Position numbers and translations under genes: made by a program
The notes under the pieces: generated by a model
What the model was told of the DNA's origin: nothing
Databases searched by the model: none
The model's input: only the letters and a program-made list of their open reading frames with translations
In this document: in pieces, positions 1 to 64,000 of the stretch
Layout: each line of letters begins with the position of its first letter
Position numbering within the stretch: position 1 is the first letter of the stretch
DNA from: Intestinibaculum porci
Lineage (GTDB): Bacteria; Bacillota_I; Bacilli_A; Erysipelotrichales; Coprobacillaceae
Assembly: GCF_003925875.1 (NCBI RefSeq)
Contig: NZ_AP019309.1
Span: 1,736,001-1,800,000, forward strand
DNA: 64,000 nt
Direction of reading: 5' to 3'

Positions 1-219
1 ACGCAGTTCATCATTGACATTAAAGAAGTTCAGCGTCCGGGTTTTACCAGGTGTCGAAGACACCTTGGCAAGACCTTCGGTATGGGTAATAGTATTAATA
101 AAGCTTGATTTTCCGACATTAGAGCGACCAGCCATAATGAACTCTGGTTCATCACCGGCAGGCCACTGTGACTCCCAGGCAGCACAGCAGATAAATTCTG
201 CTTTTTTAATGGTATACAT
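1..219 (-). CDS. engB: Ribosome-biogenesis GTPase EngB/YsxC (N-terminal part)
   Basis: Only the first 73 codons are in the window; the gene runs off the left edge. The translation begins MYTIKKAEFICC and shows the G1 P-loop GRSNVGKSSFIN at about residues 33-44, followed by SSTPGKTRTLNFF, the switch I region typical of the YihA/YsxC family. Members of the family assist assembly of the large ribosomal subunit. The start at 219 is supported by an AGGTGA ribosome binding site 5-6 bases upstream. The gene begins 9 bases after the lon stop codon, the same lon-ysxC order as in Bacillus, so the two are probably co-transcribed. Confidence 0.93.
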   Translation of the reverse strand, partial: MYTIKKAEFICCAAWESQWPAGDEPEFIMAGRSNVGKSSFINTITHTEGLAKVSSTPGKTRTLNFFNVNDELR

Positions 220-228
220 CGTCTTCAC

Positions 229-2550
229 CTATTTCGCCAAAGCGTTTTCTAAGACGGTATCAATATGATCCGCTAAGATAATCTTAAGATCTTTACGGAC
301 AGATTCTGGAATATCATCGATATCCTTTTCATTATCCTTTGGAATAATGATCGTTGAAATACCAGAGCGGTGTGCAGAAATAGATTTTTCCTTTAATCCG
401 CCAATTGGTAAGACTTCACCCGTTAAGGTAATTTCACCAGTCATCGCCACATCGTTACGTACTGGCGTTTTGGTGAATGATGAATAGAGCGCGGTTGTTA
501 AAGTGACCCCGGCACTTGGTCCATCTTTCTTGACCGCCCCTTCTGGGACATGAATATGAATATCCTGTTTTTCGAAATCTTTTTCACTTAAGCCATATTT
601 TTCCGCATTCGCTTTCATATAGTCTAAGGCGATCGAAGCGGATTCTTTCATGACATCCCCTAACTGGCCTGTCACAATAAATTTGCCAGAACCTGGGAAG
701 TGGTTCACTTCAATCGGCAGAATATCGCCGCCAAACTGCGTCCAGGCTAAGCCTGTGACAACACCAATCTGGTTTTCTTTCATCTTCTTTGTATGATCGA
801 AGATCGCTTTGCCTAAGTAACCTTCCAGATCTTCCACCTTAATGGTGATATTATCTGGATGATCTTTTAAGATTTTTAAGACAGATTTACGCATCAGCGC
901 TGCGATCAGACGTTCTAACTGACGCACCCCAGCTTCACGGGTGTAATGCTGGATGATGTACATAATGGTCTCATCTTCAATAGTGATCTGTTCTGGTTTA
1001 AGGCCATGTACTTTCAATTCTTTAGGAATGAGATGACGACGGGCAATTTCCACCTTTTCCTGTTCCGTATAAGAAGAAAGTTCGATAATTTCGAGACGGT
1101 CTCTTAATGGTCCCGGAATGGTGCTTAAATCATTGGCTGTTGCAATGAATAAGACCTGTGATAAATCATAGGGTTCCTCGATATAATTATCAGAGAAGAA
1201 TGAGTTCTGCTCAGGGTCTAAGACTTCCAGCATCGCAGCTGTAGGATCACCTTTGTAGTCGCTCGCCATCTTATCAATTTCATCTAATAAGAAAACCGGA
1301 TTGACGACACCGGCACGTTTCATGCCCTGAATAATACGACCAGGCATTGAGCCTAAGTACGTACGACGATGACCACGGATTTCTGATTCATCAGTAACGC
1401 CGCCTAAGGATGCTTTCACAAACTTACGGCCTAAAGCATGGGCAATCGATTTTGCAATCGAAGTTTTCCCGGTTCCTGGCGGACCGACTAAACAGATAAT
1501 TGGCGCATTGAGTGACTGCGTCATCTGTTTCACTGCTAAGTGTTCCACGATTCTTTCTTTTGGTTTTTTCAGACCATAATGATCACCATCTAAGATCGCT
1601 TCAACATCGGCGATGTCTTGATTATCTTCGGTCTTTTCCCACCAAGGAAGTTTGATCACCCAGTCAATGTAAGTGCGGATGACATTGGCTTCTGGGGAAG
1701 AGGCTGGCATCATTTCATAACGCGTTAATTCTTCTGTTAACTTGTCTTTGATATTTTGTGGATAAGGGTTTTCCTTGATCTTTTTACGGATCGCATCGAC
1801 ATCATCTTCGCCGTTAGGAACATCCCCTAATTCTTCTTTAATCGCTTTTAGACGTTCACGTAAGTAGAATTCCTTCTGATTTTCATCGATAGATTTCTTA
1901 ACTTTTTCGTTGATCGTTGATTCGATTTCATTAATTGTCTTTTCTTTCTGCATGCTTGCAAGAACTAATAAAAGACGTTTATTGATATCGGCTTCTTCTA
2001 AGATTTTCTGTCTTTCGTTGAGATCGATATTCATATACTGGCCAATCGCATCAGCGAGTTCCGACGCGCTTAAGCCCTGTGAAATATTGGCATAGAGTTC
2101 ACGTGGGAATAAGTTGACATTCCGATTGATATACTGCATCTGTTCCGTAATCTTACGTACTAAAGCTGTTTCTTCGTTAGGATCGCCAGGAATATCTTCA
2201 AGATATTTTACTCTTGCGAAGTAACATCCTTCTTTTTCATAGAAGAATAAGATTTCGCAGCGCTTTTCCCCGGCGCTCGTCAGCTTGATGGTCCCATGGT
2301 TATCTTTTTTTACCCGTCTGACAATTTTGCAGACAGTCCCATAGTGATAGATCGTATCAAAGTTGATTTCTTCCTCTAATGGGTGAATCTGCGATACGAA
2401 TACAATATTGCCATCATAGAGATCTGTCGCATTGCTGATGGCCTTTAACGAAAAAGGACGGCCAACATCCATCGCACTTTCGTGCCCTGGGAAGACTAAC
2501 ATGCCACGCGTACAAATCACTGGCAGATCAAGTGTCATTGTATCATCCAT
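229..2550 (-). CDS. lon: ATP-dependent protease La (Lon)
   Basis: The 773-residue protein has the full LonA layout. It has an N-terminal substrate-recognition domain (about 1-205), a coiled helical linker, an AAA+ module with Walker A GPPGTGKTS (about 352-360) and Walker B FLLDEIDKM, and a C-terminal Ser-Lys protease domain. The catalytic serine lies in KDGPSAGV and the lysine in GGLKEKSISAH. It degrades misfolded and regulatory proteins in the cytosol. A very strong AAGGAGGT site precedes the start. It lies between tig and engB; the clpX gene often found beside tig in Bacillota is absent here. A hairpin upstream suggests partial uncoupling from tig. Confidence 0.98.
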   Translation of the reverse strand: MDDTMTLDLPVICTRGMLVFPGHESAMDVGRPFSLKAISNATDLYDGNIVFVSQIHPLEEEINFDTIYHYGTVCKIVRRVKKDNHGTIKLTSAGEKRCEILFFYEKEGCYFARVKYLEDIPGDPNEETALVRKITEQMQYINRNVNLFPRELYANISQGLSASELADAIGQYMNIDLNERQKILEEADINKRLLLVLASMQKEKTINEIESTINEKVKKSIDENQKEFYLRERLKAIKEELGDVPNGEDDVDAIRKKIKENPYPQNIKDKLTEELTRYEMMPASSPEANVIRTYIDWVIKLPWWEKTEDNQDIADVEAILDGDHYGLKKPKERIVEHLAVKQMTQSLNAPIICLVGPPGTGKTSIAKSIAHALGRKFVKASLGGVTDESEIRGHRRTYLGSMPGRIIQGMKRAGVVNPVFLLDEIDKMASDYKGDPTAAMLEVLDPEQNSFFSDNYIEEPYDLSQVLFIATANDLSTIPGPLRDRLEIIELSSYTEQEKVEIARRHLIPKELKVHGLKPEQITIEDETIMYIIQHYTREAGVRQLERLIAALMRKSVLKILKDHPDNITIKVEDLEGYLGKAIFDHTKKMKENQIGVVTGLAWTQFGGDILPIEVNHFPGSGKFIVTGQLGDVMKESASIALDYMKANAEKYGLSEKDFEKQDIHIHVPEGAVKKDGPSAGVTLTTALYSSFTKTPVRNDVAMTGEITLTGEVLPIGGLKEKSISAHRSGISTIIIPKDNEKDIDDIPESVRKDLKIILADHIDTVLENALAK

Positions 2551-2581
2551 AGGTATACCTCCTTATATCATTTGTGAAAAC

Positions 2582-2603
2582 AAGGCGCTTAGTCAAGCGC
2601 CTT
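2582..2603 (-). terminator. Hairpin between tig and lon
   Basis: A 7-bp GC-rich stem (AAGGCGC/GCGCCTT) with an 8-base loop lies between the tig stop and the lon start. On the minus strand it is followed by TGTTTTC, so it may act as a weak terminator or attenuator that reduces read-through from tig into lon. Confidence 0.55.
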
Positions 2604-2629
2604 ATTGTACACTTATTTGTTTTGCGTTG

Positions 2630-3913
2630 TTATTTTGCTACGTTTTCTTTCACAAAATCAAGAGCTTTCTGGTTAGCGATATCAGCTTTTAAGCGTTCTT
2701 CGTTACCAGTGAAGATCTTTCTGATTTCATCAGCATCACGGCTGTAGATTTCTGCTAATTCTTTGATCTGGTTATCGTAGTCTTCATCAGAAACTTCGAT
2801 GTTTTCTGCCTTAGCGACAGCAGCGATAATCACCTGGAATTTAACACGTTTTTCAGCGTCTTCCTTCATTGATTCTTTTAAGCTTTCCTGAGTCTGACCA
2901 GTGAACTGGCAGTATAAATCTAAGTTCATACCCTGACGCGCTAAGTTATCGCTTAATTCAGAGACCATTCCCTGAATTTCTGTTTCAACCATTGCATCAG
3001 GTACTTCAACAGGGTTTGCTTCAATTAACGCATCAACGATATCGTTCATGAACTGATTTTCCGCATCCTGTTTTTTGCTTTCTCTTAATGTTTCTTTGAT
3101 GTTATCTTTTAACTGATCTAATGTTTCGACACCATCGATGTTAACATCTTTTGCTAATTCATCATCGATTGCTGGTAAGATCTTTGCTTTGATTTCATGA
3201 ACTTTAACTTTGAAGACAACAGGAGCACCCGCTAAATCTTTAACCTGATAATCTTCTGGGAAAGTGACGTTGATTTCTTTTTCTTCGCCGACTTTCATCC
3301 CGATTAACTGTTCTTCAAAGCCAGGAATGAATGAACCTGAACCGATTTCTAATGGGTAGTTTTCACCCTTGCCGCCGTCAAATGCAACGCCGTCTTTGAA
3401 ACCTTCGAAATCGATATTAGCGGTATCGCCTTCAGCGACTTCACCATCATTCTTCACTTCTAATTCAGCGAATTCATTCTGGTACTGAGCTAAACGTTCA
3501 TCAATTTCTTTAGCAGTCACACGAACTGCTTTCTTTTTAACATTTAAGTCTTTATATTGTTTTAATTCAACTTCCGGAGCAACTGGTGCTGTGAAAGTGA
3601 TTTCTAATTCGTCTTCTGTCATCTTATCGATGTTAGCTGTTGGCTGGCCAACTGGTTCAATATTATTATCTAAGAAAATAGCAGCGTATGAAGTCTGTAA
3701 GATTTCATCTGCAGCTTCTGATAATAATGCCTGTTTACCAACTTTAGCCTTGATTAAATTAGCTGGAACATGACCCTTTCTAAAGCCATCGATCTGCGCT
3801 GTAGCCGCGATCTTCTTTAAAGCTTTTTTCTGAGCTTCTTTCCATTCTTCAGCGGTGAAAGTAGCTTTCACTTCAACCATGCTTTTTTCAAGTTTTTTAA
3901 CAGTTGTTTCCAT
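2630..3913 (-). CDS. tig: Trigger factor, ribosome-bound chaperone
   Basis: The protein is 427 residues, the usual length. The ribosome-docking signature GFRKGHVP is at residues 43-50. An FKBP-type prolyl isomerase domain follows at about 155-245 (with DTANIDFEGFKDG and IPGFEEQLIGMKVGE), then a helical C-terminal chaperone domain. It binds nascent chains at the ribosome exit tunnel and helps them fold. The start has GGAGAA upstream with about 10 bases of spacing. A clear sigma-A-like promoter lies just upstream, so tig heads this transcription unit, with lon and engB downstream. Confidence 0.98.
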   Translation of the reverse strand: METTVKKLEKSMVEVKATFTAEEWKEAQKKALKKIAATAQIDGFRKGHVPANLIKAKVGKQALLSEAADEILQTSYAAIFLDNNIEPVGQPTANIDKMTEDELEITFTAPVAPEVELKQYKDLNVKKKAVRVTAKEIDERLAQYQNEFAELEVKNDGEVAEGDTANIDFEGFKDGVAFDGGKGENYPLEIGSGSFIPGFEEQLIGMKVGEEKEINVTFPEDYQVKDLAGAPVVFKVKVHEIKAKILPAIDDELAKDVNIDGVETLDQLKDNIKETLRESKKQDAENQFMNDIVDALIEANPVEVPDAMVETEIQGMVSELSDNLARQGMNLDLYCQFTGQTQESLKESMKEDAEKRVKFQVIIAAVAKAENIEVSDEDYDNQIKELAEIYSRDADEIRKIFTGNEERLKADIANQKALDFVKENVAK

Positions 3914-3944
3914 TTACAATAATTCTCCTTTTTTACACTAACGT

Positions 3945-3973
3945 ATTATACATGAATAGTCACTTGTTTGCAA
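3945..3973 (-). promoter_or_regulatory. Sigma-A-like promoter of tig
   Basis: On the minus strand a -35 box TTGCAA (3968-3973) and a perfect -10 box TATAAT (3945-3950) are separated by 17 bases. They lie about 30 bases upstream of the tig start codon. Confidence 0.8.
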
Positions 3974-3981
3974 GGCCTTTA

Positions 3982-4899
3982 TCACTCTATTTCCTTGAGT
4001 GCTAAAAGCATATTTTCAACCTGTGACATCGATACGTTATAAGCGATTTCTAAGTCCATTTCATCGACTTCAATATTTTGCAGCGTTGCCACATAATAAT
4101 GTAAAGCCGCTGCAACTAAACTATACTCATCTTCATAAATATCTTTTGGATAGATGACATATAAGTAATACTCTAAGTAATCTAAGCACTGATTTAAGAG
4201 ACTGGCATTTTCATCCTCTAAAACGCGTACTAATTCCTTACCGATGCCATTATAGCACATCTGCTCTAATACTAATGGGCTATATGAAGGATTAAAGGTA
4301 TAGTAGTCATGAAATTTTGATACTTCTAATTCTTCATCAACCTGCTGTTCAATCAGCGTTTCCATAATCAGCGTTTTCGCAAATGGCGGTTTCTTCGGAT
4401 TTTCTAAGTACTGACGAATACTTGGCATGAGAATGCGGACATTGAGCTGCTGGAGCTGATCTAAAGCCATATAAAGCAGATCATCATTGACATCATCTTT
4501 ATTTAAGATCACTTCAATTTCCTCACTAGAGAAAATCTGTTTCTTCTCATTACCGTACGCCGCATCCTGCTTGGCTAATAAAATCTCATCATAAGCCGTA
4601 TTGAAGGCATTTTCATATTCATAAGGAATATAGGGCATCGATAACTCTTCAATGAGAATATTGATCGCTTCCTCATAATCTTCGCATTCCTTTAAGCTCA
4701 TGATATACTGTCCAACGACATCATAGTAAGTTTCCTTAGCGACCGCTTTCGCGGCTTTCCCTTCTAACTTCGCCTTTTCAAATTCTCCTAAACTATTAAG
4801 ACAAATGAGACGTTTAAGACGGACTTCTTCATCACTTAAATCTGCGAGTTTTTCTAATGCGGCAGCGTATTGCCCCGCAGCCATTAATTCATCGATCAT
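3982..4899 (-). CDS. TPR-like protein of unknown function (DUF3196-like)
   Basis: The 305-residue protein is acidic and almost entirely helical in character, with repeated paired helices (for example AALEKLADLSDEEVRLKRL and EEAINILIEELSMPY) that suggest a TPR-type scaffold. No catalytic motif or membrane segment is visible. From memory it resembles the DUF3196 family, reported in Mycoplasma and Erysipelotrichia, but this was not verified. It starts after an AGGTG site and lies upstream of the tig promoter in the same orientation. A TPR fold would suggest protein-protein interaction; no role can be assigned. Confidence 0.75.
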   Translation of the reverse strand: MIDELMAAGQYAAALEKLADLSDEEVRLKRLICLNSLGEFEKAKLEGKAAKAVAKETYYDVVGQYIMSLKECEDYEEAINILIEELSMPYIPYEYENAFNTAYDEILLAKQDAAYGNEKKQIFSSEEIEVILNKDDVNDDLLYMALDQLQQLNVRILMPSIRQYLENPKKPPFAKTLIMETLIEQQVDEELEVSKFHDYYTFNPSYSPLVLEQMCYNGIGKELVRVLEDENASLLNQCLDYLEYYLYVIYPKDIYEDEYSLVAAALHYYVATLQNIEVDEMDLEIAYNVSMSQVENMLLALKEIE

Positions 4900-4909
4900 T
4901 ATTACACCT

Positions 4910-4925
4910 AGCAGCCAAGGCTGCT
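4910..4925 (-). repeat. Short inverted repeat before the TPR-like gene
   Basis: AGCAGCC and GGCTGCT, separated by two bases, form a compact stem directly upstream of the ribosome binding site of the TPR-like gene. There is no T-run on the minus strand, so it is not a standard terminator. It could be a leader hairpin. Confidence 0.35.
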
Positions 4926-4991
4926 TCCTTTCTACAGTTTAACTCTACATCATAATCATCATTATGAACTGAGTATGAACACCATAAGAAA

Positions 4992-5017
4992 ATGTGATGA
5001 AAAATATTCATCACATC
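4992..5017 (-). terminator. Rho-independent terminator after pfkA
   Basis: A 10-bp stem (ATGTGATGAA/TTCATCACAT) with a 6-base AT loop is followed on the minus strand by TTTCTTA. It sits about 50 bases downstream of the pfkA stop. Confidence 0.75.
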
Positions 5018-5068
5018 TTAGGCATTGTTATTCTATCAAATTTTTTTCTCGATGACAAATCCTATACT

Positions 5069-6187
5069 CTATTCATCACCAAAAGAAACACCCATGGCTT
5101 TCGCATCACGCACTAATTCGCCATTTGGATCAACATGTTTCTGCTGACCAACTTTCGCAGCCCCGATGACTTCTTCTAAAGAAGTGTAACCCATCTTGTC
5201 ACCATTAATAGTCACGACATTACCAAACTTGCCTTCTGCGATTAAATCGGCCGCTGCCACGCCGTAACGGATCGATAAAATACGGTCATAAGGGGTAATA
5301 TCACCGCCACGGATAATATGGCCGGGGTTCACGCTGCGCACTTCATGATTAGGAATACGTTTTTCTAATTCGTTTTCTAACTGTTTTGCGATCCCGCCTA
5401 AACGTACTGGGTCTGGAGAATCTTCAACGATCTTGCCGATCACCTTTGTTCCATCCGCATATTTAGCGCCTTCGGCAACCGCAATGACAGTATAAGGTAA
5501 GCCTGCTTCATCACGGCGTTTGATCGCTTCGACGATATGATCAACGCTAAATGGAATTTCCGGAATCAGACAGATTCCAGCATTGCCCGCTAAACCGGCA
5601 TATAAAGTGATCCAGCCAGCATCACGGCCCATTAATTCGCAAAGAATGACACGATGATGGGATTTGGCCGTTGTCTGCAGACGATCAATAAATTCCGTCC
5701 CGACACTCATCGCACTCATGAAACCATAAGTGACATCCGTACTTGCTAAATCGTTATCCATTGTTTTAGGGACACCGATGACATTGACACCCTTACGTGA
5801 GAAGTCACGAGCACTTGTTAAAGTGCCGTCACCACCTAAAACAACTAAGACATCAACGCCATCTTTCTTTAAGTTTTCGACGCCAACATCAGAGACATCT
5901 TTCTTTACTTTGCCGCCATGACCATCATCAACGAGATAATCAAATAGATTATCTTTATTTGAAGAATAAAGAATGGTGCCCCCTTCTTTATAAATATCTT
6001 CCACTTTATCTAATGTGAGTTCGACATAGTTATTGGTGTATAATCCACGATAGCCAAAAACAAAGCCAATGACTTCCCAGCCATATTTTGTAATCGCAGT
6101 TTTCGTAATCGTACGAATGACGGCGTTAAGACCCGGGCAGTCACCTCCGCCAGATAATAATGCGATTCTTTTTACTTTCTTTTCCAT
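5069..6187 (-). CDS. pfkA: 6-phosphofructokinase
   Basis: This 372-residue PfkA-family protein phosphorylates fructose 6-phosphate in glycolysis. Visible motifs are GGGDCPGLNAVIR at the phosphate-binding N terminus, LGGDGTLTSA, GVPKTMDNDL carrying the catalytic aspartate, and MGRDAGWI. The ATG at 6187 is chosen because GGAGG lies 5 bases before it; a TTG four codons upstream lacks a site. It is longer than the roughly 320-residue Bacillus enzyme. It combines GGDG (as in ATP enzymes) with PKTMDND (Lys as in PPi enzymes), so the phosphoryl donor is uncertain. It has its own promoter and terminator. Confidence 0.93.
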   Translation of the reverse strand: MEKKVKRIALLSGGGDCPGLNAVIRTITKTAITKYGWEVIGFVFGYRGLYTNNYVELTLDKVEDIYKEGGTILYSSNKDNLFDYLVDDGHGGKVKKDVSDVGVENLKKDGVDVLVVLGGDGTLTSARDFSRKGVNVIGVPKTMDNDLASTDVTYGFMSAMSVGTEFIDRLQTTAKSHHRVILCELMGRDAGWITLYAGLAGNAGICLIPEIPFSVDHIVEAIKRRDEAGLPYTVIAVAEGAKYADGTKVIGKIVEDSPDPVRLGGIAKQLENELEKRIPNHEVRSVNPGHIIRGGDITPYDRILSIRYGVAAADLIAEGKFGNVVTINGDKMGYTSLEEVIGAAKVGQQKHVDPNGELVRDAKAMGVSFGDE

Positions 6188-6239
6188 ATTAACCTCCAAA
6201 GTGTAATCATTAATTTTCGACCATTAACTCTACCTACTA

Positions 6240-6268
6240 ATTATACAATTTGTATGAAACATTGACAA
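6240..6268 (-). promoter_or_regulatory. Strong sigma-A-like promoter of pfkA
   Basis: On the minus strand the -35 box TTGTCA (6263-6268) and the perfect -10 box TATAAT (6240-6245) are separated by exactly 17 bases. They lie about 50 bases upstream of the pfkA start. Confidence 0.88.
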
Positions 6269-6353
6269 GAAGATTTGTAAACGTTATCATGATTATTTTC
6301 ACAAAGTTTCATAAATAGGCCTTAATCGCTTACATTTTTTCTTTTTTCAAAAT

Positions 6354-6378
6354 AAAAAAAGACAAGCGCAAACTTGTC
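6354..6378 (-). terminator. Terminator after the first tcdA-like gene
   Basis: The stem GACAAG/CTTGTC with a 6-base loop begins inside the stop codon and is followed on the minus strand by a run of seven T. Confidence 0.85.
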
Positions 6379-7139
6379 TACAAACGCTGCCAGGCAAAAT
6401 CTTTGACGATTTCTCCCGCAATCATTAACCCCGCCACACTTGGCACGAAGGAAACGGAACCAGGAATATCCCGGCGATCGGTACATTTACGCGCTGTTCC
6501 AGGTGGACAGATGCAGTGATACAGGCAGGAATTTTCATGGTCATCAACCGGTTTGATCGGTGGTTCTTTGGAATAACAGACTTTGAGCTTTCGAATATGA
6601 CGCTTCTTCAGTTCATGACGCATAACGCGTGCTAAAGGATCATAACTGGTTTTATAAATATCAGTAATTTCCAGCTTGGAAGGATCTAACTTATTTCCTG
6701 CGCCCATGCAGCTGATCACCGGAATACCGCGTTTATCGCATTCTTCAATAATGGAGAGCTTCGCACTGACGGTATCTAAAGCATCAACGACATAATCATA
6801 AGAATCCCAGTTGAAATCATCAGCCTGATCTTTTAAATAAAATGTCTGTTTCTTTTCGACAATCGCTTTACGATTAATATCATGAATACGCTCCTCCGCG
6901 ACATCAATCTTATAATGGCCAACAGAAGAGATCGTCGCTAAAACCTGACGATTGAGATTGGTCAGACAGACACGATCATCATCGATCAATTCGAAATGAT
7001 CAATTCCGCTACGCACTAACCCTTCAATGACATAGCCGCCGACACCGCCAACACCAAAAATGGCAACCTTTTTCCCCGGTAAGCGATTCATCGCTTCCTG
7101 GCCGAATAAAAGTTCTGTTCGTGAAAACTGATTTAACAT
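6378..7139 (-). CDS. tcdA: tRNA threonylcarbamoyladenosine dehydratase-like protein (TcdA/CsdL), copy 1
   Basis: This 253-residue ThiF/E1-like protein has the nucleotide-binding loop FGVGGVGGYV at about 28-37, DDDRVCLTNLNRQ at about 57-69, and a C-terminal GSVSFVPSVAGLMIAG segment typical of TcdA. TcdA enzymes use ATP to cyclise t6A at position 37 of ANN-decoding tRNAs to ct6A. Copy 1 has a cysteine-rich insert (SCLYHCICPPGTARKC at about 205-220) that is missing from copy 2. It has its own promoter and terminator. It is a diverged tandem paralogue of the next gene, so one copy may have a different substrate. Confidence 0.85.
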   Translation of the reverse strand: MLNQFSRTELLFGQEAMNRLPGKKVAIFGVGGVGGYVIEGLVRSGIDHFELIDDDRVCLTNLNRQVLATISSVGHYKIDVAEERIHDINRKAIVEKKQTFYLKDQADDFNWDSYDYVVDALDTVSAKLSIIEECDKRGIPVISCMGAGNKLDPSKLEITDIYKTSYDPLARVMRHELKKRHIRKLKVCYSKEPPIKPVDDHENSCLYHCICPPGTARKCTDRRDIPGSVSFVPSVAGLMIAGEIVKDFAWQRL

Positions 7140-7163
7140 ATCCTACCTCCATAGTATGTTAAT

Positions 7164-7191
7164 ATTATACAAGAAAATGACAAACTGTAAA
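7164..7191 (-). promoter_or_regulatory. Promoter of tcdA copy 1
   Basis: TTTACA (7186-7191) and TATAAT (7164-7169) with a 16-base spacer on the minus strand, about 25 bases before the start codon. It shows that copy 1 can be transcribed separately from copy 2. Confidence 0.75.
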
Positions 7192-7196
7192 GACAA

Positions 7197-7225
7197 TTTA
7201 AAAAAGCACCGATAAAAGGGTGCTT
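7197..7225 (-). terminator. Terminator after tcdA copy 2
   Basis: The stem AAGCACC/GGTGCTT overlaps the stop codon and is followed on the minus strand by TTTTTT. It closes the long priA-to-tcdA operon. Confidence 0.85.
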
Positions 7226-7982
7226 ATACGCCGCCATAAGCGACGCTGTGTGTCAGTTTTCTGACGATATAACCAGCCATCATTAATCCGGCTACGCTCG
7301 GGACAAAAGAAACGGAGCCTGGAATAGCACGGCGCTTACTACCGCTTTCCTGCATCGCCGCGAGCGTTTCTAAATGTTCCTTCGAATAATGCGGAGCCTG
7401 GGGCTTTTCTAAAGAAAAGCAAACCGGGCATTTCGCAATGCGCCGTTTTTTTAATTCATGGCGCATGACTTTCGCTAAGGGATCGACTTTGGTTTTATAA
7501 ATATCATCAATGCGGATGTAGCTTGGATCGATTTTATTGCCCATGCCCATACAGCTGATGATCGGCGTCTTCACTTTCTGACACTCTTCAATAATTGAGA
7601 TTTTCGCTTTGATGGTATCAATTGCATCAGCCACAAAATCATAAGATGCAAAATCAAACTGATCTTTATTTTCAGGCAGATAGAAAGTCTTTTTAACTTC
7701 TACCTGGCAATCAGGATTAATAAGGGCAATACGCTTTTGAAAAAGCTCTACTTTATCTTCTCCAATAACATCACTGGTGGCGATGATCTGGCGATTGAGA
7801 TTAGTCGCATCGACATCATCATGATCAACGATGATCAGATGTCCCACGCCGCTGCGCGCTAAGGCTTCGACAAGGAAGCCGCCAACCCCGCCAACGCCAA
7901 AGACGCAGACAGTGGATTGTTTGAGGGTCTCAATGGCTTCTTCTCCTAAGACAATTGAAGTACGTTCATAAAAAGGATTCAT
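7224..7982 (-). CDS. tcdA: tRNA threonylcarbamoyladenosine dehydratase-like protein (TcdA/CsdL), copy 2
   Basis: The 252-residue ThiF-like protein has FGVGGVGGFL, VDHDDVDATNLNRQ and the same C-terminal GSVSFVPSVAGLMMAG as copy 1. It has a CPVCFSLEKP motif where copy 1 has VCYSKEPP. The ATG at 7982 is chosen because GGAGAG lies just upstream; a longer in-frame extension overlaps thiN and is not supported. It starts one base after the thiN stop codon, so it is the last gene of the priA-thiN operon. The predicted role is ATP-dependent cyclisation of t6A in tRNA. Two copies side by side are unusual. Confidence 0.87.
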   Translation of the reverse strand: MNPFYERTSIVLGEEAIETLKQSTVCVFGVGGVGGFLVEALARSGVGHLIIVDHDDVDATNLNRQIIATSDVIGEDKVELFQKRIALINPDCQVEVKKTFYLPENKDQFDFASYDFVADAIDTIKAKISIIEECQKVKTPIISCMGMGNKIDPSYIRIDDIYKTKVDPLAKVMRHELKKRRIAKCPVCFSLEKPQAPHYSKEHLETLAAMQESGSKRRAIPGSVSFVPSVAGLMMAGYIVRKLTHSVAYGGV

Positions 7983-7983
7983 A

Positions 7984-8580
7984 CTACTCTCCTTCATTAT
8001 TTGTTTGTAAGAAAAGGACCGCTTCACTATTATCAATGAGGACATAATCTTCACAGGTATTGGATACGCAAAGCGGATCAAACGGTTTCAGAAGATAATG
8101 ATCTAACGGATACTGACAATGGTTTAAGGATAAAACCGTATCCTTAAGTGCAAAAAGCGAAAAGTAATCATCAGTCACAGGTATATGATGATGACCTTTA
8201 GGCAAATAGGTAATCTTGTTTTGGCGATCATAAAGAGTGATCTTCGTATCCGGGTACTGCACTAACAGACATAGCGCCGCAAGCATATGATCGGCGCGGC
8301 CGCCTAAAACGCCATAAACATCAATCTCATCATGCCCCTGTGCAATAGCGTATTTGATGGCTAACGCCGTATCGGTATCATCTTTCTGCACCGGATGACG
8401 TTCTACCTGTAAATCTTCTAATAGCTTTTGATCTTCTAAAGAATCAAAATCACCAATAGCCAGCAGCGGCTTAATCCCCTGCTTATACAAATGGGCTAAG
8501 CCCCCATCCACCGCAATATAATCAATCCGCTGATCTTTCACCGGGCCATTATCCATGGCCGCATATAAACCTATTCTCAT
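7984..8580 (-). CDS. thiN: Thiamine pyrophosphokinase
   Basis: The 198-residue protein carries the conserved N-terminal blocks DYIAVDGGLAHL and AIGDFDSL, and QKDDTDTALAI and YGVLGGRADHML, which form the substrate site of thiamine pyrophosphokinases. It converts thiamine and ATP to thiamine diphosphate. The start overlaps the rpe stop by four bases (ATGA), indicating translational coupling. The rsgA-rpe-thiN order is the standard Bacillota arrangement. Confidence 0.93.
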   Translation of the reverse strand: MRIGLYAAMDNGPVKDQRIDYIAVDGGLAHLYKQGIKPLLAIGDFDSLEDQKLLEDLQVERHPVQKDDTDTALAIKYAIAQGHDEIDVYGVLGGRADHMLAALCLLVQYPDTKITLYDRQNKITYLPKGHHHIPVTDDYFSLFALKDTVLSLNHCQYPLDHYLLKPFDPLCVSNTCEDYVLIDNSEAVLFLQTNNEGE

Positions 8581-9215
8581 AATAAAGAGTCAATCGCTTC
8601 TTTACGGTTAGGATTTTTAAAGACATAACTGCCAGCGACTAACACGTCAACCCCTGCTTCTTTACAAAGCTGGCCGGTTTGCGCATTGATCCCGCCGTCA
8701 ACTTCGATGACGTAGTGGTGATCCTTTTTCATGGCGGCTAACTGTTTGATTTTGTCAAGCGCGCTTTCTTTGAAAGACTGACCGCCAAAGCCTGGTTCAA
8801 CGCTCATCACTAAGACTAAATCAACATCATCTAAATAAGGCTTGATGGCTTCAACGCTTGTCCCTGGCTTAATGGTAATCCCATTTTTTGCGCCTAGGTC
8901 ATGGATTTGTTTAAGCAAAGCTTTGGTTTCTTCGACGCTGTCCATCGCTTCGACATGAAAGTTGACCAGATCAGCCCCTGCTTCGACAAATTTTGGAGCA
9001 TAGAAAGCGGGATCAGAAATCATCAGATGGACATCAATAAATTTATCCGTTACCTTACGTAAATTGCCTAAAATGCCATAACCAAATGAAATATTAGGGA
9101 CGAAGTGACCATCCATTACATCATAATGGAGCCAAGACGCGCCTTCTAATGTATCAATTTCTTCTTTCAGTTTGGTAAAATCTGCCGATAAGACAGATGG
9201 TGCAACGTTAATCAT
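8577..9215 (-). CDS. rpe: Ribulose-phosphate 3-epimerase
   Basis: This 212-residue TIM-barrel enzyme interconverts ribulose 5-phosphate and xylulose 5-phosphate in the pentose phosphate pathway. Motifs are PSVLSADF, HYDVMDGHFVPNISFG (metal-binding His and Asp), VMSVEPGFGGQSF and EVDGGI. Its start overlaps the end of rsgA by 8 bases and its stop overlaps thiN by 4, so it is coupled on both sides. Confidence 0.96.
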   Translation of the reverse strand: MINVAPSVLSADFTKLKEEIDTLEGASWLHYDVMDGHFVPNISFGYGILGNLRKVTDKFIDVHLMISDPAFYAPKFVEAGADLVNFHVEAMDSVEETKALLKQIHDLGAKNGITIKPGTSVEAIKPYLDDVDLVLVMSVEPGFGGQSFKESALDKIKQLAAMKKDHHYVIEVDGGINAQTGQLCKEAGVDVLVAGSYVFKNPNRKEAIDSLL

Positions 9216-10071
9216 ATTTATGTTCCTCTCTTTCTTTAACTTCCTTTAAAAAACTTAAATAGTGATGATAGCGATCCTCACTGATGACGCCTTCAGCCAC
9301 CGCTTCTTTAACGGCGCAGCGGGGTTCGCTGTCATGGAGACAGCCGCGAAACTTGCATGAGGACGCTAAGGCTTTAAAGTCATGGTAAGACGTCGCTAAT
9401 TCAACTGGGGTCATCTCTAATTCTAAAGAAGAAAAGCCCGGTGTATCAGCGACATAACCGCCATGCATAGCGATGAGCTCCGTATGGCGCGTGGTATGTT
9501 TCCCACGTCCTAAGGCATCAGAAATTTCATTGGTTTCAATCTGTAAATGAATATCTAACGCATTAAGAAGTGAAGACTTCCCTACCCCTGACTGGCCGGT
9601 GACCACGGTGCTTTTTCCTTTGAGGGTTGCCTTCACTTCTTCGATACCGATATGCTCTTTACTGCTGACAAAGATGACCTTATAAGACGCATAATCCTTT
9701 TGGATTTGCGCCATTAAGGAATCATCTAAATCAATTTTGGTAATGACAATAATCGGTTCAATGGAGAGATGTTCCACCATCGCGAGAAAGCGATCGAGCA
9801 GCACCCCATCAAAGTCTGGGTGGGTAATTGAGAAAACCAGCAGCGCCTGATCAACATTACAGATCGGCGGTCTCGTTAAGACGTTTTTTCGCGGGAGAAG
9901 CTTTAAAATATAGCCTTCCTGATTCTCATCGATATCAAACTCGACACGATCCCCCACGAGTGGTTTCTGTTTTGTTTTTCTAAATTTACCTCTTGCCTTA
10001 CAGGTATAAACCTGTCCATTGCTGCTGACATAATAGAAGCCGGCAAGTGCTTTGATGATTTTTCCTTCCAT
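9208..10071 (-). CDS. rsgA: Small ribosomal subunit biogenesis GTPase RsgA
   Basis: The 287-residue protein shows the circularly permuted GTPase order: an N-terminal OB-fold, then G4 (ITKIDL), then G1 (GQSGVGKSSLLN), then G3 (DTPGF). It ends with a zinc-binding C-terminal domain (CKFRGCLHDSEPRC). RsgA acts in late maturation of the 30S subunit. AGGAGG precedes the ATG. It lies 15 bases after prkC; the kinase-phosphatase-RsgA neighbourhood is conserved in Bacillota. Confidence 0.96.
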   Translation of the reverse strand: MEGKIIKALAGFYYVSSNGQVYTCKARGKFRKTKQKPLVGDRVEFDIDENQEGYILKLLPRKNVLTRPPICNVDQALLVFSITHPDFDGVLLDRFLAMVEHLSIEPIIVITKIDLDDSLMAQIQKDYASYKVIFVSSKEHIGIEEVKATLKGKSTVVTGQSGVGKSSLLNALDIHLQIETNEISDALGRGKHTTRHTELIAMHGGYVADTPGFSSLELEMTPVELATSYHDFKALASSCKFRGCLHDSEPRCAVKEAVAEGVISEDRYHHYLSFLKEVKEREEHKYD

Positions 10072-10086
10072 TGAACCTCCTACGTA

Positions 10087-12093
10087 TTAATTATTTGTCG
10101 ATGTGCTTGATGAACTTGTTTCATCGCTGTTTGTCGTTGTATTAGATGCGCCATTTGTAGCCGCGTTATCACTATTTCCGCTTGAAGATGTATCGCTGCC
10201 TTCATTGCTGCTTGCTTTCGAAGTTGAAGAACTATCCGACTTCTTCTTGCTTGATGACGAAGAAGTGCTTGAGCCATTAGATGATTCCGAACCATCCGTA
10301 TTGCTTGATGCATCGGTATTGGATGTATTTTCATCACTTTGATCATCTTTCTTTTGTGGCACCTGATCATAGTAATAAAGGGTAATAGTCGTGCCCTTTT
10401 TCGTGACAACGGTATAAGGGGCGATACTTTGCTTTATAACGGTGTTCAGATTGCTTTCCGTAACCTTCGACGCCTCATCATCAGATGGTTTTAGCACACT
10501 GGTCTTCACGTTAAAGCCTAAAGACTTTAAGGTCGATGTTGCCGATGAAATCGAATCGCCATAAAGATAAGGAACGGTAATCGATACACCTTTAGACACG
10601 GTTAAGGTAATTGATTTATTTTCGGAATTAGGATCGACCTTTTCCCCGCTAGAGACGCTCTGACCGATGACTTCCCCAGCCGCAAAATCATCATCCGTCT
10701 TTTCATAGCGGCTGACGCTATAACCTAAGTCTTCCAGTTCACTTTTCGCCGTGCTGTATTTTTCACCAGTATAATCTTTCATAATGATCCATTTTCCTGA
10801 TGACACTGTTACAGTAATGGCTGTATCCTTTTTAATTGTAGTACCGCTTTTTGGGGAAGTAGAAATGACTTTACCAGACGCGTATGTTTCGGATAATTCC
10901 GTGCGGTAAGTGACATTGCCATCTAACTCTTCTTCTTTGAGTTTCGATGAAGCTGCAGATTTCTTCATACCCACTAAATTGGGCATCGTATAAGTTTTTG
11001 ACTTATTGAGAATACCGCTGCTCATAACGCCAATAATCACCGCTGCCACAATCGCTAAAGCGATCACAATCACAATGAGCTTACCTTTGCCTTTTTTCTT
11101 CTTCTTTTCAACTTTTGGCGTAGCCCGCGTAACTCTTGGCGTTTCTTCAGTCTCAGATGGCAGCGCCGCCGGCGCGGTATCTTCTTTATCCTGCGTAAAG
11201 AATTCCGTATTGCCAGCAACGATTGTGGGTTCACTCGCTGGGGCCCCGAAACTGATTTTCTTTTCATTAGGATGATCGAGACAGGTATTAATATCCTGTA
11301 ACATATCCAAGGCGCTCTCATAACGATTGAGCGGGTTTTTAGCTGTCGCTTTGATGATAATATTTTCCACTGACTGAGGAATCGATGAGTTAAACTCACG
11401 CACTGAAGGAATTTCATCACGCATATGTTTCAATGCGATATTGACTGGTGATTCCCCATTAAATGGTACTTCCCCTCGTAATAATTCATAAAAGATAATC
11501 CCTAAAGCATAAATATCACTCTGTGGTGTGGCTTTTTCGCCACGGGCAATTTCTGGCGCTAAATAATGGAGCGACCCCATAATGGTATTGGTCTGGGTGA
11601 CCTGCGAGAGTGACTGGATCGAGGCAATACCAAAGTCCGTAATTTTCACAATACCAGAATCGGTAATGAGAATATTCTGCGGTTTCAAATCACGATGGAC
11701 AATCCCCATCGAATGAGCGGTGGCAACCGCCGAAACGACCTGTTTCATAATATCGATTGCTTCAATGTAATGCAAAGCGCCACGAATATTAATGAGCTGT
11801 TTTAAAGTCTGCCCTTTAACATATTCCATGACGATGTAATAAAGATCATCTTCATCACCCACGTCATAAATGGAGACGATATTCTTATGATTGATTGCCG
11901 CGGCGGCGGAAGCTTCACGATGGAAACGTTTGATATAAATAGGATCACCGGTTAATGATGAACGTAAAATCTTAACCGCGACTTTGCGGTTTAAGACCTG
12001 ATCTTCCGCTAAATAAACATCTGCCATCCCGCCTTGACCAATTAAAGATTTAAGCAGATAACGATCTGCCAGCAAACGATTCACTTCACTCAT
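10087..12093 (-). CDS. prkC: PASTA-domain Ser/Thr protein kinase (PrkC/StkP type)
   Basis: The protein is 668 residues from the ATG at 12093, chosen for its GGAGG site; an upstream extension lies inside stp. It has a cytoplasmic kinase domain with GQGGMADVY (about 19-27), HRDLKPQN and DFG. A membrane segment (LIVIVIALAIVAAVIIGVM) is at about 340-360, followed by three extracellular PASTA repeats that sense muropeptides or lipid II. The last roughly 90 residues are an unusual Ser/Asn/Thr-rich tail. It controls cell-wall growth and division with the phosphatase encoded just upstream, whose gene it overlaps by 8 bases. Confidence 0.96.
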   Translation of the reverse strand: MSEVNRLLADRYLLKSLIGQGGMADVYLAEDQVLNRKVAVKILRSSLTGDPIYIKRFHREASAAAAINHKNIVSIYDVGDEDDLYYIVMEYVKGQTLKQLINIRGALHYIEAIDIMKQVVSAVATAHSMGIVHRDLKPQNILITDSGIVKITDFGIASIQSLSQVTQTNTIMGSLHYLAPEIARGEKATPQSDIYALGIIFYELLRGEVPFNGESPVNIALKHMRDEIPSVREFNSSIPQSVENIIIKATAKNPLNRYESALDMLQDINTCLDHPNEKKISFGAPASEPTIVAGNTEFFTQDKEDTAPAALPSETEETPRVTRATPKVEKKKKKGKGKLIVIVIALAIVAAVIIGVMSSGILNKSKTYTMPNLVGMKKSAASSKLKEEELDGNVTYRTELSETYASGKVISTSPKSGTTIKKDTAITVTVSSGKWIIMKDYTGEKYSTAKSELEDLGYSVSRYEKTDDDFAAGEVIGQSVSSGEKVDPNSENKSITLTVSKGVSITVPYLYGDSISSATSTLKSLGFNVKTSVLKPSDDEASKVTESNLNTVIKQSIAPYTVVTKKGTTITLYYYDQVPQKKDDQSDENTSNTDASSNTDGSESSNGSSTSSSSSKKKSDSSSTSKASSNEGSDTSSSGNSDNAATNGASNTTTNSDETSSSSTSTNN

Positions 12094-12823
12094 GCGCTTC
12101 GCCTCCTTCCAAAAGAATGACCGAAATATTATCATAACCGCCATGAATATTGGCTTGTTTAATGAGTTCTTCAGTTTTGACTTTCGCATTCCCTTCGCCG
12201 GCGAGAATTGCAATCATCTGCTCATTAGAAAGAGAATTGTATAAGCCATCCGAACACATCATAAAAGCCTCATAATCAGCCGGTAACTCGCAAAACGATA
12301 CTTTTAAAAGATCTGTCACCCCAACCGCCTGAATCAAAACGTTTTTCTGGGGATGATCAATCGCTTGTTTTTCGGTAATATAGCCGCCTTTTAATAAGGC
12401 ATTGACTAAGGTATCATCAACCGTTAACTGGGTTAACACGTTGTTTTTAAAGATATAAGCGCGGCTATCGCCAACATGTGAGACATACATTTGCTGACCT
12501 TTGAGATAGGCCACGACAACGGTTGTCCCCATGCCGTTATATTCCTCATTTTCTGAGCCTTTGGCATAAACCGCATTATTTGCTTCCATAATAAGATTGG
12601 TGAACCACATTTTGATATCATTGGCACTAAGTAACTCTTCATGCTCTTCAAAGTGGTCCATAATATAATCACAAGTCATTTGCGCAGCGACTTCGCCGGC
12701 CTTATGGCCGCCCATCCCATCGCAAAGGACGCAGAGAAGTTCATCGTCGTTGATTTTCTTATACGCTACGCGATCCTGGTTTGTTTCACGCAGGTTCCCC
12801 ACATCGGTAGACATTGAAATCAT
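12086..12823 (-). CDS. stp: PP2C-type Ser/Thr phosphatase, partner of PrkC
   Basis: The protein of about 245 residues has the PP2C motifs RETNQDR, CDGMGGHKAGEVA, GMGTTVV, HVGDSRAYI and CSDGLYN, whose aspartates bind the two catalytic metals. It dephosphorylates targets of the adjacent PASTA kinase. AGGAGG lies 11 bases before the ATG at 12823 and 8 bases before an in-frame TTG at 12826, so either could be the start. The stop overlaps prkC. Confidence 0.95.
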   Translation of the reverse strand: MISMSTDVGNLRETNQDRVAYKKINDDELLCVLCDGMGGHKAGEVAAQMTCDYIMDHFEEHEELLSANDIKMWFTNLIMEANNAVYAKGSENEEYNGMGTTVVVAYLKGQQMYVSHVGDSRAYIFKNNVLTQLTVDDTLVNALLKGGYITEKQAIDHPQKNVLIQAVGVTDLLKVSFCELPADYEAFMMCSDGLYNSLSNEQMIAILAGEGNAKVKTEELIKQANIHGGYDNISVILLEGGEAHE

Positions 12824-12828
12824 CAAGA

Positions 12829-13857
12829 CTAAGCCCTCCTTTCCTTTTTCGCTCTTAACTGACCGCAGGCCCCATCGATATCACTGCCATGTTCCTTGCG
12901 CAGTGTCACGTTGATATGTAAACGTAATAATTCATCTTTAAAAGCCTGAATCTTATCCTCACTTGATTTCTGGAATCCTTTTTCATCAACCGCATTGTAT
13001 GGAATAAGGTTGACATAGACATTGAGTCCTCGTAAATAATGTGCCAACTGCCGTGCATACTTGACATCATCATTGACATCTTTCAGTAAAATATACTCAA
13101 GGGTCACACGACGATTGGTCGCTTCGATATAATCTTTGATCGCCGCTCTTAACTGATCCATTGGATACGTCTTATTGATAGGCATCAAAGTGTTACGAAT
13201 ATCATCATTAGGCGCATGCAGCGAAATGGCTAAATTCACTTGAATGCCTTCCTTCGCAAAATCGTAGATGCGTGGCACCAGGCCGCAAGTGGACACAGTG
13301 ATATGACGAGCCCCAATCGCTAAGCCTTTAGGCGCATTGATCGTATAAATAAAATTCATGACGTTGTCATAATTATCAAATGGTTCCCCAGTGCCCATGA
13401 TCACAACATGAGAAACACGTTCATTTAAATCATTTTGAACCGTCATGATCTGACGGACCATCTCTCCGCTTGTTAAGTTTCGCTGCTTTTTGAGTAACCC
13501 TGAAGCGCAGAACTTACAGGCCATATTACATCCTAACTGACTTGTCACACAAAGTGACTGACCATAAGGATGAATCATCAGCACGGTTTCAATAAGACCG
13601 CCGTCATCTAAGGCTAAAAGGTATTTGGTTGTTCCATCAGCCGAAACCTGCTTTTCCACGATTTCTAATAAATCACAGGAAAAGTTTTCTGCCAGTTTGG
13701 CTTGCAGAGTCTTTGATAAATTGGTCATCTGGGACCAGTCATGGACATTTTTCGTATAAAGCCATTCAAAGACCTGATTGGCTCGAAACTTCTTTTCTCC
13801 AATGGCTAAAAATGCTTCGACCATCTGCTCTCTTGTTAAATCGTAAATTGAGTTCAT
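12829..13857 (-). CDS. rlmN: Dual-specificity 23S rRNA/tRNA adenine-C2 methyltransferase RlmN
   Basis: The 342-residue radical SAM enzyme methylates C2 of A2503 in 23S rRNA and A37 in tRNA. The iron-sulphur motif CNMACKFC (CxxxCxxC) is clear, as are GTGEPFDNYDNV, STCGLVPRI and LAISLHAPND. The family's catalytic cysteine is present in the C-terminal SDIDGACGQLRAK. The start overlaps the rsmB stop by four bases. Confidence 0.97.
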   Translation of the reverse strand: MNSIYDLTREQMVEAFLAIGEKKFRANQVFEWLYTKNVHDWSQMTNLSKTLQAKLAENFSCDLLEIVEKQVSADGTTKYLLALDDGGLIETVLMIHPYGQSLCVTSQLGCNMACKFCASGLLKKQRNLTSGEMVRQIMTVQNDLNERVSHVVIMGTGEPFDNYDNVMNFIYTINAPKGLAIGARHITVSTCGLVPRIYDFAKEGIQVNLAISLHAPNDDIRNTLMPINKTYPMDQLRAAIKDYIEATNRRVTLEYILLKDVNDDVKYARQLAHYLRGLNVYVNLIPYNAVDEKGFQKSSEDKIQAFKDELLRLHINVTLRKEHGSDIDGACGQLRAKKERRA

Positions 13858-15098
13858 AGTTCATCCTTCTTCAAAAGACACATATAAAAGCCATCACTAT
13901 GCATATCAAACGGTAATATTGTTTTCTCTTCAACGACGCGCATATCAGGATGGTCTTTCACGAATGTGGCGACTTGTTTTTCATTTTCTTTTTTATTTAT
14001 TGTACACGTACTATACACAATATTACCACCCATTTTACACAACTGGTAGGCATTTTCCAATAATTTTTTCTGAATCGGAATGATTTCATCCATCGCTGAA
14101 GGCTCATGATAACGAATTTCCACTTTTCGTGCCAAGACGCCAAGCCCTGTGCAAGGTCCATCTAAAAGGATTGCATCATACTGCTTTTTGCCAAAGGTTT
14201 CTAAGTTTGTCGCATCGCCAACCTGGGCATTGATGATGGTTGCGCCTAAGCGCGATGCATTGTCATTAATGAGAGCAATTTTGTGCTTATAAAGATCAAA
14301 AGCATCAATCGTGCCCTGATTATCCATGAGCGCAGCTAAGTGCGTCGTTTTCGATCCTGGCGCCGCGCACATATCTAATACCTGCATGCCCGGCTGAGGG
14401 CTTAATAGCTGCGCGACGCATTGTGACGATTCATCCTGAATTGTCACAATGCCTTCCTTAAAAGCCTGAGTGTGAGCAATATTTCCGCCTTCATAATAGA
14501 CGGCATCTTTGGTATAAGGAGATGCCTTAAAACGTGGATCTTTTTGAATGAGCGCTTCACGACTGATCTTTAAGGTATTCACGCGAGCACATTTGATTGG
14601 CACTTCATTGTCAGATGCTAAAATCTTTTTCGTTGTCTCTAAGCCATACTGCTTTTTTAACATCTTCACGAGCCATAAAGGATGGGACGTGATGATACTT
14701 AAATAATCATCTTCTGATAATGATGATAAATCCGCCGGCTGCGCAAAGCTGGAGCGTAAGACGGCGTTTACAAAGCTCGCCGCTCTCGCCCCGCGGCGCT
14801 TTTTGGCGAGCGCTACGCTGCTATCGACGATCGCATAATCAGGCATATGCATATAAAGATGCTCATACATGCTCATTAAAAGGAGCATTCTTTCCGTCAC
14901 TTTGACCCTTTTGCCTTGAATATGCGCTTTAAGTTCATATTCTAAACGTAAACGATACTGAATCGTCCCATACACTAAGGCAGTCACCAGATCATTTTTG
15001 ACCTGATGGCTATTTAACGCATGATTAAGGGCAATATTCAAATAGGTATGATCTTTCTCGTAAGCAACGAGAATATCGAGTGCTAAATCTCTTTCCAT
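13854..15098 (-). CDS. rsmB: 16S rRNA cytosine-C5 methyltransferase RsmB
   Basis: The 414-residue protein has an N-terminal NusB-like RNA-binding domain (about 1-130) and a SAM methyltransferase domain with LDMCAAPGSKTTHLA, DAILLDGPCTGLG and YSTCTINKKENE. The two motif cysteines, TC and PC, are the general base and nucleophile for m5C formation at C967 of 16S rRNA. It lies 4 bases after priA. The fmt and def genes usually found between priA and rsmB in Bacillota are absent. Confidence 0.95.
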   Translation of the reverse strand: MERDLALDILVAYEKDHTYLNIALNHALNSHQVKNDLVTALVYGTIQYRLRLEYELKAHIQGKRVKVTERMLLLMSMYEHLYMHMPDYAIVDSSVALAKKRRGARAASFVNAVLRSSFAQPADLSSLSEDDYLSIITSHPLWLVKMLKKQYGLETTKKILASDNEVPIKCARVNTLKISREALIQKDPRFKASPYTKDAVYYEGGNIAHTQAFKEGIVTIQDESSQCVAQLLSPQPGMQVLDMCAAPGSKTTHLAALMDNQGTIDAFDLYKHKIALINDNASRLGATIINAQVGDATNLETFGKKQYDAILLDGPCTGLGVLARKVEIRYHEPSAMDEIIPIQKKLLENAYQLCKMGGNIVYSTCTINKKENEKQVATFVKDHPDMRVVEEKTILPFDMHSDGFYMCLLKKDEL

Positions 15099-15102
15099 AT
15101 TA

Positions 15103-17289
15103 TTATATTTGGGTATACGGGTTAAAATCGCATACCATTGTCACCTTTCCATTTTGACTCACATTGTAATAGCGCATGAGTGATTTGAGCACCGGTAATA
15201 ACGCTTCACTTTTAATATATTTCACTAAAATGCGTTCACGATAGAAATCCTGCATTTTAAAGACCGCGGCCTCACTAGGCCCTAAGGCTTTCACGCTATG
15301 TAAATGTGCGACTAAATAATTTTTGATATCTAAGGAAGCCGCTTTAACGGCTTCACTGCTTCGTGATTGTATAATAATTGACACTAAATGACAATAGGGA
15401 GGATATAAGGCCTGTTTGCGAAACTTCATCTCTTCGTTAAAGAAACCCTGATAGTCCTGCTTAGCCGCCATGGTAATGGCGTAATGCGTGGGATTGAAGG
15501 TCTGAATCAGGACGCTGCCGGCCTTTTGACCGCGTCCGCTTCGGCCGGCTACCTGCGTTAACAAATCAAAAGTCCGTTCACTTGCGCGATAGTCGGGAAT
15601 CATTAACGTTAAATCGGCACTTAAGACGCCAACAAAGGTAACATTCTCAAAGTCTAAGCCTTTCGCAATCATTTGCGTGCCTAAAAGAATATTTCCTTCG
15701 TTTTTCGCAAAGGCTTCTAATAATCGTAAATGATCGTTCTTATTTCTCGTTGTATCATAATCAAAGCGAATAACCTTAGCCCCTTGAATGGTATGATTGA
15801 GCTCTTCTTCAATCTTCTGCGTGCCATAACCGATTTTCTTTAAAGCCGGGGCCCCGCAATGCGGACAATTATGGGGCATCGTGATGCTGTAGCCGCAGTA
15901 ATGACATTTTAAAGTGCCATCATTTTTGTGATACGTTAACGTGACATCGCAATGCGGACATTTGATTGTTTCCTGGCATTCCTCACATAAGACAAAAGAA
16001 GCGTATCCTCTTTTATTCAGCAAGACAATCGCCTGCTCACCGCGATCAAGCGTCTCCTGCAAACGTGCTTTCAGTTTTCTTGACATCAGCTCATAATGCC
16101 CAGCTTTCGTTTCCTCAACCATATTGACAATATCCACTTGAGGCAATGGCTTTTTATTAATCCGAATTGGCATTTCGTATAAATCGTAAACACCTTTTTG
16201 AGCTCGCGCATAAGATTCGACGCTCGGCGTCGCTGAGCCTAAAACAATCCGCGCATGGTGCGCATGCGCCCGATAGCGGGCAATGGACAAGGTATGGTAA
16301 CGGGGCGTATTTTCCTGTTTATAAGAGCTGTCATGTTCTTCATCCATAATAATCAGACCGATCTGCGCTAAAGGTGCAAAGATGGCGCTGCGCGCTCCCA
16401 CGACAATACGTACCTGACCATCGCGAATACGACGATATTCATCGTAACGTTCCCCCTGTGATAAACGGGAATGTAATATTGCCACCGCGTCGCCAAAGCG
16501 CTGCTTAAAGATCGCCACCATCATCGGTGTTAAGGAGATTTCTGGAACGAGCATAATCACGTTTTGTCCTTGCTTTAAAATTTCTCGGCTTAAAGCAATA
16601 TACACTTCGGTTTTTCCTGAACCTGTCACCCCGTGAATCAGACTGATCCGCTCAGGTCTTTGCATAATGCCTGCGACCACTTGAGCCTGCGCCGACGTTA
16701 AAGTGATCTCTTGATGTTTTTCTTCTAAACGCATGTGAAAAGGATCACGGTAAATCTCTTTTTTGTAGACTTCCACGAAACCCTGTTTCTCTAAAGAAGA
16801 AATAATAGCCCGGGAATAGTCTTTGACAAAGTGATCACCAGCTGCGTGTAAGTCATGATACACCTCTTGCTGCTTGGGAGTTTTCGGGGTGCCTTCTTTG
16901 ATAATGCGAACCGCCTGTAAATAGATGGGACCAGAGGTTTTTCCGCTGCTAGGTTTCAAACTCCCCGGCAGCATCGTCTGGAGGCATGCGATTAATGGCG
17001 ATAAAGTCAGTTTAGCCATGTGTTTGGCCAAATCCAATAATTCCTTATTGAGGATGGGCGCCTCATCAATAACATCTAAAATCGGCATGATTTTAAAGCC
17101 ATATTGCTCTTCTGCCTCCTTTAAGGATAATGATGTGAGTGTAACCTTAAGAACATAAGCAGTGAGCACTTGTGAGCGGAAACGCACACGTACGCGTACC
17201 CCTTCATTGATCGGCTGTTTACTATAATATGTAAAAGGCCGATCAAGGGCATCAGCGACCTTTTCGACAAGACAATCGACAATATACAT
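15103..17289 (-). CDS. priA: Primosomal replication-restart helicase PriA
   Basis: The 728-residue SF2 DNA helicase reloads the replisome at collapsed forks. It has an N-terminal 3'-fork-binding domain, Walker A GVTGSGKTEVY, the DEEH box in IIMDEEHDSSY, and GSATPSVES. A zinc module (CEECQETIKCPHC, then CHYCGYS and CPHCG) interrupts the helicase core. The ATG at 17289 follows a GGAGGAG site; an upstream extension runs through the gmk terminator and is rejected. It is the first gene of the operon that ends with tcdA copy 2. Confidence 0.96.
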   Translation of the reverse strand: MYIVDCLVEKVADALDRPFTYYSKQPINEGVRVRVRFRSQVLTAYVLKVTLTSLSLKEAEEQYGFKIMPILDVIDEAPILNKELLDLAKHMAKLTLSPLIACLQTMLPGSLKPSSGKTSGPIYLQAVRIIKEGTPKTPKQQEVYHDLHAAGDHFVKDYSRAIISSLEKQGFVEVYKKEIYRDPFHMRLEEKHQEITLTSAQAQVVAGIMQRPERISLIHGVTGSGKTEVYIALSREILKQGQNVIMLVPEISLTPMMVAIFKQRFGDAVAILHSRLSQGERYDEYRRIRDGQVRIVVGARSAIFAPLAQIGLIIMDEEHDSSYKQENTPRYHTLSIARYRAHAHHARIVLGSATPSVESYARAQKGVYDLYEMPIRINKKPLPQVDIVNMVEETKAGHYELMSRKLKARLQETLDRGEQAIVLLNKRGYASFVLCEECQETIKCPHCDVTLTYHKNDGTLKCHYCGYSITMPHNCPHCGAPALKKIGYGTQKIEEELNHTIQGAKVIRFDYDTTRNKNDHLRLLEAFAKNEGNILLGTQMIAKGLDFENVTFVGVLSADLTLMIPDYRASERTFDLLTQVAGRSGRGQKAGSVLIQTFNPTHYAITMAAKQDYQGFFNEEMKFRKQALYPPYCHLVSIIIQSRSSEAVKAASLDIKNYLVAHLHSVKALGPSEAAVFKMQDFYRERILVKYIKSEALLPVLKSLMRYYNVSQNGKVTMVCDFNPYTQI

Positions 17290-17321
17290 AGGACTCCTCC
17301 TTCTTTTCTCCATTATAACAT

Positions 17322-17346
17322 ACAAAAAGCAGGAATTAGTCCTGCT
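17322..17346 (-). terminator. Terminator after gmk
   Basis: The stem AGCAGGA/TCCTGCT overlaps the gmk stop codon and is followed on the minus strand by TTTTTG. It separates gmk from priA at least partly. Confidence 0.75.
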
Positions 17347-17908
17347 TCTTGATGGCGCTGCGAATAATTGCGGCAATTTCTGAAGCCGCCTGATCAATGG
17401 TATTATTCACAACAACATGTTTATAGTTATCCTTTGTTTTGATTTCGCGTTCCGCCTTTTCCAAGCGCTGACGGACAATATCCTCCGCTTCGGTGCGGCG
17501 ACCGCGAATGCGTCTTTCAAGTTCCTCCATTGATGGGGGTACTAAGAAAATCGTTAAGGCATCTGGCACTTTAGCCATCACCTGAAGAGCGCCTTGAACT
17601 TCGATTTCCAGTAAAACGTTCTTGCCTTCGTTTAAGAGTTTTTCGACATGTTCTTTTGGTGTTCCATAATAGTTACCAACAAATTCAGCATGTTCGAGAA
17701 GGCCGCCTTCAGCGACTTTCTTTTCAAATGTGTCACGATCGACAAAGAAATAATCCCGGCCATCGACTTCTCCCGGTCTCGCGCTGCGGGTTGTCATCGA
17801 AATAGAATACGCCAGATTCAATGTCTGATCTTCAAATAATTTTGCACGTACCGTGCCCTTGCCAACCCCGCTAGGGCCAGAAAGGATGATGAGTAAACCT
17901 TTTGACAT
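17336..17908 (-). CDS. gmk: Guanylate kinase
   Basis: The 190-residue enzyme phosphorylates GMP to GDP. It shows the P-loop GPSGVGKGTV, the GMP-binding segments TTRSARPGEVDGRDYFF and GNYYGTP, and the lid region RRIRGRRTEAEDIVRQRL. AAAGGAGA precedes the ATG. It is divergent from rqcH, as in many Bacillota, but rpoZ and coaBC, which normally follow gmk, are missing. Confidence 0.97.
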   Translation of the reverse strand: MSKGLLIILSGPSGVGKGTVRAKLFEDQTLNLAYSISMTTRSARPGEVDGRDYFFVDRDTFEKKVAEGGLLEHAEFVGNYYGTPKEHVEKLLNEGKNVLLEIEVQGALQVMAKVPDALTIFLVPPSMEELERRIRGRRTEAEDIVRQRLEKAEREIKTKDNYKHVVVNNTIDQAASEIAAIIRSAIKKQD

Positions 17909-17933
17909 CTCTGTTCTCCTTTAATTTACATAA

Positions 17934-17962
17934 ATAATATAATCTTAACATTTTCCTGTCAA
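17934..17962 (-). promoter_or_regulatory. Promoter of gmk
   Basis: Consensus TTGACA (17957-17962) and TATTAT (17934-17939) with a 17-base spacer on the minus strand, about 25 bases upstream of gmk. Confidence 0.8.
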
Positions 17963-17994
17963 TGGATTCCCCTGTAAATTCATATATTGTATGT

Positions 17995-18000
17995 TATAAT
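17995..18000 (+). promoter_or_regulatory. -10 box of rqcH
   Basis: A perfect TATAAT lies only 17 bases before the rqcH start codon, implying a very short 5' leader. The -35 region (CTGTAA at 17972-17977) is weak. It overlaps the divergent intergenic region with gmk. Confidence 0.5.
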
Positions 18001-18016
18001 GACACGGGTGATAAAT

Positions 18017-19654
18017 ATGGCTTTTGATGGAATTGTCCTCTCCCGCGTCACGCATCAGCTCTCTGAGTTACTGACAACGGGAAGAATTTCCAAAATTTAC
18101 AACATTTCGCGTTATGAGTTATTAATGACTGTTCGCGCTCATAATACGAATCATAAATTATTAATATCGATCCATCCGATGTATGCCCGCATCCAAATTA
18201 CACATTTGAACTATCCAACCCCGGAAGTGCCGAATGCTTTAACGATGCTGCTAAGAAAACATATGGATGGGGCGTTTATTGAAAAGATCGAACAGATTGG
18301 CTTAGATCGTATTGTGAAAATGACGATCAAAGGCCGTAATGAATTTAAGGATCTGGTGACTTACTATATTTATATTGAAATCATGGGTAAGCATTCTAAC
18401 TTTGTCCTCACCTATGAGGATGGCAAAATTATTGAATGTTTGAAACGGGTCTCACCAAGTGAATCGACGCGTATTTTACAGCCTGGCATTTACTATGAAC
18501 TGCCGCCGCTCATTCCTAAGAAGAATCCTTTTACATCTTATTACACGCCAAGTGATAACTTAGTGAAGGTATATGAAGGTTTCTCAAAAGATTTATCGAA
18601 TGAAATGTTATACCGCATTGAAGCGCATCAGATGTTTGATACGGTGATGTCAGAAATCGCTCAATCAAATCATTTATACATTTCAACGTTTAAAGATAAA
18701 GAGTATTATCATGTGATTCCCCTGACCTATTTAGGGACAGATTATCAAGAATACGAATTATTTGATGGCTTAGATGCCTACTATGATTCAAAAGATACGA
18801 AAGATCGTATTAAGCAGCAGACCAATGACTTAGCCCGTTTTATTCGTAAAGAATATGATAAGAATGTCAATAAGCTCAATAAGCTTGAAAAGACCCTCTT
18901 TGATTCCCAAAATAGTGATGATTACCGCATTAAAGGTGATTTGCTTTATGCCTCATTACCGCTTATTAAAAAAGGGATGACTTCAATTACGGTCGATAAT
19001 TACTATGATGGCACTAAGATGACGATTGCCTTAGATGAGCGTTTTGATGGCAAAACAAATGCCAATCGTTATTATAATAAGTACCAGAAAGCGAAGAACT
19101 CTCTTAAAGTGCTTAAAGAACAGATCGCTTTGACAAAAGAAGAGATCAATTATTTCGATACACTTAATACCCTGATTGAAAACGCCAACTACTATGATGC
19201 GATCGAAATCAAAGAAGAATTAGAGAACTTGGGTTACCTGCGTAAAAAAGGTAAAGAAAAGATTCGGAAAAAGAAAGGTGAACCACACTATCAGACCTTC
19301 AGAACCAAAGATGATATTATTATTTATGTTGGAAAAAACAACCTGCAAAATGATTATGTCACCTTCAAGAAAGCTCGGAAAACGGACTACTGGTTCCACG
19401 TCAAAGATATGCCTGGTTCCCATGTCATCGTCCATAGTGATGCCTTAGATGAATATACGATTCGTTTAGCGGCCAAGATTGCGGCCTATTACTCAAAAGG
19501 CAAGAACTCTTCTTCTGTCCCTGTAAACTACTGTCAGGTAAAGAGTCTTAAAAAACCAACTGGCAATAAACCAGGTCTGGTATTATTAGGTCACTATAAA
19601 ACGATTTATATGGATCCTGATGACACATTTTTTAATGAAATAAAGAAAGGATAA
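18017..19654 (+). CDS. rqcH: Rqc2/RqcH-type ribosome quality-control factor (NFACT protein)
   Basis: The 545-residue protein has an N-terminal NFACT-N domain (MAFDGIVLSRVTHQL onward), a long coiled middle region, and a C-terminal NFACT-R domain with IIIYVGKNNLQND and DYWFHVKDMPGSHVI. The Asp-Arg pair in GLDRIVKM matches the residues required for alanine tailing in Bacillus RqcH. It is expected to bind stalled 50S-peptidyl-tRNA complexes and add C-terminal alanine tails as degrons. Older annotations call this family fibronectin-binding protein. The ATG at 18017 follows GGGTGAT; upstream in-frame ATGs overlap the promoter. Confidence 0.93.
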   Translation: MAFDGIVLSRVTHQLSELLTTGRISKIYNISRYELLMTVRAHNTNHKLLISIHPMYARIQITHLNYPTPEVPNALTMLLRKHMDGAFIEKIEQIGLDRIVKMTIKGRNEFKDLVTYYIYIEIMGKHSNFVLTYEDGKIIECLKRVSPSESTRILQPGIYYELPPLIPKKNPFTSYYTPSDNLVKVYEGFSKDLSNEMLYRIEAHQMFDTVMSEIAQSNHLYISTFKDKEYYHVIPLTYLGTDYQEYELFDGLDAYYDSKDTKDRIKQQTNDLARFIRKEYDKNVNKLNKLEKTLFDSQNSDDYRIKGDLLYASLPLIKKGMTSITVDNYYDGTKMTIALDERFDGKTNANRYYNKYQKAKNSLKVLKEQIALTKEEINYFDTLNTLIENANYYDAIEIKEELENLGYLRKKGKEKIRKKKGEPHYQTFRTKDDIIIYVGKNNLQNDYVTFKKARKTDYWFHVKDMPGSHVIVHSDALDEYTIRLAAKIAAYYSKGKNSSSVPVNYCQVKSLKKPTGNKPGLVLLGHYKTIYMDPDDTFFNEIKKG

Positions 19655-19658
19655 TATT

Positions 19659-20429
19659 ATGAAACTTATACCCTGGTCTTTTAATAACGACCATGTTCAA
19701 GGTTATACCGTCGCCGGTTACCAGAATGGAAAACTCTTCGATATGGGTTATCGGGACGATAACCATGACGAAGTGCTCGCCAACCGGCAGGCGCTAGCTG
19801 CTTATTTACATACTGATCTTAACCATATGGTCGCACCGCATCAGCGTCATACCACAAACTTCAAGAAAGTCACCCTCGCGCAAGACGGTGGTGAAGGTAT
19901 GTATCAGCATTCGACCAAATTAGATTATATTGATGCCACGTATACGCGTGATCACAACTTAACGTTATTGACCTTTCACGCTGATTGCTGTCCCGTTTTA
20001 CTTTACAGCGAGGATCAGGATCTCATTGCAGCAATCCATTCCGGCTGGCGTGGTACCGTCAATGAAATTGTCGGCAAGACGGCCTCTTATCTCATTACGC
20101 ATGAGGGCTGTAACCCATCTGGCTTCCATGCTTTCATTGGGCCATCATTAGAACAGCGTAATTTTGAAGCGATGGATGATATTATTGATCTTGTCAAGAA
20201 CATGTCTTTTGATACATCTTCTTTTTATAAACGTAAAGATGAAAGTCATTATCTTCTTGATTCTAAAGGGCTCATTAAACAGCAGTTATTAAACTTAGGT
20301 GTTCCTGATACGCACATTGAAGTCTCTCCTTACTGTACGACGGAACATGATGATTTATTCTTCTCTTATCGTAAGAATAAATCCCCTTATCGCAACATTA
20401 CCATTATTACAATGAAAGATCGTACTTAA
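19659..20429 (+). CDS. pgeF: Laccase-domain purine nucleoside phosphorylase/peptidoglycan editing factor (PgeF/YlmD)
   Basis: This 256-residue member of the DUF152/multicopper-oxidase-like family has the metal-binding signatures HADCCPVLL and AIHSGWRGT and a C-terminal CTTEHDDLFFSYRK. Family members have been reported to act as purine nucleoside phosphorylases and, in enterics, to keep peptidoglycan precursors correct. AAGGATAAT precedes the ATG and the gene lies 4 bases after rqcH, so the two form an operon ended by a strong hairpin. Confidence 0.9.
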   Translation: MKLIPWSFNNDHVQGYTVAGYQNGKLFDMGYRDDNHDEVLANRQALAAYLHTDLNHMVAPHQRHTTNFKKVTLAQDGGEGMYQHSTKLDYIDATYTRDHNLTLLTFHADCCPVLLYSEDQDLIAAIHSGWRGTVNEIVGKTASYLITHEGCNPSGFHAFIGPSLEQRNFEAMDDIIDLVKNMSFDTSSFYKRKDESHYLLDSKGLIKQQLLNLGVPDTHIEVSPYCTTEHDDLFFSYRKNKSPYRNITIITMKDRT

Positions 20430-20430
20430 A

Positions 20431-20460
20431 AGGCATCCGCAAGGATGCCTTTGTTTATTT
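20431..20460. terminator. Bidirectional terminator between pgeF and the secreted protein gene
   Basis: An 8-bp stem (AGGCATCC/GGATGCCT) with a GCAA tetraloop has TTGTTTATTT on the plus side and TTTTAAG on the minus side, between two convergent genes. Confidence 0.88.
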
Positions 20461-22050
20461 GATTGTCACTTTTCTTTTTGCGCCTTTAGAAAGGCCGCCA
20501 TAATTGTGATCCTTATATGACGAAACCACTATATCATATTTTTTCCCTTTTATATTGCCTTCCACCAACATAGTTCTCTTAAATGTCTTTGATCGACCTG
20601 AGACCTTTTTCCCATTGATGACTAATCCCTTTGTGCCTTTAAGTTTCTTTTTGAGTGTCACAGTGACTGTAAAACGCGTGCGATCTGGTATCCGGATGTA
20701 ATAGCCAGGATAATAGGTATTGCCAAACCAGTAACCTTTCACCCAGGTATTTGTGCGATACCCTTTTTTAAATTTCACTTTAGAAATTTTAATACTCTTG
20801 ATCGGTGGTGCACTTTTAAGTCCAGTTGAAATAGTAAAAACAGCACTCGATTTCCCATTAAATGTTTTGCCATCAACCTTGGTATAAGGATCCAAGCGCA
20901 CACGATATTTGGTATTGGCTTTTAATCCTTTGATGGTAAATTGTTTTTTAAACAGCAGGGAGCCAGCCCCTGTTTCAACGCGCAGATCTTTCACTTTCTG
21001 CCACTTTTTATTTTTATAAAGCATCACTTTATAACAGCCGCCTGCTGGGAAATTGCCGCTGTAGCTGATACTGTTTGTAACAGCGGTAAAATTATCTAAA
21101 GAAAGAGCTGGCTTACCCGTTACCACCATAAGACTGAGCTCTTTTTCTTCATAGCCGGCTAACTCATCTCCATAAGTGACTGGAATCGTTTTTTTGCCCA
21201 CGAAAAGAGTACTGCCATCAACTTTAAAAGTATGTTCCTGCCCACTGGCCTCCTTATGGTTAACATAGCTTAAATGAACAATAGGATCAGCCCCGACGAG
21301 CTTCACTTTAACATTCGTTTTTTGATTAATGCTGATATGTGCTGGCTCAATGACCAGTTGTCCATAGCTGATTGGTGTGAGGCTCACATGGAGCTTATAT
21401 TCCGCTAAACGTTCTTGCGGTTTAGCAATCTGTAAAATATATTTCCCAGCCTTGGCGCGCGTATCAATACTTTTGCGATCTGTGGCGCTCTCCAGGTGGC
21501 CAGCACTATAATTGTCTATTATCGAAGCTTCCCCTTCCATTGTCACTTTCACATAAGATGGCTGTGTTAACTGCAAGGCAAAGTAATCATACGATGGACC
21601 GCCGCCACCTTCATAAGTACCGCTTGCGGTAATCACAACCGGATTATCTTCAGACTGCGAGGTCTGATACTGCTTGATGGTAGCTGCCTTATAAGACATC
21701 GTTATAGTGGTGGAACCTGTGCCTGTCGGATTGCCATAAGAAAAATGCACCGGCAGCGTTTCATGAGGAGATAAATCTTTACCCTCACTTAAATCCTGAT
21801 CGGCCACTGGTCCTCTTGACAGGTTTCCATTTTTAACCATCGTATTATTGGCCACTAAATTCATCGTCTGATCTGTCTGATTGACAAAATTGACAGTTGT
21901 CTGATCCCCTTTTTCAAGGGTAAACGTCACTTGATTTTCCGTTGCTCCAGTTAAATTTACAGTCAACGGCTCAAGGGCTGCAATGGGATGCATTGTCGAA
22001 AGCATCATAGCGAACATGATCAAGGCTCCCATTAAAACTTTTTTCTTCAT
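20455..22050 (-). CDS. Large secreted protein with PPC-like and fibronectin III-like domains
   Basis: The 531-residue protein starts with a signal peptide (MKKKVLMGALIMFAMMLSTM... ending near AALEP). A region at about 145-235 resembles bacterial pre-peptidase C-terminal domains (GGPSYDYFALQL ... GKYILQIAKP). A fibronectin III-like region lies at about 325-415 (SYSGNFPAGGCYKVML ... YRVRLDPYT), followed by a basic, Tyr-rich C terminus. No catalytic site or LPxTG anchor is visible, so it may be an adhesin or wall-associated protein held by charge. The ATG at 22050 follows AAAGGATG; a 19-codon extension is rejected. Confidence 0.7.
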   Translation of the reverse strand: MKKKVLMGALIMFAMMLSTMHPIAALEPLTVNLTGATENQVTFTLEKGDQTTVNFVNQTDQTMNLVANNTMVKNGNLSRGPVADQDLSEGKDLSPHETLPVHFSYGNPTGTGSTTITMSYKAATIKQYQTSQSEDNPVVITASGTYEGGGGPSYDYFALQLTQPSYVKVTMEGEASIIDNYSAGHLESATDRKSIDTRAKAGKYILQIAKPQERLAEYKLHVSLTPISYGQLVIEPAHISINQKTNVKVKLVGADPIVHLSYVNHKEASGQEHTFKVDGSTLFVGKKTIPVTYGDELAGYEEKELSLMVVTGKPALSLDNFTAVTNSISYSGNFPAGGCYKVMLYKNKKWQKVKDLRVETGAGSLLFKKQFTIKGLKANTKYRVRLDPYTKVDGKTFNGKSSAVFTISTGLKSAPPIKSIKISKVKFKKGYRTNTWVKGYWFGNTYYPGYYIRIPDRTRFTVTVTLKKKLKGTKGLVINGKKVSGRSKTFKRTMLVEGNIKGKKYDIVVSSYKDHNYGGLSKGAKRKVTIK

Positions 22051-22082
22051 AGATATCATCCTTTCATATTTTACGATACGTA

Positions 22083-22220
22083 TCAGGCAAAGAGGTGATC
22101 TTGGCACTCTTGCTCATCTGATTGACGACCATTTGTCGGCTCTAAAGCATGGGCGGGAATCGTCCATAAAAACATCATGCTGACACTAATGAGGAACCGT
22201 AAACTCTTCTTGAACTTCAT
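22083..22220 (-). pseudogene. 45-residue signal-peptide fragment (truncated secreted protein or tiny exported peptide)
   Basis: A short reading frame encodes MKFKKSLRFLISVSMMF followed by LWTIPAHALEPTNG and a stop shortly after. It has a convincing signal peptide with an AHA cleavage site but only about 20 mature residues. The mature start ALEP matches the neighbouring secreted protein, which begins 33 bases downstream on the same strand. This suggests a remnant of a duplicated N terminus, possibly broken when the IS607 element landed just upstream. No good ribosome binding site is seen. A genuine small exported peptide cannot be excluded. Confidence 0.5.
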
Positions 22221-22237
22221 ACTCTGCTACTCAAAAT

Positions 22238-22430
22238 GTGTTTAAATATACTCAAACACATCGAGATATGTAAGTTCTCACGAACATTACTTACTGCTTC
22301 TTCGTGTATGCTTTTGTAGTCACAAGTGACATACTACTCACAAGTTCTTGTACACTCCACAGTCGTAAATTCCCGACTAAGCCATCGGTACATACTTACA
22401 TTTGCTTGTTTATGCAATTTTGTAAGTTTT
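22238..22430 (-). ncRNA. Candidate omega (guide) RNA at the 3' end of tnpB
   Basis: About 170 non-coding bases lie between the tnpB stop and the inferred element end. They contain potential stems such as GTCG with CGAC (AGTCGGGAATTTACGACT) and CACAAGTGA/TCACAAGTTC-like repeats. In IS200/605 and IS607 elements this position encodes the RNA that guides TnpB cleavage. The call rests on position; folding was not computed. Confidence 0.4.
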
Positions 22431-23570
22431 TGCATCTCTTAAATTAAGACTCGCATTATAGTCTCTGTCTGCTATGTATCCACAATTACATTTGTAAATT
22501 CTATCTGAAAGTTTTAAATCTTTCTTAATAGCACCACAGCAGTGACATAATTTTGATGATGGATACCATCTGTCTACAACTCTTAATTCAATACCATTTT
22601 CATCACATTTATTTTTCAGTTTAGTTCTGAACTCATAAAATTTCTGCGATGCAACGGCTTTTGAAAGATGACGATTCTTCATCATTCCTTTTACATTTAA
22701 GTCTTCAATCGTTATATAAGATGGCTTGGTTTTCACGATCTCAGCGATTGTCTTGTTCATGTAATCAGTACGGATATTGTCTATCCTTTGATAAAGTTTC
22801 TGTACTTTAAGCCTCTGTTTTTGTATATTTTTTTGAGTAGACTCTCCTTTCTTTAGATTTTCATATTTACGAGAAAGACATCTTTGCGCTCTGCGCAGCT
22901 GTTTCTCAAGTTTCTTTAATTTTGCAGATTTATTGATGTTTTTGTAAGTCTTGCCATTTGAGACAATAGCGAAATCCTTTAATCCTAAGTCTATTCCAAT
23001 ACCTTCGCCGCTGTCACAAAAAGGCTTCGTGTCAGGAATCTCTACAACAACTGACACGTAATATCTGTCCGCCTTCATAGATACTGTACCACTTTTGATT
23101 TTCCATCCATCTTTAGTCGTTGGTATATAGCCTTTTTCTTTTAATCTTACCCACCCAAGAGCAGGAATCTTAATACGATGTCTTTCACAAATGCAGTCTT
23201 TGGGATTATTCTTTACGAAGTACATCTTTACATCAGATTTTCCTTTTTTCTTAAATTTTGGAAAACCGCTTTGATGTTTAAAAAATCTCGTAAAAGCAAG
23301 ACACCCATCTTCAATAGATTTCTTAACAGCTTTAGAATAGACTTCCTTAATCCATGCTTTGTCTGGATTGTCAGGTATATACTCATTGTTAAGCCAGACA
23401 CTAAACGCCTTGCCACTCATAAACGCTTCACCTTGATCGTGCAAAGCTTTATTATTACTAAGGTAGAAATTATAGATATATCTGCAGGTACCAATAATTT
23501 TGTTAATCTTGACTTTCTGCTCTGGTGTTGGATGAATTTCTGTCCTGAAGCTCTTTAGCAATTTCCTCAT
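22410..23570 (-). CDS. tnpB: TnpB RNA-guided nuclease of IS607-type element
   Basis: The 386-residue protein is full length and keeps the RuvC-like triad: Asp in GIDLGLKDFAIVS, Glu in YITIEDLNVKG and Asp in DRDYNASLNL. The zinc-finger cysteines CHCC and CNCG lie between the last two. TnpB proteins are RNA-guided DNA nucleases, ancestors of Cas12, that favour retention of their element. The reading frame overlaps tnpA by 68 bases. An AAAGGG site sits almost against the ATG, so the real start may be a few codons downstream. Confidence 0.93.
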   Translation of the reverse strand: MRKLLKSFRTEIHPTPEQKVKINKIIGTCRYIYNFYLSNNKALHDQGEAFMSGKAFSVWLNNEYIPDNPDKAWIKEVYSKAVKKSIEDGCLAFTRFFKHQSGFPKFKKKGKSDVKMYFVKNNPKDCICERHRIKIPALGWVRLKEKGYIPTTKDGWKIKSGTVSMKADRYYVSVVVEIPDTKPFCDSGEGIGIDLGLKDFAIVSNGKTYKNINKSAKLKKLEKQLRRAQRCLSRKYENLKKGESTQKNIQKQRLKVQKLYQRIDNIRTDYMNKTIAEIVKTKPSYITIEDLNVKGMMKNRHLSKAVASQKFYEFRTKLKNKCDENGIELRVVDRWYPSSKLCHCCGAIKKDLKLSDRIYKCNCGYIADRDYNASLNLRDAKTYKIA

Positions 23571-24171
23571 CCCTTTCTATTTGCTTTTTATACTTACGAA
23601 ATCCGTACAGCCTGCAAGAGAATACATGGAGTATTGAAATAATATCCTGCACAAGTTCTTCCTGCGGCGATAGATCTTCATTATTAACGATCACTATGGT
23701 TGTATTAAACTTCATACAGAATTTTTCAAACCAGTCATAACCAAATCTGATAAATCTATCTTTGTGCGTGACTATGATCGTTTTAATTTTTCGTTCCGTT
23801 ACTTCATCTAATATTTGATTCCACTTTTTGCGGTTGTAATTAAGACCGCTTCCGTATTCTTCAATGCATTTGTCAACAATGATACCTTTTGCATTACAAA
23901 ACTGTCGTAAAAATGTGACTTGGTTCTTTAAATCATCTTTTTGATTTCTTGTAGACACTCTGGCATAAATAACAATTTGGCGATGATCGTTTTCAGTATT
24001 TATGCCTTTGAATTGTAGATATTGGTCGTAAGTATAATAACGTCTATTAGTTGGAGTGCGATTTGCTTTTAAAATTCCTTCCCTGTCCCAACGCTGTAAT
24101 GTTTTTACAGAAACACCTAATAATTCAGCAAAATCTTTTGGTTTGTAATTCGTGATATTTGATGTATTCAT
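23503..24171 (-). CDS. tnpA: IS607-type serine recombinase transposase TnpA
   Basis: The protein of about 222 residues begins with a MerR-like helix-turn-helix (KPKDFAELLGVSVKTLQRWD, with a wing at RRYYTYDQYL). A serine resolvase domain follows, with the nucleophile in IVIYARVSTRNQKDDL and later motifs EYGSGLNYNRK and VTHKDRFIRFGYDWFE. It would excise and insert the element through a phosphoserine intermediate. The ATG at 24171 is favoured by GGAGG six bases upstream; an adjacent ATG at 24174 is possible. Confidence 0.93.
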   Translation of the reverse strand: MNTSNITNYKPKDFAELLGVSVKTLQRWDREGILKANRTPTNRRYYTYDQYLQFKGINTENDHRQIVIYARVSTRNQKDDLKNQVTFLRQFCNAKGIIVDKCIEEYGSGLNYNRKKWNQILDEVTERKIKTIIVTHKDRFIRFGYDWFEKFCMKFNTTIVIVNNEDLSPQEELVQDIISILHVFSCRLYGFRKYKKQIERDEEIAKELQDRNSSNTRAESQD

Positions 24172-24200
24172 CATATGCCTCCATGAGCACATTTAAACAC

Positions 24201-24370
24201 TTTAACCACTAATGTCAATGATATAAGTTACTTAATATGTCCTCCTGGTATATTCTAATTAGCTCATCTAGCTAATAGGAATATACATTTCCTTTCTATC
24301 AACTTTATATACGTAGTTGATTACTGTTTAGAAATAGTATATGTTTGAAAAAGTGAATGTGTATGTGGAT
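24201..24370. other. Gene-free spacer between two insertion sequences, with inverted repeats
   Basis: No coding region is seen. It contains a near-perfect hairpin (24251-24283, core ATTAGCT/AGCTAAT) and a second inverted repeat (ATCAACT at 24298-24304, AGTTGAT at 24315-24321). These could be ends of either element or an old terminator; nothing decides between them. Confidence 0.4.
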
Positions 24371-24535
24371 TTATATCCCTCCCTGTAGCTTTGACTACTT
24401 AAGAAAGTATCATACCGCAGACTTATTCACCAGCAACCATCAGTTAGATGAGTCTTTGAACTCGCATTTCGAACCAGGATTTGCAGATTAAGCCCTGTGG
24501 GTTCAACACAGTCACAAAATCTATAATCGAAAGGA
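24370..24535 (+). ncRNA. Candidate bridge RNA of the first IS110-family element
   Basis: The stretch just upstream of the transposase start has no reading frame and several possible short stems, for example GAACTCGC and GGGTTC segments. In IS110-group elements the left-end non-coding region encodes a bridge RNA that pairs with donor and target DNA. Assignment is by position only; extent and folding are unverified. Confidence 0.3.
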
Positions 24536-24543
24536 ACTTAACT

Positions 24544-25727
24544 ATGATTACATCAGGAATTGACATTGGAAAGAATTCCCATGTCATCTCAGTCATTGAT
24601 CAGGATACAGGCGTTCTGCTAGTCAAGCCGACATCCTTCACCAACAACTTTGAAGGATTCAAGAAGCTCGACAAAATTCTAGAACCGTATTCAGAAAAAA
24701 TCTGAGAATCGGCATGGAAGATACCGGACACTATCACTTCAATCTTCTCCATCATCTTCTTAAAGAAGGATACAGCACGTATCTCATTAACCCTTCAAAG
24801 ACAGATGCAGAAAGAAAGTTAACCGGAAACATCACAAAAAATGATCAGCAGGATTCAATGCAGATTGCAGATATTCTAGCATATCCAGCAAGAAAGAAGC
24901 TTTACCGAAAGGTTGATATGACCTTCTTTTCCATGGACGAGCAGAAAAGTCTTACGCGTCTGCACGCAGATCTTACGGAACAGCTGTGTCCAATAGGCAA
25001 TAAAATACAGAAGTCGCTGGACATCCTGTTTCCCGAATACAACAGCTTATTTGGCGGCCATTATGGCAAAACCTATATGAAGATCCTTATGACCTTTAAA
25101 TCAGCCACTAACATTGCCGAAGCTGACATTAGCGATATCAAGGAAGCAATGAAGCATAACGGCCGAGGAAGAGGCGTTAGCTTTACTGCTGAGGACCTCC
25201 AGGCACTAGCAAGAAATTCGGTTGCACAGGCAAATAAAGGCGAGGAATACGCCCTTGAAGCCCGACTCAATCAGTACACTGTAGTAGCAGAGCAGCTTGA
25301 AAAAGTGGATAAAAAAATAGAAGAGCTGTCAAAAGAAACAAACTCTCCTATGCTAACCATTCCAGGAATTTCGCACCTTTCCTGTACCACCATTCTAGCT
25401 GAAATACGCTGCATTGGCAACTTCAATTCGGCAGCAAAGCTTACAAAATTTGCAGGAGTAGCTCCAAAGCACTACGAATCAAGCCAGTTTGACGCTAAGC
25501 ACTGCTCAATATCCAAGAAAGGTAACAAGTATCTGAGAAAGATACTCTATCAGATAATAACGCCTGTCATTAACAATAATAAGGTCTTCAAGGACTACTA
25601 TGACAAGAAGATCAGCGAAGGAAAGAGCCATAGGTGTGCACAGGGCCACTGCGTAAGAAAGCTTCTCAGGATCATCTTCCACATTCTTGCGACTGGCGAA
25701 GGCTTTGATCCAAACAAGCTGAAGTAG
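24544..25727 (+). pseudogene. IS110-family transposase, split by a frameshift at an A6 run
   Basis: The first frame (24544-24705) encodes MITSGIDIGKNSHVISVID with the first DEDD aspartate, then stops. The second (from 24714) continues MEDTGHYHFNLL with the Glu, NDQQDSMQIAD with the last Asp pair, and a C-terminal Tnp domain (LTIPGISHLS, FAGVAPKHYESS). Adding one A to the six A at 24695-24700 restores SEKNLRIGMEDTGHY, the normal family sequence, giving about 394 residues. It is either a one-base deletion or a site of transcriptional slippage. The transposase is otherwise complete and clean. Confidence 0.85.
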
Positions 25728-25945
25728 ACGCTTCAGTTTCTTCGATATTTTTTACATATCATTTTGAAAATTGTGCAAAAAGCTATAGGAGATTTGCATC
25801 ACAAATTTGTGAATAATCTCGCATATTATTCATTTTTCAAAGTTCTATATACTATTTGTATACTAACTAAAATCAAATAAAATTTTCAAACTTTTTCATA
25901 AAACTACTTGATTTTTATATAGTTAGCTTTCTTTCATGATGAACA

Positions 25946-26000
25946 AGTCTGAAAGGTTCTATGGGTACATCTTGGTCATAAGGGAAAGACCTTTCAGACT
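25946..26000. repeat. 12-bp perfect inverted repeat with 31-base loop
   Basis: AGTCTGAAAGGT (25946-25957) pairs perfectly with ACCTTTCAGACT (25989-26000). The loop contains ATGGGTACATCTTGG. The repeat is too long-looped for a simple terminator and could be a structured RNA, a recombination site or a small MITE-like remnant. Confidence 0.6.
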
Positions 26001-26064
26001 TTCTATATATATTGTAATCGCTTTCTTTTAATTCCACATCATCCGAAAGGATGATCTTTTACTG

Positions 26065-26090
26065 AAAAAGACCAGCAAAAGCTGATCTTT
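26065..26090 (-). terminator. Terminator of the small secreted protein gene
   Basis: The stem AAAGATCAGC/GCTGGTCTTT (one G-U pair) with a TTTT loop is followed by TTC on the minus strand, just after the gene end. A second hairpin, ATCATCC-GAAA-GGATGAT, lies next to it at about 26037-26054. Confidence 0.7.
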
Positions 26091-26094
26091 CTCA

Positions 26095-26610
26095 TTATTT
26101 GTATGTATTTTTGGCGTTGGTGAGTTGAGCGCTCTTAATGATTGTATTCACTATTTTTAACTGGCCCTTATCTTTTGGTTCGACAGCTATATTTATATAA
26201 TCTAAGCAAGAAACTTTGGCATTATAGAAAACGAAGATACGCATCAGTGCTTTTTCACTATTCACTTTCAGCGTGGCATCCATAAAATAGCCTTTATAGC
26301 TGCCAATCTTCCCGGCTTTGACATGATAGACTTTCGTCTTCATGCCTTCCTGCATTCCTTCCACCATAATCTTTTTGGTGAAAACTTTTGGATTGATTTT
26401 CTGCTTTTTTCCACTGGCGAAGTAGAAAAATGGAAAACCATCGTTATCACCCTTGTAAAAATAAGGCTTCTTGCCCTGCTTTTGGTATGTCCAGCCACTT
26501 GGAATCGTATAAGAAACCCCATTATAAACAAGTTTCTTCTTGGCCTGCACATTAACCATCATCATTGCACTCATACATACACACATGAACATTGCGATCA
26601 GTTTCTTCAT
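26095..26610 (-). CDS. Small secreted protein of unknown function
   Basis: The 171-residue protein has a signal peptide (MKKLIAMFMCVCMSAMMM, cleavage near VQA-KKK). The mature domain is basic and beta-rich and starts LVYNGVSYTIPSGWTYQ, a pattern reminiscent of small lipoprotein/PsbP-like domains, with the recurring segment GSYKGYFMDATLKVN. No catalytic motif is recognised. AGGAGGTC precedes the ATG. It is monocistronic with its own terminator. Confidence 0.7.
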   Translation of the reverse strand: MKKLIAMFMCVCMSAMMMVNVQAKKKLVYNGVSYTIPSGWTYQKQGKKPYFYKGDNDGFPFFYFASGKKQKINPKVFTKKIMVEGMQEGMKTKVYHVKAGKIGSYKGYFMDATLKVNSEKALMRIFVFYNAKVSCLDYINIAVEPKDKGQLKIVNTIIKSAQLTNAKNTYK

Positions 26611-26639
26611 AACATGACCTCCTTTGTTTTCATCATAAT

Positions 26640-26668
26640 GAAAAGAAGTGCTTTATGCAAGCACTTTC
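26640..26668 (-). terminator. Terminator after the response regulator operon
   Basis: The stem AAGTGCTT/AAGCACTT with a 5-base loop is followed by CTTTTC on the minus strand, about 70 bases downstream of the response regulator stop. Confidence 0.7.
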
Positions 26669-26733
26669 AATATCTTTTTGAAATCAATTTTATATAGTCA
26701 TATCAATATTTTTTAATTATAGAAATAACGAAT

Positions 26734-27369
26734 CTATGACTGTTTATCGCCAATAACAAGGCCGGAAACACGGGCTTTAATGGCAAGTTCTGTGCGGTTT
26801 TCACAACCGGTTTTCTCTAACATATGGCGAATATGCGTCTTGACCGTATTTTCACTCATGCAAAGGGCATCACCGATAGCTGCATTGGTTGCTCCAGAAG
26901 TCATCAGCCTTAAGACTTCCAGTTCTCGAGCGGTGAATTCATAGCTTTTCGCCAAGCCGATGGATGTCACCGGGACATCGGTGGGATAAATACTCTCTCC
27001 CTGCATCGTGCGATCCATCACGTCAATGAAAGAATGGATGCTGTTTTCTTTATACCAGAAACTTTCAATGCCAATCTCTCTCGCCTGATCCATCCAGGAG
27101 ACTTCCGGCATACTGGTAATGGCAATAATCTTAATATCCGGATTGATCCTTTTCATGGCCTTAGCCGCTGCTAAGCCAAACGAGCCATCCGGCATTAAAA
27201 TATCCATAAGTACTAAGTCAATGGCTTTATGAGCGATATAGACATCACTGAAGCGCGCGCTTTTGATCGCATCGACCACTTCATAGCGTTCTTCTTTCTC
27301 TATCACCATTTTTAGCATTTCTCGTGACATATTCGCATCGTCAACGATCAGCACTTTCACTTTCTTCAT
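26734..27369 (-). CDS. NarL/LuxR-family response regulator
   Basis: The 211-residue protein has a receiver domain with the acidic pair in VLIVDDANMSREML, the phosphoacceptor Asp in LVLMDILMPDGS and the switch residues AITSMPE and YKENS. A LuxR-type helix-turn-helix follows (ELEVLRLMTSGATNAAIGDAL, ENTVKTHIRHML). The ATG at 27369 follows GGAGGAACAT. It overlaps the sensor gene before it by four bases, so the two are translationally coupled. It is likely to control transcription in response to the two sensors encoded upstream. Confidence 0.93.
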   Translation of the reverse strand: MKKVKVLIVDDANMSREMLKMVIEKEERYEVVDAIKSARFSDVYIAHKAIDLVLMDILMPDGSFGLAAAKAMKRINPDIKIIAITSMPEVSWMDQAREIGIESFWYKENSIHSFIDVMDRTMQGESIYPTDVPVTSIGLAKSYEFTARELEVLRLMTSGATNAAIGDALCMSENTVKTHIRHMLEKTGCENRTELAIKARVSGLVIGDKQS

Positions 27370-28436
27370 ATGTTCCTCCATTTGATGTCGATCCGTAAAT
27401 AAGGCTCCGTTTCCACTTTCATTGTGCCTTTTGTATCGAGTTGTTTTTCCATAACGGATAAGGCATTGGGCGAAAGACGACCTTCACTTTGCATGATCAG
27501 GCCCTCTTCTTTCACTTGAATATAGAGATGGATGCCTTTTTGATGAAAAACCAGACCGCTTAAACAATGATGTATCAAATCCATACAGAGCGTTTCATAA
27601 GAGAATGGAAACGCCCCTCTTTTAATGAGATCAACCCCCGCAAAAGAAGCTGCCTGTAACAGTTCACACCATAAATTAATCTTCTTTTCCTCACTCTGAT
27701 TCATCATAATCATGGTCTCCTGCCACATTGTTTTGAGCTGCTTTGGTGAAAAAGCATGATCATAAAAATAAGCGCGCACCGCTAAAAGACATTGACTTAA
27801 ATCATCATGCAGATGCATTTTGGCAGCTAAGACTTCTTTTTGACGAACGTAAGCATCAATTTGTTTTTGAAAAGCCTGTAAGTCCTCATTGCTCTTAGCT
27901 AATGCTTCTGTCTCATTGATAATAACCTGATTGAGTTTATAAGTTTCAGTGACATCATGAATCATAATTTCGATCATTGGATAAGCAGCTAACTGACGTC
28001 TGGTATAATGATAGATCTTCTCATGCACATGTAAATAATGATTGTCATCAAAACGCTCTAACACCTCTTCCTGATAAAAAGGATGATGAGTGAAAAGATT
28101 CATCAAAGCCTGCATCTGCGCATTCATGAGAATAACCGTGCCATCCAATGAGGTAAAGCAAATTCCTTCTGGTAATTCATCAATAATAGCCTTGATCGTA
28201 AAGCTATGAATCTGATGGTGATAGTGCGTATATAAAACATAAAGCAGATACGCTTCACTGATCCCCCCTAATACCATAAGAATGAGGGGGCTTGGATAGG
28301 CATCCATAGCGGCAGAAAGCGTAAAGAGGGTAAGCAGACAGATAGCCATAAGAATAAAGCGCAGCGGTGACTGTAATACAATCAAACCTATCAGCAAAGC
28401 TAAGGCGCTTAGGGTTAATATCAGGGTGATGATCAT
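27366..28436 (-). CDS. Membrane sensor protein with PAS-like domain and HisKA_3-like histidine, degenerate ATPase region
   Basis: The 356-residue protein starts with about three membrane segments (residues 1-75). A PAS-like domain follows (IDELPEGICFTSLDGTVILMN), then a coiled coil and MHLHDDLSQCLLAVRAYF, which matches the phosphoacceptor histidine region of NarX/LuxR-type kinases. The C-terminal part shows no recognisable N, G1 or G2 boxes of the HATPase domain, so kinase activity is doubtful. The ATG at 28436 follows GGGAGGG and overlaps the previous gene by four bases. Confidence 0.7.
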   Translation of the reverse strand: MIITLILTLSALALLIGLIVLQSPLRFILMAICLLTLFTLSAAMDAYPSPLILMVLGGISEAYLLYVLYTHYHHQIHSFTIKAIIDELPEGICFTSLDGTVILMNAQMQALMNLFTHHPFYQEEVLERFDDNHYLHVHEKIYHYTRRQLAAYPMIEIMIHDVTETYKLNQVIINETEALAKSNEDLQAFQKQIDAYVRQKEVLAAKMHLHDDLSQCLLAVRAYFYDHAFSPKQLKTMWQETMIMMNQSEEKKINLWCELLQAASFAGVDLIKRGAFPFSYETLCMDLIHHCLSGLVFHQKGIHLYIQVKEEGLIMQSEGRLSPNALSVMEKQLDTKGTMKVETEPYLRIDIKWRNI

Positions 28437-29995
28437 AAGCATCCCTCCCACTTATAATAGAGAATCCCCTCTTCTTCATGACATGGCACATGTGCAATAT
28501 GCGCACTATGGGCAGCTTCGATTTGCATAATCAAATGTTTTTTATAGGTGATGATGATCATCATTGTCGCCTTAAGCGGCAATGCCGCTTCGACAATTTC
28601 TTCAAAGACTGCATAACAGGCTAATACCTGCTTAGAAGTCACAAACGTTTCCTTTGGCATCGTAAGATGCACCTGCATGCCATAGGCTTCCATGGCTGCG
28701 ATTGACTCGAGAAATGCTAAATGCAAGGTCATTGTAAAGAGGCTTTCATACTGCGAAGCGGTTAAACGTAAATGCGCATAACGTTTGATATAAGCGCCTA
28801 AAATAGCAGCCTGTAAAATCGTTTGATCAAACGGCTCTGTCTCTAATAATAGCGCAATCTTTTCTCTCTGCTTGATGGTTTCCTTTGAAATAGCATCATA
28901 AATTTGTGTTTTTTTCGCTAAGGCTTTGCTTTTTATGGCAATGTTATTTTCTTTTTCTAACATCGCCTGCTGGTTTTCTAAAGTTTCTTTAAGTCTGTAC
29001 AGCTTTTTTCTCATGTCTATAAGTTCAGAAACATCTTCAATATAATAAGCATAACCGCTTTCTAAAGCTTTACTGTGTAAGAAACAGCCTTGTTTTAAAG
29101 GCAGTGTGTTATCTAACGCTTCTTTTACCATGCTGAGGGAGATGCCATCGCGCGGATCAATAACTTTTTCTCCCTGCTCATTAAAAAGCCCAATGTGTAA
29201 AGAAGACTGTCTGATTAAAGTATGATAATGATCATTCGCCGGAAAAAGATGCGTGGTTAATAAAGATTCCATTAATCCGATATAAATCACGCAGGCAATA
29301 TCGGCGGGGCGAAACAGAATCTTGAAATAATTAGGATTGACCCCGGAGATATAGCTCAGGCAGTAGAGTATCCCAAAAAGTAAAAAGATAATCGGATAAA
29401 TGATCTTCTCCTGATGAATCTTTTGCATCTTCAAAGTAGCGAAAAAGCTATATAACAAAACCACTAAGATAAAACCCATAACCATATAATAGCCAAGCTG
29501 ATAAGTATAATCATTAAACCTGTGAATCCCTTGAGGAAAGCGAAAGATCAGCTGATGAAAGTCGTTGGTCATGACAAAAACGCTCATGACCAGCGTGCTC
29601 ACAATGAAGGGTAAACCATATTTATGATGATATAAACGATAAATGGCTAAAGCTAATGTGCAGACTGTGCCAAGATGACACAAATAATAGCTGTACCAGG
29701 CATAACGCGTCATGAGCGCATGCGTTGGCATAGCTTCATACTTGATGGTACGAATAAGCAGCCATATAAGCAGAAAGCAGCTGCATAGTAAAAGCAGGCG
29801 TTTGATATCCTTGCGGATAAAACGCCGTAAGACATCAACCATAAAAAGCATAATCATTCCACTATAACAGATACAGGATAAAACGCTGACCCGCAACTTT
29901 AAGGGATGAAAATAACTGATCATATGCAGCATTGCACTAACACTCACAAAACAAAGCATACTGCCAATGACAATGCGTGTAGTTTTACTCATCAT
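28433..29995 (-). CDS. 7TM sensor histidine kinase-like protein, degenerate kinase module
   Basis: The 520-residue protein has about seven N-terminal membrane helices (residues 5-250) resembling the 7TM histidine-kinase input domain. It then has a PAS-like segment (LHIGLFNEQGEKVID), a coiled coil and a helical ILGAYIKRYAHLRL block. Its end resembles the start of an HATPase fold (VFEEIVEAALPLKATM) but lacks the N-box asparagine and both glycine boxes. It probably senses a small ligand or redox signal and works with the next sensor and regulator. It overlaps both neighbours by four bases. Confidence 0.7.
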   Translation of the reverse strand: MMSKTTRIVIGSMLCFVSVSAMLHMISYFHPLKLRVSVLSCICYSGMIMLFMVDVLRRFIRKDIKRLLLLCSCFLLIWLLIRTIKYEAMPTHALMTRYAWYSYYLCHLGTVCTLALAIYRLYHHKYGLPFIVSTLVMSVFVMTNDFHQLIFRFPQGIHRFNDYTYQLGYYMVMGFILVVLLYSFFATLKMQKIHQEKIIYPIIFLLFGILYCLSYISGVNPNYFKILFRPADIACVIYIGLMESLLTTHLFPANDHYHTLIRQSSLHIGLFNEQGEKVIDPRDGISLSMVKEALDNTLPLKQGCFLHSKALESGYAYYIEDVSELIDMRKKLYRLKETLENQQAMLEKENNIAIKSKALAKKTQIYDAISKETIKQREKIALLLETEPFDQTILQAAILGAYIKRYAHLRLTASQYESLFTMTLHLAFLESIAAMEAYGMQVHLTMPKETFVTSKQVLACYAVFEEIVEAALPLKATMMIIITYKKHLIMQIEAAHSAHIAHVPCHEEEGILYYKWEGCL

Positions 29996-31482
29996 CGCTT
30001 ATCCTGGAGCTGATTATTGAGAATATACATCGCTGAAGGAATATTTTCACTGAGCTTCTCAGGCATAACGGTATAGGCATTACGAGCCACTAAATCACCA
30101 GCCATGCCATGAATAAAGACAGCTAAGCGTACAGCAGTCAAAGGTTCATAACCTTGTCCAAGCATCGCGGTAATCATGCCGGTTAAGGTATCTCCCATAC
30201 CGCCAACCGCCATCGCTGGATTACCCGAGGCAATGCGATAGGAGTTAACGCCATCACTCACCATTGTATAAGGGCCTTTTAAGACGACAATGACATGATA
30301 TTTCTTCGCAAAGCTTTGAATACTCATCATTGGATCTTCAATAGTATCTTTATGACATAAACGTTTATATTCTCCTAAATGCGGGGTTAAGACAATAGCG
30401 CGGTCTTGATTTTCTAAATACTCAAGATGTTCACTTAAGATCGTTAAAGCATCAGCATCGATGACTAATGGCGCCGTGCTGTTTTTTAAAACATCTGCCA
30501 CTAATTGTTTTGATGATGCTGCTAAGGATAAGCCAGGACCAATAGCAATGGCCTGATAGCCCATGAAATCTTCCTTTGATAAATGCTCTAAACGGTTTAA
30601 GCCGATCAGTTCAGGCAAGATCTCTGGCAAACGGTCAATGACGCTTTCATCACTCATCAGTTTGACAATCCCCGCACCGCTGTATGCGGCCCCTTTGGCA
30701 CATAAAATTGGGGCTCCGCGATACTGCTTAGATCCGGCAATGATTAAATCCACCCCATAACTTTGTTTATAACCATCAAACTTGCGGTCTTTTAATTCTT
30801 TAGAAGCCTGCATCTGCTCATAAATTTCATAAAGGCCCGCTTCCATAAATGGATTATCAATAGCGAGTTCTTCCACTTTCACGATGCCTGTTACCATGCG
30901 GCTTTCGGGATTGAGAAAACCTTGCTTGAGGGCACTTAAACATATGGTCTGGGAGGCAAATAGAACACTGGCATAAGGCTTTCCGCTATTGCAGTCTAAA
31001 CCAGTTGGAATATCAATCGCGATGATTTCATTAAGATAATACGTATTGATGGTATCAATGACCGTTTTATACATGCCTCTCGGGGCACTGTTTAAGCCAA
31101 AACCAAAGAAACTATCGGCAATGACATCATAATCATTGATGCGCTCTGATAACATTGTAATCACATCATCATCAACGAGAATCATTTCTAAATTGGCATC
31201 TTCACACATTTGAAAGTAATGTTGATTACCTGGGGAAAAGCGATCAGGATCACCAATATAAAAGATCGTTACTTTGACATTGTCCTGACTGAGTTTCAAA
31301 GCTAAAGAGAGGCCATCAGCGCCATTATTACCGGGACCAACCATGATTGCCACATTATGATAATCTTTAAAATGCGGCAGTAAGCAATCACTGGCATAAT
31401 CGATTAATTGTTCAATTGTATAGCCATGGGCAAGCAGATAAGCATCATAATTTTTTAGCTGCTGCTGTGAACCTACAAACAT
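29992..31482 (-). CDS. nnrD: Bifunctional NAD(P)H-hydrate epimerase/dehydratase
   Basis: The 496-residue fusion repairs hydrated NADH and NADPH. The N-terminal YjeF_N epimerase domain has VGPGNNGADGLSLA and ADSFFGFGLN. The C-terminal ribokinase-like dehydratase has IGPGLSLA, PLVIDADALTIL, LTPHLGEYKRL and AVGGMGDTLTGMI. The ATG at 31482 follows GGTGAT. Its stop overlaps the 7TM sensor start (ATGA), so a metabolite-repair enzyme is translationally coupled to a sensory system, which is uncommon. Confidence 0.93.
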   Translation of the reverse strand: MFVGSQQQLKNYDAYLLAHGYTIEQLIDYASDCLLPHFKDYHNVAIMVGPGNNGADGLSLALKLSQDNVKVTIFYIGDPDRFSPGNQHYFQMCEDANLEMILVDDDVITMLSERINDYDVIADSFFGFGLNSAPRGMYKTVIDTINTYYLNEIIAIDIPTGLDCNSGKPYASVLFASQTICLSALKQGFLNPESRMVTGIVKVEELAIDNPFMEAGLYEIYEQMQASKELKDRKFDGYKQSYGVDLIIAGSKQYRGAPILCAKGAAYSGAGIVKLMSDESVIDRLPEILPELIGLNRLEHLSKEDFMGYQAIAIGPGLSLAASSKQLVADVLKNSTAPLVIDADALTILSEHLEYLENQDRAIVLTPHLGEYKRLCHKDTIEDPMMSIQSFAKKYHVIVVLKGPYTMVSDGVNSYRIASGNPAMAVGGMGDTLTGMITAMLGQGYEPLTAVRLAVFIHGMAGDLVARNAYTVMPEKLSENIPSAMYILNNQLQDKR

Positions 31483-31536
31483 ATTTATCACCAACCTTAT
31501 ATATTCATTATAATCATTATTTTTATATTTTGAAAC

Positions 31537-31566
31537 CAAAAAAGAATAAGCAAAAAAGCTTATTCT
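31537..31566 (-). terminator. Terminator after the C39-type peptidase gene
   Basis: The stem AGAATAAGC/GCTTATTCT with an A/T loop is followed on the minus strand by TTTTTTGG. It separates the peptidase gene from nnrD. Confidence 0.85.
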
Positions 31567-32391
31567 CTATTTGGCTTTAAAAGCTCCTAATAACTTAATT
31601 TGTTTGGAAACCCGTTGAATACTCCAACGCTTGCGGGAATTGATCCGGCTGTTTGGATCATTGACTTTTAGTTTTCCATCTTTGGTTAAACCAGTTAAGA
31701 CAATATAATGTCCAGCTTTCGTAAAGTCACCCTTTTTCACATTGGCAATTAACACATAATGGGCTTTTAAATATTCCTTGATCGTCCTTGGATCAGAGGC
31801 AATATCTCTTTCCGTAAGGCCGAAGTGTGCCCCCGCATTTTCCATAAACGTCCAGCGTGTCCCCACACCCTGTTCATAATAGCCATGCTGGTAAGACCAC
31901 TTTGACATCTTATAAGGATCCATATCTGTTTTACCCGTCAGACCGCTGTAAACCATACTCATACACGTCGGACCACATGTCTTAGTCGCAAAGAAGCCGT
32001 CAGCATAATCCCGATAGCCCCAGCGTTTATCCCATTGGATAAATAAAGGAATCTTTCCTTTTGTCACTTCTGATTTGATGGAGATCTTCTGATTATTATA
32101 GTAATCAGCATCTTTTTTATAATCGACAACAAACGATGTCGTCTCTGGATATTTCTCCATGAATTCGACTAATTCTTCAGGATATTTCAACGCCCGCAGC
32201 TGCGCGGCCGTATATGTTTTCTTGACCGTCTTTTTCACGATTTTTTTAACCACCGGTTTCTTCACCGGAACCTTCTCAACAGCAAAAGGCCTTACGGTTG
32301 CAAGGGTTACAGTACAAAGCGCAAAGACAATATAAGATATTAACATTGTCAGACGACGTTTATTTACCCGTCTTAATACTTTTTTGTTCAT
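31567..32391 (-). CDS. Exported C39-family cysteine peptidase-like protein
   Basis: The 274-residue protein has a basic N terminus and a membrane/signal segment (LISYIVFALCTVTLATV, about 18-36). A Lys/Val-Pro-rich linker follows, then a papain-like domain. The catalytic cysteine is in KTCGPTCMSMVYSGLTG, the histidine in GHYIVLTG and the third residue in KVNDPNSR, matching the Peptidase_C39_2 pattern. It is probably a surface or secreted peptidase. The ATG at 32391 follows GAGGTG. The exported substrate is unknown. Confidence 0.82.
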   Translation of the reverse strand: MNKKVLRRVNKRRLTMLISYIVFALCTVTLATVRPFAVEKVPVKKPVVKKIVKKTVKKTYTAAQLRALKYPEELVEFMEKYPETTSFVVDYKKDADYYNNQKISIKSEVTKGKIPLFIQWDKRWGYRDYADGFFATKTCGPTCMSMVYSGLTGKTDMDPYKMSKWSYQHGYYEQGVGTRWTFMENAGAHFGLTERDIASDPRTIKEYLKAHYVLIANVKKGDFTKAGHYIVLTGLTKDGKLKVNDPNSRINSRKRWSIQRVSKQIKLLGAFKAK

Positions 32392-32523
32392 AGCCTGCAC
32401 CTCGCCTTCCATTTTATCATTTTTTACAAATAAGTAAAAACAATTGCCTTAAATTTAAGTTTTCACACATTTTACGTTAATTAGCTGTAATCAAGATTCT
32501 CACAAAACATTCTCTAGACGATC

Positions 32524-34146
32524 CTATTTTTTCTTTTTCAAATTACCAACAACCCCATGAACGCCATGAGCGATAGCATCACCTAAGTCTTTAGCTGATT
32601 CACTCGCATTTTGTTTGACCTGCTGAGCGTTTCTCGCAACGTATTCTCCGGCATTGCCAGCAGCCTTTCCAAAGTTATTACCAACATGAACCATATTCTT
32701 AACTAGCTGCTGACTCGCATCATTTACGGCTTGTCCGGTCTTCTTGCTAAAATCCTGGATATTCTTACCAGTTTTGATGCCGGCATTTTTAACATTTTGA
32801 ACAGCATCGCCAGTCATATCAAAGGCTTTCTTACTATGATCAAAAATAAACTGCGCGACATCATTTTGTTTTTTCGCAATGACGTCATCATCGCCATTAA
32901 TATAGTAACGAATCGCCGCATTACCAACCGTCATAGTTCCCTGGCCGGCAACAATTGCATTAATAAAAGTACTTGTTTTGTATAAACTTTGTAATAATTT
33001 TGTTGATTCCTGAACAATCGCTCGTAAAACAAAGGCATTTCCTACGACACCACCAATATTAAAGACAAATTTCACTGCTTCACTTACAGTAAGATCTTCG
33101 CCGCTGATATAGGCTATTAAAACAACAAGAACTGCCTGTATAGTCGTTAAAATATAAATATCGCTGATCGGTAAAGATGCAGCGGCTACACCCGCTGAAA
33201 TACCCCCAAAAATTTGTGCCATTCTTAACGCTGTATCTTTCACTACTTTATCCACCATAATTGCCTGCTTGAAACATTTTTTGGCATCTTCATCAGTAAT
33301 CGCCGTCAGACAGGTTTCTTTCAGCTTCTCAATATTCCAACGTCCATCGTAAACCATTTGTAATTGACTTCTTTCATGATGAGAAAGCTTATTAATCTGA
33401 GAAACATCTTTTTCCCAGTCAATGGTGCTGCAGACAGGAATAATAGCCCTATAGATCAGATGTTCTGCCTCAATTATAGATTCTATTTCCGATACAAAAG
33501 CATAAATGTTGCTAATCTTGTCCTGTGTATATTGACCATTTTCTGATCCTTTCATTGGCGGCATAATATCACACTTATTAACCACCACAATGACTGGTAC
33601 ATGAAGACCAGTCATTTTTTTATATTTATCTTCCAGCTTTTTTAATAATGCTGCATCTTGATCAACATGATCTCTTTGACTGCAGACGGTCACAAAAAGA
33701 ATTAAATCTGGTTTAAACTTGATCAAATCCTCTTCTAACTGCTGCTCAGCGAAAATATTATTCATCGCTTTTGATTCCGCAAAGCCTCGCGTATCCATAA
33801 TTTGCATAATATCATTGCCTGCATCATCACTTAGCATATAAAGATCATTAATCGTACATGATTTGATATTGCTTACCTCAGCCAGATAAGAACCTCGCAT
33901 CGCATTGATGAGGGAACTCTTACCGCTACCCGTACGTCCTAACATAAATAATCTCGCCGGTCTTCTGCTTTCAATATCTTTAATCAGTTCTTTTAATGCT
34001 TCATCACCAACAATTTTTTCTTTGATAAATTTTCTGACATCTTCAGGAATCGCATCTGGTAAGGCATCCACTACCATATCTACTTTCTCGTACATGTTTT
34101 TCACATTCATCAGTCGCTTGTTTAATTCACCTAAATTACCTTTCAT
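32524..34146 (-). CDS. Membrane-associated GTPase with DUF697-like C-terminal region
   Basis: The 540-residue protein has a G domain with G1 GRTGSGKSSLIN (about 70-81), G3 DTRGFAE and G4 VVNKCD. Two hydrophobic stretches follow at about 315-385 (IFGGISAGVAAASLPI, IYILTTIQAVLVVLIAYISG), like the DUF697 region of YcjX/Era-type membrane GTPases. A roughly 120-residue Ala/Lys/Gln-rich amphipathic tail with recurring NAG..K..Q units comes last. It could remodel or tether membrane. No clear operon partner is seen. Confidence 0.78.
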   Translation of the reverse strand: MKGNLGELNKRLMNVKNMYEKVDMVVDALPDAIPEDVRKFIKEKIVGDEALKELIKDIESRRPARLFMLGRTGSGKSSLINAMRGSYLAEVSNIKSCTINDLYMLSDDAGNDIMQIMDTRGFAESKAMNNIFAEQQLEEDLIKFKPDLILFVTVCSQRDHVDQDAALLKKLEDKYKKMTGLHVPVIVVVNKCDIMPPMKGSENGQYTQDKISNIYAFVSEIESIIEAEHLIYRAIIPVCSTIDWEKDVSQINKLSHHERSQLQMVYDGRWNIEKLKETCLTAITDEDAKKCFKQAIMVDKVVKDTALRMAQIFGGISAGVAAASLPISDIYILTTIQAVLVVLIAYISGEDLTVSEAVKFVFNIGGVVGNAFVLRAIVQESTKLLQSLYKTSTFINAIVAGQGTMTVGNAAIRYYINGDDDVIAKKQNDVAQFIFDHSKKAFDMTGDAVQNVKNAGIKTGKNIQDFSKKTGQAVNDASQQLVKNMVHVGNNFGKAAGNAGEYVARNAQQVKQNASESAKDLGDAIAHGVHGVVGNLKKKK

Positions 34147-34210
34147 AACTAGAAATCTCCTTATCGTTTTTTATTATGATTCTTTTTTATGTCTTGATCA
34201 TGAATGCATA

Positions 34211-34231
34211 CGAAAAGGGCCCGTAGGCCCC
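34211..34231 (-). terminator. Terminator after the DUF6465-like gene
   Basis: The GC-rich stem GGGCC/GGCCC with a TACG loop is followed by CTTTTC on the minus strand, upstream of the GTPase gene. Confidence 0.7.
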
Positions 34232-34243
34232 TGGATGATGCAT

Positions 34244-34468
34244 TTAACTATAGATGTAGAGCGGAGTATTGCCGGTGCCAATTATCTTTTTATCTTTCAT
34301 TTCAGCGACATAATAAATGGCATGTTCGTCTAACTTATAGTAGATATTCAATGTTTCAATATTACTGAGTTTCACCCCGTTCTCTTTTAGATCATCCTTG
34401 ACTCGGCGTTCGATCTCATCACTGGTGATGTTGTTGAACGCGTATTGAATTTCAACATTTGTTTTCAC
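34244..34468 (-). CDS. Small protein resembling the DUF6465 family
   Basis: The 74-residue protein has a GTG start eight bases after GGAGTGG. The pattern VEIQYAFNNITSDEIERRVK, then DDLKENG and YYKLDEHAIYYVAEM, matches from memory a small family found in Bacillota whose members end in a YYV-type strand. There is no signal peptide or metal motif. It has its own terminator. Function is unknown. Confidence 0.65.
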   Translation of the reverse strand: MKTNVEIQYAFNNITSDEIERRVKDDLKENGVKLSNIETLNIYYKLDEHAIYYVAEMKDKKIIGTGNTPLYIYS

Positions 34469-34604
34469 AAAGCACCACTCCTTCGTTACTCATATTATAT
34501 ATCTTAGAATATCAAATAGAAAGCAAAACAGTACATTTATCTCAAAAAGTCATCAATATCACACATATTGTTTTACGATTATCGAAATATTCGAAATAAT
34601 CCTT

Positions 34605-34640
34605 TTAAGAAAAAGAAGTAAGCCGTATTTGCTTACTTCT
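34605..34640 (-). terminator. Terminator of the transglutaminase-like gene
   Basis: A 10-bp stem (AGAAGTAAGC/GCTTACTTCT) spanning the stop codon is followed on the minus strand by TTTTTCTT. Confidence 0.85.
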
Positions 34641-36225
34641 TGATCGTAATGGATTTAACAGCTGACCAATTGCCGCTATATTTGCCATATTGCGCGCGGA
34701 CTTTGACAGAGTAGTATTTCTTCTTTTTTAAACGATATAAGTTTTTGTTTGTTACACTGCTTGTGGTATATTTCCATTTTCCGCCTTTGACTTTATAAGC
34801 CACCTGATATTTAGAGGCATTTGTCACCTTAGCCCATTTCACCATCAGTTTTCCTTTTGGAACATTGACTAATGACGAAAGTGACGCTTTTCCTAAAGTG
34901 AGCTTCGGCTCAGCGGATGTAATTTGTGAACCATCAAGCTGCGCTGTCTGCGTGCGAATCCCCGTTTTTTCGAAGGTTGGTTTAGTCGTAATAACGCCAG
35001 TGTTATAAACAGGCGTGGTAATAAGGGTTAACGCTTCATTATTGGTGTAATCTCCATGGCCGACATAACGTTCAGAAGATGTAAAGACCTGTTTACATTG
35101 AGGATCATAATCATAATTAATCGTCATCGTATCCCCATTCAACGATAAGGTATGCGCATAGGCATTATTGGAAGGCTGATCAACTCCTACCATAAAGAGC
35201 AGATCATTATTTGTCCCAGCAACATCATCACTGTTGGTTAAATCGACAAGGTAGTTTCTCTTGTCTGGCATATGCACTAAGTTCCACATATGGGCTACTC
35301 TTGACGACGTGTTCGTTGACAGTTCGACATAGCCAGTCACAGTATAAGCTTTAATCGCAGGATTTTGCCATTTTGTAAGATCACATAAATAGGCAAAAGC
35401 TTTAGAGTATCCTTCACAAACCACGTTCGTTTTCGGATCCCCATCAAAAACGGAAATCAGATTCCAAGGATCACTATGATGATTGGTCTGTCCGGCTTTC
35501 ATCGCCTGATCATCATAAGTAACCAAATCACAGATTTCATTACGATAGTTCACTAATTTATTATAATCACTGACATTGGCATTTTCTGAGACAATGCGAT
35601 GAATATTATTGATCGCATTGTTGGCGCGAGCGCGCGCTTTAGCACTGATCTTATAGTTGGATCCATATTCTTTCGCCACCGGCAAATCTAACATCATATA
35701 ACCGCTATGACTTGTTAAACGGATGGTATTCCCCTGAATCTTCGCATAGAGGCTATATTTGTATGAAGCATCAAATGGATAATTCCCACTATAGTAATCA
35801 AACCAGTACGTATCAAAAGGATCTTCTAAATAAATCTGATCGAAAGCTTTTAAAAAGTTTACGCCTAAATGAGAAAACATCTTTTGTTGGGTCGTTGGCG
35901 TCACATTGCCCTTTTTATCCGTAAAGGAAGAAACCCCTAACTGTTTCTTGGTCATTTTCTTACTTAAACCAATCTGTTTTAAATTCAGTTTGATTTTAGT
36001 GGAATTGGTTTGCCCATTCGCAATCTTCTTCATGCCTTTTAAGATTTCATTATACAGTTTCTTAGTGTTACCCGTGAGAACTGTTGCACTGCGGGCTCTT
36101 TTCTTTGGGCCACTGATACCAATTAATGGCTGTGTTGTCTGACTTTCCTGAGCCGCTACACTTGGGACACTGCTGAAAATAAGCATCGCACTCAAAGTGA
36201 GGCCGCAAAGTTGTTTCTTAATCAT
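34633..36225 (-). CDS. Secreted transglutaminase-like protein with C-terminal Fn3-like domain
   Basis: The 530-residue protein has a signal peptide (MIKKQLCGLTLSAMLIFSSV, cleavage near VAA-QES). The transglutaminase core has the catalytic cysteine in VVCEGYSKAFAYL, the histidine in VAHMWNLVHM and the aspartate in YLVDLTNSDD. The last roughly 90 residues form a fibronectin III-like domain (VKWAKVTNASKYQVAYKV). Such bacterial proteins may be peptidases or crosslinkers at the cell surface. No wall anchor is visible. AAGGAGAG precedes the ATG. Confidence 0.82.
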   Translation of the reverse strand: MIKKQLCGLTLSAMLIFSSVPSVAAQESQTTQPLIGISGPKKRARSATVLTGNTKKLYNEILKGMKKIANGQTNSTKIKLNLKQIGLSKKMTKKQLGVSSFTDKKGNVTPTTQQKMFSHLGVNFLKAFDQIYLEDPFDTYWFDYYSGNYPFDASYKYSLYAKIQGNTIRLTSHSGYMMLDLPVAKEYGSNYKISAKARARANNAINNIHRIVSENANVSDYNKLVNYRNEICDLVTYDDQAMKAGQTNHHSDPWNLISVFDGDPKTNVVCEGYSKAFAYLCDLTKWQNPAIKAYTVTGYVELSTNTSSRVAHMWNLVHMPDKRNYLVDLTNSDDVAGTNNDLLFMVGVDQPSNNAYAHTLSLNGDTMTINYDYDPQCKQVFTSSERYVGHGDYTNNEALTLITTPVYNTGVITTKPTFEKTGIRTQTAQLDGSQITSAEPKLTLGKASLSSLVNVPKGKLMVKWAKVTNASKYQVAYKVKGGKWKYTTSSVTNKNLYRLKKKKYYSVKVRAQYGKYSGNWSAVKSITIKK

Positions 36226-36297
36226 AAATAATCTCTCCTTCGTTAAGACTATTTTAGCTTAACTAATTTAATTATACCTGAAAGAAAATCGAATACA

Positions 36298-36322
36298 ACA
36301 AAAAAGGACGTATAAACGTCCT
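36298..36322 (-). terminator. Terminator at the end of the pilC-pilT-ACT operon
   Basis: The stem AGGACGT/ACGTCCT overlaps the stop codon of the ACT-domain gene and is followed on the minus strand by TTTTTTG. Confidence 0.88.
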
Positions 36323-36713
36323 AAGCAGTTGTATCACCCATCTCATTGGTGATTTTACAGCCATTCTGTTCGAGCGTATAGAGAGCTTTGGTGAAATGTT
36401 CTTCTTTTAAGAAGATATAATCCATGTTGACATCAGAGGTCATAATAATCGGAATGCCCGCTTCATCAAGCACTGATGAAATAGTCGACAAGGCCCCGGC
36501 ATTACAGGTATACAAAGTATCCGCAAATTTAAATCCCTTCCAGCCATCTTCTCTTAAGATCGTATGTTCTGGGGTATAGTCCATCGGACAAATTAAAGTC
36601 ATATTTTCTTTTGAGACAGATAAAAATGTATACGGCTGACTAAAGTCAACTTCACTAGGATCAGCGATGGTCGAAACACTCATCAGATCCGGTATCAGAT
36701 TAATATTCATCAT
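36321..36713 (-). CDS. ACT-domain protein (CASTOR/COG3603-like)
   Basis: The 130-residue protein matches the stand-alone double-ACT family: WKGFKFADTL, then GALSTISSVLDEAGIPI and a conserved MDYIFLKEEHFTKAL strand-helix. Such domains bind amino acids as regulatory ligands. It lies 12 bases after pilT as the last gene of the pilus operon, so an amino-acid sensing role linked to pili is possible but may be accidental. GGAGGAGCA precedes the ATG. Confidence 0.8.
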   Translation of the reverse strand: MMNINLIPDLMSVSTIADPSEVDFSQPYTFLSVSKENMTLICPMDYTPEHTILREDGWKGFKFADTLYTCNAGALSTISSVLDEAGIPIIMTSDVNMDYIFLKEEHFTKALYTLEQNGCKITNEMGDTTA

Positions 36714-36725
36714 TGCTCCTCCTTT

Positions 36726-37778
36726 TTAATAAAATAGTTCTCGCAATTCATTCGGGTTATCAGTAATCGCAAAAGCACTTTCTCGGCTGATCTTGCCCGC
36801 GCGAATCAGCTTTGCTAACGACGCATTCAGTGTTTCCATGCCGACTTTAGCGCCAGTTTGAATCATTGAATTGATCTGATGACCCTTATTTTCACGAATC
36901 AGATTGGAAATAGCTTCATTGACAATCATAATTTCCGTCGCGGCAACGCGGCCATTGGTATCGACGCGCGGCAGCAGCGTCTGGGTGACAACAGCTTTTA
37001 GCACCCCGGCTAACTGGACACGGACCTGAGCCTGCTGGTGATTCGGGAAAACGTCGATAATACGGTCGATCGTTTTCGCAGCCCCGATCGTATGTAAGGT
37101 CGAAAAGACTAAGTGACCCGTTTCGGCTAAGGTAATCGTTGCCTGAATCGTTTCAAAGTCACGCATTTCTCCCACTAATACAACATCCGGGTCTTCACGC
37201 ATCGCACTACGCAAAGCGGTCGCAAAGCTATCAACATCATGGCCGATCTCACGCTGATGGATCAACGCCTTATCTTCATGATACAGGTATTCGACTGGAT
37301 CTTCAATCGTTAAAATATGACAAGGACGCGTATGATTGATTTCATCAATCATCGCAGCTAAGGTTGTTGACTTCCCGCTCCCGGTTGGACCGGTTAATAA
37401 AACGAGGCCACGCGGTTCTTTGGTAAAGGAAGAAAGCACGCTTGGCAGTCCTAATTCATCCAAGGTACGAATATTTTCATAGATGACACGGATCGCCGCC
37501 GATAAAGCACCCTGTTGAGCATAGACGTTGACACGGTAACGGAAGCTGCTTTCAACATAGACAAAGTCTAAGTCTTCCTGTCTTTCTAAACGACTGGTAT
37601 CTTCTTTTTCAATTAAAGTGCGGATCATTTCTTTCGTCTGCTCAGCAGTGAAAGTCATATTGGGGAAAGGCATCAGTTTCCCATCTAAACGGGTTAAAAC
37701 CTGACCTTTTTCATCAATATGAACATCGGAGAAATTGGAAAAACGGGCTTTTTCGAGGACCTGATCTAAAATATTCAT
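36726..37778 (-). CDS. pilT: Type IV pilus retraction ATPase PilT
   Basis: The 350-residue hexameric ATPase has Walker A GPTGSGKSTTLAAMID, the Asp box IEDPVEYLYHEDKALIHQRE, Walker B DPDVVLVGEMRD and the His box TGHLVFSTLHT. A C-terminal region like the retraction motif (AISNLIREN) is also present. It powers pilus disassembly and twitching. It starts 5 bases after pilB and is followed by an ACT-domain gene. Confidence 0.95.
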   Translation of the reverse strand: MNILDQVLEKARFSNFSDVHIDEKGQVLTRLDGKLMPFPNMTFTAEQTKEMIRTLIEKEDTSRLERQEDLDFVYVESSFRYRVNVYAQQGALSAAIRVIYENIRTLDELGLPSVLSSFTKEPRGLVLLTGPTGSGKSTTLAAMIDEINHTRPCHILTIEDPVEYLYHEDKALIHQREIGHDVDSFATALRSAMREDPDVVLVGEMRDFETIQATITLAETGHLVFSTLHTIGAAKTIDRIIDVFPNHQQAQVRVQLAGVLKAVVTQTLLPRVDTNGRVAATEIMIVNEAISNLIRENKGHQINSMIQTGAKVGMETLNASLAKLIRAGKISRESAFAITDNPNELRELFY

Positions 37779-37783
37779 AACTA

Positions 37784-39463
37784 TTACTCCTCATAATAAG
37801 ATACACGTTTTAATTCTTCCATCGTCGTGACACCCTCTTCGACTAATTTTTCGGTTGCTTCAAAAAGAGTTTCATAATGCTGGGAAGATTTCGCATAGGC
37901 TTTTAAATCGTCTAACTGGGCATTCTGAGCGATCATCCGTTTTAAATGCCGATCGATGGTGACGATTTCATGCACCGCTACACGGCCTAAATAGCCCGTA
38001 TTATTACACATATTACAGCCGACAGCTGTCGGCACGGCGGTAATCTTTTTCGTTAACAGTTTTGCATCATTTGCGCTTGGCGCGACTAACTGTCCACAGT
38101 AAGGACAGACCTTACGGACTAATCGCTGGGCGACAACACCAACTAAAGAAGAGGCGACTAAGTATGGTTCAACGCCCATATCTTCTAATCGGATGACGGT
38201 TGATAACGAATCATTGGTATGCAGCGTGGAGACAACTAAATGCCCGGTAATAGCGGAACGGACAGAAATATCCGCCGTTTCATTATCACGGGTTTCACCA
38301 ACCATGATAATATCCGGGTCCTGTCGTAAGATCGCTCGTAAGCCGGCTTCAAAAGTCATCCCCGCCTGGTTGTTGACCTGCATCTGATTGATATGTTCTA
38401 ACTGCTCTTCAACAGGATCTTCAATCGTTGTAATATTAACCGGTCTTTTCGCTAAGGATTTCATAATCATATACAGCGTTGTTGTTTTCCCGGAGCCAGT
38501 TGGGCCAGTGACATAGATGATGCCATTAGGCATTTCCATCATATGTTTCATCTTTTCATAGTTTTCTGGTGTCATCCCAAAAGTATCAGAGTGATCAATC
38601 GTGGCATTGGTATTTAAATAACGCATAACGACTTTTTCACCATGAACAGTTGGAATCGTTGAGACACGTAAGTTTAAAGACTGACCATTAATTGTCGTGA
38701 CAATATGGCCATCCTGAGGCACCCGCCGTTCACTGATATCCATATTCGCCATAATTTTAATACGAACGATCAGCGGCGGATGAATCTTAGCCTTTAAACG
38801 CAAAGCTTCGATTAAGGAACCATCAATACGCATGCGGACAATGGTTTCTTCTTCGAAAGGTTCAATATGAATATCGGAAACTTTATCACGATAACCGCGA
38901 ATCAATAAGGAATTGATCAGTTTTACAACCGGGGTATCATCTTCATCCGCATTGTAAAGATCTTCTTCATCAAGGGCATACATATCCGCATTTTCATTAA
39001 TATCTTCAGCGGCGGTTTTCGAGTTGATTTCTGAATAATAGTAATCAATGGCATTAGAGATATCCTCTTTTAAGGCAATGTTGATGGTGAGATGCTTATT
39101 GGTCACCATGCGGATATCTTCGATGCCGTAATAGTTTAATGGATCGGATGTCGCAATCGTTAAGTCATTGCCATCTTCACTGCGATCAATCGCAATCATG
39201 TTATATTTACGAGCTAATTCTTCTGGAATTTCTTCTACCGCTTCAACTTTCACATTATAAGTTTCCAGAGAAATGAGCGGGTAGCCTAGCTTTTCTGATA
39301 ACACCGCCGCAATCTGCTCTTCTGTCACGAAGCCTAAATCTACCAAGTGCTCCCCAATCTTTTTCGAGCGATCGTTTTTCTGCGCATCCAGGGCAACTTT
39401 TAACTGATCCTCGGTGATATAGCCATCTTCAACCAAGGTATCCCCTAATCTTAAGTTCTTCAT
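37784..39463 (-). CDS. pilB: Type IV pilus assembly ATPase PilB with MshEN-type N terminus
   Basis: The 559-residue ATPase begins with two consecutive motifs, RLGDTLVEDGYITEDQL (about 5-21) and KIGEHLVDLGFVTEEQI (about 35-51), that match the MshEN cyclic di-GMP-binding pattern. The motor follows, with Walker A GPTGSGKTTTLYMIM, IEDPVEEQLEHINQMQV and DPDIIMVGETRD. The zinc-binding cysteines CPYC and CNMC lie near the C terminus. It drives pilus extension. The N terminus suggests direct control by the cyclases encoded nearby. Confidence 0.95.
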   Translation of the reverse strand: MKNLRLGDTLVEDGYITEDQLKVALDAQKNDRSKKIGEHLVDLGFVTEEQIAAVLSEKLGYPLISLETYNVKVEAVEEIPEELARKYNMIAIDRSEDGNDLTIATSDPLNYYGIEDIRMVTNKHLTINIALKEDISNAIDYYYSEINSKTAAEDINENADMYALDEEDLYNADEDDTPVVKLINSLLIRGYRDKVSDIHIEPFEEETIVRMRIDGSLIEALRLKAKIHPPLIVRIKIMANMDISERRVPQDGHIVTTINGQSLNLRVSTIPTVHGEKVVMRYLNTNATIDHSDTFGMTPENYEKMKHMMEMPNGIIYVTGPTGSGKTTTLYMIMKSLAKRPVNITTIEDPVEEQLEHINQMQVNNQAGMTFEAGLRAILRQDPDIIMVGETRDNETADISVRSAITGHLVVSTLHTNDSLSTVIRLEDMGVEPYLVASSLVGVVAQRLVRKVCPYCGQLVAPSANDAKLLTKKITAVPTAVGCNMCNNTGYLGRVAVHEIVTIDRHLKRMIAQNAQLDDLKAYAKSSQHYETLFEATEKLVEEGVTTMEELKRVSYYEE

Positions 39464-39477
39464 AAAGGACTCCTTTC

Positions 39478-40023
39478 TTAATTATAGTAATATAATTTGT
39501 ATTTTTTCTTATTCAGCTTTGTATGATCAATACTTAAATCATACGTCTCTTCACCGGTTGGTAACCGTTTATCAATACTGTTTTTTAAATCAATCGATAA
39601 CAATTTGAGCGACTGACGCATACTGTAGCTGCGCCCTTTCTTAGTAATCGTTAAGGTAAAATCGATACGTGATTTCGAGCGGATATAGCCCACGTAAGTC
39701 ATCGCCACCTGACGATCCTCAAACCATTCTGCTTTAAAAATTGGATGTTTGTCTTTATAGAGAATACCATTTTGGATATAAAGACAATGCCAATCATGCT
39801 TTTTATTAGGCCGATGTCTGTTATTGGTGACATCATGGGCATAGACCATCTCTCCTCGCATAAAGGCAAAGATCTTGCGACAGTCTTTCTCTAAAGGATC
39901 CTGATTTTCATGCATCACCTCTAAAGCATTCTGGTGAAGCTTATAGCCAGCGAAAAAGATGATGATCAAAAGCAGGACAAGAGCCCCAATGGTAATGATT
40001 TTTTCTCTTCTTTTCTGACTCAT
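39478..40023 (-). CDS. Bitopic membrane protein in pilus operon, unknown function
   Basis: The 181-residue protein has one N-terminal membrane segment (IITIGALVLLLIIIFFAGY) and an extracytoplasmic beta-rich, Lys-rich domain. It lacks a prepilin cleavage motif. Its spacing (DCRKIFAFMRGEMVYAHDV, then ILYKDKHPIFKAEWF) loosely recalls ComGF-like minor pilins, but this is speculation. The ATG at 40023 follows GGGAGGG. Its place between pilO and pilB suggests a role in the pilus assembly complex. Confidence 0.65.
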   Translation of the reverse strand: MSQKRREKIITIGALVLLLIIIFFAGYKLHQNALEVMHENQDPLEKDCRKIFAFMRGEMVYAHDVTNNRHRPNKKHDWHCLYIQNGILYKDKHPIFKAEWFEDRQVAMTYVGYIRSKSRIDFTLTITKKGRSYSMRQSLKLLSIDLKNSIDKRLPTGEETYDLSIDHTKLNKKKYKLYYYN

Positions 40024-40042
40024 AAACCCTCCCAATGAAAAG

Positions 40043-40063
40043 AATATGGTGACTCACCATATT
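40043..40063 (-). terminator. Hairpin between pilO and the next gene
   Basis: A perfect 9-bp stem (AATATGGTG/CACCATATT) with a 3-base loop is followed by CTTTTC on the minus strand. It is a weak terminator or mRNA-stabilising element inside the operon. Confidence 0.5.
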
Positions 40064-40709
40064 ACTTTTTAATCATATATACCGCGAACTGAATGGTGAA
40101 GCTATCTTCACTCTTCGTATCGCTAGATGTCGATGCCGGGGTATAACTTAATCCCGTCACCCCAACACTTTTCGTATCACCTTCGATATTTTGTAGTAAA
40201 TCACTGACCTGATCAATTTTCCCATTGACTGTTACATCGACATATTTCGTGACCAGTTTCGCATTTGTAGAACTCGCTGCTTGAGTGTTGGTGCTCGTCG
40301 TAGAAGATGATGAAGATGAACTGTTTGTCGTGTTATTACTGCTTGAAACATCATCCTGCGCGTCAGAAATCGTTAAATTCGTTGGCGTTAAGTTTGCGGA
40401 TTTGATTTCATCCGTGAACATTTCAGAAATCTTTTCATTCTTAAGAACTTTATAATACTTCTTCGTTAAAGATTTGTATGTCTGCGTTTGCGCCGCCAAC
40501 TGACTAGGCGCATTTTGATACTGCGTTAACTGAGATTTTAATTCCGCTAAGGTTGTTTCCTTCTGAGAAAGCAGATTCTTTTGTTTGCGATAGTTTTCTA
40601 AACTTGGCTTGATCGCAAAGAACCAGCCTGCCATCACCAATAAGAAAACGAGTAAAATATAAAGTAACTGTTTCTCTCTTTTCGAGAGAGCACTATACAC
40701 TTCTTTCAT
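40062..40709 (-). CDS. pilO: PilO-like inner-membrane pilus alignment protein
   Basis: The 215-residue protein has a short cytoplasmic N terminus, one membrane helix (LLYILLVFLLVMAGWFFAI), a coiled coil (about 35-100) and a small alpha/beta domain at the end, the layout of PilO. A Ser/Asn/Thr-only stretch (about 125-150) is inserted before the final domain. It follows pilN by 12 bases. With PilM and PilN it should link the motor to the pilus. Confidence 0.82.
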   Translation of the reverse strand: MKEVYSALSKREKQLLYILLVFLLVMAGWFFAIKPSLENYRKQKNLLSQKETTLAELKSQLTQYQNAPSQLAAQTQTYKSLTKKYYKVLKNEKISEMFTDEIKSANLTPTNLTISDAQDDVSSSNNTTNSSSSSSSTTSTNTQAASSTNAKLVTKYVDVTVNGKIDQVSDLLQNIEGDTKSVGVTGLSYTPASTSSDTKSEDSFTIQFAVYMIKK

Positions 40710-40721
40710 GTTCTCGCCTCC

Positions 40722-41393
40722 TTACTTTAATACCATTGTCACGGTAAAGGTATATACTGTTTCTGTCTGCGTCGTTACATTTGCGGCAGTGGACTTATTG
40801 CTACTTACTGTATTGCTAGTAGTATCGGTATTGCTTGTTGCATCAACCGTATTTTGCGACTGCGTATAACCGGCATAATTAATATTTTTATAAAGCTTCG
40901 AGCTGCGTAAATCACTGACAAACATCGTAATATCATCAGGATCTTCAGCGCTGCCCTGTAATGTTAAAGTGGAAGTCGAAGACGTTTCCGTAGGCTGGGT
41001 GAAGCTTAAAGAAGTAATATCAATACCATTATCATCACAGAAGCCTACAATTTTATTAAGTTTCGTGGAAGACATCGAAACATAATTACTAATCTTGCGA
41101 TTGATTTCATTCATTGCACTGACCGCTTCCTGCATCGTCTTGAGTTCACTGTAAGACTGTTGATCCGTCGCTTCAATAGCGGCTTTGGTCGTGCCAATCT
41201 TTGTATTGATATCACTGATTTGTTTTTGAGTATTAGAGGTTACAAAGAATAAAGCGCCACAGGTGATCGCGATCACTAATAAGATACTTAATGGCGCCGC
41301 AATCAGCTTTAAGAGATCATATCTATGAGGATCTTTGAGAGAGTCTTCATAGGCTTTTAAAATATCAAGTTGTTTATTTTTAATTCCACTCAT
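40722..41393 (-). CDS. pilN: PilN-like pilus assembly protein
   Basis: The 223-residue protein has a basic cytoplasmic N terminus (YEDSLKDPHRYDLLK), one membrane helix (AAPLSILLVIAITCGALFF), a coiled coil and a ferredoxin-like C-terminal domain. A Thr/Ser/Asn-rich segment is present near the end. In other systems the PilN N terminus binds PilM. It lies between pilM (3 bases upstream) and pilO. Confidence 0.82.
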   Translation of the reverse strand: MSGIKNKQLDILKAYEDSLKDPHRYDLLKLIAAPLSILLVIAITCGALFFVTSNTQKQISDINTKIGTTKAAIEATDQQSYSELKTMQEAVSAMNEINRKISNYVSMSSTKLNKIVGFCDDNGIDITSLSFTQPTETSSTSTLTLQGSAEDPDDITMFVSDLRSSKLYKNINYAGYTQSQNTVDATSNTDTTSNTVSSNKSTAANVTTQTETVYTFTVTMVLK

Positions 41394-41396
41394 ATT

Positions 41397-42293
41397 TTAC
41401 GCTCCTATCAGATATCCCAAAGTATATAAGTAATGATTCAAACCAATGACTTCGTTATTGACCGCATAAACAGCTCTTGGCGTCGGTAATAACTTAGCCT
41501 CTAAATCCATTAAGTTGGTAATGCGCTCAAAGATCTTTTCGCCTTGGGCACGCGTAATGCCAGTAAAGTAGATATTACTAAATGGGGCATTGTTCTGTGA
41601 GGAAGAGGCAAACTGCTGGAGCTGTGACACCGCTCTGGTAATATCGCCAGAAAAAGCATCGGCATCTTCAGGATCCGAGAATAAACGGTTACGCGTCGTC
41701 ATGACATAGTTCCCGTTGGCAAAAACGGAGGAAGTAATGTTATTGCCATCAACGCTCATAATCGCATAAGAAGCATCAATTAAGCCAGGAATATATTCCT
41801 TGAGCTTAATAAGAACATCAACAGAAATATCAATGAATTCAATAGCAATTTCCATTTCTTCAAAGAGCTGTAAATAGCTTTCTAAGAAGCCTTTTTCAAT
41901 CGCCATCCCCAAAATGCGGGATGACCCTTTAACTTCTTCGTTTTCTCCTAAATATGCATAATCATAAATCAATGTATCTTCCCCATCATATAAGCCTGAT
42001 AATTCGCCCTGGAGATACTCTAAGATCTGCTTATGTCGCAATTTTGGAATGACTATCTGCTTGGTAATAATCTTATTAGAATCTAAGATTAAGGTACAGG
42101 CATCAAGCTGATATTTGCTTTTTAATGACTGCAAAGCGGTTTTAATGGACGCATCATCAATGATCACCCCATTGATCATCGCCCCTTCTTCAATATTTAT
42201 TTTTTCAAACGCGTCGACTCGCACGGCATCACGTTTCCGCTCGCCGGCAAGAAATTCCACGTTGGTATTTGTGATATAGATTACATTCGCCAA
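41397..42293 (-). CDS. pilM: PilM-like actin-fold pilus assembly protein
   Basis: The 298-residue protein has the actin-like/PilM layout: an early strand MANVIYITNTNVEFLAG, the segment YAIMSVDGNNITSSVFANG in the second lobe, and NNAPFSNIYFTGITRAQG near the end. It forms a cytoplasmic ring partner of PilN and PilB. The start is a TTG eight bases after GGGGG. It lies 12 bases after pilC. Confidence 0.82.
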   Translation of the reverse strand: MANVIYITNTNVEFLAGERKRDAVRVDAFEKINIEEGAMINGVIIDDASIKTALQSLKSKYQLDACTLILDSNKIITKQIVIPKLRHKQILEYLQGELSGLYDGEDTLIYDYAYLGENEEVKGSSRILGMAIEKGFLESYLQLFEEMEIAIEFIDISVDVLIKLKEYIPGLIDASYAIMSVDGNNITSSVFANGNYVMTTRNRLFSDPEDADAFSGDITRAVSQLQQFASSSQNNAPFSNIYFTGITRAQGEKIFERITNLMDLEAKLLPTPRAVYAVNNEVIGLNHYLYTLGYLIGA

Positions 42294-42305
42294 AACGTTT
42301 TCCCC

Positions 42306-43493
42306 CTATCCGCCTAGACTGTTGTATAAACTGTATAGTGGCAGCATGACTGATAAAATAACACTGCCAATCATGAACCCTAAAATAATAATCATCGCTG
42401 GCTGTAAGACTGCGACTAACTGTTCGGTTGCGATTTCCGCTTCGAAATCGAAGTCACTGGCAATCGAATCTAACATTGTATCTAATCGCCCCGCTTCTTC
42501 CCCAATAAAAACCGAAGAAGAAAGCTTTGGATCAAAGCCTTTGACACGATCCATCGCAGCGCTTAAAGTGGCGCCGGAACGAACATCATTAATGACATCA
42601 TCGAACTGCGCTTCGATAAAGGTATTATTGACAGTTCGGCGCGCTAAACGCAAACTCGTTAATAACGAAACGCCAGAAGTATAGAGTGATGATAATGAGC
42701 GGGCAAAACGTGCCGTATAAATGATTTGTGTTAAATGAGAAATCTTTGGAATAGAAACTTTAACGCGATCCCACTGGTATTTCACTTGAGGAATCCGTAA
42801 AGCTAAATTCACTAAAGCGATAATCGATAAAATAATAATGATAAACCAATACCAGGAATGAATCATAAATCTTGATAATCCAAACATAAACTTCGTAATA
42901 GCTGGAATTGGATAACCATTAAAGACATCGAAGAAACGTGGCAGGATTACCGTAAAAACAACGACCATTACGATTAAAGTCACGACCAGCAAAATGATTG
43001 GATACATCATTGCGGCCTGTACTTTTTTTGATAAACGATTGTCTCTGGTATACTGATCGGCTAACTTAAGGAATGTCGTATCCATCGCCCCGCTCGCTTC
43101 CGCCGCTTTCACCATATTGATCATCAGCGGCGGGAAGACTTCTCCCTGCAGCTCTAAAGCGCGTGACATCTGATAGCCCTGTTGTAATGATATATAAATC
43201 TGACGATAAATTTTCTTTAATTTTTTATTTGGCTCACGGCGGACAACAATTGAAACAGCCGAAATGAGGGAAATCCCTGAATTGAGCATGGTCCCCATCT
43301 GTCGACATAAATCGGCGATATCGGTCGCTTTAAGCTGACGATGTTTATAAGCATCAACCACTTCTTTACAGCTGATGAGATAAAGTGCATCATTGCTTAA
43401 TGAAGCTCTTAAAGCCGCCTCATTTTCAGCTTCCCGTGACCCACGAACGCGTTTCGAATGAATATCCATTGCATAATACTTATATGTCGCCAT
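42306..43493 (-). CDS. pilC: Type IV pilus platform protein PilC
   Basis: The 395-residue protein has two GspF-type domains (about 55-180 and 255-380), with the family signatures GSGAMDTTFLKLADQY-like (EASGAMDTTFL) and EEAGRLDTMLDSIA. Three membrane helices are at about 165-190, 210-230 and 365-390. It is the inner-membrane platform rotated by PilB and PilT. It has its own promoter and a strong GGGAGG site. It begins the pilC-M-N-O-(x)-B-T-ACT operon. Confidence 0.94.
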   Translation of the reverse strand: MATYKYYAMDIHSKRVRGSREAENEAALRASLSNDALYLISCKEVVDAYKHRQLKATDIADLCRQMGTMLNSGISLISAVSIVVRREPNKKLKKIYRQIYISLQQGYQMSRALELQGEVFPPLMINMVKAAEASGAMDTTFLKLADQYTRDNRLSKKVQAAMMYPIILLVVTLIVMVVVFTVILPRFFDVFNGYPIPAITKFMFGLSRFMIHSWYWFIIIILSIIALVNLALRIPQVKYQWDRVKVSIPKISHLTQIIYTARFARSLSSLYTSGVSLLTSLRLARRTVNNTFIEAQFDDVINDVRSGATLSAAMDRVKGFDPKLSSSVFIGEEAGRLDTMLDSIASDFDFEAEIATEQLVAVLQPAMIIILGFMIGSVILSVMLPLYSLYNSLGG

Positions 43494-43517
43494 GAATCAA
43501 ACCTCCCTTTTGTGGTC

Positions 43518-43523
43518 ATTATA
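43518..43523 (-). promoter_or_regulatory. -10 box of the pilC operon
   Basis: A perfect TATAAT on the minus strand lies about 25 bases upstream of pilC, with a poor -35 (TTTCAT) at 17 bases. The sequence TATAATGACCAC is shared with the promoter of the CHASE-GGDEF gene. Confidence 0.6.
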
Positions 43524-43546
43524 CAATAATTAGCGCTAAGATGAAA

Positions 43547-43586
43547 TAAAAAGGTCATATTTGAGAGGTAAGAATCTCAAATATGA
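43547..43586 (-). terminator. Terminator after pilD
   Basis: A 12-bp perfect stem (TCATATTTGAGA/TCTCAAATATGA) with an 8-base loop is followed on the minus strand by CCTTTTTATTTC. It separates pilD from the pilC operon. Confidence 0.85.
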
Positions 43587-43591
43587 TCCTC

Positions 43592-44356
43592 TTAGAGACC
43601 GTATAATGCTAAATAAGTATGCAAGAGCTGACTGCCATACAGTAAAGCAATAAAGCATCCTGCTGATAAAAATGGGCCAAAGGCCATATGAGCCTGTAAT
43701 TTCGTATTTTTGGTGGCTAATAAGATAATCGCATATATGCCAGCACTGATAATAGCAATAAAAGTGCCAACAAGAACGTTCACTGTCCCTAGTAAGAAGC
43801 CAAGCATGGCAATGAGTTTGATATCACCGCCGCCAAAAGCCCCTTCTTTAATATAGCATAAGCCAAGCATCGGCGCAGAGACAATAAAGAAGCCGATCAC
43901 GCGTGAAACAAGTGAAACAGTCGGATCAATGAAGGCAAAGAGAATCGCCATGATCCCTGTCGCCACAACTAACTGATTAGGAATCTCCATCGTATCAATA
44001 TCAATAAAGGTAACAGCAATGAGAATTTCCGCTAAGATAAAGGATGCAATTGTCATTAGACTAAGTCCATAATGGTAAAAACATAAACAGCCTAATAAGC
44101 CGCCAACAATTTCTAAGAGCCAGCCGCGTATACCGATCTTCGCCCCGCAGTAATGACATTTTCCGCGATAAATAACATAAGAAATAACCGGAATCAGATC
44201 ATACCACTTTAACTGTGTCCCGCAGCTATCACAGCGGGAACGGCCTTTAGAAATAGGAATACCTAATGGTAAACGATAAATCACGACATTAATAAAAGAT
44301 GCAATACAAGCCCCAAAGACAAAGGCATAAATATATAAGAACGTAATAACTGACAT
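43592..44356 (-). CDS. pilD: Prepilin peptidase/N-methyltransferase PilD
   Basis: The 254-residue polytopic protease has the N-terminal methyltransferase zinc motif CDSCG and CHYCG. The two active aspartates are in FIDIDTMEIPNQ and GGGDIKL(IAMLG). About seven to eight membrane helices are present. It cleaves the leader of the prepilins in this locus before the conserved Phe. A TATAAT box lies about 25 bases upstream. Confidence 0.94.
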   Translation of the reverse strand: MSVITFLYIYAFVFGACIASFINVVIYRLPLGIPISKGRSRCDSCGTQLKWYDLIPVISYVIYRGKCHYCGAKIGIRGWLLEIVGGLLGCLCFYHYGLSLMTIASFILAEILIAVTFIDIDTMEIPNQLVVATGIMAILFAFIDPTVSLVSRVIGFFIVSAPMLGLCYIKEGAFGGGDIKLIAMLGFLLGTVNVLVGTFIAIISAGIYAIILLATKNTKLQAHMAFGPFLSAGCFIALLYGSQLLHTYLALYGL

Positions 44357-44380
44357 AATGATTTCCCCTTTGATACTCCC

Positions 44381-44409
44381 ATTATAGGCGAAAAGATGTC
44401 ATATGAAAA
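44381..44409 (-). promoter_or_regulatory. Probable promoter of pilD
   Basis: On the minus strand TTTTCA (44404-44409) and TATAAT (44381-44386) are separated by 17 bases, shortly upstream of the GGGGAAA ribosome binding site of pilD. Confidence 0.55.
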
Positions 44410-44616
44410 TATAAAAATTCACAGGCGTTCGGTGAATTGTTAAGAGATCTTTTGGAAATGACGAATAACCACTGTTAAATTTTTTTAGGGATTCTCTTTC
44501 TCCCGCTGCTTTATTTTTAACACGCCGGTCATATTAATACCGTTTTACGAAACATTATTCTATCTATTGTGACCTATATAATGTATAATAGAGATACTCA
44601 CAAGGGAGTATACATT

Positions 44617-45696
44617 ATGTCATCTTATTTACTTAAAAAAATCTATAATCGCTTTGATTATTTCGTCTCCGAGGAAGATATCTACCAGTTACTTTTAAAT
44701 CATGAGTTAAGTGATACCAGAAGAGGAATTCGTTTTATCTTTCCTCTTTATACGATCTTAATCATGTATTTCACTTATTTACGAATCATGGCTATCGGCA
44801 TGACGAGTATTTTAGGTATTATTGAAGCCATTGGTATGATCTTATTACTCGCTCAGCAGATGATCGTTGATCCGAGTATTATGTCTCATAGTAAACGAGT
44901 CTATACCATTGGATATGCCTCCATCAGCTATGTCTTACTATCCATGATTATCATCACCAGCTTATATCATTTGCCCCATCAAAATGGTAATCTGATCTTT
45001 ATCTGTTTATTTTTATCAATGCCCCTTTTCTTAATGGATCAAATATTAAGAATGTGGCTCTTTCAATCATTAATGGGTATGACCTGGTGCGTCTTTGCCC
45101 CAAGCTTTGATATGACCCTTAAGTTCTTTCTTACTTTAGTGACATTATTAGTCTATGGCTTACTCTATAATCGCTCTATTGATCTGTATTTAGAAAAGAT
45201 CTATATCTCTCAGCAGCATGCCATGGATGGCCTTACGAAAGTCATGACCAAAAAATCAGGAAAATATGCGATCGAACAGTTATTAACAGCTAATAAACCA
45301 GGTGCTCTTTTCATTTTTGACCTAGATAACTTCAAACACTTCAATGATACCTTTGGTCATGCCTATGGTGATGTTGTCTTACAGAAAGCCTCCACAGCTT
45401 TACGTTCCTCATTTCGTAAATCCGATATTATTATGCGTTATGGCGGTGATGAGTTTGTCGTCTTTATGGAAAATGGTACCTATTCCTCAGCCACCACAAA
45501 AGTCAAACAAATCCAGGAAGTTCTCAATAAGATTTCTCTTGAACAGCAGCATGAAATCACCTTCTCAATCGGTGTAGCCTTACAAAGTAAAGATATCTCT
45601 TTCCAGGATCTCTTCAATCAGGCTGATCAGGCTCTTTATTACGTCAAGAAATCTACTAAACATAATTATATGTTTTATTCGCCTTCTCTTTCCTAA
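44617..45696 (+). CDS. Membrane-bound diguanylate cyclase (GGDEF)
   Basis: The 359-residue protein has five to six N-terminal membrane helices (about 35-200) and a C-terminal GGDEF domain. The domain has LFIFDLDNFKHFNDTFGH, the intact signature RYGGDEFVVFME and FSIGVALQ. It makes cyclic di-GMP. The ATG at 44617 follows GGGAG. It is divergent from pilD and lies 42 bases before the pilin gene, so its product could locally control PilB. Confidence 0.9.
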   Translation: MSSYLLKKIYNRFDYFVSEEDIYQLLLNHELSDTRRGIRFIFPLYTILIMYFTYLRIMAIGMTSILGIIEAIGMILLLAQQMIVDPSIMSHSKRVYTIGYASISYVLLSMIIITSLYHLPHQNGNLIFICLFLSMPLFLMDQILRMWLFQSLMGMTWCVFAPSFDMTLKFFLTLVTLLVYGLLYNRSIDLYLEKIYISQQHAMDGLTKVMTKKSGKYAIEQLLTANKPGALFIFDLDNFKHFNDTFGHAYGDVVLQKASTALRSSFRKSDIIMRYGGDEFVVFMENGTYSSATTKVKQIQEVLNKISLEQQHEITFSIGVALQSKDISFQDLFNQADQALYYVKKSTKHNYMFYSPSLS

Positions 45697-45738
45697 ATTC
45701 CCTAATTACTATATAATGTCATTAAGGATGTGAGAGTT

Positions 45739-46257
45739 ATGAAAAAAAAAGGCTTTACCCTCATTGAAGTCATTGTCGTGATTGTCATCTTAGCTATCTT
45801 AATGGCTATCGCTGTACCATCTGTAATGTCTTATATGAATAGTGCTAATAAAGCGAAATACTATGCAGCCTCCAGAAGTGTGACACAAAAGGTTAATGTT
45901 GAATTAACTAAATTTTACACTGGCAGCAGTAATGTAAAAAACTATAATGCAGCAATCAAAAAAGCAGTTAATGCTTATAACAAATCTGTTACTGGTAACA
46001 CTTATGTTGTAGGTGTCCAAGTGAACTTTATTAAAAGCACTAATAATAGTACAAAAGATCCATTACCTTTTACAATCGTTGATTTTAAAGAAAATACACA
46101 AGATAATAATTATAATGCTCCAAATCAAGCAATGGCACCTGAGCGTATTCAATATCTTACTCTTTACTTTGCCGATCATGCAAATGACACAATTTCTAAT
46201 TATACATGCTATACACATATCTATCCAAATAAAAAAATTGAATATCATTCCAAATAG
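45739..46257 (+). CDS. pilA: Type IV major pilin-like prepilin
   Basis: The 172-residue protein has the class III leader MKKKG followed by FTLIEVIVVIVILAILMAIA, with Phe at +1 and Glu at +5. A membrane/assembly helix and a Lys/Asn-rich globular head follow. A GTG three codons upstream is possible, but AAGGATG spacing favours the ATG at 45739. It converges with the minor-pilin operon, and a group II intron now occupies the junction right after its stop codon. Confidence 0.93.
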   Translation: MKKKGFTLIEVIVVIVILAILMAIAVPSVMSYMNSANKAKYYAASRSVTQKVNVELTKFYTGSSNVKNYNAAIKKAVNAYNKSVTGNTYVVGVQVNFIKSTNNSTKDPLPFTIVDFKENTQDNNYNAPNQAMAPERIQYLTLYFADHANDTISNYTCYTHIYPNKKIEYHSK

Positions 46258-48216
46258 GATAGAGGGAAATTAATCCCCCTTCCATTGCACCATACGTACG
46301 GATCTCGTATATGGCGCTACATTACATTATACACAATTTATCTAGATAGTAACTAAGGGGATTGACCAAACCTGGGCAGTCTCCTTTATCTTTCTCAAGA
46401 AATTTTGGACTTAAAATAAAATTAACAACATTACCGGTTGCTTTACGGTACCATCCCAGACGCGAATAAGCTACTTTAAAGATATCTTCGAATGAAAAAT
46501 GACAATGCATAATCTTATTCAAATATGTAAGATGTCTAAAGATCGTTTTGGGTCTTTTCCACATTTTTAAAATGATAACCCTGATCTTGTGACGTAACCA
46601 CTTGCCCAGCTCAATAAGAAAGCTTTTCATCATACCAATACGGAAGTAATGAATCCATCCTCTCAGTATTTGATTGACTTTCGTAATTGTATCTGCAAGC
46701 ATGCAGGCTACAGCTCTTTTTCTCAAAAGAACCACTTTAAGCTTGTCATAAAGTCTCTTCTTTCTATCATCAGCAGGTTTACATCTCCATTGTCCTTTAG
46801 AACGCAAGAACGTAAAGCCAAGAAATATACTCTTGTTGGGGCGTACAACTTTGGTTTTTGTTGCATTAACCTTCAAGAATAGCTTTCTTTCTATCCATGA
46901 GTTCATAGACTTCATCACCCGGTTTGCTGACTTTTCACTTTTTACGTATATACATGTGTCATCAGCGTCCTTGAGAAATTTAATCCTCGCTTTTCACCCT
47001 TTATCGAGCTTATCAAGATATATATTACTGCAGATCACGCTTAAGGGTCCGCCCTGAGGCATACCCAGCGGTGTAGGTGATATTATCCCATTCTCCATCA
47101 CTCCGGCTTTGAGAAAAGAACGGATAAGATGAAGAATATTCCTATCATTCATCTTTTCTCTAATAATGGATATGAGCTTGTCCTGATTGACTGTATCAAA
47201 GAACTTCTCAATATCCAAGTCAACGACCCATTCATATCCTGCATTAAGATAACCCAGGACCTCATGAACTGCCGTATGGCAACTTCTACCAGGTCTAAAG
47301 CCATGACTATGCTCGCTGAACAACGGCTCATAAATTTCAGACAACTGCTGAGCGACTGCCTGCTGGATAACCCTATCAACAACCGAAGGGATTCCAAGCG
47401 GTCTCTTTTTGTTGCTGTTTGGCTTTTCAATATAAACCCTCTTAACAGGAAGAGGACAGTATCTTCTTTCTCTGATTTGAGCACAGATCTCTTCTTCATG
47501 TCCAAAGAAATACAGGTCCAATTCTTCGACGGACATGCCATCGATTCCTGCTTTCCCTTTGTTATTCTTAATTTGATGCAATGCTCGCATCAGGTTCTCA
47601 TGATCTAAAATCTTGTCTGTTAGATTCATTGCTGCTTTCTCCTTCTATAGTAAATTATTTAGAAACATCCCAGTTTCAGTATTTGATCATAGACAAGGTA
47701 CGCCCTATCCAGCGGATCACCTAACTTGCGGACTATCTAAATATTGCAAATAGTGAATTAGCACTATGTAACATTAGGTCCTTCGATATCTCTATCTACT
47801 ACGACCTCAGCTGACTTCTAGTGGCAACCTTTTTCGTCCGACGTTCACCCATACTGTTTAAAAGATTCAGGAATTCATCGTCCACTAGATCTCCCTAAAG
47901 AGCATTGAGATTTAGGCATCCTACAAGGATGCTCCCTCTCGTACTCGGGGTAAGGACACACATCACATTTGAATCCTCACTAGCTCTGAATTTACCTTAC
48001 TGATATATACGTCTACCCTTTAGGGCTTTGGCTTGATGTGCAGCCTTACGAGGCAGCTAGGCCTAATTCAGTTTCTGTTCGTAGCCACAAGGATTTTGCT
48101 ACACCGCTTCCTTCATCCATAACATCACTGTCATAAACTTGCGGTTCACTATACTTGGCGGTAGATTCCCGTAGTTGATTTCACAATCAACAAGATGTGC
48201 GCCATGCCCGGCACAC
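46258..48216 (-). mobile_element. Group II intron with broken reverse transcriptase
   Basis: The about 1.96-kb element lies on the minus strand. The 5' end reads GTGTGCC (GUGYG consensus) at 48216. A 590-base non-coding 5' part (domains I-III) is followed by the RT gene in the domain IV position. A domain V-like hairpin (46284-46320, GCGCCATATACGAG ... CGTACGTATGGTGC) and a domain VI-like stem complete it. The 3' end abuts the pilin stop codon. The 5' end is 7 bases from a strong terminator hairpin, the insertion preference known for bacterial class C introns. Exact 3' boundary is uncertain by a few bases. Confidence 0.85.
46322..47629 (-). pseudogene. ltrA: Group II intron reverse transcriptase/maturase, inactivated
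   Basis: The reading frame of 436 codons carries RT blocks (GIDGMSVEEL, KRPLGIPSVVDRVIQQA, GFRPGRSCH, VVDLDIEKFFDTV, GMPQGGPLS). It then meets a TGA at 46994-46996. It continues in the same frame, with the catalytic YADD box changed to DADD (KFLKDADDTCIYVKS), then the maturase X domain (GWIHYFRIGM). Loss of the Tyr and the stop together show that the protein is non-functional; movement or splicing would need a maturase in trans. Confidence 0.9.
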
Positions 48217-48222
48217 TGTAAA

Positions 48223-48249
48223 AAGAACTGAGTTTAGAACTCAGTTCTT
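48223..48249 (-). terminator. Terminator of the minor-pilin operon (intron insertion site)
   Basis: A 12-bp stem (AAGAACTGAGTT/AACTCAGTTCTT) with a TAG loop is followed by TTTACA and the intron 5' end. Before the insertion it would have been shared by the convergent pilin and minor-pilin genes. Confidence 0.9.
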
Positions 48250-48252
48250 TTC

Positions 48253-49625
48253 TTATGCATATGAAGCTGTTGCTGAATAAGAGGAATTAATTCCACTTGA
48301 ATCAGAACTGCCATCTATGGCAATACGGTTCACCCAAATTGTTACCGTTTGTGCTGATTTATCAACTTTCATAAATAAAGAGAGTCTAAAACGATTATTG
48401 AGATCCATAATTGGTGATCCAAATAACAAGCTATTATAATCATAGTTTATACCACGCCAAGACTTTACTTTTTTTTCAGGTTTTCCATATATTGGATTAC
48501 CTACTTTAGTTAAATCAAAACCAATACCATTTGCGAATGTTTCATAGAAAAATCCATCATTCTTCTTAAAGCCTTGTGTGTAGCCTGATGCAGTACCTAT
48601 CTTAGGATAATTTTTATAATAGTTTTGTGTTTCATATTGTTGACCATAATCGTAATAACCATTTTGAGGATTTCTATCATTATTTTGCGTATAATAATTT
48701 GTATTAGCTTCTACTGGCCAGCCACCTTCTCTAAAGTGAAGGATCTCTAGACCATTTCCATAGATCGCAGAGCGATAGCTTCCTGATAAGCAATTATCAA
48801 TAGCTGAGGTCCCTTTTTCTTTAATAATACCAGCAGCATATTTTGCTAATTTATTAAGAACCACGTTATCTTGCTTTTGACGAATAGAATCAGGTGTCAT
48901 TTTAATCAAATCGATATCATCTGTATATTCTGGAACATCATAACTAAACATATACGTTGCGTATAATGTTACATTCCTAACTTGTCCTGTCGCTACAGCA
49001 TTTTTAAAATCCATAAAATTTTTTCTTGTAATTAACCCCTGCCAATTATTGCTGACACTTGCAATCTCCGGATTTCCATTAGTATACCTACGACCTGTCG
49101 ATGGAGCTCTATATGTCTTTAAGCTAGTAGACCAGCCAATAAATGCCCAATCCCCCATTCATCACTCATTTTTTGTAATGCACTATAATTGGTACCTGGT
49201 AAATCATCAAACTTTTGAATACCATAATCTTTCAATTCAGATAATTTTTCTACATTAATATTACTTTTATTATCTGAATAATTCAAAGTATAATCAAAAA
49301 CCATACCTAGTTTAACATCAATACTCTGATAAGTAAGCTTGTTTTTCGAGCTTTTATCGGTATAACTAGATACTCGAACACGAACAGAATTTTTCTTATT
49401 ATCTGAGTCTGTACTAACTAATTTATATTCTGTCTTATATTGAATATCGTTACTATCAGACTGAATCGTATCAAAAGCTGCATCGCTTTCCTTTTTATAA
49501 ACATTAGCATCATTAAAATATCTTAATGTTTGTGCTAAAGATGTCGCAAGAATTCCTGTAATCATTGTCACTAATGCCAATGCTACAATAACTTCTACTA
49601 ATGTAAAACCATTTTGATTTTTCAT
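48253..49625 (-). pseudogene. Large prepilin with a one-base frameshift in a G-tract
   Basis: The first frame (from 49625) gives MKNQNGFTLVEVIVALALV, a canonical prepilin leader and helix, and about 165 residues. It ends out of frame at MSDEWGIGHLL. A second frame takes over with MGDWAFIGWSTSLK and runs to 48253. Five G (minus strand, 49152-49156) would need to be six to restore EWGDWAFIGW, giving about 458 residues. The rest is clean, so the break is recent, phase-variable or a sequencing error. GGAGATG precedes the ATG. Confidence 0.85.
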
Positions 49626-49637
49626 CGTGATCATCTC

Positions 49638-50105
49638 CTATTTATATGTCCCTATTTCCCAGTTATTGTTATTTTGTTGGCAGGTGAGAGTAACAGTAGA
49701 GCTCTCACCACCTACTTTAACAGTGACTTTAAAAACCATTTTATCTTCACTTTCACGAGTAATCGTTCCCGAAGAAGACTGAATTCTTGAAATCTTTTCA
49801 CCTGTATCATTACCATTTGCATCAACCTTATGGATCTCAATATTTTTAAGATTCATCGTTTCTCCAACATTAGGGACCCAATAAGGATTACTTGACTTAT
49901 CACCGTAAGAAACAAGATAATTGCCTAGAACTGTACATTCACCTTTCGCATACAAATAAGCTTGTCTTTCACTATACTCATTGATCGTATTGCGATAATA
50001 AGCGCCCGCTAACATATAAAAGCCGCCAGTTAATACCATGACAATTAAGAGAACAATGACAGCAGTCGTAATCGTCGAACCTTTATTATTATTTAAATGT
50101 TTCAT
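49638..50105 (-). CDS. Minor pilin-like protein, PilX/GspK-type N terminus
   Basis: The 155-residue protein has a short basic leader ending in KG, then STITTAVIVLLIVMVLTGGF, a pilin-type hydrophobic helix without Glu at +5. Lack of Glu5 is a hallmark of GspK/PilX tip minor pilins. The head includes YAKGECTVLGNYLVSYGDK, with two cysteines in all. It is the middle gene of three in the minor-pilin operon, 11 bases after the large prepilin. Confidence 0.8.
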   Translation of the reverse strand: MKHLNNNKGSTITTAVIVLLIVMVLTGGFYMLAGAYYRNTINEYSERQAYLYAKGECTVLGNYLVSYGDKSSNPYWVPNVGETMNLKNIEIHKVDANGNDTGEKISRIQSSSGTITRESEDKMVFKVTVKVGGESSTVTLTCQQNNNNWEIGTYK

Positions 50106-50116
50106 GACCTGTCCTC

Positions 50117-52153
50117 CTATCCATTGTTCAATTCATTAACACTTTTACGTGTCCAATATGTATTCATCATTGCATCATTATCAATAGTAAATTCCTTATT
50201 ACGATTTATTTCATTACTCCAAACGCTATATTTTTGAGAATTAGTCTTGTTTAATGTAAAAATCATGGCCTTCTTTATATATTTTTTGGTAGTTTCATTA
50301 TTAAACATTTCATAATAATAATCGTCAGGGATTACCTGATTATTACGATTAGCATGAATTTTGTATTTATCCATTAATTCGAATTTATATGCTAGATATT
50401 CATAAGAGGTCTCAGTCCCCAGCGCTGAAACATTAGCTGAATAAGTAGCCGTTTTCTCAGTCCAACCCCAAATAATGCTGTAATGATAATAGTCAATATT
50501 CATTTTTTCAGATATTTTCCCGTTTGATAAGAATTGGATATAATTTTTTTCATTACCATCTGTATTTAGTCGAGAAGTTCCGATTCTTATTGAATCACCT
50601 GCTTCATAGCTGCTATTTGGCATATATTCGTTCTCTAACAGCTTCCACCCCGACATGAAGCTGCCACCTGGAACAAGATCATCTTTATTTGTTGTTGCAT
50701 CAGGCTCATAAATCTTCTTATACAAGCGATAGTAACAATCCTTATTTCCTCCATTTTCACCTGAATTTGCAACTTTTACTTGAATTAAATTACCAACATT
50801 AAAGTTATCCGTATTAAATGTGTTTTTATTATAAACATTCAGATTAGTTTCAGAATCTTTTGTTACTGTCGCGTTTTCATCATAAATAGGAACACCATCA
50901 TACTTGTGGGAATAAATCTTATAATTTGGCAATGAAGTACGTGCATTATCATTAATCGGTGATGATTTTGGTGCCTGTAAATTGAAAAGATTACTTAATT
51001 GTCCATTTCCTAGATTTGCAAAAGTCGTATCAAATCCAGGTGTTGATAAGTCGATTTCGTTTTCTTTTCCTAAACAAATCCATCGTGGGTTATCGCGTTG
51101 TATACCATTCCCCTGATAGTTTGTTGCATTGTCACGTGTCGGTCTATTATAACTTGTTTTATCCCAATTGGCTTTATAATAATAACCCTCAAACAAAACA
51201 ACATCCCCCTTAAGATACGTGTTTTCATCCAGATAATTTTTATCTATACGTTGCCACGTTGATGATCTATTTTCTGGAGGATTATAGGAATTAATATCAT
51301 CATTAGTAATTTTAATCCACCAATAACCCTGATAATAAGTAAAATCTCCAAGGCGATAAGTGTTGTTCGAAGGAATCTTAAATAATTCATCATCATTATT
51401 ACTTGTTCCAGTTACATAGTAACCGCGGTTAAGATAGCTTGACATAAATGCTAATTTATCTGCTATTGTTCCAGTATATGAACCTTTTTGATTATTATTG
51501 TTATCACCACTTGATGAAGAGCTTCCCGCTCCTTTGTAGTAAAGTTTCATCGTACTAGAAAGGATTGAGGTTGAATCTTTCCCAATACCTAAGCTTCTAA
51601 TATCACCATTATATGGAGAGGTTTCTCCATCTTTCAAACTTTTTACATTAGAAAACTTAACGGTATCCCCTTTGGTATATTTCTCATCACTATTAGAGAA
51701 TACATAGCTGAATTTAGCACGAAATTCAGATTCCTCTGAACTTTCTGCATTACTACGATAAGCTGTGACGCTCATTTTAAGTACGTTTGCTTTTTCATTT
51801 GTATCATCTAATGATTTCTTATTATAGTAATTTACATTAAGAACCGGCTTTCCACTTTCATTATTCTTATCGCCACGATATAACATATTATGATCTACAT
51901 AGAGCCATTTCCAGTCATCACCTGATGGCTTTTTAGAAGAAATAACAACAGTGCCAGCATTAAGAACCTGTGATCTAACGTAACTTTCTATATTATCTAG
52001 TGAATCTTTTTTTAACTTTGTTGTACTCAAGTTACCAAACAAATCAAATGATGTTAAAATCATTGACAATGTAACTGCAATTACAATAGAAGCAATGGCT
52101 GTGGAAACAATAATCTCTATTAAAGTAAATCCCTTTTCGTTCCTTTCTAACAT
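50117..52153 (-). CDS. Very large prepilin with carbohydrate-binding-like modules
   Basis: The 678-residue protein starts MLERNEKGFTLIEIIVSTAI, a clear prepilin leader (G/F cleavage, Glu5). The head is about four times the usual size. Two or three repeated units (about 245-300, 302-365, and a weaker one near 515) have the pattern TYLKGDVVLFEGYYYKANWD ... PRWICLG, very like CBM5/12 chitin-binding modules with their conserved aromatic residues. A Ser/Asn-rich linker precedes them. It probably sits at the pilus tip as an adhesin. It leads the operon behind a TGGTATGAT extended -10. Confidence 0.85.
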   Translation of the reverse strand: MLERNEKGFTLIEIIVSTAIASIVIAVTLSMILTSFDLFGNLSTTKLKKDSLDNIESYVRSQVLNAGTVVISSKKPSGDDWKWLYVDHNMLYRGDKNNESGKPVLNVNYYNKKSLDDTNEKANVLKMSVTAYRSNAESSEESEFRAKFSYVFSNSDEKYTKGDTVKFSNVKSLKDGETSPYNGDIRSLGIGKDSTSILSSTMKLYYKGAGSSSSSGDNNNNQKGSYTGTIADKLAFMSSYLNRGYYVTGTSNNDDELFKIPSNNTYRLGDFTYYQGYWWIKITNDDINSYNPPENRSSTWQRIDKNYLDENTYLKGDVVLFEGYYYKANWDKTSYNRPTRDNATNYQGNGIQRDNPRWICLGKENEIDLSTPGFDTTFANLGNGQLSNLFNLQAPKSSPINDNARTSLPNYKIYSHKYDGVPIYDENATVTKDSETNLNVYNKNTFNTDNFNVGNLIQVKVANSGENGGNKDCYYRLYKKIYEPDATTNKDDLVPGGSFMSGWKLLENEYMPNSSYEAGDSIRIGTSRLNTDGNEKNYIQFLSNGKISEKMNIDYYHYSIIWGWTEKTATYSANVSALGTETSYEYLAYKFELMDKYKIHANRNNQVIPDDYYYEMFNNETTKKYIKKAMIFTLNKTNSQKYSVWSNEINRNKEFTIDNDAMMNTYWTRKSVNELNNG

Positions 52154-52188
52154 GATTAATACCCCCTAAGATATTTTAATCCACTCAA

Positions 52189-52197
52189 ATCATACCA
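52189..52197 (-). promoter_or_regulatory. Extended -10 promoter of the minor-pilin operon
   Basis: TGGTATGAT on the minus strand forms an extended -10 element about 35 bases upstream of the large prepilin gene, followed by a GGGGG ribosome binding site. No good -35 is seen. Confidence 0.5.
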
Positions 52198-52246
52198 CAA
52201 AAAATAGAATTAACCATCCTATAACGAAAGAAATAAATAGAAATAA

Positions 52247-52269
52247 TGAAAAAGATCTCAAATATGAGA
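52247..52269 (-). terminator. Terminator after the Cache-GGDEF gene
   Basis: The stem TCTCA/TGAGA with a TATT loop is followed on the minus strand by TCTTTTTC. It shares the 12-mer TCTCAAATATGA with the pilD terminator. Confidence 0.7.
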
Positions 52270-52271
52270 CC

Positions 52272-53495
52272 TTATAAGGCAGATATGCGATCCTTCCCCT
52301 GGCTTTTCGATTGATAGAGAGCCTGATCCGCTCGATTAATAATATCTTTAGTATGCTGATCGGTTTCTTTGATCATGGTCAAACCAATAGAGACAGTTAC
52401 TTCCTGCTCTATAGCTATCGTATGGACACTTTTTTTCATTTTTAAGGCAATGTCTTTTGCATGATCAGCATCAACATGTTCAATGATACAAACAAATTCA
52501 TCACCGCCATAACGGAAGAGCACATCTGAGAAGCGGATCACTGATTTAATTTTCTCAACAACCTGAATAAGTACTTCGTCCCCTGCTTTATGCCCTAAGT
52601 GATCATTCACTAGTTTAAAGTCATCAATATCAATCATGAAGACTGCACACTGCGATATATGTCTTGATAGTAACGAACTCAAATATTTCTCTCCATAGTT
52701 TCTGGTATAGGCTTTGGTGAGATAATCATAATCGATTTGGGTTTGTAATCGTTCTTCTTTTTTCGCAAAGTATTGTCTTTGCTTTTTACGATCAAAATGA
52801 TAGGAAAAAGCAAAGAATAGAGTAATTAATAATTCAATAAATGCAATCCCCGTAAAGGCATACTTATCAGATGTCTTACGAATTCTTTCGACATAAGTAT
52901 GAATATCATTAAGGGAAACACCCATACAAATAATCCAGTTATAATCCTTATATAAATAAGCATAAGTTAATTTAGGTGTTGCCTGCGGATGATGATTATC
53001 TTTGAAATAATAGGAATAAAAGAAAGATGTATGCTTCTTAACACCTGACAATTCCATTTGGTAAGGTTTTTGTCCTTTTACATCTTTAGTATTAGTGGAA
53101 AGCCATTGCCCTTCCGTTTTGGGTAATTCCGGATGAATCAGTCTTTTCGCATAGCGATTGCCGCCATTAAAATTATGGATTTCATTAATCCAAATATAAG
53201 ATCCAAAGTTAAACTTAGCATGATGTATATAATCTCTTAAGGCTTTTTTCTGGATCTTCTGAATTTGTTTCTTAGTATAATTCGGATGTACTTTTCGAAT
53301 GTCACGATCGCGAATACGTATCGCTGTTACAAAATTATTCACTGTATATTTAAGAGTATTCTTTTTTAGTGTAACAACGTTTTCCTTGGTCTCCCGCGCA
53401 TACTCTTTTGTTACGAAGAAATAAAGGGCAGCGGTCAAAGAGAATGTGACAATAACCGTGATCAATGCTTTTATGAAATAACGAAAACGATTCAT
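52272..53495 (-). CDS. Cache-domain diguanylate cyclase (GGDEF)
   Basis: The 407-residue protein has an N-terminal membrane helix (about 8-28) and an extracellular single-Cache-like domain with GSYIWINEIHNFNGG and YLYKDYNWIICMGVSL. A second helix is near 205-225, and the GGDEF domain has the intact signature RYGGDEFVCIIEH. An outside ligand should control its cyclic di-GMP output. It lies between the minor-pilin operon and two more cyclases on the same strand. Confidence 0.92.
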   Translation of the reverse strand: MNRFRYFIKALITVIVTFSLTAALYFFVTKEYARETKENVVTLKKNTLKYTVNNFVTAIRIRDRDIRKVHPNYTKKQIQKIQKKALRDYIHHAKFNFGSYIWINEIHNFNGGNRYAKRLIHPELPKTEGQWLSTNTKDVKGQKPYQMELSGVKKHTSFFYSYYFKDNHHPQATPKLTYAYLYKDYNWIICMGVSLNDIHTYVERIRKTSDKYAFTGIAFIELLITLFFAFSYHFDRKKQRQYFAKKEERLQTQIDYDYLTKAYTRNYGEKYLSSLLSRHISQCAVFMIDIDDFKLVNDHLGHKAGDEVLIQVVEKIKSVIRFSDVLFRYGGDEFVCIIEHVDADHAKDIALKMKKSVHTIAIEQEVTVSIGLTMIKETDQHTKDIINRADQALYQSKSQGKDRISAL

Positions 53496-53523
53496 ATCAT
53501 TCCCTCCTCAATCAAGTTATATA

Positions 53524-54552
53524 TTATGCCTGACGGCGGTTATTTTGCGCTTGCGCGTAGAATGCACGCTTCTGATCATACATTCTTTCTTCAGCTAGAC
53601 GCAGACTTTCATGAAGATTATGTTCATCACCAACACCATAAGAAATATAGTAATGAGACTTAGCTAAGATGTTATTGACTTCGATCATATCCTGATGAAT
53701 TTGATCCACGGTTTTATGGCTAAAGCAGACAAATTCATCACCGCCGATGCGAAAGGTATTATGCATTTCGAAGTTGTCTTTTAAAGCTTTTGCTACTTCT
53801 TTTAATATTTCATCCCCTTGTTTATGACCATAGTGATTATTGAGTTCATGGAGTCCATTGACATCAATAAAGATTGTTCGGAAATCACCATTTAATTCAC
53901 GACAGACACGTTCATAATGATTACGGTTATATGTTCCAGTCATTAAATCCAGCTTTTCTAATTCACTTGTTGTATAACGTTTATAAAAAAAGCGAAAACG
54001 TCTTAACTGGACAAAATATGCAATTGGGACAATCGCGATGGTAAAGATCATCAAATGCCAGAAATCGATATAAATACTTGTAGCATGGACATAAAAGTTG
54101 GCGAATAATAAATAGAATAATGCCGAAGCGGCCATAACGCTATACAGACGCACTAAAATGTCAGTCAGTAAGAGCGGAAATGTGACATAGTAAACAACAA
54201 AGCCAACGGCTGGCAGCCGTGGCTGCATTAAGGCCATCGCCATACCAAATAAATGAATAAACACGACACATATGTACATAAAGATAATGGCACCTTTAAA
54301 CTTATTAGCAATGATCCGACTAATTCGAAAGAGTAAGCCAAAGACTAAAAAAGCAGCGATATATGCCAAAACAGAATCATTCTTATAAAACTCTAAATAG
54401 TTATGAAAAACAACGATAAAGAGACTTAAGATCATTTCGACTAATAAGATGCCTCTCATTGTATGACTATTGATAGTGATGATATCTTTTTTGATACAAT
54501 CGTATTGCTTTTTCTCTAAACTGCCATAAAAGAAGTTTTTCCTTGCATCCAT
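53524..54552 (-). CDS. Membrane diguanylate cyclase (GGDEF), tandem copy A
   Basis: The 342-residue protein has about six N-terminal membrane helices (35-185) and a GGDEF domain with TGTYNRNHYERV, FIDVNGLHELNNHYGH and the intact signature RIGGDEFVCFSH. It is a paralogue of the next gene; both start with a short cytoplasmic segment of the form FYGSLEKKQYDCIKK. AGGAAG precedes the ATG. It lies 11 bases after copy B. Confidence 0.9.
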   Translation of the reverse strand: MDARKNFFYGSLEKKQYDCIKKDIITINSHTMRGILLVEMILSLFIVVFHNYLEFYKNDSVLAYIAAFLVFGLLFRISRIIANKFKGAIIFMYICVVFIHLFGMAMALMQPRLPAVGFVVYYVTFPLLLTDILVRLYSVMAASALFYLLFANFYVHATSIYIDFWHLMIFTIAIVPIAYFVQLRRFRFFYKRYTTSELEKLDLMTGTYNRNHYERVCRELNGDFRTIFIDVNGLHELNNHYGHKQGDEILKEVAKALKDNFEMHNTFRIGGDEFVCFSHKTVDQIHQDMIEVNNILAKSHYYISYGVGDEHNLHESLRLAEERMYDQKRAFYAQAQNNRRQA

Positions 54553-54563
54553 ATTGTCACTTC

Positions 54564-55634
54564 CTATATTCTTGCCTCGCGCTGACGACGATCATGAACT
54601 GTATGCGTATAATAAGCTCGTTTTTGTTTATACATCAGGTGTTCAGCATCGCGGATGACATCTTCGATGAGATCCTGCCTTTGCCCTGTACTTATGCCAT
54701 AAGAAATATGAATGCCTTCATCCATCAGCTGTTGAGCGATTATTTTCATCTTATGAGAGACTTCATCGATCTCATCATTGAAACTGATGCCGACGAATTC
54801 ATCACCGCCTAAGCGATAAGTATAAGCTTCGCCAAAGTGATTTCTTAAGGTATGAGCGATATGAATGAGCATCTCATCACCGGCATGATGGCCTTTTTCA
54901 TTATTAAGACTATGTAAGCCATCAGCGTCGACGTATACGATCACAAAGATGGGCGGTAAATCACCTTGCAGACTTTGGATATCCTTTTCATAACAGTTAC
55001 GATTCTTAATCCCTGTGAGTAAATCTATCTCACTTAAAAGACGCATGTGATAGTCCTGGTAAAAAGCCTGAATACGGGAAGGGATTAAGAAAACAGAAGC
55101 CATAGTGCCAATAAAGAGAAACATAATGACTTCAATCGAATCAAATAAGGCAATCTGACTATTTTCAAAATGATAGCTTAAAATAATATAAAGGGCAGAT
55201 GCTAAACTGCCGGCAATGATTTGTCTGATCGGAATATCGGTAAAAGCTATAGGCAAGGCCACTAATAAAACGACAAAGCTCACGGTGGGCAATGATGGCT
55301 GAACCATTGATTGGATGATTGTCATCAGATAGAGCGTCGCCATCCCTATATACATACATAATGTCACCCGCTGCGGCTTGTCTTCTAAAAGCATGGCAAA
55401 GGCAAACCTTTCAACTACTAAGGCCATAGACGTAATGCCAATGACAATTTGGGTCGGCGTATTTTCAAAATGTGCCACTGCGTTAATCATAAACATGATC
55501 AAAAACACCCACATGATAATGGGTAAGAGACCTTTTAACGCAATAATATTATAGTGATCACAATTCTCTTTTACATGGGTAAATTCTTCTTTTGTTAAAC
55601 CGCCATATAATAATATCTTTCTTAGTCTATCCAT
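54564..55634 (-). CDS. Membrane diguanylate cyclase (GGDEF), tandem copy B
   Basis: The 356-residue protein is organised like copy A: about six membrane helices and a GGDEF domain with TGIKNRNCYEKD, YVDADGLHSLNNEKGHHAGDE and the intact signature RLGGDEFVGISF. The ATG at 55634 follows GGGTGAACG; an extension of ten codons is rejected. Copies A and B probably arose by tandem duplication and are co-transcribed. Confidence 0.9.
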   Translation of the reverse strand: MDRLRKILLYGGLTKEEFTHVKENCDHYNIIALKGLLPIIMWVFLIMFMINAVAHFENTPTQIVIGITSMALVVERFAFAMLLEDKPQRVTLCMYIGMATLYLMTIIQSMVQPSLPTVSFVVLLVALPIAFTDIPIRQIIAGSLASALYIILSYHFENSQIALFDSIEVIMFLFIGTMASVFLIPSRIQAFYQDYHMRLLSEIDLLTGIKNRNCYEKDIQSLQGDLPPIFVIVYVDADGLHSLNNEKGHHAGDEMLIHIAHTLRNHFGEAYTYRLGGDEFVGISFNDEIDEVSHKMKIIAQQLMDEGIHISYGISTGQRQDLIEDVIRDAEHLMYKQKRAYYTHTVHDRRQREARI

Positions 55635-55692
55635 AACGTTCACCCTATATGGGTATTGTAACACGATTTTTTAAATTAATACATGCCTATCG

Positions 55693-56304
55693 TTATATGA
55701 CTTTAAAATGTGCCCGGAATTCACTTTTATGATCGCGATAATATGCAACGCCTTCCTTTTGACCAAGTAAATGAATACAGTTAAGATAGAGGTCATTAAG
55801 TGATGTAGCATAGGCATAAAGCACCTTTTTCTTATGTTTTGCTTTTTTGTATTCTTTAGCGACTAAAGCCCATTCTTCTTCTGAACGTTTATGCGCTTTT
55901 TTATTGATTGTGATTTCTACTTCTTTTTCTTTCTTTTCTTCTTTAGGAGAATCCAAAGTAATAATTTTGACATAACGACCTAATGTTTTACAGAAAGAAA
56001 CGGTCGCTTCATAGCCTTTATCATTGGCAATGATATAAGCTTTTTCATAGGGAGCAACTCCTAAGATATAACCTAAATAAGTCGATAACTGAAAATCTAA
56101 GGCATTCTTGCCATCATCGACTTCTAAATAAATGGTATTCTTCTTTTTCTTAGTAAAGACTTTATGATTCTTATAATCATTTCCTGAGTTTTTGGTATAG
56201 AGGATATGGATTTGGTCTTTCCCTGAAAGTTTCTTCTTTTTCACAAATCCTTCCAACATTTTTGGGGCGATATTTTCGCCATCCACTAAATAAATCTTAT
56301 TCAT
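55693..56304 (-). CDS. PIN/NYN-like domain protein, possible RNase
   Basis: The 203-residue protein starts YLVDGENIAPKML, with the first acidic site of a PIN/NYN nuclease fold. It continues with KNALDFQLSTYLGYILG (second acidic site) and IIANDKGYEATVSF (third). A Lys/Glu-rich segment and a helical C terminus follow (about 125-203). Such proteins cut or bind RNA, and some act in phage defence or RNA turnover. It lies upstream of the tandem cyclases on the same strand and 12 bases after a permease gene. Confidence 0.75.
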   Translation of the reverse strand: MNKIYLVDGENIAPKMLEGFVKKKKLSGKDQIHILYTKNSGNDYKNHKVFTKKKKNTIYLEVDDGKNALDFQLSTYLGYILGVAPYEKAYIIANDKGYEATVSFCKTLGRYVKIITLDSPKEEKKEKEVEITINKKAHKRSEEEWALVAKEYKKAKHKKKVLYAYATSLNDLYLNCIHLLGQKEGVAYYRDHKSEFRAHFKVI

Positions 56305-56316
56305 TTTACAACTCCT

Positions 56317-57063
56317 TTAATATATATGAATGACTTTGCCTAATAAAAGGACTAAAACAACGGCCATCATTGGTTTCACAACTTTAGCGCCTTTGTCCAT
56401 CACGAGGCCACTGCCAAGATAATTTCCTGCCATATTACAAAGAGCAGCTAATAAACCCACTGTAATAATCACTTTCCCTTGCATTAAAAAGACGGATAAC
56501 GCGGCTACATTGGTGGATAAGTTGATCATCTTCACAAAAGCATTCGCGCGGGCGATGCCTAAACGGGCAAAGATGGTAAAGGCTAATAAGAGGAATGTCC
56601 CGGTTCCCGGACCATAGAAGCCATCATAAATGCCGACAATAAATGAACAGAGACTCATAATGCGTAAACGTTTCTTGGTGATACGGTGCCAGGCATGATC
56701 TCTAAAAATACTTTTATTGAAGATACAAAAGGCCGCGACTGGCATCACCACTACCATCAGAGCATTTAACACTTTTGGACTCGCTAATAAGGACAAACGC
56801 GCCCCTAATAATGAGCCTAAGATGGCTGCAGCCATCGGCCATATAGCTTTCTTGATTTCCAAAAAGCCATTTTTATAAAACCGATATGTAGCTAAAGCAG
56901 TCCCACAAGAGGAACTCATTTTATTAGTGGCGACAGCCTGATGCGCTGGTAAACCAGCAATCATATAAATAGGTAATGAGATCAGACCGCCTCCCCCGGC
57001 AATCGCATCGACAAAGCCTGCCCCAAAGACAAAGGGACTAACAAGCAATAGTGTATTTAACAT
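56317..57063 (-). CDS. TauE/SafE-family membrane permease
   Basis: The 248-residue protein has about seven to eight membrane helices with the family signatures GFVDAIAGGGGLISLP (about 16-31) near the start and GIYDGFYGPGTGTFLLLAF in the second half. The family exports or imports small organosulphur or organic anions. AAGGAG precedes the ATG. The substrate cannot be told from sequence. Confidence 0.9.
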   Translation of the reverse strand: MLNTLLLVSPFVFGAGFVDAIAGGGGLISLPIYMIAGLPAHQAVATNKMSSSCGTALATYRFYKNGFLEIKKAIWPMAAAILGSLLGARLSLLASPKVLNALMVVVMPVAAFCIFNKSIFRDHAWHRITKKRLRIMSLCSFIVGIYDGFYGPGTGTFLLLAFTIFARLGIARANAFVKMINLSTNVAALSVFLMQGKVIITVGLLAALCNMAGNYLGSGLVMDKGAKVVKPMMAVVLVLLLGKVIHIY

Positions 57064-57099
57064 ATTTTCCTTTTCTCCTTAAAACACGCCCATTATATC

Positions 57100-57125
57100 A
57101 AAAAACGATAGGCTCGCCTATCGTT
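57100..57125 (-). terminator. Terminator after the PAS protein gene
   Basis: A 9-bp stem (AACGATAGG/CCTATCGTT) with a CGAG loop overlapping the stop codon is followed on the minus strand by TTTTTGA. Confidence 0.88.
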
Positions 57126-57522
57126 ATTGGGGCAATTCTTCAAGAATGACATAAGAGATATCGCCAAAGTATTCATTATGTACCATATGACTTAAGGTAT
57201 GAACTTTGATTTTGCGATGGGTTTTATGTGTTTCAACGTGATAATCTAAGCTATACATCCCATTTTTCTTATTGTGTGGCAATTGCGCTTTGACTTCATT
57301 TCTCGCCTGTTCATATTCTTCTGAAACGACTAAACCTTTTGTATTGCCATGGACTGCCTTCATAAAATCAGCTTCGCTGTCATATTCCAACAAATCAACT
57401 AACGCTTTATTGACAAAGAGCAGTTTTCCGCTGTCATGCTGATAAATAAAGAAGGCGCCTGGTAAATTTATAGATAAATCTTTAAGATTGAAGCCTAAGC
57501 TAGAGCGTCCTTCATAAACCAT
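57124..57522 (-). CDS. Stand-alone PAS-domain protein
   Basis: The 132-residue protein is essentially one PAS domain: LPGAFFIYQHDSGKLLFVNKA at the start, LLEYDSEADFMKAV, and the strand pair MYSLDYHVETHKTHRKIKV near the end. It has no output domain. GAGGAAG precedes the ATG. It may be a stray sensor module for the many cyclases in this region, or a remnant of a longer GGDEF protein cut by the adjacent insertion sequence. Confidence 0.8.
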   Translation of the reverse strand: MVYEGRSSLGFNLKDLSINLPGAFFIYQHDSGKLLFVNKALVDLLEYDSEADFMKAVHGNTKGLVVSEEYEQARNEVKAQLPHNKKNGMYSLDYHVETHKTHRKIKVHTLSHMVHNEYFGDISYVILEELPQ

Positions 57523-57656
57523 ATCTTCCTCATAGACATACTATTAAATGTCAATAGAAAATATGAGGGGAGTTGATTTTGTTAATTATATAAATTAATT
57601 GAATCTTTGTTTACTCTGATTCTAAAGCCAAGTGAGTTTGTCTTGGCTTAGAGGTG

Positions 57657-57777
57657 AGTGCTATAAATATGTAGTATTAAAAATTACAAAAAGAAAACAT
57701 CTTAGTGTGTATAAATGTGAAAGTTGTCACAAGCTATTGAAACATATGTGTTTTATATCAAAAATCTACATACAGTA
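57657..57777 (-). ncRNA. Candidate bridge/seek RNA downstream of the second IS110-type transposase
   Basis: The 121 bases between the transposase stop and the inner edge of the repeat have no coding frame. In IS1111-group elements the guide RNA lies 3' of the transposase. The 46 bases on the other side look too short. Position-based call; the 59267-59430 side is the alternative. Confidence 0.35.
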
Positions 57778-59199
57778 TTACTCTTCTGGGTCATTTCCAG
57801 TAAAGGTAAAATCATGTACTACACCATTCTCATCAGAATATTTGTAAATACATCTTCTTGTCTTTTCTGGAATGTCAGTAGTAATACTTTGGAAGAACGT
57901 GGCTCGGGTATCTTCCGGAAGCTTCATGAGATCCTCATAAAGCAGTACGAAATCACTATCATGCTTAAGAATAGCGTAAATATAACGTGCCATCTTATTG
58001 GCAACAGCTACTATTGCAAGCTTATGGCGCTTCTTATTGCCATTTTTAACCCTTGCAAAAAGGTTGGCAAGGTATGGATTATGCCGTCTGGCATACTCTG
58101 ATGCCAGGTATATAGCGTGTCTGAGGATAGGCGATCCCATTTTGGAAATCTTCCCATGGGTATCAACTGATGAACCTGATTTCTTATTTCTTGGCGTTAA
58201 TCCACAGTATGATGCAAAGTTTTCCGCTTTCTTGGAAAGAGCTATGTCATATACCTCACCAAGAATCATAGCTGCGGATTCTTCACCAACACCGATTAAT
58301 GTCTGAAGACGCTTAAATGCAGGCTGTTCTGAAGCAAGATTAACCATCATTTTCTTGTAGTTTCTCCTTGTCTGAAGCAGATTTCTGATACTGCTGACCA
58401 TTTCAACGGTGATCAGTTCAGCTTCCTGAGGAACATTAAGAGTAACAATGGTATTTTCACAAAGATCGAACAAATCGTCTATTTTAGCTTCCTTACAGCG
58501 ATGCTTAGAGGCCTCGTAAGCCACATTAAAGACTTCATTTTTAGAAGATTTAATGATATGATGTGCAGTAGGATATGCCTCTAAGATTGCAAGCGCAGTC
58601 GCAGAACTTATTGAGAAAACAGCGGTAAGCTCCGGGAAGAACTTTTCACACTGTGCACTCAGTCGATTGTATTCAGCATTTAGCTGTTTATTCAGCTGCT
58701 GATAGCGATGCGTCAGAAGTTTTAGATTCGCATGTCCTTTTTTGTTGTTTTCTTCGTTGTAATTAGGAGCTTTTTCAACATAACGTGCATCATCATCAGT
58801 TGCGCACATCTGTGCAATAGTCTTAGCGTCAAGTGGATCGGATTTGGCATATCCGTGTGCATCGCGCCACCTGTCAACGAATTTAGTATCCAGAAACTTA
58901 ACTGCTTCACTTTCCTGGAGATGATCGCGTATATACATATAGACATTGTCAGAGTACACGCCTGTTACTTCCATTGTGAAAAGAACGCTCAGGCAGTCTT
59001 CATCTTTGTAATGTCTAACGGTATCGAGGAACTCATCGACACCTGGCTTGGTGAATTTAAACTTTATCGCCTTTCGAACAAATTTGGATTTAACATTTCT
59101 ATCTCTGTTACGTTTATAAATGGCAGCATCTGCTTTGCCTTTAGAAACGTCTAAACCGATAAATAAATCATATTGTTTTGAAAAGATATTGTTTTTCAC
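57778..59199 (-). CDS. IS110-family transposase (intact)
   Basis: The 473-residue protein has the DEDD RuvC-like residues: Asp in LFIGLDVSKGKAD, Glu in FTMEVTGVY, Asp pair in KSDPLDAKTIAQM. A C-terminal Tnp domain follows, with IGVGEESAAMILGE, FASYCGLTPRNKKSGSS (nucleophilic Ser region) and SPILRHAIYLASEY. It uses an RNA-guided mechanism without classical terminal repeats. The start is a GTG after GAGGTAC. It is unrelated at the sequence level to the broken copy at 24544-25727 apart from the family motifs. Confidence 0.93.
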   Translation of the reverse strand: MKNNIFSKQYDLFIGLDVSKGKADAAIYKRNRDRNVKSKFVRKAIKFKFTKPGVDEFLDTVRHYKDEDCLSVLFTMEVTGVYSDNVYMYIRDHLQESEAVKFLDTKFVDRWRDAHGYAKSDPLDAKTIAQMCATDDDARYVEKAPNYNEENNKKGHANLKLLTHRYQQLNKQLNAEYNRLSAQCEKFFPELTAVFSISSATALAILEAYPTAHHIIKSSKNEVFNVAYEASKHRCKEAKIDDLFDLCENTIVTLNVPQEAELITVEMVSSIRNLLQTRRNYKKMMVNLASEQPAFKRLQTLIGVGEESAAMILGEVYDIALSKKAENFASYCGLTPRNKKSGSSVDTHGKISKMGSPILRHAIYLASEYARRHNPYLANLFARVKNGNKKRHKLAIVAVANKMARYIYAILKHDSDFVLLYEDLMKLPEDTRATFFQSITTDIPEKTRRCIYKYSDENGVVHDFTFTGNDPEE

Positions 59200-59266
59200 G
59201 ATAAGTACCTCATTTCATAAATTGATAGTAATTTGTTTTGAACTGCACCTCTAAGCCAAGACAAAC

Positions 59267-59455
59267 GCAACCTCGAAAATAAGAAGACAATGCAAACAAA
59301 GCTTCAACAAACTCATTAGGGTATAAAGAACTGTTTTGGCTGAGGAATAAGTCTATGTGAAGCGGACATCCCATAGGGGCCGCAAGGAGAAAGAATACAA
59401 CCTTAGGTTCAAAACAGAATCTATTATCCTGGATTTGAAGTGTATATTCAAATCT
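59267..59455. other. Gene-free stretch beside the second insertion sequence
   Basis: No coding region is seen. It includes GGACATCCCATAGGGGCCGC, a GC-rich island unlike its AT-rich surroundings, and a hairpin (GATTTGAA at 59432-59439, TTCAAATC at 59447-59454). The first part might belong to the insertion sequence. Confidence 0.4.
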
Positions 59456-59487
59456 AAAGAATCATCAATTATTAGCGATGATTCTTT
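59456..59487 (-). terminator. Terminator after the CHASE-GGDEF gene
   Basis: An 11-bp stem (AAAGAATCATC/GATGATTCTTT) with a 10-base loop lies just after the stop codon. The T-run (TTTAGATTT) is short. Confidence 0.6.
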
Positions 59488-59489
59488 AA

Positions 59490-60833
59490 TCAAATTACAA
59501 ACATATTATACGAGAGAGATAAGCCATGTTTTCCACGCAGTTTAACAGAATATAAGGCCATATCGGCTTTACGCATAAGTTCAGATAAGTCTTTGGCCTG
59601 GGTCGGATAGATCGCATAGCCAATAGAAATAGAGTACTTGTATTCTTTCCCCTGATATTCAAAACTGAATGGTCGATGAATAAACTTATTTAAAAACACC
59701 GTCACTTCTTCTTCATTCATATTCTTGATCAGGGCAGAGAATTCATCACCGCCATTACGGCCATAGATGGCATGATGACCAAAATACAGTTTTAACATGC
59801 CTGCTAAATGTTTAAGGGTTTCATCACCGATGGCATGGCCATAGAGGTCATTAACTGATTTGAAGTTATCCACATCAATTAATAATCCCGTATAAACGCC
59901 TTCTGGATGTTCTTTTAATAATTCTGAGCTATGGCTATCAAAGCCATGACGATTATAGACATTCGTTAAATAATCGACGTTGACTAAGCGGGTTAATTCT
60001 TTTTGTGATTTGAGGTAAGAGAGGATCATATAAAGCATTACCGAAATAACAATGGCTAAAAGCGTTCCTAATATGATGATGAGCATCACTTCTTTAGATA
60101 TGACATTAGCATTTGCTTTTTCTACTTCTAGCTTCCAGCTTGATGCGCCGACTCTAAAATAAGCTACAACCGGATGATACAATTTGTGATGCGAAGAGGC
60201 CATCTTTTCAAAGCTGCTTTCATTAACATGTGATTTATAAAGATTGTAATAATAACCAGAATCTTCCAGAGAGCTTAAGGAATCATTGAACAAATCATTG
60301 GTTTTAATCGAAGCGACCGTAAAACCCCAGAACTTGTTGTGGAGAAAGACCGGATTTTGAATAGCAATCCCCTGTCCCCCTTCCTGCAGGGCAAAGGGTC
60401 CACGAATAATTGTCACATTTTTGTTCCGGCTATAGACGGAAACCTCTTTGGTTTCCTGATCATGTAAGAAATCAATCTTTCCCATTTTGTTTTTAACTGG
60501 CGGATAGACTGATGTCACAACACCTTTGGGAGCGATATGTAATGAATAAATATTTTTCGTCTTTTCATAAGTACTTTTCATAGTTTTATAAAGTTCTGCA
60601 GTGGAACCATTGGTGGCATGAGCTACAGCTTCTAAGACCTCAGTAGCAGTAGCGGCCTCTTGTAAGTCTTTCTTGAGACTCGCTGTTGCACTATTTAAAT
60701 GTAACTGTGCTTTAACAACTTTTCTTTGCTTTTGTGCAATATTCTCTTGTCTGGCTGTTACTCCAACAATAGCCATTCCTAACAGGAAAACAAGCACTGC
60801 AATGATCACGTTTTTTCTCTTTGATAAATTCAT
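59490..60833 (-). CDS. CHASE-domain diguanylate cyclase (GGDEF)
   Basis: The 447-residue protein has an N-terminal membrane helix (about 8-26) and an extracellular CHASE-like domain at about 60-230. The domain has YSLHIAPKGVVTSVYPP, RGPFALQEGGQGIAIQNPVF and FWGFTVASI. A second helix (VMLIIILGTLLAIVISVML) and a GGDEF domain with the intact signature RNGGDEFSALIKN follow. It should convert an outside signal to cyclic di-GMP. It is the fifth GGDEF protein in the window and stands alone with its own promoter. Confidence 0.92.
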   Translation of the reverse strand: MNLSKRKNVIIAVLVFLLGMAIVGVTARQENIAQKQRKVVKAQLHLNSATASLKKDLQEAATATEVLEAVAHATNGSTAELYKTMKSTYEKTKNIYSLHIAPKGVVTSVYPPVKNKMGKIDFLHDQETKEVSVYSRNKNVTIIRGPFALQEGGQGIAIQNPVFLHNKFWGFTVASIKTNDLFNDSLSSLEDSGYYYNLYKSHVNESSFEKMASSHHKLYHPVVAYFRVGASSWKLEVEKANANVISKEVMLIIILGTLLAIVISVMLYMILSYLKSQKELTRLVNVDYLTNVYNRHGFDSHSSELLKEHPEGVYTGLLIDVDNFKSVNDLYGHAIGDETLKHLAGMLKLYFGHHAIYGRNGGDEFSALIKNMNEEEVTVFLNKFIHRPFSFEYQGKEYKYSISIGYAIYPTQAKDLSELMRKADMALYSVKLRGKHGLSLSYNMFVI

Positions 60834-60856
60834 GACTTAACCCTCTATACGTGGTC

Positions 60857-60862
60857 ATTATA
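60857..60862 (-). promoter_or_regulatory. -10 box of the CHASE-GGDEF gene
   Basis: TATAAT on the minus strand about 25 bases before the start codon, in the context TATAATGACCAC, identical to that of the pilC promoter. No good -35 is seen. Confidence 0.5.
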
Positions 60863-60908
60863 GCACTATTATTTCAAATAAAAACCCATTTTCAAAATTT
60901 CTATATAT

Positions 60909-61556
60909 TTATGACATAAGATTTTCATAGTCACAATAAATCATTGCACCATTCATATCGATCATGAAATAATCATGGTCTTTTAGACACTTTTTCATAT
61001 CGACAATCGTCCCTTTAGGTATTAAGGTCGTTGCATGATACATCTTACCAATCATCATCTCTTCCTTGGATAAAGGATCATCAATGATCAAACGAAATTC
61101 ATGCTGATAATGATAGGATGGTCTTTTGGTAAGTAAATGTTCATAGCGGTGATTATTAACTAAACGGGTAAAGGTTTCTAAATTCATATCCTGATATGTG
61201 ACTAAACCATAGGCATAGGTTTGTGTAAAGCAGTGTGACTGCATAAATAAAGCCCAGTCTTCCCATTTAAAGATGGTTGCATAATAAGAGCCAAAATGAT
61301 CCATCATCCGAGCATCAATCGTAATACGATGATCATGAACCTGATCTTCATAAACGACATAAAGAGAATAAATCGGTAAGTAAAGTCTTTTTTCTGGAAT
61401 ATATAAATGGGAGAAGGCCCCCTCCAGGGCATCCCCTCTCCCATTTTGTAATGCCTGATAATAATGTGCCGGATGCATAAAGAATGATCCATTACATAAC
61501 GCATCAGCGTATTTTCTTTTTGATGTAAACTTAATGATATAGGCAATCTTTCTCAT
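60909..61556 (-). CDS. Protein of unknown function
   Basis: The 215-residue soluble protein starts MRKIAYIIKFTSKRKYADAL and has the segments CNGSFFMHPAHYYQ and GRGDALEGAFSHLY. A C-terminal HEFRLIIDDPLSKEEM block and IPKGTIVDMKKCLKDHD follow. The arrangement of a basic start, aromatic FFM motif and GDALEG is distinctive, but the family is not recognised. The ATG at 61556 follows AAGGAGG. It could be an orphan or part of a defence or nucleotide-processing family. Confidence 0.65.
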   Translation of the reverse strand: MRKIAYIIKFTSKRKYADALCNGSFFMHPAHYYQALQNGRGDALEGAFSHLYIPEKRLYLPIYSLYVVYEDQVHDHRITIDARMMDHFGSYYATIFKWEDWALFMQSHCFTQTYAYGLVTYQDMNLETFTRLVNNHRYEHLLTKRPSYHYQHEFRLIIDDPLSKEEMMIGKMYHATTLIPKGTIVDMKKCLKDHDYFMIDMNGAMIYCDYENLMS

Positions 61557-61609
61557 AGCATCCTCCTTCTTAGCACTATACCATCTTTTTCTCATTATGA
61601 TAAGTCTTT

Positions 61610-62569
61610 TTAATTATTTGTAATTTCTAATTGTGCTTTAGCCCAAGTAAAGTAATCATCATGATCCATGATATACCAATACATCTGATCATAGATGATC
61701 GCAAAAGTTTCAAAGGTATAAGGAGGATAGTCATCTTCATCTTCTTCGTTCATGAAATATTCATCTAATTCATCATCAATCTGATCATAGTTGAAGATAA
61801 AACGCTCAGTGCCAGTATTATTGTTCATCATTTCAAATAATACCTCACGGGCTCTTTCTTCATCACCATAGACATAGTAGAAGATCGAAACAGGTAATAA
61901 AATATCCACATCAACTTTATCATAAGCCTCTTCAATGACCGCTAAGAATTCATCCACATTATCTTTTTTCTCTAATGCGCAATAATAAGTCATCAGGTAA
62001 GCGGTAAAGTTATAAGGATCATCCTCTAAAAACTGAATCGCTTGTAAACAAAGGCTGATGCCGCGACTATACATTTTATGATCCGCAAAAATTTGATTTA
62101 ATTCAGAAAACAGGGAAAGAACATGATCTTCTGCATCAAATCTCATAAAATCTTCTTTGCCATCCCAATTGGTCTGGTAATATTCATCAAGATTTTCTTG
62201 AATCAGCTTCATAAATCGTTTGATCTTTTCATCAACTGGCATCTCCTGCATTCTTACCGCAAATTCTTCGATCCCCGGAAGATGTGAATTTTTCACAATG
62301 AAAGAGTCAACATAAGCTTTATATTCCGCCTCGTTTTTAATGGTATCTAAACCGCTATAAAAAGCATCTAACAAAGGATCAGCAGATAAAATTTCCGAAA
62401 GGAAATCATTGATATTTTGATCTTTTAAAATACTCATGAATTCCTCAAATGCATCGTCATCACTGCCTAAAAAGTCTTCTGTATCATCATATTGTGTTTC
62501 TGTTTTCTTTGGTTTATTGGTTGGTTTCTTTTTCGCATTATTCTTTTTCTTTTTGACTTTCTTACTCAT
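61610..62569 (-). CDS. Acidic helical protein of unknown function, TPR-like
   Basis: The 319-residue protein has a very Lys/Asn-rich first 25 residues followed by an acidic, helix-rich body. Repeating pairs such as YSRGISLCLQAIQFLEDDPY and ALEKKDNVDEFLAVIEEAYD suggest TPR-type repeats. An acidic cluster (DEDDYPP) is near the end. No catalytic motif is seen. The start overlaps the end of the nicotinamidase gene by 8 bases, so it is translationally coupled to it. Confidence 0.65.
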   Translation of the reverse strand: MSKKVKKKKNNAKKKPTNKPKKTETQYDDTEDFLGSDDDAFEEFMSILKDQNINDFLSEILSADPLLDAFYSGLDTIKNEAEYKAYVDSFIVKNSHLPGIEEFAVRMQEMPVDEKIKRFMKLIQENLDEYYQTNWDGKEDFMRFDAEDHVLSLFSELNQIFADHKMYSRGISLCLQAIQFLEDDPYNFTAYLMTYYCALEKKDNVDEFLAVIEEAYDKVDVDILLPVSIFYYVYGDEERAREVLFEMMNNNTGTERFIFNYDQIDDELDEYFMNEEDEDDYPPYTFETFAIIYDQMYWYIMDHDDYFTWAKAQLEITNN

Positions 62570-63101
62570 GATTGTCTCCTTTCATCATGACCTGGCAGCT
62601 TTTCATTACTTCAATAGCCGCCTGGTGCTTTTCTACGCTCACCCCGGCACAGCAGCTTTCATCACAGTAAATCGGTAATTCCGGCATTTCTGCTTTCGTT
62701 AATAAGGCATTAGAAATAACACAGATATCAGTGCATAAACCGACAAATTCAACTGATTCTAATTGTCCAGCATCATAACGTTTCTTGAGTTCCTTGACTA
62801 AATCAACAGAGCCAAAGGTTGGTTTTTCAAAGATTGGGGCATGTCTTTCCGCTGCGATCTTCGCTAACTCAGGAATTAACTTCCATCCTTTCGTTCCCTT
62901 AATACAATGGGCAACTGGTAATAAATGACCTTCCTGAGTCTCGGCATAATTCTGAGGATGGGTATCTTTAGTAAAGATCAGATCACCATCAAAGGTTTTC
63001 ACTTTTTCTAATAAATGAGGCACCATGGCCTCTGCTTCCTTCGTGCCTAAAGCCCCATCGACAAAATCATTTTGCATATCAATGATAACTAATGTTTTCA
63101 T
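62562..63101 (-). CDS. pncA: Isochorismatase-family cysteine hydrolase, probable nicotinamidase
   Basis: The 179-residue protein has the catalytic Asp in LVIIDMQNDFVDGALGT, the Lys in FTKDTHPQNY and the Cys in FVGLCTDICVISNAL. Metal-binding residues DTH are present. It most likely deamidates nicotinamide to nicotinate for NAD salvage, in line with the NAD(P)H-hydrate repair gene elsewhere in the window. AGGAGCTG precedes the ATG. Substrate assignment within the isochorismatase superfamily is inferred. Confidence 0.85.
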   Translation of the reverse strand: MKTLVIIDMQNDFVDGALGTKEAEAMVPHLLEKVKTFDGDLIFTKDTHPQNYAETQEGHLLPVAHCIKGTKGWKLIPELAKIAAERHAPIFEKPTFGSVDLVKELKKRYDAGQLESVEFVGLCTDICVISNALLTKAEMPELPIYCDESCCAGVSVEKHQAAIEVMKSCQVMMKGDNHE

Positions 63102-63152
63102 AACAATATCAGCTCCTCTTTATCTTTATAGTAACACTTTAAAAATGACTTC

Positions 63153-63185
63153 TAAAGAAAATAATCTTCCCGCAGGAAGATTATT
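63153..63185 (-). terminator. Terminator after the aminotransferase gene
   Basis: An 11-bp stem (AATAATCTTCC/GGAAGATTATT) with a TGCG loop spanning the stop codon is followed by TTCTTTAG on the minus strand. Confidence 0.82.
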
Positions 63186-64000
63186 GAAAACGTTTTAAGA
63201 ATTGACGAAGTTTTCCCATCGCTTCTTGCAGCTGCGCTAAGGAATAAGCATAAGAAATACGGATATACCCTTCGCCAGCTTCGCCAAAAGCACTGCCTGG
63301 TGTCGGAGCTACTCTTTGTTCTTTCACTAAGGCCACACAGAATTCCTCAGACGTCATATGGGTAAACTTAATATTGGAGAAGGTATAGAAAGCCCCTTTA
63401 GGCATAAAGGTCTGTAAGCCCATATCATTTAAAGCTTTGACAAGATAATCACGACGCTGTTTATATTCCTCACGCATCTTAGCAACATCCTGATCACAGC
63501 TCTTTAGCCCTTCTAAAACCGCATACTGGGCAAAAGAATTCGCACAGATAATTCCCAACTGATGAATCTTAACCATTTCACTTAAGAACACTGGATTGGT
63601 TAAAACGTAACCTAAACGCCAGCCCGTCATCGCAAAAGATTTAGAGAAACCATTGATGGTAATAACCTGATCCCTGATTTCATCAAAGGATGCTAGAGAC
63701 GTATACTCTTCATCATAACTTAATTCAGAATAGATCTCATCAGAGATAACGATTAAGTCATGTTTTTGAATAACAGGTACTAACGCCGCCAGTTCCTCTT
63801 TATTCATAAAAGCACCCGTAGGATTATTTGGATAATTCATGATTAATACTTTTGTCTTAGGGGTAATAAGTGATTCTAAGACATCCGCTTCAATTTTAAA
63901 CTCATGTTCTTCATTGAGTGGTAACTTGACCATCTGACCACCCGCTGCTTTCACCGCTGATTCATACGCAACATATCCTGGATTTGTTAAAATGACTTCA
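63181..64000 (-). CDS. PLP-dependent class I/II aminotransferase (C-terminal part)
   Basis: The gene enters from the right edge; about 272 residues are visible, starting EVILTNPGYVAYESAVKAAG. Motifs include MNYPNNPTGAFM (the Asn that binds PLP), VISDEIYSELSYD (Asp, Tyr) and the PLP lysine in TINGFSKSFAMTGWRLGYV. The arginine that binds the substrate carboxylate is in GYIRISYAYS near the end. It is an aspartate/aromatic-type aminotransferase; substrate is undecided. The start codon is outside the window. Confidence 0.93.
   Translation of the reverse strand, partial: EVILTNPGYVAYESAVKAAGGQMVKLPLNEEHEFKIEADVLESLITPKTKVLIMNYPNNPTGAFMNKEELAALVPVIQKHDLIVISDEIYSELSYDEEYTSLASFDEIRDQVITINGFSKSFAMTGWRLGYVLTNPVFLSEMVKIHQLGIICANSFAQYAVLEGLKSCDQDVAKMREEYKQRRDYLVKALNDMGLQTFMPKGAFYTFSNIKFTHMTSEEFCVALVKEQRVAPTPGSAFGEAGEGYIRISYAYSLAQLQEAMGKLRQFLKRFQ

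Follow-up and report, generated by a model that had tools for sequence, protein, structure and literature searches.

A probable cyclic di-GMP receptor domain in the type IV pilus extension motor PilB of Intestinibaculum porci

The MshEN domain is recognised by two 24-residue motifs of the form RLGxx..G..xxxxLxxxLxxQ, separated by a 5-residue spacer. In MshE, loss of glycines 11 and 40 abolishes binding of cyclic di-GMP (PMC5013675). The first Gram-positive case is PilB2 of Clostridium perfringens, which binds cyclic di-GMP (Hendrick 2017, as related in PMC6958937 and PMC11656802). Raised cyclic di-GMP raised surface pilin in this organism (PMC6958937), and binding left the ATPase rate of PilB2 unchanged (PMC11656802). 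Work on Thermus PilF has shown which departures from the consensus can be borne: Lys or Leu at motif position 1 is tolerated, and the consensus has been broadened accordingly, while PilF with the last Gln replaced by Glu still binds at 460 nM, about the affinity of MshE (PMC11731258). Ile in place of Leu at both motif II positions cost a rebuilt Thermus domain 2-3 fold (PMC12002112). The GSPII-A domain of Thermus PilF carries Arg at the last-Gln place, among several changes linked to non-binding, and restoring the consensus in the full domain still gave no binding (PMC12002112); a motif is therefore no proof of binding. The literature library searched yielded no paper dealing with pili and cyclic di-GMP in Erysipelotrichales.

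The pil operon and its motor

The genome is a single contig of 3.21 Mb, of which positions 1,736,001-1,800,000, a stretch of 64,000 nucleotides, form the window analysed here. It contains an ordinary Gram-positive pil operon, ordered from right to left as pilD, pilC, pilM, pilN-like, pilO-like, orf185, pilB and pilT. The pilus genes of the window are as follows.

36726-37778, minus strand: pilT, retraction ATPase lacking an MshEN domain (TIGR01420, 438.6 bits, above cut-off)
37784-39463, minus strand: pilB, type IV pilus extension ATPase of 559 aa, with an N-terminal MshEN domain at residues 1-148
39478-40035, minus strand: orf185, between pilO and pilB and conserved there in near relatives (synteny)
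40062-40709, minus strand: pilO-like (T2SSM, E 1.1e-08)
40722-41393, minus strand: pilN-like, placed between pilM and pilO (weak PilN match, E 2.8e-4, under cut-off)
41397-42293, minus strand: pilM (PilM_2, E 3.7e-08)
42306-43493, minus strand: pilC, platform protein (T2SSF, E 9.1e-56)
43592-44356, minus strand: pilD, prepilin peptidase (A24_N_bact and Peptidase_A24)
45730-46257, plus strand: prepilin, candidate major pilin (N_methyl, E 2e-09)
49119-49634, minus strand: minor prepilin, N-terminal part (N_methyl, E 1.6e-08), continuing in another frame at 48253-49158
49638-50105, minus strand: minor prepilin-like, matched by homologues in the corresponding position of relatives
50117-52153, minus strand: large minor prepilin (N_methyl, E 4.4e-07)

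A reading-frame check places pilB on the minus strand, the plus strand of 37784-39463 being full of stops. Profile searches match PilB to T2SSE (E 6.8e-126, 420 bits) and MshEN (E 1.1e-16), and TIGR02538 aligns end to end at 532.8 bits, under its equivalog cut-off of 675.65. The Walker A sequence GPTGSGKTTT and the zinc tetracysteine CPYC/CNMC are both present, as expected of a type IVa extension ATPase of the PilB/GspE family. The nearest PilB, at 82%, comes from an uncultured Erysipelotrichaceae bacterium, on the contig of the sole other genome of the genus that was compared; that of Kandleria vitulina, the other nearest named relative, stands at 72%. A family search with orf185 gave no match.

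Other features accompany the locus. An ACT-domain gene (36321-36713, minus strand) directly follows pilT, with 57% identity to its counterpart in the other genome of the genus, and is not found in Kandleria. The minor prepilin at 48253-49634 (minus strand) is apparently broken by a frameshift, its C-terminal part lying in a different frame. Between the pilin genes is a degraded group II intron (46322-48134, minus strand), its reverse transcriptase split over two ORFs, with group II intron RNA matches at 47778-47837 and 47958-48134. An IS607-type element (22291-24192, minus strand) encodes a serine recombinase and TnpB (22410-23570), and a RAGATH-18 RNA (22291-22363, 73.8 bits) lies 47 nt downstream of that TnpB, a guide-RNA arrangement of IS607 TnpB described in PMC11061315.

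Cyclic di-GMP motifs in the PilB N terminus

An initial sequence-only reading had proposed that PilB begins with the cyclic di-GMP motifs of MshE, spaced as they are there. Both motifs are present, and they belong to a full MshEN domain.

39380-39451, minus strand: motif I, PilB residues 5-28, RLGDTLVEDGYITEDQLKVALDAQ, with every key MshE position present
39290-39361, minus strand: motif II, PilB residues 35-58, KIGEHLVDLGFVTEEQIAAVLSEK, following a 6-residue spacer

The NCBIfam profile NF053729 ('c-di-GMP_motif') matches PilB residues 5-57 at 68.6 bits against a cut-off of 38, far beyond chance, and the motifs match the sequence of the MshE crystal structure (5HTL) with E 3.1e-20. Against the MshEN consensus, motif I is perfect. 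The correspondence to MshE is nonetheless inexact, for the spacer has 6 residues rather than 5 and motif II departs at four positions (R38K, L39I, L54I and Q61K in MshE numbering). PilB G7 and G37 are the equivalents of MshE glycines 11 and 40, and both are retained, as are Gly44 of motif II (PilB numbering) and D107, the equivalent of MshE D108. Loss of a key Arg, Leu, Gly or Gln had been named as evidence that would count against the domain; every key MshE position in PilB is present or conservatively replaced, with the single exception of the last Gln of motif II, which is Lys. The alignment of residues 1-60 to PF05157 that had been suggested is less apt: PF05157 does match PilB, but at residues 59-145, so the comparison would have fallen on the wrong half of the domain, and the profile to use is NF053729.

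An AlphaFold model of residues 1-149, built from 72 relatives, has a mean pLDDT of 95.6 and predicts the MshEN fold, a four-helix bundle with a C-terminal subdomain. Among solved structures the model comes closest to MshE bound to cyclic di-GMP (5HTL; TM 0.91, 1.5 A), with the non-binding GSPII-A and XpsE domains ranking behind.

Among 45 intact homologues of the order, Gly11, Gly40, Gln32 and Asp108 (MshE numbering) are each conserved in 45/45, and position 61 is Lys in 17, Arg in 15 and Gln in 13, with no other residue. Since every intact homologue has one of these three, we read Q61K as a tolerated variant, and we infer that a basic residue at position 61 could serve the phosphate. This variation from Gln to Lys or Arg points to a published consensus that is drawn too narrowly.

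Cyclic di-GMP genes in this genome and its relatives

Five GGDEF genes had been noticed near pilB. Profile searches bear them out at the distances claimed, all within 21.4 kb.

44569-45696, plus strand: GGDEF protein a, membrane-embedded (GGDEF, E 3.5e-32), with a complete catalytic set and an RxxD I-site
52272-53495, minus strand: GGDEF protein b, with a Cache sensor (GGDEF, E 1.5e-39; dCache_2, E 3.7e-16), a complete catalytic set and an RxxD I-site
53524-54552, minus strand: GGDEF protein c, a membrane protein (GGDEF, E 1.3e-14), with the signature letters kept and the usual catalytic Lys and Asp replaced
54564-55664, minus strand: GGDEF protein d, a tandem paralogue of c with 32% identity (GGDEF, E 2.2e-17)
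59490-60833, minus strand: GGDEF protein e, with an extracellular sensor region (GGDEF, E 1.6e-32) and a complete catalytic set, lacking an I-site

The GGDEF letters had been described as intact throughout, and they are kept in all five; residue inspection shows, however, that the usual Lys is missing from c and d, along with the N-D pair Asp and the C-terminal K..GR/K element, which makes them doubtful enzymes. As had also been noted, the window contains no EAL, HD-GYP or PilZ gene, and degradation was correctly placed elsewhere: 14 EAL domains are scattered over the chromosome, none of them in the window. Over the whole genome, about 41 genes carry 46 GGDEF domain matches, 44 of them at E 1e-6, and there is one MshEN protein, PilB.

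Searches for other receptors of cyclic di-GMP gave nothing over cut-off. No HD-GYP or PilZ domain was found in the whole genome, where the best PilZ match (E 0.32) was dropped, and no cyclic di-GMP riboswitch in genome or window, where the best RF01051 match (21.6 bits), antisense inside a transporter gene, was likewise discarded. PilB is thus the only recognised dedicated receptor, which probably makes pilus assembly one of the main direct outputs of the network in this genome. Receptors of no known domain escape such profile searches, and degenerate GGDEF or EAL proteins, or new folds, are possible further receptors. The genome offers a natural test of an old puzzle, namely how one small molecule is made by dozens of enzymes and read by few receptors; here the list of recognised receptors has one entry.

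The number of GGDEF genes follows possession of the PilB motor, both between and within genera. Across 43 genomes of the family, the median number of GGDEF domains was 26 in the 13 with PilB (one a contig-end fragment) versus 1 in the 30 without (Mann-Whitney, 4.6e-7), and an exact within-genus test over the four genera having both states gave 3/540. In a sister family of the order, where the search scored no more than 16 candidates in each genome, 33/40 genomes with MshEN had at least 10 GGDEF domains versus 6/132 without (Fisher, 1.8e-22). Stratification of both families by genus, leaving out zero-count genomes absent from the search output, gave p of about 1e-5. The genomes in all of these tests are relatives and not independent. 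PilZ occurs in three genomes of the family (G014, G017 and G039), all lacking an MshEN-type PilB; G039 combines 18 GGDEF domains with two PilZ domains. Some GGDEF-rich genomes, G012 and G015 among them, lack both MshEN and PilZ.

The ligand site itself was compared across 52 Erysipelotrichales genomes with an MshEN protein. Both glycines are retained in some copy in every genome with one or more GGDEF genes (49/49), whereas in 3/3 without GGDEF (G120, G137 and G181) the second glycine, Gly40, is Asp, Glu and Glu, respectively, in a gap-free alignment (Fisher, 4.5e-5 if the genomes are taken as independent). All three proteins retain an intact Walker A, and both full-length ones retain the zinc cysteines. 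All three lost sites fall within one genus, and may therefore reflect a single event; a fourth member of that genus has two GGDEF genes and retains the site. That GGDEF-free relatives lose the ligand contacts and keep an intact motor provides independent evidence of the importance of the site in Gram-positive pili. The NCBIfam motif cut-off was rejected as proof of a working site, as two of the three GGDEF-free PilBs also pass it (53.6 and 48.5 bits), and for this reason residues were inspected one by one. Four genomes of one other genus (L185, L207, L217 and L219) encode a second PilB with decayed MshEN motifs (G11 to Glu or Asp, G40 to Phe) alongside an intact one.

Interpretation and comparison with known systems

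PilB as a cyclic di-GMP receptor, the role proposed for it at the outset, is well supported by the profile match, by its key residues and predicted fold, and by the comparisons among relatives; we consider this role likely. As a type IVa pilus extension motor, PilB would bind one cyclic di-GMP molecule through its N-terminal MshEN domain, with motifs I and II each covering one guanine, and ligand binding would license pilus extension, as described for MshE, for PilB2 of C. perfringens and for Thermus PilF. The input would be the cell-wide cyclic di-GMP pool, which about forty GGDEF genes supply and EAL enzymes encoded across the chromosome degrade; the five neighbouring cyclases would at most contribute to this pool, forming no closed circuit. 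Binding itself, the direction of its effect (more cyclic di-GMP, more pili) and the choice of relevant cyclases are what we infer here, and the output step is uncertain because the ATPase rate of PilB2 is unchanged on binding.

Alternatively, MshEN could be a structural part of the motor, a ring contact to PilM and PilC, with cyclic di-GMP binding lost in this clade. Q61K and the 6-residue spacer would fit such a loss, as would the Pro found in place of the motif I Arg in many members of the family, and both Thermus GSPII-A (PMC12002112) and XpsE (PMC5013675) keep the fold and do not bind. Yet the positions that are invariant among intact copies are ligand contacts, with position 61 confined to Gln, Lys and Arg; the contacts disappear from genomes that lack GGDEF genes, with the motor still intact; and the PilF mutant with Glu at the same Gln still binds (PMC11731258). 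A purely structural role is, on this evidence, unlikely. The link between GGDEF genes and PilB might also reflect nothing but a shared lifestyle, surface-dwelling gut bacteria gaining both, while cyclic di-GMP acts through other, unrecognised receptors. Co-occurrence alone cannot show contact, and the GGDEF-rich genomes that lack MshEN and PilZ are in keeping with this account, but it leaves the decay of PilB ligand contacts in GGDEF-free genomes unexplained, and we judge it improbable.

A self-contained signal-to-motor circuit, as envisaged in the sequence-only reading, would have the five pil-locus cyclases feed PilB by proximity or contact, apart from the global pool. Their clustering is unusual: five GGDEF genes in 16.3 kb exceed chance in this genome (P 0.0017), gene a lies 33 bp upstream of the pilin gene, and GGDEF genes within ~30 kb of pilB are moderately over-represented in ten relatives (14 versus 4.4 expected), though several of them are in tandem. 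Interplay between pilus machinery and a cyclase has also been reported in Pseudomonas, in a reference cited in PMC11656802. As a conserved unit, however, the local cluster was ruled out by synteny, for it is absent beside the pil genes in Kandleria and most relatives. GGDEF genes adjoin the pil operon in one of ten other family genomes (G005, directly after pilT), and the other nine loci have none within ~9 kb of pilB, as far as their contigs reach. Forty-odd further GGDEF domains are unlinked and scattered genome-wide, two of the five neighbours lack the usual catalytic residues, and MshE made no cyclase contact in a two-hybrid test (PMC11656802). The closed circuit thus fails to hold up, and a dedicated local supply to PilB seems distinctly unlikely.

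With PilB read as a receptor of the cell-wide pool, a broader and more tentative proposal can be made, which we regard as possible though doubtful. Across this order of gut Firmicutes, the pilus motor may be the main, often the only, dedicated receptor of a very large network, with cyclases in the tens and neither PilZ, HD-GYP nor riboswitch, acting through a Lys/Arg-variant MshEN site, and gain or loss of the motor may drive expansion or collapse of the network. A PilB receptor is of a known kind; what is new is that, order-wide, the number of cyclases, the integrity of the site and the pilus motor are coupled.

Among described systems, C. perfringens PilB2 is likewise a Gram-positive type IVa extension motor with an N-terminal MshEN domain encoded in a pil operon, a likeness drawn by description; its strain has eight cyclase and phosphodiesterase genes in total, in contrast to the 46 GGDEF and 14 EAL domains here. 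Thermus thermophilus PilF GSPII-B (PMC11731258) is also the binding domain of an extension motor and can bear changes both at position 1 of the motif and at its last Gln, but PilF has three tandem domains and an affinity of 6 nM, whereas PilB has a single domain. The PilB of Paenibacillus thiaminolyticus (PMC9765702) likewise comes from a Gram-positive organism, and its predicted cyclic di-GMP site has a perfect consensus. V. cholerae MshE (5HTL, PMC5013675) has the same domain, with 37% identity over 140 columns and the predicted model within 1.5 A, and differs in its spacer of 5 residues; in PilB the spacer is 6, and motif II starts with KIG and ends in Lys rather than Gln.
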